Assembly: GCF_018446385.1 (NCBI RefSeq)
Contig: NC_056000.1
Coordinates: forward strand, 52,298,722 to 52,362,721
Length of the DNA stretch: 64,000 nt
Direction: 5' to 3'
DNA from: Zingiber officinale
Taxonomy: Eukaryota > Streptophyta > Magnoliopsida > Zingiberales > Zingiberaceae
Both the position numbers and the translations under genes were made by a program. Below are positions 1 to 64,000 of the stretch, in pieces. The notes under the pieces are model-generated. The model was not told where the DNA came from. It ran no database searches and saw only the letters and a list, made by a program, of their open reading frames with translations. Position 1 is the stretch's first letter; each line of letters opens with the position of its first letter.

Positions 1-311
1 TGGACTGCTCGCCATCGGGCAAAGAGGGGGCCTTCGCCATGTGGCTGGCGTGGTTGTGCGCGGCCGGCGAGTGCGTGGGGTTCGCCGTCGGAACCTCCTC
101 GCCCGGGAACATCAAACCCACTTTCGCTGCAGCGTTCTTGGCCGCCTTCGTGGGAGTGTTTCTATTGATCTTTGGCAACGTTAGCAGTGTGCAAGGGATG
201 GCGGAGACCGGGCATGTGAGTGAGGAGGTCGGAAAGGGGGAGAGACCGGCGGGGTTGACTGCTGCAAAATTGGCGCAAGGAGCGGAAGGAAGGGGACTCG
301 TGTCTGTTTGA
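1..311 (+). CDS. 3' end of a membrane-protein gene (partial)
   Basis: The frame ending at the TGA at 309-311 is open back to the left edge, so the ATG at 39 is probably internal and this looks like a last exon. It is far richer in GC than what follows. Two hydrophobic stretches are visible (from AMWLAWLCAAGECVGFAV and AAAFLAAFVGVFLLIFGNV), followed by a polar Gly/Ala/Glu-rich tail ending GRGLVSV. This suits the last two transmembrane helices and cytosolic tail of a polytopic plant membrane protein. A major-facilitator-type transporter is possible, but I do not recognise the family with certainty. Upstream exons lie outside the window. Confidence 0.5.
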   Translation, partial: DCSPSGKEGAFAMWLAWLCAAGECVGFAVGTSSPGNIKPTFAAAFLAAFVGVFLLIFGNVSSVQGMAETGHVSEEVGKGERPAGLTAAKLAQGAEGRGLVSV

Positions 312-628
312 ATTGGTCAGTTGGCGTTTGGTTCGTTAATTACTTCATGACTTGGTAATTACTTCGCAAACAAGTTTGTTCTTCAGTTTAATAAGAATTT
401 ATTTAGATTCATTCAATAAAAAAAATTAACAAAGTCAAACTCGTTTAATAAACTTATATATATATAGTTCATTAATATTTATAAATAAAAATTATATATT
501 ATTCATGAGTTATGTTTGTTCCTAGTTGAGATAGTCAATGGATAAGTAACCTGTAAGTTATTTTCTATGTTAACTGTCACCAATCATCCGGAGGTCGTCT
601 AGGATACTTGTCGATCCTAGGGTATCCA
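312..628. other. AT-rich gene flank with a dispersed repeat
   Basis: No coding signal. 360-500 has the wording of a dispersed AT-rich repeat built around aacaagtttgttc/aactcgttt, similar in style to 9660-9960 and 33500-34020. It probably includes the 3' UTR of the partial gene upstream. Confidence 0.35.
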
Positions 629-1118
629 TTAGAGCACCTGTATTGGTATATTTATGGACTGTTATAACGTTCAATGAATGTTAAAATCAGTGTAGCGCAA
701 GAATTAATTGGGTTGAGCCCACACAAAGGCATGAACGTGTTCAATTCATTGAACGCGTTCAATGTCTTTTTTTTTTTTTTTAATACCTATGGCACACCAC
801 AAACATTTTAGAGAGAGGAAATAACGTTGAAGAAAATAAAAAAAATCCCTATGGCCCACCACAAACTTATTATCTCTATGGTCCACCATAAACTTATTCT
901 ACAATATATATAATCTATTAAAAAAATTTAAAAAATCAATTAGACGTTGGGAAACAACGGCAACGCAATGGATAGTTTTTTATTTTCAACGGCTATTTCA
1001 AATTTCAACGGATAATTTTTTTAAAAAATATAAAATTTCATCTATAAATACTCATTACCTTATTTCAATCTTTCAACACCTAAATCACTCTAAAATTCTT
1101 CTCTTATTTTCCTCCAAA

Positions 1119-2357
1119 ATGGATGAAAATAATCGAGAATTTTTTAGAAATTTTGTGAATTACCAAAATTTGCCAGAAAAAAATCCTTCTCCTCAAAATT
1201 CACAAAATCCATCAAATTACCCATTTTTTCCATATCCACCAAATTATCCACATAATCCATATCCACCAAATCCATACGGTTCATATCCACCAAATTATTC
1301 GTATAATCCATATCCACAAAATTATCCATCTATTCCACATGCAACCGGTATGCCTTTTACATCTCCGGCGGAAAATGAGCCGTTTAGTCCGACTTTTGTT
1401 CCAGAGACTCAATTGTCTGACCGTGAAACCCCAATTGAGCTCGTAAATTTGGAGAAGGTGGATTCCGACACTGCAGGTAGAAGAAAGCGGTCAACATGGA
1501 GTAAGGTTGAAGATGAGGTTTTAGCAAGATCGCTTGTTACTAGTAGTGATGATCCAATAATCGGCAATGATCAAAAGGTGGATGCTTTCTGGGGACGTAT
1601 TGCAAGCTACTACAATGAGAATCATCCTCCAAGTACACCAAATAGAATTGCTAGTGTCATACGATCGCACTGGCACAATACCATACAAAAAAAGGTATAT
1701 CGCTTCAACGCAAATTACAATAGTGTTTATAGTGTGTATCGTAGCGGCCACAGTGATGAGGACATATTACGGCTTGCATATGAAAAGTATCGCGAGGAAA
1801 ATAATGGCATTGCATTTAATCTCGAGCATATATGGAGAATCATAAAAGATCGTCCAAGCTTTACTCCATAGTCCGTTGATCACCTTGTTGGCACGAAGAA
1901 GGCAAGGACCTCGGAGTCGGGGGTAAGCAATACCTCATCTAACCAAGATGCGAGTCTACATGTAGACCTAGATGAAGAAGAAACTCGTCCAATGGGTCAG
2001 CATGTAGACCTAAATGAAGAAGAAACTCGTCCAATGGGTCAGAAGGCAGCAAAAAGAAAGGGGAAAGGCAAAATGAAATCAGACATTGAAGGTATGACAA
2101 CAAATTTGGACAATATGTTTGCAAAGTTTACTGAGTATACAAGCATAAAAATGACTGAAGTTGAAATGAAAAAACAACAACTCAAAGTTGAGGAGATGAA
2201 AGCAAACTATGCCAAGATGAAAGCAAAAGCTGCCTTAGCCAAAGTTCAATTAAAAGAATATGCAATCCTTTCAAAGGACACTTCGCAAATGACAGAGGAG
2301 CAATTAATCATCCATGAACATCTATGCCAAGAGATTAAGGGGAGATGGAATATGTAA
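1119..2357 (+). pseudogene. Harbinger ORF1, Myb/SANT-like DNA-binding protein (one in-frame stop)
   Basis: The first part (1119-1871) starts MDENNREFFRNF and has a Pro/Tyr/Asn-rich repeat segment (about residues 28-72). A Myb/SANT-like trihelix domain follows (from RRKRSTWSKVEDEVLARS, about residues 120-215, ending in WRIIKDRPSF). A TAG at 1869-1871 interrupts it, probably CAG to TAG. The same frame then continues through GTKKARTSESG to a Lys-rich coiled-coil tail (1992-2357, ending CQEIKGRWNM) of the NAM-associated C-terminal type. In the tail a 42-bp unit is duplicated in frame (1959-2000 and 2001-2042, one mismatch). In active Pong-like elements this protein binds the transposon ends together with the transposase. 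The start is supported by the matching ATGGATGAAAATAAT in copy 2. Confidence 0.8.
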
Positions 2358-2740
2358 TTTTCATTTATTGTAATGTTCAATTATTGTATTTTCAATTAAG
2401 GTAATTTTCGATTATTGTACTTTTCAATTAATGTAACTTTCAATTATTGTACTGATCACTAAGTCTAATTTTTTATTATTACAATTTTCAATGAACCAAA
2501 TATTTTAGTCATCCATGAATAAATAAATAAATTGGGTGACCCACCCAAACAAGTATCCGTTGAATATTTTTTAAATTAATTAATTAATGAGAATTATTTT
2601 AGTAAGATAGCCGTTGGAATATGTGTACAATTAGATTAATAGAAAATAGCCGTTGGAATATATCCGTTGACAAGAAAAAAATAAATAGACACCTTGTGCT
2701 CTACAATTCTTATTCTAAACATAGACTTGCATTAGTTTCC

Positions 2741-4060
2741 TCCAAAATATCTCAATCTTCAAGTAGAACCAGCTCTGACTCGACAAGTGAAAACGAAGTC
2801 CAAGTTGAAGTTGGCGACGAAGGTTATGATCCGGGGAATGAGCTAATGTCATTGATACTTCAACAAAGTCAACAAATAGTTGAAGCATATCAAAGTAATA
2901 ACGAGATGTGGCGAAGAAGAAGGTTCATCCAAAGAAATCGTGAAGCCGGACAAGTGAGGCTCTTCAATGATTATTTCTCCACAAACCCGGTGTATCCAGA
3001 TCAAATATTTCGAAGACGATTTCGCATGTGAAGAGATTTATTTTGTCGCATAGTTAATGCACTTGAAAGTCATTCTTCCTATTTTCAGCAAAGGGATGAT
3101 GCTACGAGAAGAAAAGACTTGTCACCACTACAAAAATGTATAGCTGCGATTCGCCAATTGTCTTATGGAGTTCCAGCCGACCATCTTGATGAGTACCTAT
3201 GCATGGGTGAATCAACCGCCATCAAGTGTCTGTTCAAGTTCTGTGATTATGTGGTTGAGCTATTTGGTGATCGATACTTGAGAAGACCGAATGCTGATGA
3301 TGTTCAACGTCTTCTTCAAATGCATAATGAGAGACACGACTTCCTTAGAATGTTGGGCAGCCTGGATTGCATGCATTGGGAATGGAAAAATTGTCCAGTT
3401 GCTTGGAAAGGTCAGTTTACAAGAGGTCATGGATCACCATCAATCATGCTTGAAGCGGTCGCGTCTCAAGACTTGTGGATATGACATGCATTCTTTGGTG
3501 TCGCAGGTTCACGTAATGATATTAATGTGTTGTACGAATCTCCCATATTCAATAACGTCTTGCAAGGAAATGCTCCGGAGATTAATTTCACGGTCAACGG
3601 GACTCAATATACAAAGGGATATTATCTAACAGATGGAATATATCCGGAATGGGCTACTTTCGTGAAGGCTTTTCCTTGTCCAGAAGATCCCAAGAGGAGG
3701 TTGTTTAAGGAAAGACAAGAGGCTGCAAGAAAAGATGTTGAACGAGCATTTGGGGTGCTCCAAGCTCGATGGGCAATTGTCAAAGGTCCAGCTCGTTATT
3801 GGTACAGAAAAAAGTTAAAACATATTATGTTAACATGCATTATTTTGCACAATATGATTGTTGAAGATGAGGGGGAGCAGGTGACAAATTGGTACAACAA
3901 TGATGAAGGTGATGAACCCGCACAACATATCCAAGATTCAAATAGAGGATTTCATGATTATCTGCGGACAAATTCCGAACTACGTGACAATCATGTGCAT
4001 CACCAACTTCGTGCAGATTTAGTTGAACATATTTGGTCACAATACAACAATAATCCTTGA
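2741..4060 (+). pseudogene. Harbinger DDE transposase (ALP1/HARBI1-like), two in-frame stops
   Basis: One frame carries a plant PIF/Harbinger transposase from about 2741 to 4060. Visible catalytic blocks are LGSLDCMHWEW (first Asp), GSRNDINVL (second Asp) and DVERAFGVLQARW (Glu). The frame is cut by TGA at 3029-3031, where copy 2 has an Arg codon (CGA), and by TGA at 3482-3484, where the family has Trp (DLWIWHAFFG). The start codon seen in copy 2 (ATGCCTCATTCT) corresponds here to a non-ATG triplet near 2748. The C-terminus ends HIWSQYNNNP. Known role of the family is cut-and-paste transposition with a 3-bp target duplication. This copy cannot make the full protein without readthrough. Confidence 0.85.
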
Positions 4061-4452
4061 AAGTATTGTATTTTAAGTTTATGCAAGTGTAATTTTTTTT
4101 TATGTTGTACTCCTTCATTTCAATTTTATATTAATATTTTAATTTTAAATAAAATTATTAATATTATTATTTATTTTAATTTTAAATAAATATATTTTAA
4201 TTTTACATAAATAATATATTTTAAAATAATATTATTAATTATTTTAAATAATAATTATTTAAATTGTGTAAATATAATTGAAATTATAATAAAAATAAAG
4301 ATGAATGGACAACGGATCCCACAAATAATGAAGGTGGTTGTTAAAATGAATGTGAGAGAATGGATGTTTTAATATGATGTATATGTGGCATGTGGGTCCC
4401 ACACTTTCTGATGAGATGGTGGGTATTACAACACCCACCAATGTGGATGCTC

Positions 4453-4455
4453 TAA
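4453..4455. repeat. Shared TAA junction between the two Harbinger copies
   Basis: TAA sits exactly between the right inverted repeat of copy 1 and the left edge of copy 2, and is matched by TAA at 8501-8503 at the far end of copy 2. It fits a target-site duplication made when copy 2 landed against the end of copy 1. Confidence 0.55.
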
Positions 4456-5006
4456 TACTATAATGTTATAACATCCATCACCTCATCAAAAAACATTAGG
4501 CGCACTTCCACATACTCTTTATAATAACATCTTTCTTTCACCCATATCCCTTTTAACATTAACACTCATTATTTATGGGTCCAACAATCCACTCAACTAT
4601 CTTAAAATTATATCATATTAAATAAATATATTTGAAATATGTTTTAAAATATTTAAATTATTATTGTTATTTTTAATAATAATATTACTTTTAAAAATAT
4701 AATTTTATTATTTTTCAAAAATAATATTAATTTTTAAAATATATTTATTAAATAAAATAGATGGTTGTGAGAAAACGAAATTACAATGTTACGAAAATGA
4801 AATTATAAAGTTGGAAAACGAAATTACAACTGAGCACCTAAAATTATAACGTTGAGAAAATGAAATTATAACTGAGCGGCTAAATTTACAAAGCTGGGAA
4901 AACAACATTTATTTTAAATTACCATGTAATTTTGAAATTGAAATGTAACAATCACTTAAATAAACCATACAATTATGAAATTAAAAATAATATATGAAAT
5001 ACTAAT

Positions 5007-6317
5007 TCATGGATTGTTGTTGTATTGCCCCCAGATATGCTCAACTAAGTCGGCGCGAAGTTGGTGATGAACTTGAGTGTCATGTAGCTCAGAATTTGTT
5101 CGAAGATAATCCTGAAATCCTCGGTTTAAGCCATGGATAGGTTGTGCGGGTTCGTCACCTTCATCGTTGTATCAATTTGTCACGTGACCTCCCTCATCCT
5201 CAACAATCATATTATGCAAAATAATGCATGCTAACATGATTTGTTTAAACTTTTTCCTATACCAATAACGAGCTAAACCTCTGACAATTGCCCATCGAGA
5301 TTGGAGCACCCCAAATGCCCGTTCAACATCTTTTCTTGCAGACTCCTGTCTTTCCTTAAACAACTTTCTCTTGGGATCCTCCGGGCAAGGAAAAGTCTTA
5401 ACAAAAGTAGCACACTCGGGATATATTCCATCTGTTAGATAATAGTCGTCCGTATATGCAGTGTCGTTCACCGTGAAATTAATCTCCGACATATTTCCTT
5501 GCAAGACGTTGTTGAATATGGGAGATTCATATAACACGTTAATATCATTACGTGAACCGGCGACCCCAAAAAATGCATGTCATATCCATAAGTCATGAGA
5601 CACGACCGCTTCAAATACGATTGTTGGTGACTCATGTCCCCTTGTAAATTGACATTTCCAAGCAACTGGACAATTTTTCCATTTCCAGTGCATACAATCA
5701 AGACTACCTAACATGCCAGGGAAGTCATGTCTCTCATCATGCATTTGAAGAAGACATTGAACATCATCAGCATTTGGCCTTTTCAAGTACCTATCACCAA
5801 ATATTTCAACCACGTATTCGCAAAATTTGAAAAGGCACCTGATGGTAGTTGATTCACTCATACGTAGGTACTCGTCAAGATGATCGGCAGGGACTCCGTA
5901 AGCAAGTTGACAAATCGCGGTGGTGCATTTTTGTAGTGGTGACAACCTTTTTCTTCGTACAACATCGTCCCTATGTTGAAAAAATGTTGAATGATTCTCT
6001 AATGCATTCACTGTGCAGAGGAATAACTCTCTTCGCATTCGAAATCGTCTTTGAAATATTTCATCATGATACACCGGGGTTATAGAGAAATAATCATTGA
6101 CGAGCCTCTCATGCCTGGCTTCACGATTTCTTTGGACGAACCTTCTTCTGCACATGTCCCTCCTCTGATATGCTTCTATAAGTTGTTGGTGTTGTTGAAG
6201 AACCAATAACATCAATTCTTCACCCGGATCATAAGCTTGCTCATCGATTTCAATATGGACTTCGTCTTCGCTTGTCAAGCTGGAACTTGAGCTAGAAATT
6301 CCTATAGAATGAGGCAT
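5007..6317 (-). pseudogene. Harbinger DDE transposase of copy 2, two in-frame stops
   Basis: Starts at the ATG complementary to 6315-6317 (MPHSIGISSSSSSL) and carries the same blocks as copy 1: FRMRRELFLC, LGSLDCMHWKWKNCPVAWK, GSRNDINVL, DVERAFGVLQSRW. The frame stops at TGA around 5580-5582, inside DLWI-stop-HAFFG. This is the same codon that is a stop in copy 1. A second TGA near 5172-5174 replaces the Trp that copy 1 still has in VTNWYN. The coding homology ends at the TGA complementary to 5007-5009 (after YNNNP). Functions are as for copy 1, and this copy is also dead for a full-length product. Confidence 0.85.
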
Positions 6318-6418
6318 ATTGGAGGAAACACGTTTTAGTATATGTGTTTGAGAAATGGTATGATAGTAGAATGAAAATCTTGTAGCATAATGTGTCTATA
6401 TATATTGTTTTTCTCATG

Positions 6419-6655
6419 CAACGACTAGTTTGCAACGACTAGTTTGCAACAGTTAGTTTGCAATGGTAAGTTTGTAATGGTAAGTTTCCAACGGTAAGTT
6501 TGCAACGGTAAATTTGCAACGGCTAGTTTGCAACGGCTAATTTGCAACAGTTAGTTTGCAACAGTAAGTTTGTAACGCCTAGTTTGCAATATCTAGTTTC
6601 CAACGGCTAGTTGTAACAACTAGTTTCTAAGGCTTGTTTATAACGACTATTTAGC
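6419..6655. repeat. 14-bp minisatellite in the spacer between Harbinger genes
   Basis: About 17 head-to-tail copies of a 14-bp unit close to gcaacggctagttt run from 6419 to about 6655. They lie between the transposase and ORF1 of copy 2. Copy 1 has only two or three dispersed versions of the core (agccgttgg near 2609 and 2649) at the equivalent place. The same core (aacggcta / tagccgtt) recurs in the 5' leaders at about 955-1012 and 8171-8190. Confidence 0.85.
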
Positions 6656-6766
6656 AAAATTATAATAATTAAAACTTACATTAATCGAAATGAGAAATAC
6701 AATAATTAAAAATTACAATCACTCGAAAATATAATAATACTAGAAAATGAACGTTTAGTAAACAAT

Positions 6767-8033
6767 TTAGATATTCCATCTCAACCTAATATCCTGGCAT
6801 AGGCATTCATGTATGATAAGCTGCTCCTTTGTCATCTGCGAGGTGTCTTTGTTCAATATTTCGTACTCCTTCAACTTCAAGCGACGATTTTTAGCTTCAG
6901 ATTTGGACAATGCAGCTTTTGCCTTAATCTCCTCTACGTCGAGTTGTTTTTGTTTCAAATTGACTTCGGACTTCTTCACGCTTGCGTAATCAGTGAACTT
7001 TGTGATAATATTGTTGTATTTTACTGTCAGATCCTCCATGGTCGATTTTTCTTTATCTTTTTCCTTTCTTTTTGCTGTCTTTTGTCCCATTGGACGAGTA
7101 TCTTCATAATCAAGGTCTATACTCACATCTTGGTTGGAGGAGGTATTGCTTGCTCCCGACTCTGAGGTCCTCGTCTTCTTTGTGACCACAAAGTGATCAG
7201 TGAACTATGGAGCAACATTGGACGATCTTTGGCAATTCTCCACACATGTTCGAGATTGAATGCAACACCATTGTCTTCGGATCGATATATTTCGTACGCA
7301 AACCTCAATATATCTTCATCACTGTGACCACTTCGATATGAACTATAAACACTATTGTAATTTGCGTTGAATCGATATACCTTATTTTGGATTGTATTGT
7401 GCCAATGTGACCGTATAACATTTGCACTTTTGGTGTTTGAACGTAGGGGAAGATTCTCATTGTAGTAGCTTGCAACCCGTCCCCAAAAAGCATCCGCCTT
7501 TTGATCATTGTCGATTATTGGATCATCACTGATAGTGACAAAACTTCTCGCTAAGACCTCGTCTTCAACCTATGTCCAACTTGAACGCTTTCTTGTACCC
7601 TCAGCATTTGAAACCGTCTTTTCTAAATTGACCACCTCTATTGGGGATTCACGGTCGGAAAGTTGAGTCTCCGGGACAAAAGTCGGAGGTGCAGGTTCAT
7701 TCGACATCGAAGAAGTAAAAGACATACCAGTTGTGAGTGGGGTACCATATCCATGAACAACCGACGGCATGAAATACGGATGACTCATGTTTTGCCAATA
7801 TTCAGCTGGAAGCGGTTGATATGGACCTCGAGGGGCATAATTCAGATGATTCATAGAATTTCCAAAACCTTGGAAATTTTGAAGATTTTGTGGAGGAAAC
7901 GACATATTGGGAAATGAATGTGAGTATTGATAATTTAGTGGAATTTGTGGATTTTGAGAAGATGAATATTCTTGCGAGTTGTTTGTAGAATTCAAGAAAT
8001 TTGAAAAAAAAATGCCCTATTATTTTCATCCAT
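6767..8033 (-). pseudogene. Harbinger ORF1 of copy 2, Myb/SANT-like, frameshifted
   Basis: The ATG at 8031-8033 gives MDENNRAFF as in copy 1, but a long T/A run then shifts the frame. The protein continues in another frame from about 7995 (NSTNNSQEYSSSQNPQIPLNY) to 7570, where TAG replaces the Lys of the SANT domain (SSWT-stop-VEDEVLARS). Further pieces are FAYEIYRSEDNGVAFNLEHVWRIAKDRP (to about 7210), then, after another frame change, the Lys-rich NAM-like tail VTKKTRTSESG to CQDIRLRWNI (7189-6767). It lacks the expanded Pro/Tyr/Asn repeats of copy 1. Confidence 0.8.
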
Positions 8034-8500
8034 TTCGGATAAAAAATAAGATGGTAGGAACTTGAAAAAATAGATGGAGAGAGAATTTAGAGAGTAGAAT
8101 TGAAAGAGTAGTGAGTTGGAATGAAAATATGTGTAAATATTGATGGATATTTATAGATGAAATTTTGAACTAGCCGTTAACTAGCCGTTAAAAAACTAAC
8201 CGTTATTACCTTTTTAATTTTATAATTTATAAATTTTTTAATAAATAAAATTTTAAAATTATATATATAACATGGGTGGGCTAGACTAACCGTTATTACC
8301 TTTTTTAATTTTATAATTTATAAATTATTTAATAAATAAAATTTTAAAATTATATTTATAACATGGGGTGGGCCAGCCCTGGGCCACCCCATGAAGCTTG
8401 AATGCGTTCAAGCGATTAATTTTAACGCGACGTTCTGCAACGCCGCATCAAAGCTATAGTGACGTAATAACGCCGCTTTAACGCGGCGTTGCGGATGCTC

Positions 8501-8933
8501 TAAGAGAAGAAGAAAGAAAGAGTGTTATAATGGAAGCCACGAGATGCCTTAGTTCAGTCACTCCGATGTTTAAATCAGTTTCCGACGGCGGAGAAAAAGA
8601 GAAGATGAGCAATAGAGGAAAGGTGAATATTTGTGTGTACGAATGGGTAGGTGTATCTTTGTCCGCGGGATGGTTCCTTTATAATACTACTAAAGGAGAG
8701 ATAATATCTCTTTCTTTATTAATTGGATGTCATGTCATAGTAGAAAAACATTATATCACTATATCTATGCTATATAGTACAATCACATCACTTATATCCT
8801 ATATCTGTATAATCATACTACCTCATGCGCCACCCCATTTGTTCTGTCAATCCAAGTGCTGGTATAAGCTCATGGTTAGTTGGGCTAAAGAGATGAATTG
8901 ACTCGAATGGCATGAGTGTGTCAGAATAATGAA
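8501..8933 (+). other. Flank of the Harbinger pair with a possible short exon
   Basis: After the TAA at 8501-8503 comes a purine-rich leader and an ATG at 8530 (MEATRCLSSVTPMFKSVSDG). After about 30 codons, at ATGAGCAATAGAGGAAAG, comes a GT that could be a splice donor (8622), and the sequence turns AT-rich. This could be the first exon of a host gene, but no following exon or family match is seen. A long read-through frame to 8901 is composed of AT-rich, intron-like sequence. Confidence 0.25.
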
Positions 8934-9345
8934 GCTGAGTAGGGTGTCTAGTAGATCGATTGGAGGAGTCAGGCGACTGGATCTGATCGAGCGAAGCAGT
9001 ATGTTAGGGGACTTGAGCCCTTGGAGTCAGGCGGAATGACTGGAGAGAACTGAGTGGAACTGACTGAGCAGAGAAGATTGTTGGGGGAGCTGAGTTTGTG
9101 GAGTCAGGTAGATCGATTGGAGTAATCGATTGGAACTGACTAAGCGGAGCAGGTTGTCGGGAGAGCTGATCCCTTGGAGTTAGACAGAGGAACAGAGTGG
9201 AACTGAGCGGCGTAGGTTACCTGGGACCAATGTTCCTGGAGTCGGGCGGATTGATTGGAGGAATTGAATGGAACTGACAAAGCTGAGTAGGTTGTCGGGA
9301 GAGTTGAGCCCCTAGAGTTGGACGAACCAACTGGAATAATCGGGT
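8934..9345. repeat. Degenerate minisatellite, 58-77-bp unit
   Basis: Six degenerate copies of a G-rich unit. The anchor ggagtcaggcgg recurs near 8965, 9023, 9100, 9176, 9238 and 9315, with shared inner words such as tggaactgactgagc and gttgtcgggagagctgagccc. Spacing alternates between about 60 and 77 bp. No coding capacity. Confidence 0.7.
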
Positions 9346-11641
9346 GTACCTTTGAAGGGCATTCTTAATGTTAATATATCATCTTTGCTACAATTGGATA
9401 GGCCGAGCGGAGATGCGATAGACATTAAGACGGTGGGGCCAAATAGAGTTGATCATCCGATTGGTAGGACGGATCGGAGAAAGGCAAAGAGTCATCTTAG
9501 TTTATCCAAACCGAATGACCACCTTTCTCATCTTGGTTAGCCTGATCGAGTTGACCCATTTAGACTTTGACCGCCAACACACATGGAGGCCTTTAATACT
9601 CCCCATATCAATGCTCATTAATAAAAATCACATCAATATTATAAATTAACAAAGAATTTTTTAAAATGAATAATTAAACTTATATTATAAAACTTAATAA
9701 TCAATCAAATAAGTTTAAAATTGTAAAATTTACAAACAATCAAATAAATCAAAAATTGAGAGCTCGATAATTTTTAAATGAACTAAGCTCGAGTCAAGTT
9801 TAAAACAAACTAAAGCTTGTAAAAAAATTGAGTCAAGTTTAAATAACTATTTCAACGACTTGATTCATTTTAGACTCGACTTTATTAAATTATCTCATTA
9901 AATAAACCTAAACACTATAAAACTTAACTTGATTTAGTTCTTTACAACCCTATTTACACAATAATATACGTGCAATGCAAATAATCAAGTAAGTTTTAAC
10001 TTAGTTTGAAACACCTTTGTTTGTTTTACATAAAATATTTTTAAATTATTTTTATATATAATATTTTTTTTATATTTTATGCACGGAGGAAACTTTGTAT
10101 TGTTTTTCCTCTAAAACTTTCTTCAATAACGAGGGAATGGGCTGGGGATTCACAAATGAATGTGGAAGGCTGATGGTAGCAAAAGGTGATTCTATTTATC
10201 CCAAGTATATTTTGTAGTCCGCCTTTAGATTATTTAAAAGAAGATAAATTATGATGTTAGTTTATATCCGATCGTCATGTAGTTAGAAGGTAGAATGTGG
10301 AAGATTAATGAACTAAGATAGAGGAGTTTGTTTGTGTTCTATTCAATGTGTGATTCAGATCAAACTTTAGTTAGTGGTTCTATTTGAAATCAAGGAAGAT
10401 GATGTGTTGGGCAGGTGACTCTGATATTGACTATGAGAAGACTGTGAGCTAGAAGTAGAAAACCTCGGGTGATAACGCATGTCAAAAAAGGAAAATAGAG
10501 AGGAAAAGTGTCAGTAATCAGGCCAGGGAGGGGTCTCTATCGTACACTCTCTGATGCTCAAGTCAAATAGGTGGCCAAGAGAAAAAAAAATATAATGAAC
10601 AGTAACAAAGAACAGTGGACTCTAATTGTCTAATGTTGCGTAGCGTACCTACACCTTCAGGAGGAGAACCTTTATATAGTGTCAATTTTCCTCTGTGCAC
10701 GGATATCAATACATTCCAAAAAAGAACCAACCCTTTTATTATTATGACACCTTTTTAAAAATGTATCCACCATCTCTGTGATTTATAAAAAAGAAGCTTC
10801 CCTCAAAAAGACCGCACATGTAAAATTCCTTTGTTTCTCTGACAATCATTATACAAATCACCAAAAGGGAATATTAGACCGTTGGGTTGATAGACCCTTA
10901 ATATGCTTTGTTGGTAGGCCGATCGAGTCCCCTTTGTAGCCCGATTAGATCTCGTTTGCAGAAGTGGTTGAGTCAAATTAAGGAATGATGTCACTCTCAA
11001 GGACTCTGCCTCAGCTCAACCTTTCTACTTGGCCAAAGAGTCTGATTCAGTTTGGCTGTGTGCCTAGAATGTTCGATAGGACCAACAGTCCGATCGGCCA
11101 GACTGCTCAACAAAGACACCTATCTCAGCTCTGAATAACACTAATGCAACTCGAGGTTTCATCGATCCTGAGGGACTCGAGATCTGATCGAACCAGTGGT
11201 TTGATTGGCAAGGCCACTTGCTTAGACCTGTGATCGTGCTAGCCCTGAGTGTTGACCCCTCCTTGACTTTGATCGCCATATCAACCGACTTTCTTAACTT
11301 CGACCTTGATTTCAGGGGCCCCACCTTATTCGCTGTATCAGTTAGCTTCAAAGATCATCACTTCTATGTTGCGCTTGTGTTTGTCTAGAGGAGGCAACAA
11401 TCTGAATTTAGTTAAATTTTAAACTGATTATGAGATCGTCAAAACTCATATGAAGTATCTATCTATAAACTTTTGTTAGCCAAAAAATAGAAGGTGCTCC
11501 CTTCTGCTCTTCACCAAAACCCAATCCTATTCTTTCTTGTGTAATTGAGACTGGAACAATCACCACAACAACATTTCATATAACACTTATCAGTACCATT
11601 ATGATAGAGTGAACTAGCTAAAGAACATTCATAGTAGTTTG
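9346..11641. other. Intergenic, repeat-derived, no gene seen
   Basis: 9346-9600 and 10900-11340 share wording (gttgacccatttagactttgaccgccaa-like blocks and repeated gatcgg/cgatcg motifs), so both are probably pieces of one dispersed, LTR-like repeat. 9660-9960 is an AT-rich dispersed repeat of the aagcttg/gagctcga type. 10440-10700 reads like the non-coding end of an LTR element (agaaccctttatatag-like TATA region) but I cannot assign it. No ORF here has a recognisable domain. Confidence 0.4.
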
Positions 11642-14600
11642 TGTAAGTATTCCATGGTATTTTTGATGTGATTAACCAAGTTAAGTTAGGTCCTGTTGTA
11701 TTTCGATCCTTGTGTTTAAGTATGCAGGAACTTAGAAAAACATGAAGTTGAGCGAAAGATGCAGCTAGCGAGAAGGACAGACGGGAGAAAGTCGACGGGC
11801 TTAGTGTGCCTGAGGGACGTGGTGCTACAAAAGAGTACGTTGGCAGACGAGAATGAAGTGCGTGGCATTTTTTAGGGACGAGAAGCCAGAGCAGAAGCTT
11901 GCTCAAGGAAAAGGCCAGAAAAGAGGTTGGGGTGAGCCCTATTTTGGATGAGTGAAATCATCCAAACGAACGGAGTTGAATCGGAGTAGAACCGGGCAAT
12001 CAACAAGATGTTGACTGTCTGGGAGCTTGGACCAAGTCCAGGTGCTCAAATGCTCTGAGCTCCCGGACCCCTGGGTTAGCCCAGGGGCACCTCGCCACCC
12101 GCCTCATTGAGGAAGGATGTCCGGGCGCCCAGACCAGGATAAAACTTTACTGTTTATCCGTTGCATAGTCGTTTGCGAGACGATAAGATTTGTCATGTTG
12201 GGGGCGCTAGGAGAGTGTCAGGGCTCCTGGACTGTGCCATGTCAACAAATGGCTAGTTTCGACCAGTGGACTATAAATAGAGGTCTAGTCTTTTCCTTTT
12301 CGAACAACAGATTTTGTACTTTAAGTATTCTTTCTGTCTTTCATTTTTGAGTGTCATTTCAGTGTTAGAAGCTTCTCCGCCTCTGACATTTTGTTTGAGA
12401 AAGAGATTTTTCTACTGAGCTGACTTTCCTTGGAATAACAATCTTATAATTACAAACCAAGTAAAAAATTTATATGTCTTGTACCTTTCTTTAATTCCTT
12501 TATATTTTGTTTAAGTGTGTAATTAATAAAGCCCGATTATTTGAGAAAGATGTTTGCTATTTTGTTTTGTGCTAGGAAATTCACGCCCTCTTGACGACCA
12601 TAAGAGACTAACAATTAGTATCAGAGTCCAACTGCTTCAGAAGGACTAACCATCGAATGAAGCACAAAAGACGATGGTCGGAACAAGTATCCATCAGTTG
12701 AAGTTTAAGGGAGACTTCATACAATGGAAGAAGAAGATGGAGGTTTATTTCAAAACTGATTTTGATATATTTCTTATCTTAAAAAATGGTTTTGCAATAC
12801 CTACTGACAACAACAGCGAGTTAAAGAAAGAAGAAAGTTAGACAAAGAAGGAACAAGCCGAGTTTGTGGCCAACGGGAAAGAAGAATTCCATCTACTAAA
12901 TGCATTGCCACCACAAGAGGTAAATAAAATCGGAGTCTATGAGTCTGCAAAAGACCTCTGGGAAAAATTTTCGGAGCTTCATGAAGGATCCTCCGAAACC
13001 AAAATTACAATAAGAGATCTTCTTTGGAATCAACTAATGAATCTGTGACTAAAGGAAGGTAAAACAATTCCTCAACTGTACACCAAGTTAAAGGAGCGGG
13101 TGACCGAACTCACGAATCTCGGAGAAAAGGTAATCAACCGAGATTCGCTAAAGTATGCACTTAATGCTTTTCCTAGAACACCTAAATGGTCAATTCTAGT
13201 AGATGCATATTACATTTCTAGAGACTTAGAGGTAAGTAATTTAGAAGAGCTATTTTCTACATTTAAAATTCATGAGTCTAGATGTGTAGATCTAAAGAAG
13301 GAGTTGAAGCAAAATATTGTATTAGAAGCGAAAATGGACGAACCAGATTTTGAAACATCTCTCGACGATGATAATATGGCATTCACGATAAGGAAGTTTA
13401 AAAGATTTTTTAAAGCTAATAAGTTCAATCAAGTGCAAACCAAAAGAAGGAAAAGGAAAGTGAGGTGTTATCATTACAATGAAGAAGGAGATGCCAAAGA
13501 TAACTATCAAAAACTGAAGAACAAGAACAAGGACAAGAAGAAGGACAAAAGACTGACTCAGAAAAAACAAAAGAACTTAAAAGCAACATGGGATGAAATG
13601 TCATCAGAATCAAAAATTAAATCCTATGTCGGACTTGCGTTGATGGCAAGTCACGAAGGTGATGATGAAGCAACCTCATCTAAGATGAGCATCGAAAGCA
13701 TCGATAAAGGGGGAGCAACGTCAGATGGAAGTAGCACTATAGGAGGAGCTTCAGATAAAGGGATCGACGACGTAAGTCAAATATAGTCTCTACTTCCTGA
13801 TTAACATTACAAGTTTATTAAAATATTGTCCAAAAATTACTGTCAATTAGAAAATGATAATAAATGATTATTAATGGAAAATAAAGAGCTAAAAGGAACT
13901 TCAGCAAAATCGACTAGAAGATTTCGACAAAATAAAAATAGAAAATTAAAAACTGAAAGAATAAATAGAAAATTTTAAAAATTTTGTATATTTGAATTTT
14001 ACTAATTTTAAAAATTATCAAGAACATAATTGACATTTTAGATATAATAAAGGCTAAATTAGAAAATTATCATCAAAATATTTTTCAATTTTTTTTTAAT
14101 TAATCCAGTAGGTAGGAACCTGTATTGAGTTTCAAAATCATGCTTAGATTAAATTTTTATGCATATCTTACTTTAAATTTAATTTAATATTATTTTTACT
14201 TAGAATTATCTAAATAAATTGTATCGTATAATTTCTAGTTGAAATTAATTTGATCTTAATTTTTCCGAGAAAGAAAAGTTCATTACTTATATGTAGAAAA
14301 AATTTTAAATTTTTTTTACCATTGAATTATTTTATATAATTTTTTAACAAAAATTATATTTTTTTAAATATTTCGCAGAGTTATTTTTAAAAACTGCGTG
14401 CGTTGGTTTTCGTGTTTTCTATTTTGCAATTTTTTTAAAGTAGAAAATGACTTTTAGACATTCTTTATTTTTCTAGAAAATACTATCTATTTTTTTTTTA
14501 AGAAACAAATATGAAAAATGTAAACCAAATATCATTTTTCAAAAATAAGTGTTTTTCAAAAAATGGAAATGGAAAATACACAAACCAAATGTATCCTTAT

Positions 14601-16230
14601 TTTTCTGTGAAAGTTTATCATGTTTTTTGTCCATAAAAATATTTTTGAAATTTTTTTTTTTGCCTATTATTGAATTTTTTATGAATTATTTATCCTAATG
14701 CTAATTTTTAAATATTAAAAATTCTCGAATGTTAAATTTTTATAAATTTATTTTTCTGTAAAAATAATTGCCCTATTCTCAGAAAATTTTTTAAAGATTT
14801 TTAAAGTTCAAAAACTATTTTTAATTATTTTTTTAAAGAAACTACATCTTTATGTAGAAATAATTTATTATTGCCTAAATTATTTTTAATTTTTTTTTTT
14901 TTTTGCATATTTTATCTATGCTTTGCATATGTCTATTTAACTAATATAAAAATTTTCATAATTTTTCAGTAATTAAAAATAATTTCTCCAAAAATTATTT
15001 TTACAAAAATCCTTTATAAATCGCAAAAGTTCATATTTTCAAAATTTAAACTTCATAATTTTTTTTTTTGAATGTTAGTAATTTTTTTATCGCTTAGAGA
15101 TTAATTCAAATTTATTTCGAAGTCTTTTTCCAATATTTCTCTTATTTTTAATATGATCAAAAGAGAAGAATTAGAGATTAAGTTTGGACAGAGCGTATAT
15201 TTTTTTATTTTGTATTAAATGTTATTAATTACAATTTATGTACTTGCAATTTTACTGTTATTTATTTTTATTTTACCCTAACTTAATTTGGATTTCTCAC
15301 ATCAAAAAAGGACAGATTGTAAGTATCCCGTGGTAGTTTTAATATGATCCACCAAGTCAAGTTAGGTTCTGTTATGTTTTGATCTTTATGTCTAAGTGTG
15401 CAAGAACTTAGGAGCACAGAAAGTCGAGTGAAAGACACAATTAGCGAGAAGGATGACACGAGAGAGAGTCGACGGGCTCGGTGCGTCTAGGGGACGAGGT
15501 GCTGTGGAAGAGTATGTTGGCGGACGAGAAGGAAGCGCGTGATATTTCCGAAGGACGAGAAACCGGAGCGGAAGCTCGCTCAAGGAAAAGGCCAGAAAAT
15601 GAATTCGGGTGAGCCCTATTCTAGATGACCGAAATCGCCCAAGCGAATAGAGTCAAATCGGAGCAGAATCAAACGGTCAAGTCCAGGCACTAGGATCCCC
15701 TGGGTCAACCCAAGAGCACCTCGACGCCCGCCTTGTCAAGGAAGGGCGTTCGGGCACCCGGACCAATATAAAACTTTACAGTTTATCCATTGTATAGCCG
15801 TTTGCGAGACGATAAGATTTGTCACGCTGGGGGTGCATGGAGAGGGTCCAGGTGTCTGGACCGTGTCATGTCAGTAAACGGTCAATTTCGACTAGTGAAC
15901 TATAAATAGAGCTTGGTCTTCTCCTTTTCGAACAACACACTTTGTACTTCAAGTATTTTTTCTATCTTTCATTTTTTAGCGTCATTTTTATATATAATGT
16001 TTCTCCGCCTCCGACGTTTTATTCAAGGAGAAGATTTTTCTATTAAATCGACTTTTTTTTTTGAAATAACAATCCTCTATTTACAAACTATGTAAAAAAT
16101 TTACGTGTCTGGTATGTTTCTTTAATTCCTTTATATTTTATTTATGTATGTAATCGATAAAATCTAATTATTTGAAAAAGATATTTACTGTTTTACATTA
16201 TACAGGATAATTCATCTCTTCTTATCCTAA
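11642..16230 (+). mobile_element. Gag-only Copia-type LTR retroelement (fossil)
   Basis: The 5' LTR is 11642-12613 (TGTAAGTATTCC to ACTAACA) and contains a TATA box (ctataaatag at 12271-12280). It is followed by a primer-binding site of the initiator-Met type (ttagtatcagagtcca). The 3' LTR starts at 15318 after a purine tract (aaaaaaggacagat) and fades out near 16230. The internal region holds a Copia-style gag relic (about 12674-13786) and then about 1.5 kb of very AT-rich sequence. No integrase, reverse transcriptase or RNase H is recognisable. The two LTRs have diverged visibly (roughly 85% by eye in the TATA region), so the insertion is old. Broken, with a few breaks in gag. I see no convincing target-site duplication. 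Confidence 0.75.
12674..13786 (+). pseudogene. Copia-type gag relic of the element at 11642
   Basis: The reading begins MVGTSIHQLKFKGDF, a Copia gag N-terminus (DUF4219-like). It has the helical UBN2-like block (YESAKDLWEKFSELHEGS), a basic stretch and a degenerate zinc-knuckle region (CYHYNEEGDAKDNYQ). It ends in a Lys- and Ser-rich tail before 13786. It is a broken fossil with few breaks. The family's gag forms the virus-like particle and packages RNA. Confidence 0.7.
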
Positions 16231-18262
16231 TAGCTTGAGCATAGACACATAGCAGTGATAACATGCATGCATCAGAATCACTCTCATGTCTCTGTAATGT
16301 CTACATAATAATGATCCCCAATAAGTGTGATGAATCATGCCTTAACTTCTTTTGTTTTCCATCTTATATAGTCACATCAATCTTGTCGTTCGTTCCTTCA
16401 GAAAGACATTCACACAAGATCACTGTCCATCTCCCTCAAACTGAAACTGACTTGCTATAAATTGGCGTTTTCAAAATTTTCAGTATGAAACAAAATCCTC
16501 ACTGTTTAGTTGTTTGAGTGAACTCGACACTGTCTCGCATTGTAAAAAGCCAAACTATAACTTTCTGACTTTGCCATCGATATCATCCCAAAGCAGCAGC
16601 ACTTGATGTCGGGAAGAAGACGCAAGACTTTCGCACGTACGGTAAAAGGATGTAGTAGATTAAAAAGGTAGATAATTTCATATAACATAGCTAACTGTTA
16701 CACCAATCCAGATACCTGGACTCAGTAGACAGATAATTAGATTCGGCCGGGATGCGGATGCCTTGGCGGTCCAACACCCAGGAACGAGTTGGAGAAGAGA
16801 AGAAGATCCTTGGATGGGCCCTCACTAAGCAGGAAATAATTTACCACGAATCGTAATTGATGTACGTAGTAATGCGAAGAGGTTACAACATCAGGAGACA
16901 AGTAAATAAAAAAGTATAATCCCATATTCATAGGACACACTAATTAGAATTAAACTTCCAATAATCTAAGATCTTCTTCCTCTTTAGTGGCTTAAGCATG
17001 GGAAGACACTTCCAGATGAGAAGGCAAGTCCAAATTGACCGCAACACTAAACTTTTGATCATTTTATCAAGTGTAGAGTGTTACCAAGCATAGCCTTATC
17101 ACATGGACGGGTGAATATATATGTTGAAAATCTAAACCAAATTGCATGCTTAGAAGTCTAAATCAAAAATTAAATTGTGTTTGGACTTCCTTTGTCATGA
17201 CTACATAAGCCCAGCTATAACATAAAAAAAGATATTTAAAAAAAAATTACATTTCTTCAAAAGTTATATTCCTCTTTTAAATTATTATACTCCTCTTCCA
17301 TAATCAAAGGAACTTCCTAGGAAATGACAAAGCTCAACAATCACCTAAACAAACAAATTCACCGACAATAAATTGGAGGATCGGTTGATACAGTGCAAGA
17401 ATCAGTGGGGATGAAACGAAAGTCGACGAACCACCGTTTTAGCAAGGAAATTCAGGATCAAATATACAGATACAAGGGCTTTTTTTTTACACGTATCCAA
17501 TTGGAGTGCACGCTTACAACTGTTTGGAACAGTGATATACCTTTCGGAAAACAGGAAACTCCGCATGCATCAACGGGAAAAGTCGGCCAGTTTCCGCACT
17601 CCTCTCTTTTCCAGGCATCCGTGCCCAGTGTCCTCGATCGGTCAAAACAATCGCATGAGGGAGGCCTCGAGTACGTACGTATGTTACAGCATGCATGACA
17701 ACTCCGAAAGCTGCCGTATTTGTTTCAGCTTTTATCTCCTCCGCTTGGTGTTTGGGAGGAGGAGAAGAGGAAGGCGGAAGGCAAGGCGGTGGATCTGCAT
17801 AGTGTCCCATCGTGCCATGGCAAAGCATGCAAGGCAGGGCGAGCTCATCCATCCATGCAGCATGCTGTTTCCCAATCATACGGCAATCCATGGCTGTATC
17901 ATTTACCTCGATTCGCGTGCTCTCTCTTTCTCCTTGTGGTTGTATTAATTAATCTAGAAGTGGCTTACGTCTCTAGCGAGTTTAATTTTTTTCCTATTCA
18001 GTTTCTTCCTCTCAATTAATGTTTGCCTTTAATTCTCCCTCGTCTGCCTCGTGCCCTTTTCCCGTTTGGGAACAGTGAAGTTCCCACAAGTGGCAAGCAA
18101 AATTAAAAACAAAAACAAAAAGAAAAAAAATAAAAGGGCAAAAACGTCCCTCCAACATCATCTCCCATGCAAACTTTACAAAGATTTATAAAATTAAAAA
18201 ATTTTAATAGAAAAACTTGACTGTAAAAGTGAGGTTTGAAATTTTTAATTAAATAACGATTC

Positions 18263-18269
<7 letters not shown>
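16231..18269. other. Non-repetitive-looking intergenic DNA with a CATGCA-rich GC island
   Basis: 16231-17390 has no coding signal. 17390-17960 is much richer in GC and contains repeated CATGCA/TGCATG words (near 17564, 17691, 17826 and 17855-17867), a pattern of RY-type promoter elements. Overlapping frames on both strands (up to 138 aa) give proteins without recognisable domains, so I do not call genes. It may be a promoter or a lost gene's first exon. It is repeated at 23086-25124. Confidence 0.35.
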
Positions 18270-18293
<24 letters not shown>

Positions 18294-19006
18294 ATAATCA
18301 AATCTTTTCCTATTAGATGAGATCGACTGTATGAATTTTTTTAATCATTGAGTTCTATCTTCTATTATATTATCATCTATATTTAAATAAATTTTATCTT
18401 GTTTTATTGTTCCTAATCAAATCTTTTTTAGTCTTCCTCTTTCTCGTTTGATATGCATGTTTATCATAGTTTCACATCACCTAACTGGAGCATTTATTGG
18501 TCATCTAAGTACATATCCGTACCATCTTAAACGTGTCTCTCGGAGTTTTTTCTCAATAGATGCAACTTCGACTTTCTCTCTAATGCTTCCATTTCTTATT
18601 TTGTCCATCCTCGTATGTCTACACATCGACCTTAACATCCTCATCTCTGCAACTCTCATCTTCTGCTCATGTGTTTGAGTCATAGTTCAACATTTAGCTC
18701 CATATAACATAACAGGTCTAACTACGATTTTATAGAACTTACCTTTAAGTTTAAGAGATAATTTACGGTCACATAAAACACTCGACGCTCCCCTCCATCT
18801 CACTCATCCTGCTTGTATTCTATGTAAGACATCTTTCTCAATCCCTCCATCATTTTGCAAAAATGATCCTAAATATTTAAATCTCTCGGTTCCGGACAAC
18901 TCGTCCTCTCCTATCTTAACAATTGTATCATTACTTCTAATATTACTAAACTTAAATTCCATATATTATGTCTTTAATCTACTAAGCTTAAAATCTTTCC
19001 CTTCTA
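18270..19006 (-). mobile_element. RTE-type LINE, 3' end only (unit 1 copy)
   Basis: Minus-strand 3' part of the LINE described at 25125-28388, cut at 19006 by the duplication joint. It encodes the C-terminal end typical of plant RTE proteins (RMLRSMCRHTRMDKIRN, RETRLRWYGYVLR; 18501-18683). On its own strand it ends in an ATT microsatellite tail (18270-18298). Confidence 0.85.
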
Positions 19007-22000
19007 GTTTATCCGTTGCATAGTCGTTCGCGAGACGATAAGATTTGTCATGTTGGGGGCGCTAGGAGAGTGTCAGGGCTCCTGGACTGTGCCATGTCAA
19101 CAAATGGCTAGTTTCGACCAGTGGACTATAAATAGAGGTCTAGTCTTTTCCTTTTCGAACAACAGATTTTGTACTTTAAGTATTCTTTCTGTCTTTCATT
19201 TTTGAGTGTCATTTCAGTGTTAGAAGCTTCTCCGCCTCTGACATTTTGTTTGAGAAAGAGATTTTTCTACTGAGCTGACTTTCCTTGGAATAACAATCTT
19301 ATAATTACAAACCAAGTAAAAAATTTATATGTCTTGTACCTTTCTTTAATTCCTTTATATTTTGTTTAAGTGTGTAATTAATAAAGCCCGATTATTTGAG
19401 AAAGATGTTTGCTATTTTGTTTTGTGCTAGGAAATTCACGCCCTCTTGACGACCATAAGAGACTAACAATTAGTATCAGAGTCCAACTGCTTCAGAAGGA
19501 CTAACCATCGAATGAAGCACAAAAGACGATGGTCGGAACAAGTATCCATCAGTTGAAGTTTAAGGGAGACTTCATACAATGGAAGAAGAAGATGGAGGTT
19601 TATTTCAAAACTGATTTTGATATATTTCTTATCTTAAAAAATGGTTTTGCAATACCTACCGACAACAACAGCGAGTTAAAGAAAGAAGAAAGTTAGACAA
19701 AGAAGGAACAAGCCGAGTTTGTGGCCAACGGGAAAGAAGAATTCCATCTACTAAATGCATTGCCACCACAAGAGGTAAATAAAATCGGAGTCTATGAGTC
19801 TGCAAAAGACCTCTGGGAAAAATTTTCGGAGCTTCATGAAGGATCCTCCGAAACCAAAATTACAATAAGAGATCTTCTTTGGAATCAACTAATGAATCTG
19901 TGACTAAAGGAAGGTAAAACAATTCCTCAACTGTACACCAAGTTAAAGGAGCGGGTGACCGAACTCACGAATCTCGGAGAAAAGGTAATCAACCGAGATT
20001 CGCTAAAGTATGCACTTAATGCTTTTCCTAGAACACCTAAATGGTCAATTCTAGTAGATGCATATTACATTTCTAGAGACTTAGAGGTAAGTAATTTAGA
20101 AGAGCTATTTTCTACATTTAAAATTCATGAGTCTAGATGTGTAGATCTAAAGAAGGAGTTGAAGCAAAATATTGTATTAGAAGCGAAAATGGACGAACCA
20201 GATTTTGAAACATCTCTCGACGATGATAATATGGCATTCACGATAAGGAAGTTTAAAAGATTTTTTAAAGCTAATAAGTTCAATCAAGTGCAAACCAAAA
20301 GAAGGAAAAGGAAAGTGAGGTGTTATCATTACAATGAAGAAGGAGATGCCAAAGATAACTATCAAAAACTGAAGAACAAGAACAAGGACAAGAAGAAGGA
20401 CAAAAGACTGACTCAGAAAAAACAAAAGAACTTAAAAGCAACATGGGATGAAATGTCATCAGAATCAAAAATTAAATCCTATGTCGGACTTGCGTTGATG
20501 GCAAGTCACGAAGGTGATGATGAAGCAACCTCATCTAAGATGAGCATCGAAAGCATCGATAAAGGGGGAGCAACGTCAGATGGAAGTAGCACTATAGGAG
20601 GAGCTTCAGATAAAGGGATCGACGACGTAAGTCAAATATAGTCTCTACTTCCTGATTAACATTACAAGTTTATTAAAATATTGTCCAAAAATTACTGTCA
20701 ATTAGAAAATGATAATAAATGATTATTAATGGAAAATAAAGAGCTAAAAGGAACTTCAGCAAAATCGACTAGAAGATTTCGACAAAATAAAAATAGAAAA
20801 TTAAAAACTGAAAGAATAAATAGAAAATTTTAAAAATTTTGTATATTTGAATTTTACTAATTTTAAAAATTATCAAGAACATAATTGACATTTTAGATAT
20901 AATAAAGGCTAAATTAGAAAATTATCATCAAAATATTTTTCAATTTTTTTTTAATTAATCCAGTAGGTAGGAACCTGTATTGAGTTTCAAAATCATGCTT
21001 AGATTAAATTTTTATGCATATCTTACTTTAAATTTAATTTAATATTATTTTTACTTAGAATTATCTAAATAAATTGTATCGTATAATTTCTAGTTGAAAT
21101 TAATTTGATCTTAATTTTTCCGAGAAAGAAAAGTTCATTACTTATATGTAGAAAAAATTTTAAATTTTTTTTACCATTGAATTATTTTATATAATTTTTT
21201 AACAAAAATTATATTTTTTTAAATATTTCGCAGAGTTATTTTTAAAAACTGCGTGCGTTGGTTTTCGTGTTTTCTATTTTGCAATTTTTTTAAAGTAGAA
21301 AATGACTTTTAGACATTCTTTATTTTTCTAGAAAATACTATCTATTTTTTTTTTAAGAAACAAATATGAAAAATGTAAACCAAATATCATTTTTCAAAAA
21401 TAAGTGTTTTTCAAAAAATGGAAATGGAAAATACACAAACCAAATGTATCCTTATTTTTCTGTGAAAGTTTATCATGTTTTTTGTCCATAAAAATATTTT
21501 TGAAATTTTTTTTTTTGCCTATTATTGAATTTTTTATGAATTATTTATCCTAATGCTAATTTTTAAATATTAAAAATTCTCGAATGTTAAATTTTTATAA
21601 ATTTATTTTTCTGTAAAAATAATTGCCCTATTCTCAGAAAATTTTTTAAAGATTTTTAAAGTTCAAAAACTATTTTTAATTATTTTTTTAAAGAAACTAC
21701 ATCTTTATGTAGAAATAATTTATTATTGCCTAAATTATTTTTAATTTTTTTTTTTTTTTGCATATTTTATCTATGCTTTGCATATGTCTATTTAACTAAT
21801 ATAAAAATTTTCATAATTTTTCAGTAATTAAAAATAATTTCTCCAAAAATTATTTTTACAAAAATCCTTTATAAATCGCAAAAGTTCATATTTTCAAAAT
21901 TTAAACTTCATAATTTTTTTTTTTGAATGTTAGTAATTTTTTTATCGCTTAGAGATTAATTCAAATTTATTTCGAAGTCTTTTTCCAATATTTCTCTTAT

Positions 22001-23085
22001 TTTTAATATGATCAAAAGAGAAGAATTAGAGATTAAGTTTGGACAGAGCGTATATTTTTTTATTTTGTATTAAATGTTATTAATTACAATTTATGTACTT
22101 GCAATTTTACTGTTATTTATTTTTATTTTACCCTAACTTAATTTGGATTTCTCACATCAAAAAAGGACAGATTGTAAGTATCCCGTGGTAGTTTTAATAT
22201 GATCCACCAAGTCAAGTTAGGTTCTGTTATGTTTTGATCTTTATGTCTAAGTGTGCAAGAACTTAGGAGCACAGAAAGTCGAGTGAAAGACACAATTAGC
22301 GAGAAGGATGACACGAGAGAGAGTCGACGGGCTCGGTGCGTCTAGGGGACGAGGTGCTGTGGAAGAGTATGTTGGCGGACGAGAAGGAAGCGCGTGATAT
22401 TTCCGAAGGACGAGAAACCGGAGCGGAAGCTCGCTCAAGGAAAAGGCCAGAAAATGAATTCGGGTGAGCCCTATTCTAGATGACCGAAATCGCCCAAGCG
22501 AATAGAGTCAAATCGGAGCAGAATCAAACGGTCAAGTCCAGGCACTAGGATCCCCTGGGTCAACCCAAGAGCACCTCGACGCCCGCCTTGTCAAGGAAGG
22601 GCGTTCGGGCACCCGGACCAATATAAAACTTTACAGTTTATCCATTGTATAGCCGTTTGCGAGACGATAAGATTTGTCACGCTGGGGGTGCATGGAGAGG
22701 GTCCAGGTGTCTGGACCGTGTCATGTCAGTAAACGGTCAATTTCGACTAGTGAACTATAAATAGAGCTTGGTCTTCTCCTTTTCGAACAACACACTTTGT
22801 ACTTCAAGTATTTTTTCTATCTTTCATTTTTTAGCGTCATTTTTATATATAATGTTTCTCCGCCTCCGACGTTTTATTCAAGGAGAAGATTTTTCTATTA
22901 AATCGACTTTTTTTTTTGAAATAACAATCCTCTATTTACAAACTATGTAAAAAATTTACGTGTCTGGTATGTTTCTTTAATTCCTTTATATTTTATTTAT
23001 GTATGTAATCGATAAAATCTAATTATTTGAAAAAGATATTTACTGTTTTACATTATACAGGATAATTCATCTCTTCTTATCCTAA
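19007..23085 (+). mobile_element. Gag-only Copia-type element, duplicated copy with cut 5' LTR
   Basis: Copy of 12152-16230 inside unit 2. The 5' LTR lacks its first 510 bp because the duplication breakpoint lies within it. The gag relic is at about 19529-20641 and the 3' LTR runs from about 22173. It arose by segmental duplication and not by a new insertion: the flanks are duplicated with it. Confidence 0.85.
19529..20641 (+). pseudogene. Copia-type gag relic, duplicated copy
   Basis: Practically identical to the gag relic at 12674-13786, offset 6,855 bp, with the same gag blocks (YESAKDLWEKFSELHEGS and CYHYNEEGD). A broken fossil in the same state as its twin. Confidence 0.75.
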
Positions 23086-25117
23086 TAGCTTGAGCATAGA
23101 CACATAGCAGTGATAACATGCATGCATCAGAATCACTCTCATGTCTCTGTAATGTCTACATAATAATGATCCCCAATAAGTGTGATGAATCATGCCTTAA
23201 CTTCTTTTGTTTTCCATCTTATATAGTCACATCAATCTTGTCGTTCGTTCCTTCAGAAAGACATTCACACAAGATCACTGTCCATCTCCCTCAAACTGAA
23301 ACTGACTTGCTATAAATTGGCGTTTTCAAAATTTTCAGTATGAAACAAAATCCTCACTGTTTAGTTGTTTGAGTGAACTCGACACTGTCTCGCATTGTAA
23401 AAAGCCAAACTATAACTTTCTGACTTTGCCATCGATATCATCCCAAAGCAGCAGCACTTGATGTCGGGAAGAAGACGCAAGACTTTCGCACGTACGGTAA
23501 AAGGATGTAGTAGATTAAAAAGGTAGATAATTTCATATAACATAGCTAACTGTTACACCAATCCAGATACCTGGACTCAGTAGACAGATAATTAGATTCG
23601 GCCGGGATGCGGATGCCTTGGCGGTCCAACACCCAGGAACGAGTTGGAGAAGAGAAGAAGATCCTTGGATGGGCCCTCACTAAGCAGGAAATAATTTACC
23701 ACGAATCGTAATTGATGTACGTAGTAATGCGAAGAGGTTACAACATCAGGAGACAAGTAAATAAAAAAGTATAATCCCATATTCATAGGACACACTAATT
23801 AGAATTAAACTTCCAATAATCTAAGATCTTCTTCCTCTTTAGTGGCTTAAGCATGGGAAGACACTTCCAGATGAGAAGGCAAGTCCAAATTGACCGCAAC
23901 ACTAAACTTTTGATCATTTTATCAAGTGTAGAGTGTTACCAAGCATAGCCTTATCACATGGACGGGTGAATATATATGTTGAAAATCTAAACCAAATTGC
24001 ATGCTTAGAAGTCTAAATCAAAAATTAAATTGTGTTTGGACTTCCTTTGTCATGACTACATAAGCCCAGCTATAACATAAAAAAAGATATTTAAAAAAAA
24101 ATTACATTTCTTCAAAAGTTATATTCCTCTTTTAAATTATTATACTCCTCTTCCATAATCAAAGGAACTTCCTAGGAAATGACAAAGCTCAACAATCACC
24201 TAAACAAACAAATTCACCGACAATAAATTGGAGGATCGGTTGATACAGTGCAAGAATCAGTGGGGATGAAACGAAAGTCGACGAACCACCGTTTTAGCAA
24301 GGAAATTCAGGATCAAATATACAGATACAAGGGCTTTTTTTTTACACGTATCCAATTGGAGTGCACGCTTACAACTGTTTGGAACAGTGATATACCTTTC
24401 GGAAAACAGGAAACTCCGCATGCATCAACGGGAAAAGTCGGCCAGTTTCCGCACTCCTCTCTTTTCCAGGCATCCGTGCCCAGTGTCCTCGATCGGTCAA
24501 AACAATCGCATGAGGGAGGCCTCGAGTACGTACGTATGTTACAGCATGCATGACAACTCCGAAAGCTGCCGTATTTGTTTCAGCTTTTATCTCCTCCGCT
24601 TGGTGTTTGGGAGGAGGAGAAGAGGAAGGCGGAAGGCAAGGCGGTGGATCTGCATAGTGTCCCATCGTGCCATGGCAAAGCATGCAAGGCAGGGCGAGCT
24701 CATCCATCCATGCAGCATGCTGTTTCCCAATCATACGGCAATCCATGGCTGTATCATTTACCTCGATTCGCGTGCTCTCTCTTTCTCCTTGTGGTTGTAT
24801 TAATTAATCTAGAAGTGGCTTACGTCTCTAGCGAGTTTAATTTTTTTCCTATTCAGTTTCTTCCTCTCAATTAATGTTTGCCTTTAATTCTCCCTCGTCT
24901 GCCTCGTGCCCTTTTCCCGTTTGGGAACAGTGAAGTTCCCACAAGTGGCAAGCAAAATTAAAAACAAAAACAAAAAGAAAAAAAATAAAAGGGCAAAAAC
25001 GTCCCTCCAACATCATCTCCCATGCAAACTTTACAAAGATTTATAAAATTAAAAAATTTTAATAGAAAAACTTGACTGTAAAAGTGAGGTTTGAAATTTT
25101 TAATTAAATAACGATTC

Positions 25118-25124
<7 letters not shown>
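23086..25124. other. Duplicate of 16231-18269, including the CATGCA-rich island
   Basis: Same content as the unit 1 interval. The GC island is at about 24245-24815. No gene called. Confidence 0.4.
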
Positions 25125-25148
<24 letters not shown>

Positions 25149-28100
25149 ATAATCAAATCTTTTCCTATTAGATGAGATCGACTGTATGAATTTTTTTAAT
25201 CATTGAGTTCTATCTTCTATTATATTATCATCTATATTTAAATAAATTTTATCTTGTTTTATTGTTCCTAATCAAATCTTTTTTAGTCTTCCTCTTTCTC
25301 GTTTGATATGCATGTTTATCATAGTTTCACATCACCTAACTGGAGCATTTATTGGTCATCTAAGTACATATCCGTACCATCTTAAACGTGTCTCTCGGAG
25401 TTTTTTCTCAATAGATGCAACTTCGACTTTCTCTCTAATGCTTCCATTTCTTATTTTGTCCATCCTCGTATGTCTACACATCGACCTTAACATCCTCATC
25501 TCTGCAACTCTCATCTTCTGCTCATGTGTTTGAGTCATAGTTCAACATTTAGCTCCATATAACATAACAGGTCTAACTACGATTTTATAGAACTTACCTT
25601 TAAGTTTAAGAGATAATTTACGGTCACATAAAACACTCGACGCTCCCCTCCATCTCACTCATCCTGCTTGTATTCTATGTAAGACATCTTTCTCAATCCC
25701 TCCATCATTTTGCAAAAATGATCCTAAATATTTAAATCTCTCGGTTCCGGACAACTCGTCCTCTCCTATCTTAACAATTGTATCATTACTTCTAATATTA
25801 CTAAACTTAAATTCCATATATTATGTCTTTAATCTACTAAGCTTAAAATCTTTCCCTTCTAGTGTTTCCCTCCAAGATTCTAGTTTAGCATTTACTCCTT
25901 CACGTGTCTCATCTACCAAAATAACATCATCTGCAAACAACATGCACCACAGTACTGTGTCTTGAATGTGCGTAGTGAGTTCGTCCATAATTAGTGTAAA
26001 AAGATAAGGACTTAGAGCTGATCCTTGATGTAACCCTATCTTTATTGGAAATATTTCAGTTACTCCGACTGAAGTTTTTACTCTGGTTGTTACATCTTCA
26101 TACATATCCTTAATTAGTTTAATATATGTTATACTAACACCTCTCTTTTCTAAAATTCTCCATATAATTTTTCTTGGGACTCTATCATAAGGTTTTTCTA
26201 AGTTAATGAATATCATATGTAGATCTTATTTTTGCTCCCGATATTTTTCAATTAATTGTCTAAGAAGATGTATAGCTTCTATTGTCGACCTTCCAGGCAT
26301 GAACCCAAATTAATTTTTTATCACTTTGATCTTCTTCTTTAATCTTTTTTCTATTACTTTTTCCCAAAGTTTCATAGTATGACTCATTAGTTTAATACCC
26401 CTATAGTTTGCATAATTTTGTACGTCTCTCTTGTTCTTATATAAGGGAACTAGAGTACTTATCCTTCATTGATCAGACATTTTTTTCGTTTTCAATATCA
26501 TGTAATAATTTTGTAAGTCATTCAATACCTTATTTCCCTAAGCACTTCCATACCTCTATCATAATATCATCTGGTTCAACAGCTTTTCCATTGTGCATCT
26601 CATTTAAAGTTTATTTTACTTCTGAAATTTGAATTCTACGATAAAAATTAAAATTTCTATGCTCATTTGACCTAATTAAATTATCTAAGTTAAGCTGGTC
26701 ACTTAAACCTTCATTAAAAAGTGGATGAAAATACCTCTTCCACCACTCTTTTATTTCTCCATCGTTTACTAATATCCTATTACTTTCATCCTTAATAAAT
26801 TTTATTTGGGTAAGATCTCTTGTTTTCTTTTCTCTCACTTTAGCTATTATATAGATGTCTCTTTCTCCTTCTTTTGTATCCAATTTTTGATATAATCATT
26901 CAAAAATTTTATTTTTTCCTTCAGTCACTACTTTCTTAGCTTCTTTCTTGACTATTGTATATTTTTTTAAGTTTTTCTCGTTCTTACAAATATATAATTC
27001 CTTATAAGCTACACATTTTCCTTCACTTTCTCTTGCATTTTCTCATTCCACCACCAAGATTCCTTACTTAGTGGTACATGTCTTTTTGACTCACTAAGTA
27101 TACTCTTAGTTACTATTTTTAACTTTGATGTCATCTTATTCCATGTTGTATTAGAGTCATCGTATATTTCATCTAATGCTTGTACTTCTACCTTCTCCTT
27201 AAATATATTTTTCTTCTCATCCTTTAACTTCCACCACTTAATTGTAGGAATTGTATATATTTTTTTTCTATTGATACTATGTTTGATACGTATATCCAAT
27301 ACTATTAACGTATGTTGGTAGTTAAGCTTTCTCTAGGGATGACTTTGCAATCTTTATAAATCTTTCTATCCTTCTTCCTAACCATAAGAAAGTCAATTTG
27401 TGATTTATTATTCTCACTTTTGAATGTGACTAAGTGTTCTTCTCTTTTCTTAAAAAACGTATTAGCTAATATAAGGTCATATGCTATCGCAAAATCTAAT
27501 ATAGTTTTCCCTTCCTCATTCCTCGTTCCAAACCCATAACTCCCATGTACTCTCTCATATTCCTCATTTTTCACTCCAACATGCCCATTTAGATCACCTC
27601 CTATTAAAATCATTTCATTTGGTGGAATATTTTGTAATATTTCATCTAAGTCCTCCCAAAACCTTGATTTGGTAGCTTCATCTAATCCTACTTGTGGTGC
27701 ATATACGCTAATTATGTTCATAGTTTCTTTCGCCACTATTATCTTAAGGGCTATAATTCTATCCCCTTTTCTAACTACTCCTACAACTTCATCCTTTAAC
27801 AAACTATCTACAATAATAGGCACTCTATTTCTTACTTTACTCTTTCTAATGTATCATAACTTAAAACCTGAGTTCTCTATCATCTTTGCCTTCTCGCCTG
27901 TCTATTTTGTCTCTTGTACACACAAAATATTAATTTTTCTCCTAATCATCATATCTACTACCTCCATTGATTTACTAGTGAGAGTTTCTATGTTCCATGT
28001 TTCAAATCTTAGATTAGTTTTCCTATCATATTTGTTCTTATCCAACCTATGGTGTAAGAACTTTTGCCTATTTAACACTACACCCAAGTTCTCATGGAGA

Positions 28101-28388
28101 TGTAGCGGTCCTTGTTGAGACGTTACAATCAGACCCTGTAACGCGAACTCTTGCATATTTAACACTACACTCGAGTTCTGGAGATGTAGCGATCCTTGCC
28201 GAGACGTTACAATCAGACCCTACAACGCGCTCTTTTCGGGGAACAACCTAGCATTAGCACAATAGTTTAATGGATTCATTTAATATTTGTCATAGTTTGA
28301 CGCTGGCTGGCAACCTAACGCAACCCTCCTCCTTTATCCGGGCTTGGGACTGGCCATGATCGGTCGTCATGGGCGGAGTTTAACGATA
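25125..28388 (-). mobile_element. RTE-type LINE, near full length, broken
   Basis: Minus-strand non-LTR retrotransposon. Going 5' to 3', a leader from about 28388 (with an internal tandem repeat), then an AP-endonuclease domain (TWNIETLTSKSMEVVDMM, CVQETK; then GGDLNGHVG and QIDFLMVRKKDRK, 28165-27305). A linker follows (27299-26611), then reverse transcriptase ([41 protein letters not shown]; 26216-25821), and the short RTE C-terminal motif (25538-25356). It ends in an ATT tail (25125-25153). The pieces lie in several frames with stops between, so at least five breaks. RTE elements encode one endonuclease/RT protein and move by target-primed reverse transcription. Confidence 0.9.
28060..28235 (-). 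repeat. Tandem repeat in the LINE 5' leader
   Basis: A unit of roughly 85-90 bp (anchored by gagatgtagcg, gagacgttacaatcagaccct and tttaacactacac) occurs twice, at about 28064-28145 and 28153-28235. It lies at the start of the RTE coding region. Confidence 0.7.
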
Positions 28389-28394
28389 CTAAAA

Positions 28395-28395
<1 letters not shown>

Positions 28396-28440
<45 letters not shown>
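28396..28440. repeat. (TA)n microsatellite
   Basis: About 22 TA repeats, immediately outside the 5' end of the LINE. Other (TA)n runs are at about 34938-34985 and 41180-41205. Confidence 0.95.
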
Positions 28441-28444
<4 letters not shown>

Positions 28445-30151
28445 ATGAGCTCATAATTAATAATAAAATAACATCAATTATGAGATGATTATAAAAACTC
28501 ATTTTTATATCATATTTTATTATTAATAAAAAATAAAGTTGGTTATTATATTTATTTCAGTTCAGTGTTGATTGAATAAATATAATAATATCATTGGGTA
28601 GTAAGTTCTTATCTACAACATATCAATTGGTTGAATTGATAGTGAGATTGTAACTATATATAGAAAACTACTCTTAACTATTCCTAGTCAAGCATTAATA
28701 TACAAGAACAATATTAATACGTTGAGACTAGCATGTAGATCAACGGATAACTTAATCTCACAAGCCATGGATATGAGATATCAGGTTGACACATGAGTAT
28801 ATATTAGAGAATATATACTGAATAACCCTCCATGAGAATGTTTCATGGATCGTTATATAAGTGTCATATTCATTCTCATGTGACTATTGGTATGAATAGT
28901 CTTTAGACCTGAAGTCACTACGGTTCCCTACATAAGGAGTTATGTACTTTGGTATCGACAAACATCACCTGTAACAAAGTGGACAATAAAGTCGATTACT
29001 GGGTATGCAATGAATTATGTGAAGAGATGTGAGTGAGGTAGATGAGATCTATCCCTTCCATATGACAAAAGTGATATTTGAGAGTCCCTTGATTAGTAGG
29101 ACACAAGAAAGCATGACAATACACAAATGAATGAATATGAGATATTGAGCTTATTTGATTAAGTGTGTCTACTTAGAGATCAAGAAACACAAAGGTGGAT
29201 AATAGGATGACACGGTCTATGCCTTATTAATCAATCTAGATATCAAAAATAGAGGGGCAAAGTCATATAAGATAATAGTCTCAGACAGGTTAGATCGGAT
29301 CTCGACTTTCTCATCACTTGGATAGCAATGATACCTTGCTAGATGTCACTCATTACTTTGTATCAAAATGTTGATTTGGATACATTGCCAACGTTACGAG
29401 AACCTATTGGGTCACACACAAAGAATAAGTTAATTTAGAGATAGATTCATGTGATGGGTCATTGAATTAAATCTAATTCAAATTAGACTAATTGAGTTAG
29501 ACTCAATTGGATCTAATTATTGGATTAAGTCTAATTTGAATTAGATTCATGGAGCCAATTTGGATTGATGTTCATGGAGCCAATTTAGATTGATATGGTT
29601 CAATGAGTTAGACTCATTGGGTGATGGTTCAATGAGTTAGACTAATTGGGTGAACTTGAGTTCACTAAGGAAGATGAATAGTCATCAAGGAATATGAATA
29701 GTCAATTTTACACTATTGGATTGAATGGTCAATTTTGAACCATTAGATTGGAAGATGAAAGGGTAAAACCCTTTGATATTCATGAGATTGATATAAATGA
29801 AAATTTATGGATGATAATTTTATTAGATGAAAAACTTTTCTTCTTCTTCTTCCTCATCTTGGCCGAATATTGACCTTGTGGTTGCTAGCACAACCAAAGG
29901 TTGTTACTTTTTCCACTTTGTGAGTTTGTGAGACAAACGAGAAGCTTGTTCGTGTGGATACGGTTAGAGGTGTAAATGCTTGATTATGCTGAGATCCTAG
30001 TTGTCGGGAGATCGTGTGCACGCACCAAAAGTATAACTATCATGAAACTTAGTATAGATGCCTATTTATTCTTCACTTCGCATGGATCCTCTTGATAAGG
30101 AACTAGATGTTTTTCGCTGTGCTTTCACATGTTTAGCGCCCTAGTTCCTTA
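28441..30151 (+). mobile_element. Probable Ty1-copia (SIRE-like) LTR, solo or truncated (fossil)
   Basis: Non-coding 1.7-kb block with the style of a long Copia LTR. The middle (about 29330-29420) has the block on not-far-spaced words gatgtcactcattactttg, gatttggatacattgcc and aacctattgggtcaca seen in plant Copia LTRs. A run of related attgg/agactaattgagtta repeats lies at 29460-29650. The end (about 30080-30151) reads gtgctttcacatgtttagcgcc and closes near agttccttaca. The left edge is uncertain and may be hidden by the TA run. No coding parts. Confidence 0.4.
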
Positions 30152-31763
30152 CACCCATTTGTCGCACGGGACGAGGACTCTATCTTTGGTGGGATATGCA
30201 AATTTCGTCTGGATGATTATCCACATCTTGACTTGTGTCTTGAGGTAGTACTCCATTCGACTTTTCCAATAGCCGAAGTCTTTGCCGGCGAAGAGGGGAG
30301 GGCGTGCAGTGTTATACCCCTCTTGGTAGGTCATAAAAAATAATCTTGCACAAACAACAAAAATAGAACTTGTCCCAAGATTAGGTCTTGCTTTAGTAGT
30401 ATAGAATAAAGTATTAATCAAATAAACGAACTCGAGTGGTGTTGCACTAGTTTTGAGAAGAAAGCTCAAGTACGATAAAATTGATCAAAATGAGGCAACT
30501 GTATCGATTCCGATTGACTCCAAAAAATTTAAAATCTAATACCACGAAAAAAAGCTTGCTTGAATGGTGATTTCACTGATTCGAAACGATCCTGCCCTGA
30601 TACCAATTGTAGGATCGTTGCATTAGAGGGGGGTGAATAGTGCTCGTGAATTTCACGTCCGTATAAAAATGTTCAAGTTAAGATGCAGCGGGATAAGAAA
30701 GAAAAGAAAGAAAGTAACAAGGCAATCACAAATACCAAGAGTTACTTGCTTCGGATCCTATGGCAACTCTTATTCCAAGGCCCTCACGTGAGAGTGCTTT
30801 CGTTAGGTAATTCACTATCAGTTCCGAATAAGTACAAATATGGAATTACAATATTAAAACAACTGTAAAATGAAAATACCGACAACTACAGATCTAAAAA
30901 TTCTTGTTCTTGGTCGTCAGAGCAACGTTTGGGCATCGAGGAGGTGTTTTCTGAGTAGCGTGCAAGAGTAGAAGTCGTTCTGAATGTTATTTTTTAGCCC
31001 CTGGTTGAATGCTACTTATATAGGCTGTTCCAGGCGCTTGGACCCCCTCCGGGCACCTGAACCACGTGTCCTGGCCAATTGACGCACTTTATGTAGGCTT
31101 ATGGATGATTTTTCGAGTCTGGGTGCCTAGACCGCCTGGGCGACTACCGCCTGCCCTGGGCAAGGCTAGTCCGAGTCCCCCGGACCAATTTTTTTCAGCC
31201 TTATTTTTTTTCTTCAAAACGAAGTTAGTATGGGCAATAAACAATACATATAATATAAATTTGACGGCCTCTGACTATCCGTTCTGACTTTGAGTTTCGT
31301 TGAAACTCTAGGTCGAACCGATGCTTACTGTTTCCTTTTTCAAGGAACGCGTCATCACCTATTCCTCTCAGGAGAGTTTACTTTTTGCCAGATCGGTCCT
31401 CCACGACCGTTTGGACTTTTGCTCAACATCTGAGACTTCAAGCCTTCATGCTGAACGTCCGCTCCATGACCCGTCCAGACTTCTACCTAGTCTGCGACCA
31501 CTAGGATTTTCACCTAGAGTCCCCGACTCTAGGATTTTGCCCAAAGTGCTCGATCTGCCAAAACTTCGCCTTGCCTAACTACAGTTAGGACTTTCCACCA
31601 CCTAGAGTTACTTCTTCCTAGGACCTGGGGTTACCTCCCCTACGGTTTTCACCTACCTAGCTAGAATTCACTAGGACTTTCCCGTAAGCTCATTCAACCT
31701 TGTTAGATAACAAGTAATCTTAACTTTCGACCCTTTTTCATAATCAAGATTTAGGTTCGATCA
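30149..31763 (-). mobile_element. Copia-type element, 5' LTR plus start of gag (fossil)
   Basis: Minus-strand element. Its LTR occupies 30608-31763 (1,156 bp; on the plus strand it starts TGTAGGATCG). Next to it is a primer-binding site seen on the plus strand as ctgataccaatt (30597-30608). A Copia gag N-terminus follows (YNTARPPLFAGKDFGYWKSRM, 30149-30350). The rest of the element is gone, replaced by the LTR-like block to the left. This LTR is the family member that identifies the solo LTRs at 39696 and 42820. Broken and truncated. Confidence 0.75.
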
Positions 31764-33136
31764 TAAAATATTAGATATAAAATATTTAATTGATGAATTG
31801 TACATTTTACATCAATCCAAAGTATAAATGAGATGTGCCAGAATTAGTACTATATGAGGAGAGAAATCTACAATAGATTGATAGGTTAGATGTACACCTC
31901 AAAAATATATATATATTTTTTCTAATTTCATAAATTCTTTTGATATTTTGAAGTTTATTTATTTAATTTTTAATTTTTTTTATGAAATATAATTTAAAAC
32001 AGTTTTTTATATTTTAAAATTGTTGTCTAGCTTATCATGATAGGCTAGGCATGACCAAACAAGAGCAACTAGACATGGCTCCACCTAAGTTGGCCAAAAT
32101 TGGGCATGAGCTATAAGATGAGGCATCCTAAGCATGACCACCCATGCACAGCTTAGGCATGATCGATATCGCTAAAAATATTAATTAAGGTCAATTTCTT
32201 TTGACTTTATTATATATATTGTAAGAGTTATGCCCATTAATCGAAAGGTAATTAACTCAGATGTCGAGTATAATATAACACATTTATTTATTTTACTTAA
32301 TTAATGAATTATTAAAACTCATGGATCAACTTGTGCACAAACAAGGTTGTAATCCCTTAAAATTAATGACACTTTACTTGAACAACACTTGGAAATGAAT
32401 TAGTACTCCAATGGTGATGGAGTTACACTCAATACAACCAAGTTGCAATTGATCAATATATTTCTCAAATAGAACAACACTAGAAAGAGAGTTTATATCA
32501 ATGCAAAATATAGGTTTGTGGAGGTTAATATTCAACGTGATCGAGTAATCATTTAATAAATATAGCAGATGAATTAGACGAGCCTTTTGTTCTAGTAGTA
32601 GAGGAGTATAATATAGAGATGTTTGATAGAGAATTAACATTTCTTACAAGTGAGACATCTTCATCATACCAACCTAATGATAGTGACAATAACTTTTTGA
32701 ATATATATGAGTCTAAGGAAAGAAAATGATAAAGCTATTGAGGCAGTCCAACCAGCAAAGATGAGTAAACATGAACAAATATGTGACTTTAGCACTCAAG
32801 TATAAAGGTTCCAATTCACATTGCTTATTTACCTAAAAAATTATTTTCCTACTTTGTCCTTGCAAGACTTATTTCAAGGATAAAGTAGTATTAATATTTT
32901 AAAAAAATATGGTGCAAAAATAACAAGTAAACATACTATTTTCTCAAAAAAAAAAAAAAAATCTAAGCATGTGCTCCTTGTTGGTTTGTGTTGAAGTTGC
33001 ACCCTTTGTTGTTCCCATAGCCAAATAGCATTTTCTTAACAAAGAGTTTGACTCTAACACAAATTCTTTTAGGTGATGATGCTTACATTTTCTAACAAAA
33101 TAGTATGTCTATATGCTTCAAATCTATAAAATTCAG
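31764..33136. other. AT-rich intergenic, nothing recognised
   Basis: No coding signal. 32035-32165 repeats words such as taggctaggcatgacc, gcatgagc and cttaggcatgatcg, a short local repeat cluster. A frame at 32374-32640 (minus) has no domain. Confidence 0.4.
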
Positions 33137-33350
33137 CCCCCAGGGTAATACTATGGCGACAGGAGTACCTTCTCATATTCTATGCATTTAAGGATCGAGT
33201 CTTAACCTCGATAAATTAGGATGAATTTTTCTTAATGAATAGTTGGCCTAAAAATAGGTTGATGGGCTGCATGCCCCATGAGAGTGTTTCTCGATTTACC
33301 CTAGTGACCGGTGGAAAACTTCTGTATGACCTGACTGATTAGCCTTAGGT
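33137..33350 (+). mobile_element. Probable tRNA-derived SINE
   Basis: A 210-bp block with a Pol III B-box-like word (ggatcgagtct at about 33193) and a body resembling plant SINEs (gtttctcgatttaccctagtgacc, ttggcctaaaaatagg). The A box is weak. Compare the related worn block at 45935-46100 (tttaccctatt). Confidence 0.5.
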
Positions 33351-34933
33351 TTAGTTGCATAAGTTAGATATCAGGTACTAACTGAAAAAATCTCTAAAAT
33401 ACATGATTAATTTTAAAAATTGATCTCTTTTTATTTTAATAGTATCTTATATTATTAAGGAATGAACATTCTTTTTTTTTTAACTTTACCTAATTTGATG
33501 TAGAGGTGCAAATGAACCGGGCCAAGTGAAGCTTAGTTGTATTCAAGTTTATTTATTTACTTATTAAGTTTATTCAAGCTTGTTTATTAAAAATCTTATT
33601 GAGTTTGAGCCAAACTCAAGCTTGTTCGTGAATATTGTTCAAACTTTTAATGAGCTCAATTGTCAATATTGTTATAATTTTTTTTTATCTATTTATGAAC
33701 TTTATACTATTTTTAACATATCATGAATACTATATTTGAAAAGAACACAAAAAAATTTACAAAATTTTCATGAACATTTTCATATATATAGTATTTTTAA
33801 AATTAAATTTTATATAAGTTAATAAATAAGTTTATTTATAAATTATTCATGTGCATAATTTTTTTAACATTATCCAAGAACATTGTTCATGAACGATATT
33901 GAACCAAGTTCACTAGTGTTCAAGTTTATTTATTTTATATTTTACAATTGAACAAAATTTAATGGGTTTTATAGAATTGAACACCAAGCTTGGTGATGAA
34001 TAACTGATTCATTTACAACTCTATTTTTATGTATTCTTTATATATCATGAAGTTTTCTTTTGTGTATGTTCACTATATATATATCTACAATTGATATGTC
34101 TAAATGCTAATGTAGGTCTCAATAAACATGAGTTAACACTCTCGAGTAGCCTCACCCCAACAATTACCACCCTCTGACGAGTGGCCTCCTAATTGTCATG
34201 CACATTATTATCCTCGCAGTTGTGTATTCTTTTGATAAAATATATTTATATTAGAAATTTAGGGTTATAATTTTAATTATAAAAGTCTAATGTCAACAAT
34301 TAAATAAGTTATAATTTAATGTGATCAAATTTATAATTAAGGAATATAACTTAAGGTTTTAATTGTTATGAATATAATAATGTGGATACTATATGTAATT
34401 TCTAATTTGTCGAGGGGTTAAATTAGAAAAAAGTAAACTTAGGCATTATGTTTTGTTTCCTATAGACAAAATTCTTTGGATATTAGGAAATCTATAAATT
34501 AAAGATCATCATCCAAGATTAACTACAAATTATGGATTTTGGTATGCTCCCACAATTCTGATTATTATGTTTATGATTTCTTAAGAATTGGATAGAATTT
34601 AGTATTTTATGTTGGGATTTTGTCAATCCATAATTCCATCAATTTACCCTTTTATCATCATCTTCTAACTTTGATGAGCCATAATCTAGCTAGGCCACGA
34701 GCTACTATGGCATACTAATAGGGACATCCGGTATGACCATTGAAGGGAGGGACAAGGTGAATGATATATCCAATTAAGCAAATAAAAAGAATAACACTTT
34801 TGAGCAATTTCTCTACCAAAAGGGCAAAGTCCCATTGGTGTAAGTAGATATAAGAAATGGTGTATGAAATCTCTAGGATCAATTATTCCTCGTCATACAA
34901 CATGTACACTTGGTTGATTTAAAATTAAAAAAG

Positions 34934-34989
<56 letters not shown>

Positions 34990-36938
34990 TAAAGTAATTA
35001 GCTTTGAGTAATGATAGAATGGATTATTATTTTAAGAGAAATGGCTATGTTGATCCATATAATTTGTGTGGATAAACAGAATAATTAGATGGTAAATTGT
35101 ACCAAAATATTGAATCAATTTTCATAGAATTTCTTCCTTCCAATGACTCTCTACCTGCACCTCCTGCTCACAGGCTCTCACATTCACAGCAAACCCTACA
35201 CCTTGAGTGTTGACCAAGTTCTTGCCTAGCCAGGTAGCTACCTACCGACAAGGACATCCTAGTTTGACCCTACAAGAGAGAAAGCCATGAGAGTCAAAAG
35301 GTAAACTAGCAAAGCACAGTGCCCTAAAATGAAGCCATATGGGAAAGAAGCAAAGCTCTGCATGAAAACAAGGAATCCATTAAAGAGACGTCACCTCGCA
35401 GGCCCGACCATCTCTGCTGCCGAGCCAAGGCCACGAGAGGACTACACATTGCTCTGTCCCTGTGACAGCGAAGAAAGAGGGGGATAATTGAAAAAAAAAA
35501 AAGCCACGAGCTTTGGAACCTTGTGATGAGAGAATGAGTGCATGCTATATATCATCATGGTGCAATCATTCTTTTTTTTTTTTCTTTCTTTCTTTTACTT
35601 TTCTTTTCTCTCAGGAAAACTTGAGAGAAGAAAAAGAGAATGAGAGTGAATTTCTTTCTTTAATAAAGAGGGTCTGAAAGCAACAAATGCTGATGTACCA
35701 TGATTTCTGAAAAGATGTCTTTTATCATCCAGCTGCTGCTCTAAAGAGCCTTTATTTACTCCCTATCCATTTAACTTTACTGCTTTACCATGCTGCTTCT
35801 GCTGCTGCTTTTAATTGCCCTACCTTCTCTCATCTGTCCAATTTTATTTTCCCCATCTCTAACAGGCAACAAGTCCACTTAGGATTTTGATAATTCAAAT
35901 AAGAAGATAAGTGTCTGATATTTGCAAAAAAAAAAAAAACTATGAAACATGAGATCGCATCTTAATTAGATATGGAAACTGGAGAAACTAAGATTTGTTA
36001 TAAAGAAAAAGTGAGCATAAAACAGAATGGTTCCAAGTGCATGAGATGCAGAGAATGGTTACAGGGAGCACGACCACATGAACAAAGGCCAAAAGAAACT
36101 CTGCAGGACCTCCCTTTTGGCAACGTTGATGCCATTCTCCTTAATTAGTGTTTCTCATCAGTAGAAAATTATTCTCCAGTACTAAAGGAGAAGTCAAATG
36201 TTCCTAATGTAAATCATTCTCCTTCACTGAAGTAAAGATGGAAAGATGTTGAAGATTCTATGCTTGATCCTATTACACCATTATAGGTCACACACACAAA
36301 CTTTGATGTTTTTTTTTTCAACTTAATATGCATCTGGAAGATTTTCAGAAATTTATTTCCAGAATAGTTCCTAAGCTGCACTATCAAAGGATCATTTTTT
36401 TTTCAAATTTCTACTTGAATAGATAATTATTAGATGCACCATAATATGCATTATGTGAACAAAAATGATACCATCTCATCTATATGAAGTCGATCTAGTT
36501 TTCATTATACTTATTTCTACAGCAATATGAGGCATTTTTTGCTTTGTACAATTCTCATGCTTAGACTCATGACTGTCCTTTGGCGTTATTGGGAGAGTAC
36601 AAAGAAAGGCACATCACATGCTCATCCATTGATCAGGAGAGGAAGCAAAGCATCTCATGTTATAATTTTTCACTTTTATGAAAGAAAATTAAACACAAAG
36701 TCCTGGCAAACAAATCTTTACACTCACTTAGAGCTAGCCATATCTAATATGTAGTAGAGCATATCTGTTGATTAGTTAAATAGCTTTTCCAATATTCCTT
36801 CAATCAAACCTCCCTTCCTTCCTTCTTCTACCTTTTCCTTTCATTCTTTGTTTGCCTCAATTGTCTTCTTGTCTCTTTCACTTTTGAAAATCTTTTGAAT
36901 CATTTATTTGCCAGTGGATCCTTCTTGTGTATTGTAAG
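33351..36938. other. Intergenic region downstream of the KANADI gene
   Basis: 33490-34020 is an AT-rich dispersed repeat with many caagcttgttc/ttgttcatgaac words. 34938-34985 is a (TA)n run. 34990-36900 appears unique: 35150-35470 is a moderately GC-rich block without an ORF, 35570-35650 is a CT-rich tract, and 36730-36938 carries the probable 3' UTR of the KANADI gene. On the minus strand an AATAAA signal is visible near 36903-36908, about 30 bases past the stop. Confidence 0.4.
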
Positions 36939-38836
36939 TCACTGCGGCCTACCCAACGTGAACTCGAGATTGAGTTTGCTTGGACTCAACTCTGAAAACA
37001 TGTTTGCTTGCATGTCCTCCTGCAAGAAAACACATGGAAGAAGGAAATTAGCTGCGATATTTTCTGCCTGCCTCAACCGATTTCAAGTTGTTTCTGTACC
37101 TCAACTGATTCAGCAGCATTCCTTGTGGCGAGTTCACCAGTGAAGCAGACTTCCCTGATGCAGTAAAAATCAACCCACCCCCACTTAATTAATTGAGTAT
37201 TTATTGTATTAATTAAGCTTCGCAGTAGACTATTGTCAAAAATACGATCTTCCAACAGTAAAAAACAAAGGCGTATTTAATAATATAAACAGCAGCTCTT
37301 TGATTTGTCTCTTCTGCGCAGATTTCTCAGATGAGCCATTGTCTTGGAGTAAGAGAGAAAATTTTGGTCTCTGTGTTGTCCTTTTTGGAATGCAGAAATC
37401 GGATCATATCAAATCATCATTACCACTATGATGAAGGTACAGCTAGAATTTGTATAAATAGACTGCAATTTTTCTGAGCATTTGTGAGGAGATCAATACA
37501 AGTAGAAAGTTAAAAAGGAGTCAGGGAGGCTTTCATGCAAAGGGCATGAAAGATATTGGTACTAGCTAGAAAGAGGAAATGGGAAACTTGCAGCCATCTC
37601 ACACACTGTGACCACTTCAATGATAAGGCAGTTCATATGCTAAAGTCTTGAGATCTCTTTCAGCCAGCTAAATTGCAGTCATATCGACTAGCTAGCTAGC
37701 TAGCTACAAAGGAATGCATGAATTAAGTAAGCTCACCTTCTGTGATATGATCCCAATGTACGCAGGTTTGGGCTCTCAGGGGAGTTGTCATCAGAGACCT
37801 CCCTGGCTAACCCGTTCTCAATCCCATCAAGTTGACCTAAAACGATAGGGGAAACAAAAATATAGCAAGAAATATGAATTTGTAGCTTCAGGGACGAGAA
37901 TGAATGAATTACCTGAAGAGAGTGCTGCCCTGTGGTCGGTATTTTTCACAGTCCGATACATCTGCAGTATGCATACAAAAGATATGTGTTAGAATTAAGG
38001 AAGAGCTAGCTAGGAGTAGAAGAGTGAACTAACTTCTTGAAATCTTGGGTGGGGAGCTAGCAAGAACAAATTATATCAGATTTGTATGTCTTCCCCGACC
38101 CCTTGTGATTACGTTACCTGCAAGTGAGATTTGACATGGGACAAGGTGAGATCTTTGACATCCATGAGCTCGAGAACCGACTTGGGTGTGGCTCCTGATC
38201 AAGCAAAGTAATACAAGGAGGTTAAGAGCTAGATGATGTGCTAGCTAGCTTCTACTCATATACATGTCCGTCAAGAACGACTAGATCGATATATGATCGA
38301 TTACTTTCATGGCCTCCCAGAAGCTCCACGGCATGGACGAAGCGGGTGTGGAGCGTGGCGGTCCAGCGCATTCTCGGCGCCCTCATCCCCCGTTTTCCGA
38401 GGAAGAATCTCGACGGCAAGTAGCATCTCGACGACGGCGACGACCTCGGCAGCAGCCCCAAGTGGGTCGGAGCAAAGAGAGAAGAAGCGTTGGAGGTGGA
38501 AGAGGAGTCGCACAGATCATGCAGCGAGCGGTTGTAGACCGGTATTCCCTTTATGGGCTTCAGCAAGCTGATGCCGTGGAGTCCTGGCTCCGATGGAACC
38601 TGGTGGTGGCACTGGCGGTGATGATGCTGCTGCGGGCCTGCCAAGGAGAGATCAAAAGCAGCCGGCTCGCTGGAGTAGGAGCTCTTGATGTTTCTGTCGA
38701 CCGCCGGGTTCCTCCAGAAGCCTATCTCAATGCTCTCCTCGCCTGGGCCTGGCTTCGGCCTCCATGTCGATGGTGTAGAGCCGCTTGGCGGGCTGATTTG
38801 CAGCGACAGCTCCGGCTGCGCCGAGAACAGCTCCAT
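36939..38836 (-). CDS. KAN: KANADI-type GARP transcription factor (6 exons, 297 aa)
   Basis: Minus strand, exons 38836-38305, 38194-38118, 37961-37913, 37836-37737, 37154-37100 and 37019-36939. All five introns have GT/AG borders, and the phases agree throughout (532+77+49+100+55+81 = 894 bp). The protein starts MELFSAQPELSLQISPP, with LSLQI at residues 10-14 as an EAR-like repressor motif, and includes the conserved KGIPVY. The GARP Myb-like DNA-binding domain spans about residues 147-212 (RMRWTATLHTRFVHAVELLGGHE, then ATPKSVLELMDVKDLTLSHVK, then MYRTVK). It ends LEFTLGRPQ, a KANADI-type C-terminus. Family role: nuclear repressors that set abaxial (lower) leaf and organ identity. It is short for the family (often 320-400 aa). 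I cannot tell KAN1, 2, 3 or 4 apart. No break was seen. Confidence 0.93.
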
Positions 38837-39695
38837 GGATTTCTTCTGAAGAAATTAAACTCGAGATCTTTCCTCCTCTTCCTCTTACTCTTCCTCCCAC
38901 TTTCTATTATAGTAGTCGTCCCTGCTAGAGCTGTGTGTGGAATACTCTGATGGTTTGGTAAGATATACGTGGAGGAATTTGTGTATTGAATGGTGTTACA
39001 GTGTCAAAGATTATGTATGATCTATGCATACTGCACATGTGGGTGGTACATCACTATAAACCCTCTTCCTCTTTTTCTTTGGGTAACTGTGCATGCCCAT
39101 AAAGATAACATATATCTCTGGGGCAAACTGGACTAGTGTTTTTTCATAAGAACTGCACCTTTCAAAAAGCTAAGTGTAACTTGAGAAGGGAAGTCTTTGA
39201 ATTAGTTGTCGAGTGTCAAATTAATTACTATGAGAGTGATTGATTGATTATGAAATGGAAACGAACATAATTGCATTTGGTGTTTTATGGTTGTTCCTGT
39301 TTGGTATCGTTGTCAGGTGAGTAAGCTAAGAGTAATTGTTGTAAAGTAAGTTGCAGATGACACTATGGCAAAGGGATCATAAATTTCCTACAAACACTCA
39401 GCAAGAGGTTAGAATAAGCACTGAGATTAGACTTTGGATGATCATTCCAACACTTAAGTTAGGAAAGAGCGAGGGAAAAGTTAAAGTTGTGTAGTAGTAG
39501 AAAAGTTTAGATGACTCTCGGTGTCCACCTGTGCCCGTATAAGAGTGGGTGCAGGTGGACACAGATATAGGGATATAGTTGTGCCCTTATAATGCACATG
39601 TGTTTGCCCACATCTCTTTCAAGAGAAATGGCTACATTGTAAACATTTTCTAGGAAAAACGACTATATTACCCACATTTCCTGAAACAAACGGTA
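38837..39695 (-). promoter_or_regulatory. Probable KANADI promoter and 5' leader
   Basis: About 860 bp lie between the KANADI start codon and the nearest retroelement (solo LTR at 39696). On the gene's strand the first 80 bp are GA-rich (leader-like), and TATAAT-like sequence lies at about 38907-38914. Farther out is the hairpin at 39521-39562. No transposon is seen within this stretch. Promoter assignment rests on position only. Confidence 0.4.
39521..39562. repeat. 42-bp hairpin (inverted repeat)
   Basis: Two 16-base arms (GTGTCCACCTGTGCCC and GGGTGCAGGTGGACAC) surround a 10-base loop. Only two neighbouring positions fail to pair perfectly. It lies about 690 bp upstream of the KANADI start codon. 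Confidence 0.85.
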
Positions 39696-40939
39696 TGTTG
39701 GATCAAGAAGCGCTAGAGGGAGGGTGAATAGCGCTCGTGGCTTTCACTATTTTCGAATTCGTAAAAATAACGAGTAACGCAGCGGAAATAAGAAACAAAC
39801 ACAGAAGACCCAAGTGGTTTTACTTGGTTCGGAGCCTTGGGCGACTCCTACTCCAAGGCCCACGCTCCTTGAGCGTTTACTTTGGGCAATCATTAAAATA
39901 TCGTGAATGAGTACAAGTAGGAATAAATACAACTGAAATTGAAACAATATCGACAACAGAGTAATAGCAAATGAAGCTTCGGGTCGTCGGGGACTGCAAC
40001 AGCACTTTAGCGTCGACTCTTGAGCAGCAGATTAGTGAGAGATAACTTCTTAATTGATTGTTTAAGGTGCTGCTCGAATACACCTTTTATACAGTGCTGG
40101 AGGTGCCTCCAAGCTTGTCCAAGGCGCCTCCAGCCCGCCAAGTCGCACGGTTGGATCAGCACAGACCAGGTCGAACCTTATCTGGTTCAAGGCGCCTTAA
40201 AGCCTCCTCAAGGCACCTTCCAGCCTTGGTCCGAGGTGCCTCCAGCTTCATCTGAGGCGCCTCCAGCTCCTCTGGACAGCTGGCTCCGGCTTGCACCCGA
40301 GGTGCCTCCAAGCTCCATGGAGGCGGCTCGGACACTATTCATCCGAGATTTTAGGTGCTCTTTTGTACCTGCAAAGTATGTTAGTCCCAAAAATACCCTG
40401 CAAAACAAAGTTAACACAAAACAATAATATGAATAGAATATTTTGACAGTCTCCGGACTGTCCGGTTCTGATTTCAGATTTTCGTCTGGAAACCCTAGGT
40501 CGAACCGACGCCTACTGTTCCCTCCGCGGGGAACACGCCCTCACCTACTCCTCTCAGGAGATTTACCTGTTGCCAGTGTGATCCTCCAGATCGACTAGAC
40601 TTTTTGCTCAGCGTCCGATGCTTCCGGTCTTCATGCTGGATGTCCAACCCTCGACCCATCCAGACTTCTACCCAGTTCGCGACACCAGGATTTTAACCTA
40701 GGGTTACCACCCCCTAGGATTTTTGCCCGAAGCTCCGACCCGCCAAGACTTTCCGCATAAGGTTACCACCCCCTATGACCTAGGGTTATCATCCCTAGGG
40801 TTTTCCCCTTGCCTAACCGCAGGTAGGACTTTCCTGAAACACTCAATCATACACATCAGATAACAATTAAGCTTAACTTTGAATCCCTTTGTCATTATCA
40901 AAACTAAGGTTTGATCGTCGGATGCATCCCGCACCAACA
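39696..40939 (-). mobile_element. Solo Copia LTR with perfect target duplication (fossil)
   Basis: 1,244 bp, from TGTTGGATCAAG to GCACCAACA on the plus strand, flanked on both sides by CGGTA (39691-39695 and 40940-40944). It is similar along its length to the 5' LTR at 30608-31763, which gives its orientation as minus. A solo LTR normally arises by recombination between the two LTRs of a full element. It carries GC-rich imperfect repeats of the ggcgcctccagc type (40090-40330). No coding parts. Confidence 0.88.
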
Positions 40940-41062
40940 CGGTACAACAAGCCGCATAGGATGTAGGTCCTAATCGAGAGTGATCAAGCCAAAAGAGCTT
41001 GGTGAACCTAGTCGAAGAGGTTTGTTAATCGAGTAGCAGGAGTCAGATGATCAAATTGAAGG

Positions 41063-41173
41063 TAGGGATGATAATTTCACCCGAAACCCGATGGAGGATC
41101 CGACATCCGACCCGAATGGAGGAGAATATGGAGGGACTATCAATACCCGATATCCGACTCGAATACCCGATTA

Positions 41174-41209
<36 letters not shown>

Positions 41210-41500
41210 GAAAATTTTCTTTTTCTAAAATCAATTTACTATTTTTGTTGATATTAGGAGGAGACTGTATAGATGTTTAATCTATTTTTTTAATTATATA
41301 TATATTTTTTAATAAGTTGTTTTTTTAAATATATTTTTGTTGAATGATAATAGTTGGATAGAAAGAAAAAAAAACTATAATTATAGAAGATATCCGATCA
41401 TTTAATGGGTATGAGTATATCCATCGGAGAGCGTATACCCGATGGGTATGAGGACGGAGGATATAGAATCCGATCTGAACCTGACTCATTGTCATCCCTA
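41063..41500. mobile_element. hAT-type MITE with perfect 8-bp target duplication
   Basis: 438 bp with termini TAGGGATGATAAT and ATTGTCATCCCTA (12 of 13 positions pair), flanked by ATTGAAGG at 41055-41062 and 41501-41508. An 8-bp duplication and a TAGGG-type end fit the hAT superfamily. The inside is non-coding. Flanking arms contain cccgaatacccgat-like and cccgatgggtatg-like words in inverted orientation, around an AT-rich core with a (TA)n run (41180-41205). Confidence 0.88.
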
Positions 41501-41508
41501 ATTGAAGG

Positions 41509-42819
41509 AGTCGGGTGATTGAATAGAAAAAGTTGGATGACAATTTTAACATCTATTTTGACTTTTGACTAAAACCTTTGATCGAACCACGTAATATATT
41601 ATATTCACCGTATCAATGGTCATCAAAAGTCTTGAGAGATATGAGATAGCAAGAGAAAATTCACATACATGCCTTTCGTTTGAATGACGAAATTTGGCTG
41701 GAAGAGAATATGTTGTTGGAATGTATTTCTCTATTTGTGAGTTTGCATGTTAAGATTGTAACACATGGTATTGTCATTAAGAATTAAGCACAATGGGCCT
41801 AAGGTATATAAAGAGCTGGAGTCCCTATAGGATAGGGTGTCTGGAATTGTTTTTCCATCCCATCCGGAAGAAAATAACGGACGTATCTCCTTGCTCCTTT
41901 GGAATATCAACTGTTCCTTCTTGATCTCCAAATTGTTGTAGCAACAATCCAAATGAAGATAAAAGGAATGAATTTATCTGGTAGGCTTCTCACAAAATTT
42001 TTCAATTTCTTCTAGAAGTAGATGAATAGCCGGGACATTGAGAAAAATTCAAAAAGATATTTCGGGATTGATATGATTCTATCTCTTCGTTCCATTTGAA
42101 AAAAGAAAAAACTCCAAATAATCAAATTTTCTTTTAATTGTTGAATCTCTGTTTGATCGATCAATATGGAATATTCTAAATCCTCATTTGCTTTCTAATG
42201 AAATTGAAATGATCTATGGATTGATTAGAGACTTTAAATTTAAGTTAGATTTTTATAATCGTTCTCCATTTAAATTGCTACACTTTAATGATATAGGATG
42301 GTGTCATCAACCGTTTCGAGATTTCTTGATGTTCATGTGAAAAAAACACTAGATAGTACTTCCATCATATATGAGTTAGAGGTGAGGTTTGCTGGTGAAA
42401 ACATAGGAGTCCAATTCAATTAAAAGGAGGACAAAAATTAATCCTTCATCTACACTAATAATTAAGATTTAGAATGTTTTAAACTTTGAGATTTTTGGTC
42501 TAGTGGTTGTAGTTTAAACAAAAATATTAAAATGATAAGTTTTGAATGCTTTTAATTGAACGATTAATACGTCTATATTTATATTTATAAATACATTTTA
42601 AGTACAAGATTCTGAAAATTTGCTTTGATTTTAATTGTATCTAATCTAGAGCTCTGTATTTTGAGATGACCTTGAACAGGCTCACTTCCTTCTTCCTTGG
42701 ACTTCCTTAATAGGAACTCTCTATTAAAAGGTTGGAGAAGCAAAGTCCCTTCCATTCTTGTTAATAATGGCAATGAAAGCAAAATAAACTAAATGCACAT
42801 GCTTACAAGTTATTGTAAC
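41509..42819. other. Intergenic between MITE and solo LTR
   Basis: 41713-42060 may be the start of an unrelated LTR: tgttggaatgta at about 41713 and a TATA-like gtatataaagag near 41801. I cannot find its other end, and no coding domain is visible. The rest is AT-rich and unassigned. Confidence 0.3.
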
Positions 42820-44057
42820 GGTAGGATCGAAAGTACTAGGGGATGAATAGCATTCGTGGTTTTTTCACGTTTTTCGTAAAACTATTGAGTATAGAGACAG
42901 TGGAAAGTAAGAAAAAAGAATAATGACACCAAAATTTTTTACTTGGTTCAGAATCTGTGACGACTCCTACTATAAGACCCTCACGTGAGAGTGTTTTTAT
43001 TGGGCAATCCACTAATAAATCCAAATATTAAAAATACAAAGAGATAATAATTTAAGTGTAGTAAATGAAATAATGAAATTATACCAACAACTAAAGAATT
43101 AAAGTTTCGAGCTTTCGGTTGTTGGAGTAGTATTACAACATCGTAGAGTCATCTTTTAAGCAATGCGCAAGAGAGAAGATCGTTGGAATGAGTCTCTCTA
43201 AGGTGCTAGTCAAACCCTCCTTGTATAACCCTGTCCAAGCCCCTAGTCTGGTCCCTGGGCTCCCCCATCAAGCTGATGTGGCTGTTCCTCATCGTAAGTT
43301 TATATCTGAAACTTTTTCCAACTCCGGGCATCTGGACTATAACGTAGGTTGACCAATCTGTGTGCGCCACCTCAGCGCCTGCTAGTCGCCCTCTCGGTTC
43401 CTTCTTGGGCGCTTGGACCTAATCTGGGAGCCTGGGCCGCCTTTTCCAGCCAACTTTCATTTTCATTATTCTGCATCATAGTGTTAGAAAAGAATAGACA
43501 TAATATAATTTGGACAGTCTCGAGACTGTCTGGTTCTAACTTTGGATTTCTTAAAAATCCTAGGTCGAATTGACGTTTACAGTTCTTTTTACGGGGAATG
43601 AGTCCTTAACTAATCCTCTTAGGAAAGTGTACCTGATGTCAAACCGGTCCTCCAAACCATTTGGGTTTTTGCTCAGTATCCGAGACTTCAGGACTTTCTG
43701 TTAGACATCCGAATCCCGACTTGTCCAATTTTTCGCCTGGTGTTCGCAACCTCCAGAACTTTCACCTAGTGTCCTCGATCCTAGGATTTTTGTTCGATGT
43801 CCTCGACCTGCCTTGACTTCGCTCAGTCCTACAGACCAGGACTTCCTTGCCTAGCCGTAACTAGGACTTTCAACTTGCCTAGTTTCCACTATGACTTCTT
43901 TGCCTAGCTTCAACTAAGGCATTCACCTTGCCTAAGATCACTTAGAACTTTCCGGTACACTTAGTCAGACTTGTTAGAACAACAACAACCCTTAACTTTA
44001 AACCCTTTGTTATTATCAAAACTTAGGTTCGATCATCTGGTACTTCTTGCACCAACC
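42820..44057 (-). mobile_element. Solo Copia LTR with perfect target duplication (fossil)
   Basis: 1,238 bp, same LTR family as 39696-40939 and 30608-31763, flanked by GTAAC at 42815-42819 and 44058-44062. On the plus strand it runs from ggtaggatcga to gcaccaacc. The terminal bases are GG and CC instead of the TG and CA of its relative. No coding parts. By eye it is more worn than the copy at 39696. Confidence 0.83.
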
Positions 44058-44062
44058 GTAAC

Positions 44063-45188
44063 GTGGTTTCGAGACATCGCTTCTACCCCATGACTTAAGA
44101 TATGTTCGGTGCATCATCTCTAAATAATCCACCTTTTAAATGAAACAATGGGGTAAACCTCTACAAAGATAAATAATACATCATTACAACTTAACAAAAT
44201 GATGAACTTCAAAGCATTGATGTAACAAATAAGTAGGATTGTTACTTGGAATCCTTGATCTAGAATTGATATTATATTATGAAACTCTTGAGTAGAAGCC
44301 CACAATTGCACCATGAACCTTCTAATTAACTAATGATTATAATTTACAATTCTAGTTAAACCAAGCTTCTAGATATCCTTTAGAAGTAAGAAAACCACTT
44401 GACAAGTGTAACACTCACTCTCCCTCTAAATACAATGAAAAAAAAAACAAGGAGAGAAAAGATTAGCAAGAGCAAGACAAAGATATATGAAACATTTAAG
44501 CTTGCAGAACTCTTGCATTGCTTTAAGGAATCACAACAATGGGGAGAATATTCGAAACGCTCTGTCAGAGCTTATATACCTTTGATTTCAATATGAAAAG
44601 ATAATTTTCATACCTTCAGTTGACTAATTAAACTAAAACTTCAACTGATTAATCTACATAAACGTTAAAATGCCAACATACATTGTTGAGTCAATTGACC
44701 TAAATATTCAATTAGCCGAATAATAATGTTTAGTCAAGTTACTAAGGTCATCCAATCGAATGACCTCAAACAAAAATATTTTATTCATCAAAACTCATAT
44801 TTCAATTGATCGAAATAACTAATTCAGTCGAAAAAGTGCCACAAGAGTCAAGACCATCAAATTCTAAAATGCAGTGTCATTATAGAATGGAGAATGCCGA
44901 CTAGTACTCCATCACTGGTCTCCTAATGTCCAACAAAATATCTATTGGCATAAACCAGAATTCAAATTTTAGTCACCTAAAAATGCTAAGTCCTACTAAT
45001 GTACCTGAAACAAAGGGTGACCAAACAGAAAGTTCATTTTGGACAACTAACACAGGTAGATCGAAAGCACACAACTTTGATTCATTCAAAGGGTTCCTCA
45101 TTGTTGGAACCTTCTATCTCACTAAAGCCACAATTCTTGCATGCTTTTTTTTATCCACCACATGGTCAATTGATAATCATATTTATTA
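44063..45188. other. Unassigned AT-rich intergenic sequence
   Basis: No recognisable gene or element. 44620-44850 has recurring words like tcaactgattaat and caattgatcgaaat, which suggest an old repeat. The frames here (e.g. 44926-45189) show no domain. Confidence 0.35.
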
Positions 45189-45412
45189 GCCCCTACTATG
45201 GTAAAAGATGAATACGTTCGTCCCTAGCGCCCCCGTCAATTCATCCCAATGTCAATACGGAGGAGGTAAATCACGGACGGCTACTAGTCTTTGGAATAAT
45301 GATTAACATATAAAAAAGGTATTTACCTCGGTTTTGCCAAGATTCGAACCCCAGACCTTATTATGACAATACCTCATGCGCTAACCACTAGACCCATCCG
45401 AGGAGACTAATA
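45189..45412 (-). mobile_element. tRNA-derived SINE
   Basis: On the minus strand a tRNA-like head carries a Pol III A box (TCTAGTGGTTAGCGCATGAG) and B box (GGGTTCGAATC), spaced as in tRNA-derived SINEs. A non-tRNA body follows (ccgaggtaaatacc, ccgtccgtgatttacctcc). It ends at the AT-rich word ctaataaatatg. Similar AT words flank both sides (atatttatta at about 45178-45187 and attatttatta at about 45412-45424), which may be a worn target duplication. Confidence 0.8.
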
Positions 45413-46240
45413 ATTATTTATTAACCACGTACCACTTTAGCTGAGTCTGTGGGGGCTAATAAATATTTATTACCATATAAACAACACGCACATACATCTT
45501 GATAACCATATTTATTGCCACATTTGATAACCATATTTATTACCATAGAAACCACACACACATACATCAGCTTCATTGTTCTGGATACGTTGATAGAATT
45601 TGTGTACCTAACATACTATGTTGTACCTAACATACTATGCTGTATCCACTTAAACAACTAATTAACTCTATTGATTGCATAACAAATAATTAATAATATA
45701 TCTTTTTTGTAAAGCTGAAACACTGCCACCACTCTTGATCCTGCTACAATTATGAATTGACCAACAAGGAAGAGTGTATGTGGTGATGAATCCAATAGGA
45801 AAAAAGAGAGCTAGCACGTTTGATATATGCATTGTTGCAAGTAGAAATCAGTAATTAATAATGCTTTTGAGTATTATGTGTGTTGTGGAATGCACACATC
45901 CACAAGTCTTGAATTTAAGGACTAATAGGAAAACGCCTCTGCTGGTATAGCGAGTTGGTACTCAAATACTGTTTGTCATTAAAAAAGCATGGTTCAATTT
46001 CCGTTGTGTATAAATATTATTTCGAATTATCTCATCCCCCAATTAAGAAGGCCGTTCGACTTAAGATTAATTAAGTTCCCATGATTTACCCTATTCTGGA
46101 ATGTATAGGGTCATTCTAAGAGGTCCCTAAAGTAACAGCTTCACTTTTTGATGATGCAATAGTTATTCTAAAGTAGCACAATGCATCAGGCACATCATTA
46201 TGTCAAACTTGACCTCCATAACACTACAAATATCATGAGA
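45413..46240. other. Intergenic with a second, worn SINE-like block
   Basis: 45935-46100 (plus) has tRNA-like words: ggtatagcgagttggtac as a possible A box and catggttcaatttcc as a possible B box, then a body reading atgatttaccctatt. It is too worn for a firm call. The rest holds no visible gene. 45416-45580 repeats ataaatatttattacc words. Confidence 0.4.
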
Positions 46241-47266
46241 TGTAGAAATACATGGAGTCTACTAAGTTGATCAAACAAGTTAAGTTAAGTCTTATTATAT
46301 TTAACCTTATGTCTAAATGTACAGAAACATAGGAGTAAGGACGTCAAACAAAAGATGCAATTAGCGAGAATGACAACATGGGAGAGAGTCGACGGACTCG
46401 GTGCGTTTGAGGGACGAGGAGCTGCAGAAAAGTATACCGACGGACAAGGAGAGAGTGTGCGGTGTTTCCAAGGGACGAGAAGCCGGAACGAAAGATTGCT
46501 CGAGGAGCAAAAGACGCAGCTGTCCGAGGGACGAAAAGCTATGGAAGAGTATACTGGCGGACGAGAAGGAAGCAAGTAACGATTCCGAGGGACGAGAAGC
46601 CGAAGCGGAAGTTTGCTCAAGAAGGCCGGAAGTTGGGTTTGGTTGAGCCCTATTCCGAATGGCCGAAATCACCCAAGCGAGCGGAGCCGGAGCAGAAGAC
46701 CCGGATCGATGCGAGCGGAACCAAAGTAGAAGACCGGGGCCAAAGCTGATTTTTGGCCCCGGGGCGCCCGGACCTGGTTGGGGCGCCCAGACCAGTCCGG
46801 GGCGCCCGGAACCCAATTTTTAGCCAATTTGACGTGGCGTTTGAACGTTGCTTCAGAGATAATTTTATCTCATTCTAGGTGTCTGGAACCCTTCCAGACG
46901 CCCCGAGCAGGGCTATATAAACAGTCTTGCTCCCAGAAGGTAAAAAAAAGTAAGAATTACAAAGTAACAACACTTGTGCTTTAGTTTGTCTGTGTCTAGC
47001 TTTCTGATTTTGTGCGTTCATTACTGTAAGAGGCTTCTCTGTCTAGAAGAGATTTTTAGTATGCTTTTTTATCTGTCTTGTTTTAACAAACTCCTCGGTT
47101 GTAACTAAGTAAATCTATTGAGCCTCGTCTTTTTAGTTTATTATTATTTCTATGTTTATATAAGTATTTTAATTAAATTATAAGTTCGAGAAAGGTCTTT
47201 TTTGTTTTATTTTTTTAAGGATTATTCACCCCTCCTCCCCTCAACTGATCGCCAAGGGTCCTAACA
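46241..47266 (+). mobile_element. Copia LTR, probably solo (fossil)
   Basis: About 1,026 bp, starting tgtagaaatacatgg and ending ccaagggtcctaaca. It is of the family of the LTRs at 11642 and 62369: shared blocks gagagagtcgacgg, acgagaagcc and the downstream promoter region with tataaacag near 46915. It contains a GC-rich duplicated block (46430-46610). No PBS or internal region follows, and no target duplication is convincing. A solo or truncated LTR. Confidence 0.65.
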
Positions 47267-48689
47267 TGTCATCATATACATGATATTGCCACAACAATAT
47301 TGTGCTTTTCTCCTACTCTTGCTCCTCAATTGGATGCCCTATCATTGTCAAACCATAGCATTTTATCATGGTTGTCTTCCCGACCCAATGCTCAACCTTT
47401 TTTTTTTTTTAATTTATTTGTGTTTCCTTTGTAGACTAGTTATATATTTTTTATTCTAATTTGCACAAATGATAAACATTTTCTAGCCTTCGGAGAAATC
47501 CAAGATAAAGAAATTCTCTTAGAAAAAAATAAAGTATAACACCACTATAATTTAAATATTTTATAAATAATCATTATTGGAGGTCAATTTTTTGTGTGTA
47601 TAAGTTGTATTTTAAATTTATCCGACAGACAGATAGACAAATTAAGAAAGAAGATTCTCTACTTTTCAGTATTAACCATATAAAATAATTTAAAATTTTC
47701 TAAATCACTTTAAATCAAATCATTATACTAGACTAACAGATTCACGTCCTTAGCTCTGAATTTGTCTGAATTTTCCTGATAGCTCATTCCATTTTCCGAA
47801 CCAACAGCAGCAAAAGGCATTACATTTTTGTTGAATTCTAGTACACATTGTGATACAAGTTCGCATTTTTGCAATCTAGCAGCGTCGTTGCACATTCTTT
47901 TACAGAGCCAATGAATGACGATCAAAGATAACTAAATTCATACTCGAACAATTGCAAATACCGAATAGTTATCGTAATGATTTTGTATGTACCACAGCAG
48001 CTAGCTTTCGCTTTCACATTGACACCCAAGAGAATGCTTGACACAGGCAGAAGAAACATGCAATAGATTGGCCTCAGTTTATTTGTCCGTTCGGATTCTT
48101 AGCTCGCTCGGCTCATTCTATCGCTCGAGTGGCATTGCTTGTGAACTGCTCTTCACGATCTGTCTTGTCAGACACTCACTTGTCCAACCATTCGCTCACT
48201 CGGCCGACCACTTGCTCGGTCAGCTCGATCACCCTCTACGTCTGCACGCTCGGTCGGTGTCTCGCCCGATCAATCTTCGTCTGCCCGGTTAGCCTATCAG
48301 CTCGGCCTCTTTGTTCGGCCAGCACCAGCTCGCTCGACTTGTCTGTTCGCCCGATTGACCTCTCGCTGGTCGGCTTTCTGTCTGGTCGAATTTGCTTGGC
48401 CTTACTACCCGATCGACCTCTCTGTTGTGCGACTCACATGCGGGGTTGGTTGCTCACCCACATGGTCTAACTGCTTGCTCGACCTGTTTGCTCGGTCGAC
48501 CAATCCTATGCTTGTCCACCCGGTCCATCAGTCCGCTCAAACTCTGTTGCTCGGACTCGGAACTCGAACCTCACTACTCAAGAATTAGAAGAAATTAATT
48601 CCTACTGACAGTTTAAGATTATTAATTGAGATCATCAATTTAGTTCGAATATTTAAATTAAACTAATTTCAAAATATCTCCGATAGTCT
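47267..48689. other. Intergenic with a degenerate gctcggtcgacc repeat
   Basis: 48085-48560 is GC-rich and made of short degenerate repeats of the cgctcggtcgacc kind, so its several overlapping frames are repeat-made and not genes. 47728-47925 (minus) has a 65-aa frame of exon-like composition, but I recognise nothing. The rest is AT-rich. Confidence 0.4.
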
Positions 48690-49794
48690 AAAAGTAGAAG
48701 GCTGTCAGCCACTCAGTCATGCATGCCTGAGCTTGCATAGCATCGCGTAGGGCCAGCTGCTCGTTCATCAAGTATGACAAACTCCGCCTTGCAATGACGG
48801 TCGCAAAGGATAAGAATACGGTATGGATTCTTCTTTTATCCACCAATGGTTTTTTCAAGGCTTCTTTTAGCAGTCCATTGGTGATTGTCGTGTAAGGTTT
48901 ATTGTTTTTCTTTTATCCTTGGACTGTCAAAGACTTAGAGAAGTGCTAATAGATTTGTGAACCAACCAAAAACCTCCAACTATTCAAGGTTGTAACTTGT
49001 GAGGAAGCAAATAGATTTGTGAATAACATTATCTAATTAGGCCTTCACAACGTCTACTCTTTCATTCAATAACCAAAAAAGAAGATATCATTAAGATACC
49101 AATATTTTACACTTGATATGACAAAGAGGTTAATCGAAGGCTAATAAGAACCATTTACAATCGTAGCAGAATATTGGAGGGCATCCTTTAACAGAAAGGA
49201 GAAGAAATTGATTCAAGATGCAGCTTGAGGAAATTAAACAAATATATGTAAGTTGATATTGAAACATACCTTGGAATACTATTTGATAGCATTCTTGAAA
49301 TCCTTATCTCTGAATGCAATGTCACCAAATTTCTTCGTGTTCAGCATCTGTTGCCCTTGTTGTGTCCATTCTTGAAAGGAAAGCTGCACAAACATATGTA
49401 ATGTAAGATTTTGCAAGGCTCCATTGCTCATGAAACCAAATTCCCCAACTATTCTACAAAAATAACGGCAGGAAAAATAATTCTGCAAATCAGCACTATT
49501 TCAATTAAAAAGTACTTTCATACAGATATGTTAAAATTATTATCCTGTCTACACAGTTGAAAAGTTTTGGTAGCACTATTTTCATTAAAAAGCACTTTTA
49601 TAATAATAATGTTTAATATCATGTTGCAGCAAAGGTTTACAGAATGATACAGTTTTGATATTAAATCGTGTCATGTTGATACGAGGTTTGATACTTTATA
49701 TATATTAATCATCACGCACACAAGTTGCATGTGTAATATAATGCATGAATACACGTAAATTGGTTCCCCAGACCCATAAATTAGACTTGGTAAG

Positions 49795-49967
49795 GATGTG
49801 TCAGGCTCATGCAGTAGTACAACACAAGGGCAACGCTCGATAACCCTATCAACAAGCTACTATAACAAACATTCCCTCATAAAAAATAATTTAATTTTTG
49901 TAGCAGATATTAAACTTATAAGAACAGATACTACTTTTGATCTTAGCCAAAAGGCAGAGAAATATAT
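49795..49967 (-). pseudogene. U2 snRNA-like gene, probable pseudogene
   Basis: On the minus strand, from 49967, the sequence reads atatatttctctgcc, then CTTTTGGCTAAGATCAA, GTAGTATCTGTTCTTAT and AGTTTAATATCTG. This matches the 5' half of plant U2 snRNA, including the branch-site-pairing GUAGUA. An AT-rich Sm-like run follows (attattttttatg), then a worn 3' half ending ttgtactactgc and gcctgacaca. The GC hairpin that normally lies between the 5' half and the Sm site (stem-loop IIb) is missing, and the length is about 173 instead of about 195 nt. A TATA-like tttataaatacc lies about 30 bases upstream. It lies in the enlarged intron of the BSK pseudogene. Confidence 0.8.
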
Positions 49968-51369
49968 GTTTTCTAACGTTGTCTACCTAAGGTATTTATA
50001 AAAGTTTCTCTACTTCCGGTGTTGATAAACATAAAATATGAGACTAAAGAGAATGAGGACAGTATATATTTTTTATATAAAAACAACTAGAGAAAATTAC
50101 TAATAACCCTTAAAAATAATTTTAGTATGAAAGAAAAAAAGATATTAAAGTAATTTAATTTTAAGTTTCACCAAAATTAGTTATTAAAGAATCTAGATTC
50201 TTAATTAAATAGTAAGATAAGATATATATAATTTAAAAATAAATTATATATTAATTGTATAGAACTTGACATCATACATTTCTCAAAACTTCTGAAATAA
50301 AGAACAGGTAATCTAAAATATTTTCTAAGCGTAAAGATCAAACACTTGTATTAATAAAAATATATATTTCATATCTTTAGAAAGTAAGAATCTAAACATA
50401 GAAAGTTGTTAAGTATATTAATATTCATGGTTTTAAATATCAAATTGTTTCAAAATAAAAATATATATATTATCTATAATAATTATATAAATTATTTATT
50501 TATTTGTTTAATATATATTTATATAATTATAGTTTATAAATATTCTAAATAATATATATTAAATATTATAGTTTATATATATAGTTTATATTGCATTATA
50601 AAATCAAATTTATTTTAAAAATTTCTATATTTTTAATTTTTTTTAAAAATTAAATATTTTAGAATTATTTATAAAATTTTAAAATTATTGTAGATATTTT
50701 TATAAAATTTTAATCTATTTTTAATTTATAAAAATAATTTAAAGTTTGATTTTAAAATTATTTTAAATTATATAACTATATATTATATAAATTATCAATT
50801 TTTTTACTTTATTTTTTATATTTTAAATAAATAAAATATAATATAAAATTATATATTATAATCATATTAACTAATTCACCGTTTATTTAATTAATTATTA
50901 ATTTATATAATATATAATTATAATTTATATAATAATTAATTAGAAATTATATATAGAATTTAATTATTTAATTAAATTTTTTAATAAAACCCTACTTTTT
51001 CATTTCCACCTTCTCCCCCTCGCGATTGTGATTTTTTCTTACCTCGCCGAGCTAATATTTGGCCGAGGCTTCCAGATAAGTCGTCATCTCCAAATTGATT
51101 CCTTCTTCCTTCTCTCGTGTGCGTCACACACTCAATGATACATGCAAAATTATTACACGTGTTGTGCTGGTCACGGAATGGTAAAAATCATTCATGTTTC
51201 AGACAGTAATACTCGAGATTTCATTGTAACATGACTTGATCTAAGAAAGCCATTTACTCCAAGTTGTTTGTTTGTCATGGATAAAGCAGCCGAGGTACAT
51301 GCTGATGAAATGATTTACAACTTCAATTTAGCCAAGAATGCCAAAATTAAAAAGGTTCAATATAAAAAT
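49968..51369. other. Very AT-rich stretch
   Basis: 50040-50990 is almost pure A and T, with many ATTA/AATT/TATAAT words and no G/C blocks. It contains no ORF of note. 50990-51369 has no recognisable gene. It lies inside the intron between BSK exons B and C. Confidence 0.6.
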
Positions 51370-52400
51370 TGCTGGTAAATGAGTCATACTCAGATTCGAA
51401 AACCATGAAGCAAATGATGCTGTCCCAGGATGTACCAGCCATCCAAACTGAAGTAAATGGGTGTGCCAAAGAATAAGCATATTAACAGAACTGAACGACA
51501 GCCAAAATTATCAATTTGTCCTGGGATTTCAGAAGGCCCTCAATGAAAACCAAGGAGATATCTCTCCGGATTTGGGCTAGAACAAGTGAAAGACCAGTCC
51601 GAGTCTCCGACTCAAGTGGAACTCCTTTTGCTGCAGACATGTATAGCAATATTGCATGAATTCTTGGACATCTCTCCATATGCCCAGCCAATAAAAATAG
51701 CTGTGAACATGATATAATCTTCTAGTATCCTTCATAGCTTTGTTCATGAACAGCTGGAATGAAGCCCTTCGGGGCACAGCGTGATGCTAAGAAATCCAAC
51801 AAGCAATTTCTAATTGGGTAGAGATGCGATTACTTTGTTTGAGGAGTAATTTGTGTTGTTGTAAGATGTTGAAGATTTCATGGAGATGCAAATAAGTGTT
51901 TCATGAAAGTATTCCATGAAGGATCGACTGTAAATTAATATAGCATCAAAAAAAAAGTACAATTTTCATAGAATTGGTCTAGACAATCTTCATTTATCAA
52001 TTGACAAGAATGTGGATGTCACATTGTAAGCCCTACTAGCATCGCTAGGAACTTAAAATGTCGATGACAAGTTTGAAAAGGCATCTTTTAAATGTCTTGT
52101 TTATGAGTAGATGTCTAGTCCAATGAAGCATCACATGCCATACAATTCATTCAGTAACTCATCAATCATTGGGATGGGAAAATTTATCTTTGATGGATCA
52201 TTTAACAACGTAGAACTTCCATGCCCCATCTTGCTTTTGCACCAATAATATAGGATCAAATGTTGAGTTGTTGGATCATATTAACCTTATTGATGCCTTT
52301 CAGCAAGTAGGTGATTGATTTCATCTTTTGTAACAGAATGGTTCATAATTGTATCTTTCTAGAAGTTGCTGAGTTAAAACTAATCTAAAAAAATCCACTA
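51370..52400 (-). mobile_element. Ty3-gypsy pol relic
   Basis: Minus-strand fossil. 52030-52260 matches reverse transcriptase wording (LVQKQDGAWKFY). 51480-51780 matches the integrase zinc-binding and following region (FYWLGIWRDVQEF, CYTCLQQK). Order and strand agree with a gypsy pol. Badly decayed, with many breaks, and without LTRs that I can see. It lies within the BSK pseudogene intron. Confidence 0.65.
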
Positions 52401-53006
52401 CTTGCTTGCAAAGAAAAGCAAATCTAAATATGCAATTAAAGATAATTTGAAACTTCCTTATCACTGTGATTATTTCAGAAGACAGAAGTGAAGAAAAGGA
52501 GAGAAGGATGCAGGGGAGGAAGCCATAAGATTTCTTAGTGATGAGAAGGGGGAAAAGAGATGATAAGGCATGAAAGCAGAAAATTATTTCTGCTATATAT
52601 CCATCACCTTCTTTGCCAAACCCATCTTCCGGGATTTACAGGCCAAAAGGTCCACATTTGATGTAATCAACAACGAACACCGTAATGGATCATGGAGGCA
52701 AAGGACATCATGGTCTTTTTGATCATTGTGTAGTTGTTCTTCCTTCTCTCCCACTCATATTTGGGAAAAAGTAAGTTGACCCAAATTCTTTCCACACGAT
52801 CAACTGTGGACTCTCTTCCATCAACAATCCATCAGAATTATTTGACAGAGGGAAATCTATTTGTAAACCTTCCGTGCCACATCAGTGACAGCTACTACAT
52901 TAGTGGTTGCTGCTGTATCGGTATTATCACCAAATTCACCATAATCTAAACTCCAACTATAGATTGTCAAAAAAAGTAGCATCATTATAGTTTTCATGAA
53001 ACTCAC
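52401..53006. other. Unassigned part of the BSK pseudogene intron
   Basis: A purine-rich stretch (52470-52570) and a mixed stretch without domains. The frame at 52734-52949 is unconvincing. Confidence 0.35.
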
Positions 53007-53484
53007 CTCATTTTCTGCCCCTTCTTCGTCTTTGTAACCTGTCTTGAGCAATATATCATGCACAGCAGTTGGATCCATCTTTGCACAAGCCTTTCCAAGT
53101 GGTTATAGCATTGTTGGCAGCGCCTGTTGTGTCTTAGTTATGCCCATTAGAGCATGTGATGGAATCTGCATTAGCAATAATTGGATGATACATTAGCAAT
53201 AATTTGGAGGGATTTCCCCAAACAATTTGAATAATTATAAACATATGAAAATACTGATTTTTAACAAATAACAGTTTGCTTGCAAAAGCTCTACCTCTTT
53301 CTGAGTTTGAAGTGGAGCTACGGAAGAACGAAGAAAACTTAGAATTAGGTCGATCTCTAGCCTCAAACTGTAGACAAGTTGAAGCAAGTTCCATTAGCTT
53401 TATAACATCCTCATTAGCATATTGCTCATCAAGGGATGAATCCATTATCATCAACATGCTCTTTCCTCTTATCAAATCTAATGT

Positions 53485-54132
53485 CTGACAAGAGCAAACA
53501 AAAAAACAGTTTGGTCATAATCAAATAGTATTAGACCAATAAATAGTAAATTTTCAGATAATTAAATATATCAAGAAAATAACTTGAGATTTATTTATAA
53601 ACAGAAGTATTAAGAAATACAAATAAAATTGAACTAATTGCAATGTACGTAAAAAATCATAAAGATAAAATAGATTATTGTCATTGAGAAAAATTATGAA
53701 AGATATCAGTAAACATATAAATATGAGAATGTAAATGAAATGTACCAATAAAAATTTAATGATAGATAGATTTAAACCTAAAGAATAGTACAAAATGGTA
53801 TTTCAATGATGAAGTCATCAGCTAAAGTAAAAAAGGAAGTCGTACACGAATTAAATTTATGCATGACATAAAAAAATGGTATATTCTTGCTCTCAATTCA
53901 ATTACTTCAATTAGCAACATAACAAGTAAGACACTTTCCAAACAGGAAAACTAGCCATATACATTAAAATCGTATTAACTTCTGAACCACTTGCCAAAAA
54001 ATACTTGTACTGAATACATATGCGGAACAAAAAACAGATGGATACTTAAGTTGACAACTAATCACTCACATGGAGAACCATTTTGAATCTCTATGATGTC
54101 ATAGGATACAAGATTTTTTCTACATAGCAACA
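53485..54132. other. AT-rich, expected place of missing BSK kinase exons
   Basis: Upstream kinase exons should lie here on the minus strand. I see only AT-rich non-coding sequence and no kinase motif, so the gene copy is truncated or the exons lie beyond later insertions. Confidence 0.4.
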
Positions 54133-54330
54133 TGGTGCACAACAACAATAACCAAGTCTTATCTCACTAGTTGGATTAGTTATATAGATCTTTTTACACC
54201 ATTGAACTCTATCTCCCACTATATCATCATTTATACTTAATAAATTTTATCTTATTTTATTGCTGCTAACCAAGTCTTTTTTTGTCTCCCTCTTCTTTGT
54301 TTGATATGTGTGTTTGTCATAGTTTCACAT
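54133..54330 (-). mobile_element. RTE LINE 3' fragment
   Basis: Matches the 3' end of the LINE at 25125-28388 (shared: tttttacaccattgaactctatc, aataaattttatcttattttattg, gtcatagtttcacat) on the same strand. It begins with an acaacaacaataacc tail, and is cut at 54330 by the start of a Copia LTR. Confidence 0.75.
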
Positions 54331-55020
54331 TGTTAATACCCCAAGGTAGTTTTGATGTGATCAACCAAGTCATATTATGTCCTGTTGGTATTTAACTTCT
54401 GTCTCTATGTGTGCATGAACTTAGGAGTACAGGAAGTCGAGCGAAAGACACAACTAGCGAGAAAGATGACACGGGAGAGAGCTCACGGGCTCGGTGCGTC
54501 CAAGGGATGAGATGCTGTGAAAGAATACGCCGGTGGACGAGAAGGAGGCGCGCGACGTTTCTAAGGGACAAGAAGCCGGAGTGGAAGACTACTCGAAGGC
54601 CGGAAGTTGGATTCGAATGAACCATATTCTGGATGGCCGAGATCATCCAAGCGAGCGGAGCTGGAATGGAAGACCTGGACCAATGCGAGCGGAACCGAAA
54701 ATGAAGGCTGGGACAAAAGGTTAACAGAATGTTGACTTTCTGAATCTGAGCGAGGATAAAAGTTTACCCCCCCCCCCCCCCCCCCCCCTTCTTTCCTTGG
54801 AGCTTGGAACCCTTTCAGGCATCCCGACCAGGGCTATAAGTCCAATCCTAGTCCCAGAAGCTTAAAAATAACATTTGTAATTGATTTCTTTTCAGTCTTG
54901 TTCTGTAATTGAGTGCTTCAACTGTTGTAAGAGGCTTCTCTGCCTGAATAAGACATTAGTAGACTGCTTCGACTACTTCGAAAAAGCCTTCTCGGGACAC
55001 AGAATTGAACGAAAAGGTAA
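54331..55020 (+). mobile_element. Copia LTR, truncated (fossil), inserted in the LINE fragment
   Basis: Starts TGTTAATACCCC at 54331, directly after the interrupted LINE sequence, and carries the family blocks (ggagtacaggaagtcgagcg, acgagaagg, aagaggcttctc). The right end fades near 55020. It contains a 22-base C run (54767-54788). It is a member of the family of 11642 and 62369. Confidence 0.65.
54767..54788. repeat. Poly-C run (22 bases)
   Basis: Uninterrupted C22 in the truncated LTR. Related LTRs have a short mixed sequence here (e.g. atccccctccagg near 58546), so this is an expansion or a sequencing artefact. Confidence 0.95.
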
Positions 55021-55500
55021 GTAAACTAATTTATAATATCTTACCTAACAATATTTTATGCATACTAGAAAAGTACAAGAATACATATGAGCTTTGGACC
55101 AGTTGATCATGTTTCACAAGGAGCCGTTGGAGCTAGAGGATCAAGTCAAAACCGAATATGGACTCAAGTCTAACCCAACGAAGAAGCCTAAAGAATTAGG
55201 AGTTGAGGTTAGTATAGTTTATTTAAATACCCTTGTCAGTAGTAATTTAGATAACATGTATGATAATTTAGATATTTCTAAAAATACCCCTAGTATTTTG
55301 CATGAAAAAATTATTTTTTCTGGTGATAATTTAGATTTGTATGATTTAGTGAATTTGAATAAATCAAATTTAATTAAAAATTTGGAATTAAATAATAATT
55401 TATTTAATAATTATAATTTTACTTTGATAAACTTAATTTTAATTAAAAATCTGAATTTGAATAATAATTTAATTAATAATTCAAATTTGAATAATTCGAC
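55021..55500 (+). other. Asn/Leu-rich low-complexity frame of unknown origin
   Basis: An open frame (55094-55507, 137 aa) starts MDQLIMFHKEPLELEDQ and turns into Asn/Leu-rich repeats made by aatttgaataataattta words. I do not recognise it. It is probably retroelement-derived filler between the Copia LTR and the gypsy 3' end, and not a host gene. Confidence 0.35.
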
Positions 55501-58397
55501 TGGTTAAAGTCATATGGCAATATCATTCTGACGAGGAGACTACTTGGGAGCTCAAGGATACGATCCAAACTCGATACTCCTATCTTTTCACTTGAGGTAT
55601 GTGAGTTAATTTCCGTTCAGCATTTATACTGTTTAGCTATAGCTAGTACTTAATGATGGTAAATAACGAAAATTTGGGGATCAAATTTTTATTAGTGGAG
55701 GAGAATGTAAAATACGACACCTAAATAATAAAATAATAAAGTTATTTGATGAATAACCTTAACGAAATTTTTAGAAATTTTTTAGGATTTTTTCGGAACT
55801 CGTATGACGAGTTTAACGGGATCAATTATTGGGCCACGGGAAAGCATGTTTAAGCTACCCATTTAAACGAAAAAAAGTTTTATTTTTCATTCTTTTCCTT
55901 TTCTTCCCCCCCTTTCTTCTCCTCTCTTCTCTTCTTCACCTCTTCGGCTCCTCCACCCGACAGCGTCGTCGCGACTCTTCTCCTCCCACACGTACAAAAC
56001 CTTCGGCCAAAGATCTCCCTCACTCGTCTCACCCAACACCAACTCCTCTTCTTCTTTCCTCTATTCTCTGCGTCTCCACCACGAATAGCCACATCGCGCC
56101 AACGTTGTACAATCTACCGCCGGCCGAGTTCTCGTCTTCCCTTCTCTGAGTTACCCTCTGCACGGGGGAGTCGAGCCCTAGATCCGATTTCACGCATCTT
56201 GCCGCACCGACCAGTTTCCTCTTCGTCTGTGCCCTAGATTTCCAGATGCCATCGTCTTGTTGCCCGATCACGGACCGCCAACATCTTAGGTGCTTGATCA
56301 CCCAGTATCACCGACGCTCGATCGCTTAGTATCACCCAGCGTCAGCTGATCGTCACCCTCTGCCCTAGTTAACCATCACAGAAGCTTTTGGATTCATCCG
56401 AGGGGAAGTTTCGGATCTGAATTGGGTAAGGTTTTACGATTTTGGGTTATAGGCTTGTAGAGATTGGGTCTTGATCTCAGTTGTGCTAACTAGGAGTAGT
56501 TGTTCTAGCAGCAGCTACTTAGGGGCTTCGGCAACGAATCTCCGGCAGCGGGTACCTCCAGCTAGCAAATTCTAGCGGCTGCCCTACATGGCTGTGGATC
56601 AACAGGAGTAGTCTGGAGTTGAGGTAAGGTGTAGAGAATTTAATCTCTGTTGTAGCTTACCCCTGGAATAGAAGTTAGAAAGTTTAGGGATGATAGGTTC
56701 TAGTTGCTGTTTCGTGATAATTAGGATTAAAATGATGGATAATTAATTATAGAAATTGATTAGGTGGATCCAATTTGGAATTTCTTAATTTGATTAGGAT
56801 TTAGTTTAGCTAATTGATGCATGATAGAATTAGCTAAACTAAACATTGTGATACAGGACTTTGATTTGAGGCGGACAGCTTGACGTGGGATTTGTTCCGA
56901 TACGAACTACTGATTAAGGAGGGTATCTTGACTTATCTTTTAGATAGCGTCATTTGATATGCATAGTAGATTTTAATGAGTAGTAATAATTATGTTATAT
57001 CTGCATCGATATATCATTGCTTGATTTCTTCAGCATGCTTATTTATTACCTGTTTTGCATCCAATTACCCTCTTGATTATTTATGCTCATGGAGGTAGTG
57101 ACATACCATGCCTTATGATATACTAGACTAGACATTTACCATATCTGATATGTGTACCTAGATCTTTTTATTTGAGCCATTTATTTTTGGTACATGTTTT
57201 ATGGAGGTAGATATGGTCAGGATTGTCATGCTTAGTGGCATGCACCATCTCGCATGATTGCATGCTGAGCGATTGTTGGCTTCATTATTATTGAGCACAT
57301 CGCCAGTTACATGGATCTGCATACACAACCACTCATGGGGTAGTAGTTTTTATTCAGGCAGGGTGTGTTGCAGCAGGTTGCTCTGTCGGTGCTCCATTGG
57401 TCCACTCATGGGCAGCGTGACGCAGCGTGGTAGCACGACAGAGATCCCTCCTCTGGATTGTCTCATGGAGATGAAAGCATTGAGCTCCCCCACTTATGAT
57501 TTGGGGTAGGAGGATAGGTGTACTCCGACAACATCCTGTCCACTCGGTCACTCATTAGGAGCAGTGATAGTAGAGTGCATAGTTGTCATAGTCCTACCCA
57601 CTCGGTCTCACCATCGTGTGCGAGATAGCTGACTGCGTCAGGGATGACCAGGATATGCCATTTGCATCATATGCATGATTGCATCTATTGCTTGTGTTTG
57701 CTGCACTTTGTTTGCTGTATATTTGGTGGATGCATATGATTTATATGCATACAGGAGATATGATAGTTTCGGTCTGACGACTTTATTATCCTGATAGGAG
57801 GTCCTGGTGAGTACAGCTTCTCTCATTTCTTTTAGTTTTTTATTTTTCATTATTATTCCAGGAGACTGTACACATAATTGTTGCTATTGGTTATTTCCTA
57901 CTATGCATGTCAGCTTGGTATCCTCTAAGTGTTAGACTCACCCCATGGATATATTTTCTATTTCAGGTTGATGCTGTCAGGAGGTTCCAGTCGCTAGTCC
58001 CCACCCTGAGTTGCGATGATTTTCTATCTTTGGACTTTTGGTTTCCTTGTTATGTTCCTACATACTTATGATGTGTGGTTGTACTCGAGGATTTTTATAT
58101 CGAGTTTTGGTCTACTACTTTTGTTTTTCCGCTGCGTTGGATTTTTGTTGTGGGTTTAAGTTTTTCGTCGTATTAGTGGAGTAAGTTATATTTAAATAAA
58201 CTGCGTGGTTGTGTCAGCCAGAGACTAAGTTAATATAAACTGCGTGGATTATTAGTTATTTTTATTGTTATTGTCCGGCTGTGTTGGCCGAGGTTTGTGT
58301 GGCCCTGAGAGCTTTGTAGTAATGTTTCATATTGTCACCCGTATAGGGGAGATGTTGCCGAAATTTCCTCTAGCAGGGACTCCCCCCGAGCGTGACA
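55501..58397 (+). mobile_element. Ty3-gypsy (chromovirus-like) 3' end with a 2.7-kb LTR (fossil)
   Basis: 55503-55595 encodes the last residues of a gypsy polyprotein (KVIWQYHSDEETTWE, chromodomain-type end). After a purine tract (gtggaggagaa) an LTR runs from TGTAAAATACGACACC (55706) to gagcgtgaca (58397), 2,692 bp. Length and the chromodomain end fit the Tekay/Del group. It includes a GC- and CT-rich leader (55880-56400). The 5' part of the element is missing, so it is truncated. At its right edge it touches a truncated Copia LTR. Confidence 0.75.
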
Positions 58398-58906
58398 CTG
58401 AAAGTCAATAAGAGGTTGACTTTCTTGGTTCGGGCACCCAAATGTGCTGGACTCCGGGCACTCAGAACCCTTCTAGGGTCCCAGACCTGGATTGTTATTC
58501 GGATCACATCAAACATGATCCGTTATGATAGGGATAAAGTTTTATCCCCCTCCAGGCACTTGAAACCCTTCCAGACGTTTCGACCAGGGCTATAAATATA
58601 GCTCTGGTTCCAGAAGCTAAAACAGAACACTTGTAAACAACTTCTTTTGTCTAGCTTTGCTTTTTGAGTGCTTTAATTGCTGTAAAAAGGCTTCTCCTCC
58701 TGAAGGAGAATTTAGTGCACTTTTCAACTTTTTTGGATTAACAACCTCCCTTGTTGTAATCAAGTAAAATCCTTCATGTCTCTTCTTGTTAATTTTTCTA
58801 TCTTAATTTTTATGCAAGTGTTTAATTAAGCTATAACGTCCGAGGAAGGTTCATTTTTTTTACAGGGCTGTTAACACCCCTCTAGTCGGTTGCCACCGTC
58901 CTAACA
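58398..58906 (+). mobile_element. Copia 3' LTR part, inverted-arm copy A (fossil)
   Basis: The right-hand 509 bp of a Copia LTR ending in gttgccaccgtcctaaca, highly similar (over 90% by eye) to the minus-strand LTR at 62369-63254. It contains a TATA-like ctataaatatag at about 58590. Its left part is cut by the gypsy LTR end. Confidence 0.75.
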
Positions 58907-59334
58907 GAATCAAGCCACACATGAATCAAGATGGTGAAAAAGTTGATCCAACTTTATTCAAGTATCTTGTTGGAAGCTTGAGGTATCTAACTTGTACGAG
59001 ACCGAATATTCTTTTTGGTGTTGGACTTGTGAGTCATTACATGGAAGCTCATATTACTTCACATTTGAGAATTGCCAAAAGAATTCTTTGCTACATCAAG
59101 TGATTGGGCCATTGATATTAATAGTCAGAAAAGTACTACCAGATTTATTTTCTTTATGGGAAATTCAGCTTACACTTGGAATTCTAAGAAGCAACCTATT
59201 GTGACTCTTTCTACTTGTGAGGCGGAGTATGTAGCTGCTACTTTTTGTGTTTGCCATGTTATTTGGCTAAGGAGTTTGTTGAAGGAATTGAATTTGTCAC
59301 AAGAAGATCCGATGGAGATTTGTTGAAGGAATTG
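58907..59334 (+). mobile_element. Copia RT/RNase H relic, inverted-arm copy A
   Basis: Follows the LTR without a gap. It carries Copia reverse transcriptase end and RNase H blocks: DPTLFKYLVGSLRYLT, TRPNILFGVG, then STCEAEYVAAT and LRSLLKELNL. A broken fossil, with a few breaks. The same LTR/pol joint exists in arm B on the minus strand. Confidence 0.8.
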
Positions 59335-59760
59335 AATTAAAAACTCTTTTAAAAATATTTTTAAAATTATTTTTAAAACTATTTTAAAAATTATTTTAAA
59401 AAAAAATAAAACTCATTTTAAAAATCCTTTTAAAAAATTTATTTAAAAATTCATTTTTAAAAATATTTTTTTTAGAAAAACCTTTTAAAACTATTTTAAA
59501 AATTCTTTCAAAAATTATTTAAAAAATTCTTTTAAAAATCATTTAAAAATTCTTGTACAAACTATTTTAAAAATCATTCCAAAAATATTATATATATAAA
59601 AAACTTTTTAAAACTATTTTAAAAACACCTTTTAAAAATTCTTTTATAAATTATTTTTTAACAAGTCTTTAAAAAAATCTTTAAAATAAATAAAAAATTA
59701 ATTAACGGAAAATCAAAACTTAATTTAAATAATCAATACTTGAAAAACTATTTTTATGTG
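59335..59760. repeat. AT-rich degenerate tandem array
   Basis: A run of words like tttttaaaaattattttaaaa with a short, irregular period, more than 400 bp. No coding capacity. Confidence 0.7.
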
Positions 59761-59859
59761 GCAACTATTTAGATTCATTCACCCACAACTTTCAATACGT
59801 ATGTGTTAACTTCATAAATCTATATATGATTTTCGGCAAACACCTCGTGCATGTTTCAT

Positions 59860-60900
59860 TGTCTATCTACTTGGCTCCATACTTAGAGATTTTCTAACTC
59901 AAAAATTGACTCTTTCATATTCTACAAATATAATGAGGAATTTTCAATATTTATTCTAATTTATGTGGATAATATTTTAATAACTGATAGTGATCTTGGC
60001 ACTACTACTTTATTTCATCTTCTTCATCAAGAGTTTCCTATTCGGGATCTTGCAATGCTCGTTTTTTTCTTGATACAAAGTTTCTCTCACATTCTGAAAG
60101 TTGTCTTCTCTCTCAGAACAAATATATTACAAGTATTCTACAACGAGCTAAAATGGATGATGCACGTCCTATCCCCACATCAATCATTGAAGGTAGTTTC
60201 ACTGCACCTTCATCCTACTCTTTATTGGCTGACCTCAGATCGACCGAAGCATTGTTGATGCCTTAAAATATGTCATCATTATACGACTCGATATTGCTTT
60301 CACTGTGAATCGTGTCTATCAATTTATGCATACTCCTACTGAACATCATTGGGAAGGTGTTAAGAGAATTCTTCGATATCTCAAAGGCACTATTTTATCT
60401 TTTTTATATTGTCAATCCTCACGAGAGTTGATTGTCTACAGTTATAAATTCGACTGAATCTCCCCAAGATAAATGTTTCACTAGTGGATATGTCATATTT
60501 CTTGGGCGAAAGCTTATGTCCTGGCTTTTAAATAAATAACCTACAGTCTCTCGCTCAAGTACTGAAGCTGAATATAAAGCTATAGGTAACACGACGTCAA
60601 AAATTATTTATCTACAATCTCTTCTTTCGGAATTACATTTTTCCGCAACTGCTACACCCAAAATTTGGTGTGATAATATTGAAACAACTTATCTTGCAGC
60701 AAATTCTATTTTTCATGCTTATACCAAATATGTAGAGATTAATTTTCATTTTGTTCGTGAGTGTGTAGTGACTCGACAACTTTCGATTTCTTACATCTTT
60801 ACTAAAAATCAAATTACTGATATATTTACCTTATCTCGACAACGTTTTACGAAGTTAACACTCAAACTTAACATTCAAGCACTACTGTTGGGTTTGTCGG
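59860..60900 (+). mobile_element. Second Copia pol relic (RT to RNase H)
   Basis: Plus strand, a different Copia lineage from the arms. Visible are the RT active-site neighbourhood (YVDNILITDSD, about 59960), the later RT block (NRVYQFMHTP, about 60310), and RNase H (STEAEYKAI, IWCDN, FHFVREC, 60540-60780). It is followed by tgttgggtttgtcgg at about 60888, which may open its 3' LTR. Badly decayed, many breaks. Confidence 0.75.
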
Positions 60901-61803
60901 ATAATGCCAATAATGAAAAATAATCTCGAATTGATTTTAATTAATTAAGATTTATTATATTTGACATTACAATCAAAATAAAGATGAAAATGAATCAATA
61001 ATAAAAAAAATACTTCTAAATTTATTATATTCATTACTATGCTTATAATTAGATGTCATATTTAATATTTTTATTATTATTTGAGTAATTATATAAATAA
61101 ATTTATTGGTTTTAGTAAATAATAGATTAAAGAATTAATTTTTATTCTAATTTTATTTATTTATTTATTAGTTTCAACATATGCCACTTAATTACTTTAC
61201 ATTCTGTTGAAGCAAATCAGGCTCGAGTGCGGAAGGAACAGGTGCTTCTCTTTTGACGCTAAGTCTGTCCATTAATTGCCACAGTATTTTTCCCAGGAGA
61301 AACACAGTTTGCTGTAACCTCCTTTATTTACCAACAACAATATTACAGCTATTGGTGAAAAAGATTGGAGATTGCCAAAGATAGAGAGAGAGGAAAAGAT
61401 ACTTGCTCAAACAAAAACACTTGGAAAGATAAAGCGCAATGGGAAAAAGAATGCAAAGAGATTGGATGTAGAAAGCGTACAATGGAAAAGTTGCCCGTGT
61501 CAGAATTTGTATTATCTGTTTTTTCATATTTGAATAGTAAAATACATAAATATTTATCGGGACATTTAAGATATATCTATATAAATATATGAATTAATAA
61601 TAAATGAGGTACATACATTATTTGAAATGTCATTCATGAATTCTCTAAACGACTTCCAATATTCATACATACAATATTAAATATTTAATTAATCTGTTTT
61701 ATATTTTCAACATCCCTTCTTAAATCAGATTTATTACTTCAAGTAAAAAATATAACTTCTTGAAAACATCAAATTTCAATGGTTTTATGAAAATATCGAC
61801 AAC
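60901..61803. other. AT-rich, possible LTR remnant, no gene seen
   Basis: If tgttgggtttgtcgg at about 60888 opens an LTR, this interval holds its worn remainder. 61365-61592 gives only a Lys-rich frame without a domain. Confidence 0.35.
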
Positions 61804-62368
61804 CTAATCTTGTGACTTCACGTACTCAGGCTTCATTTCTTCCTTCGATATGCAATCTCGAATAAAATGATACCTTGTATCAATATGCTTGCTCCTTTCA
61901 TAAAACACCAGGTTCTTGGCCAATGCAATTATGAATTTATTATCAACATAAATCTCCATCGAATCTTCTTGTGACAAATTCAATTCCTTCAACAAGCTCC
62001 TTAGCGAAACAACATGGCAAACACAAGAAGTAGGAGCTACATACTCCGTCTCACAAATAGAAAGAATCGCAATAGGTTGCTTCTTAGAATTCCAAGTGCA
62101 AGCTGAATTTCCCATAAAGAAAACAAATCCGGTAGTACTTTTCTGACTATTAATATCAATGGCCCAATCACTTGATGTAGCAAAGAATTCTTTTGCCAAT
62201 TCTCAAATGTGAAGTAATAGGAGCTTCCATGTAACGACTCACAAGTCCAACACCAAAAAGAATATTCGGTCTAGTACAAGTTAGATACCTCAAGCTTCTA
62301 ACAAGATACTTGAATAAAGTTGGATCAACTTTTTCACCATCTTGATTCATGTGTGGCTTGATTCTGTT
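61804..62368 (-). mobile_element. Copia RT/RNase H relic, inverted-arm copy B
   Basis: Minus-strand counterpart of 58907-59334 and longer at its far end (DNKFIIALAKNLV, HIDTRYHFIRDCISKEE). Same Copia lineage, same joint to the LTR (starting gaatcaagccacacatg). A broken fossil. Confidence 0.8.
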
Positions 62369-63254
62369 AGGGTCGGTGGCAACCGACTAGAGGGGTGTTA
62401 ACAGCCCTGTAAAAATAATGAACCTTCCTCGGATGTTATAGCTTAATTAAACACTTGCATAAAAATTAAGACAGAAAAATGAACAAGAAGAGGCATGAAG
62501 GGTTTTACTTGATTACAATGAGGGAGGTTGTTAATCCAAAAAAGTTGAAAAGTGCACTAAATTCTCCTTCAAGAGGAGAGGTCTCTTTATAGCAATTAAA
62601 GCACTCAAAAAGCAAAGGTAGACAGAAGAAGTTGTTTACAAGTGTTCTGTTTTAGCTTCTGGAACCAGGGTTGTATTTATAACACTGGTCGGGGCACCTG
62701 AAAGGGTTCCAAGCGCCTAGAGGGGGATATACCTTTATCCCTGTCACAACGGATCACGTTTGACGTGATCTAAATAACAATTCAAGTCTGGGAGCCCGGA
62801 AGGGTTCTGAGTGCTCGGAGTCCAGCGCGTCCGGGTGCCTGGACCAAGAAAGTCAACCTCCTGTTTACTTTCGGTTCTGATCTTCTGCTCAGATTCCGCT
62901 CGCTTGGATCCGAGTTTTATGCTTTGACTCTGCTCGCTTAGGTGATCTCGGCCATCTGGAATAGGGCTCACCCGAACCTAACTTCCGACCTTCGAGCAAT
63001 CTTCCGTTCCGGCTTCTCGTCCCTTGAAAACATCGCGTGCCTCCTTCTCGCACGCCCACGTACTCTTCCGCAACACCTCGTCCCCAGACGCACCAAGCCC
63101 GTCGGCTCTCTCCCGTGCTGTCCTTTTCACTAGCTGCGTCTTTCGCTCGACTTCCTGTGCTCCTAAGTTCCTGCACACTTTGACACAGGGTTAAAAACCA
63201 ACATGACCTAACCTGACTTGACTGATCACATCAAAACTATCCTGAGGTACTAAC
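62369..63254 (-). mobile_element. Copia 3' LTR, full length, inverted-arm copy B (fossil)
   Basis: 886 bp. On the minus strand it runs TGTTAGTACCTCAGG to GACCCTAACA and is preceded by a purine tract (aaaaagtgggagat), which marks it as the 3' LTR of an element whose body lies to the right. The family is that of 11642. It landed in the Copia pol relic to its left. Confidence 0.85.
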
Positions 63255-64000
63255 AATCTCCCACTTTTTGATGTGATCAAATCCAAGTTAAGTTAAAGTA
63301 AACCATAAACAAATAATTATAATTTTTTCCCAAAAAAATGAATTTGCAAGTACAAAAAAAAAATTAAGTAATAAAAATTGTACCACCCTCCCCCTAGACT
63401 CAATCTTCATTACTCCTCTTTTGATCATATTAAAAAAATGGAGTAAAAAGTTCTACATAACAAGGGACATTAAAGTTTAAAAATTTTAGTATAATGGGAA
63501 AAAATTTCAAAAAAAACCTTTAATATTTAGAAAATTTTAACATGTGAAAATTTTCTTACAATTAAGTTAAAAAGTTCATGAAAAGTTAACTTTTAACTAA
63601 TTTCTAAAATTTTTGACATACATTCTGAAATATTTTTATAACCACTAATTACTTAATAGTAAGTCAATTAAATATTCAATTCAGTAATTGGCTTTCAGAC
63701 TATGGCGAGATACTAGACCTTCTTGGTTATTGGAGCATCAACCACTTCTAGACAAAGCCTCTTAAAGAATTTTAAACAATTAATTTTTTTTCTGAAAGTC
63801 TTAAAAAAATAATTAGTCTAAATATAATTTTGGAACCCAAAATAGGTTCCTTCTTACATGATTAATTAAAATTTTCTTAGAAATATATTTTCTAGGTAAT
63901 TTTCTAATTTTCCCTTTGTAATATCTAAATTATTAATTTAATCTTTTATAGTTCCTGAAAGTTGAAGCAGACAAATTTAAACATGCAGAATATTTTAGAT
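63255..64000 (-). mobile_element. AT-rich 3' internal region of the same Copia element (to window edge)
   Basis: Matches in wording and position the AT-rich internal region before the 3' LTR at 15318 (ccaagttaagttaaagtaaa against its reverse complement ccctaacttaatttgg, and tttgatcatatt against aatatgatcaaaa). No pol motif appears before the window ends, as in the gag-only relative. Confidence 0.6.

Follow-up and report, generated by a model that had tools for sequence, protein, structure and literature searches.

A near-perfect 6,855-bp tandem repeat in a diploid ginger assembly is probably a false duplication

Introduction

Does the near-perfect 6,855-bp tandem repeat seen on one homologue of the ginger (Zingiber officinale) genome exist in the plant, or was it made during assembly? 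The repeat lies in a stretch of 64,000 bp, C15:52298722-52362721 (NC_056000.1; here called the window), and the original prediction had left the choice open between a recent end-joining or replication-slip duplication and an artefact. If the repeat is an artefact, it is a warning that overlapping contigs can pass for near-perfect tandem copies when a highly heterozygous plant is assembled from nanopore reads without phasing, and that counts of haplotype structural variants or of gene copies would include such overlaps; 17,445 duplications between ginger haplotypes are reported in the available text of PMC8342452. If real, it is a young tandem duplication, of a known kind, on one haplotype of a clonal crop, and useful for gauging somatic structural mutation.

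The tandem unit and its joint

The two copies were compared directly at an offset of 6,855 bp, and the unit and its joint are laid out as follows.

12152..19006, plus strand: copy 1 of the 6,855-bp unit, by self-comparison at offset 6,855
19007..25861, plus strand: copy 2, with two substitutions and no indels relative to copy 1
19006..19007, no strand: joint between the copies, with GT common to both ends (19007-19008 = 12152-12153 = 25862-25863)

Window positions 12152-19006 and 19007-25861 were identical at 6,853 of 6,855 positions in an ungapped comparison, a match that is impossible by chance. The near-perfect tandem predicted at 12152-25861 was thereby reproduced to the base, and the count of mismatches called for at the time came to two substitutions (12174/19029 and 12805/19660) without a gap. 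No other near-perfect repeat was listed in the self-comparison of the window at a length of at least 300 bp and an identity of at least 95%, its sole additional row being an inverted pair of 930 bp at 92%. The entire 64,000-bp window contained no N letters.

At the edges, the match between copies extended 2 bp (GT) beyond the right end, to 25862-25863, and halted immediately on the left, where 12151 is T and 19006 is A, bearing out the prediction of a 2-bp joint at 19006/19007 with only GT in common. When 100,000 random pairs of positions were drawn from this window, 18% shared homology of 2 bp or longer; because of this, the 2-bp edge homology is unremarkable and gives no support for a repair origin. 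Homology beyond the chance level, as an end-joining reading might have shown, was not found at the joint, which has 2 bp only.

The edges of the unit lie inside unrelated elements

Annotation of the sequence at and inside the unit gave the following features.

11642..12592 (3' limit approximate), plus strand: left long terminal repeat (LTR) of an old, degraded LTR retrotransposon, by LTR-LTR alignment; the unit begins within it
15318..16223 (limits approximate), plus strand: right LTR of that retrotransposon, entirely within the unit and repeated at +6,855
13049..13786, plus strand: 245-aa open frame lying between the two LTRs, with no Pfam family at E 0.001
25821..26225, minus strand: LINE reverse-transcriptase fragment (PF00078, E 3.3e-16 for the stretch scanned); the unit end at 25861 falls within this frame
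27305..27853, minus strand: LINE endonuclease frame (PF14529) in the right flank of the unit

Both breakpoints thus sit inside elements, as had been proposed, the left edge within an LTR and the right edge within a LINE reverse-transcriptase frame. This layout bears on whether homologous unequal exchange, between LTRs or otherwise, or a transposition produced the second copy. The unit does hold one complete LTR and part of another, with a LINE at its other edge; however, its edges fall in unrelated sequences that have 2 bp in common, and long homology at both edges was absent, GT alone being shared between the LTR on one side and the LINE on the other. The two LTRs, which align at 75% identity, are spaced by approximately 3.63 to 3.68 kb, and exchange between them would give that period rather than 6,855 bp. 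No target-site duplication was found at the unit edges beyond the 2 bp, and the edges are not at element ends. We therefore give these mechanisms next to no chance, and both LTR-LTR recombination and transposition are rejected on account of GT-only edges within unrelated elements, in agreement with the earlier argument that the edges share only GT and that no element ends there.

The homologue carries the unit once

On sequence grounds, C15 and C16 are a homologous pair, because unique DNA of the window matches C16 at 96% and 99%. Window 4453-19014 aligned in one piece, across the left breakpoint at 12152, with C16:45171831-45186403 at 94.7% identity, and window 19453-26874 aligned across the right breakpoint at 25861 with C16:45180003-45187408 at 94.9%. 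C16 is thus continuous through both breakpoint regions in these alignments and has the unit once, approximately 5% diverged from C15. In a search of the genome, the core of the unit was matched over its full length twice on C15 and once on C16; the remaining matches were short and approximately 77 to 91% identical. For a segment of the right flank, C15 has one near copy and C16 has two, all other scored matches being at 83% or less (40 of 12,048 candidates scored). The joint sequence had no match among plasmid records at megablast sensitivity, a set that is a poor place for plant DNA.

Since C16 has a single copy, the duplication either occurred on the C15 side once the two haplotypes had split or does not exist; if real, it would be very young and limited to a single haplotype. 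Gene conversion that kept an older duplication identical on C15, together with its loss from C16, would also leave one copy on C16, and loss between identical copies is scarless. That history would nevertheless need a conversion both complete and recent, plus the extra loss, given that the copies are 2/6,855 apart while each is approximately 5% from C16. We consider it very improbable, and an old duplication as such is rejected, the difference between copies lying far below that between haplotypes.

A second tandem joint on C16 near the same breakpoint

C16 has a tandem arrangement of its own beside the right breakpoint.

Window 25825..33637, plus strand: segment present tandemly twice on C16, at C16:45186352-45199035 including a 4.85-kb insert, then from C16:45199036

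The first C16 copy corresponds to window 25818-33637, lies at C16:45186352-45199035, and differs from the window by approximately 5% throughout. The second adjoins it directly from C16:45199036, with no N letters at the joint, and the whole arrangement spans C16:45186352-45206826. The second copy differed from window 25825-29950 at 1 of 4,126 positions; beyond 29950, it switches back and forth, some blocks resembling C15 and others the first C16 copy. In a three-way alignment with 312 variable gap-free columns (sums over the printed blocks, with 74 gapped columns left out), the second copy followed C15 in 208 columns and the first C16 copy in 99, was private in 5, and gave no three-state column.

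The second C16 copy is probably a mis-phased extra copy, that is, a false duplication with phase switches, because a real copy 3 to 4% from its neighbor should carry many private bases. A patchwork with few private bases is as expected from mixed-haplotype contig ends followed by polishing. Alternatively, the other homologue could have contributed to the patchwork through recent gene conversion or exchange, which would require several switches in approximately 4 kb. A real, independent second copy on C16 is unlikely, with private bases in 5/312 of the variable columns. To judge from the available text of Ko et al. (2022; PMC9516828), the second C16 copy fits the class of heterotype false duplications, a mix of both haplotypes behind true C16 sequence, whereas the C15 copies, both of one haplotype, do not fit that class.

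The insert itself, at C16:45187409-45192257, has inverted ends of the CACTA type and probably a target duplication of 3 bp; it occurs in the first C16 copy and is missing from both C15 and the second C16 copy.

A distance of 37 bp separates the right end of the C15 duplication, 25861, from the start of the patchwork copy, which lies inside the duplicated unit at window position 25825. By a crude reckoning, computed with 43 bp, the odds of a start this near any of the three unit edges are approximately 0.4% (0.0041), and because of these odds it is probable that one cause, such as a contig break, lies behind both the C15 and the C16 joint. Contigs ending here in both haplotypes would be the simplest such cause; less directly, a true repeat may have upset the assembly at its edge. 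It is also conceivable that both homologues were truly rearranged at one place, the LINE reverse-transcriptase stretch at 25825-25861 being a fragile site in a sterile clonal plant, so that C15 doubled 6.9 kb leftward and C16 gained a 7.8-kb rightward copy templated by C15, hence the patchwork; we find this hardly credible.

The two differences between the copies

The two substitutions that separate the C15 copies were placed against C16 and, for the first site, against the wider LTR family.

12174 / 19029: T in copy 1 and in C16, C in copy 2; 19029 is the 23rd base after the joint
12805 / 19660: T in copy 1 only, C in copy 2 and in C16, by comparison of the copies with C16

At the first site, T was present in 29 of 30 loci of the LTR family, these being the loci retrieved from 40 scored matches (977 candidates), and the lone C was copy 2 itself. 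When the six loci that belong to this locus and its homologue were set apart, all of the remaining 24 had T; the C at 19029 is thus private to copy 2. So near a false joint, short reads are unable to bridge it, and polishing is at its weakest. Around the second site, the copies equal C16 for 85 bp leftward and 99 bp rightward, and the difference could come from a genuine C-to-T mutation at a CpG or from polishing with reads from the other haplotype.

Both differences lie within the unit's first 654 bases, an arrangement with a chance of approximately 1% for that end and approximately 2% for either end. As a yardstick, one haplotype rendered twice, in C15 and in C16 over window 25825-29950, differs at 1/4,126 positions, compared to 2/6,855 between the copies; since the rates are comparable, the divergence of the copies is explicable without real mutations.

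Assembly of the two haplotypes

We infer that the sequence comes from the diploid assembly of the 'Zhangliang' ginger by Cheng et al. (2021; PMC8342452). As described in the available text of that paper, both homologues of each pair were assembled separately, from nanopore (ONT) reads corrected with Canu, using the assemblers SMARTdenovo and wtdbg2 and no phase-aware assembler; repeated polishing with short reads comprised seven rounds of Pilon and later five of NextPolish. A draft of 1,185 contigs with an N50 of 5.74 Mb was scaffolded with 3D-DNA, gaps were closed in two rounds with LR_Gapcloser, and the final assembly had 796 contigs, an N50 of 12.68 Mb, and 577 gaps (PMC8342452). Several hundred gaps may therefore have been closed without N letters. 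LR_Gapcloser, in the available part of its description, fills a gap from reads extending to its two edges, with a length tolerance of 20%; the case of overlapping contig ends was not found discussed in that part.

According to the available text of Ko et al. (2022; PMC9516828), earlier vertebrate assemblies contained 4 to 16% false duplication, mostly from mixed haplotypes, and the false copies were adjacent, usually with a gap in between and in some cases joined by incorrect gap filling. A true tandem duplication of one allele was also found there, so the class is not always false.

A false duplication or a recent real one

In our judgment, the 6,855-bp tandem on C15 is probably an assembly artefact, a false duplication of the 'homotype' kind made from overlapping contig ends that were butt-joined and left unmerged, and the haplotype in the sequenced plant most likely has a single copy of the unit. 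On this reading, one contig of that haplotype would have ended at 25861 and a second begun at 12152, their overlap of 6,855 bp would have been left unmerged, and Hi-C scaffolding would have placed them side by side. The gap between them would have been closed without N letters, the end of one unit copy being butted onto the start of the other, and short-read polishing would then have brought both copies to near identity.

This reading is favored because the artefact-type joint on C16 starts 37 bp from the same breakpoint, because the homologue holds one copy with both breakpoints uninterrupted, because the differences between copies match the rate of the two-renderings yardstick, and because the private base at 19029 sits so close after the joint. 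It is favored as well because the pipeline, in the published description available, lacked a phase-aware assembler and combined repeated gap closing and polishing with a rise in contig N50 from 5.74 to 12.68 Mb, and because published false duplications are adjacent and sometimes come about by incorrect gap filling (PMC9516828). Two signs of a false duplication are present at this locus: the adjacent copies are near-identical at the level of consensus error (2/6,855 versus 1/4,126), and there is one copy on C16 and no second copy elsewhere, with a mosaic C16 copy 37 bp away as a mark of misassembly. As for a gap between the copies, no N stands at the joint, and the assembly was, by its available description, gap-closed twice. 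The likeness to the homotype false duplications of Ko et al. (2022; PMC9516828), as far as their available text describes them, extends to adjacent near-identical copies on one scaffold of a heterozygous, gap-filled long-read assembly and to the lack of a second-haplotype signal between the copies; unlike those cases, the C15 joint has no remaining gap letters.

The main contender, which we regard as rather unlikely, is that end joining between 25861 and 12152 produced a real tandem duplication very recently and on just one of the homologues. A break or stalled fork would have undergone microhomology- or polymerase-theta-type repair in which sister or re-replicated DNA was joined at a homology of 2 bp, and the product would have gained two substitutions since and been kept in a clonally propagated plant. 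Exact tandem order, the 2-bp edge homology, presence on one haplotype, and two substitutions of the C/T type all agree with such an event, and the difference at 12805/19660 looks like an ordinary CpG mutation, which speaks against an artefact. So would nanopore reads, which, if long, would easily span 6.9 kb and let the assembler resolve a real repeat correctly; the lack of N letters in the window is a further point on this side. The 37-bp coincidence, moreover, could follow if a real duplication had itself upset the assembly at its edge. At substitution rates of 1.3e-8 and 6.5e-9, a real duplication would be approximately 11,000 to 22,000 years old (95% limits, 1,400 to 81,000), and the same rates place the haplotype split at 1.5 to 3 million years.

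Against a real duplication stand the nearness of the C16 joint (within 37 bp), a yardstick rate equal to that between the copies, the private base beside the joint, and the expectation of 2-bp homology at 18% of random joints. In brc-1 Caenorhabditis elegans, the tandem duplications made by polymerase theta measure 1 kb to 1 Mb, mostly approximately 10 to 20 kb, and have microhomology at the joint, as given in the available text of PMC7368036; the C15 repeat resembles these in its head-to-tail order, kilobase scale, and 2-bp homology, but a random butt joint would give identical joint features here. In the same text, 240 generations of wild-type worms yielded no tandem duplications (PMC7368036). 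Altogether, the earlier view that the copies are too alike to be old holds, and the evidence from C16 tips the balance, which had been left open between a recent duplication and an artefact, to the artefact.

Other features of the window

Several further elements were seen in the window. The inverted pair noted in the self-comparison (58400-59326 and 61943-62872, 930 bp, 92% identity) stands around frames that by eye resemble fragments of Copia-type retrotransposons, and the frame at 61804-62199 gave no Pfam family. A minus-strand frame at 38252-38854, which is 99% identical on C16, has by eye a likeness to KANADI/GARP-type DNA-binding proteins, with no Pfam family as scanned. A PIF/Harbinger-type element at approximately 630-4452 is present on C15 and missing from C16, with Plant_tran (PF04827) in frames 3032-3481 and 3485-4057, and a related copy lies in inverted orientation at approximately 5161-8016. 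Window 6417-6612 is a tandem array of 14 copies of a 14-bp unit with 81% matches.
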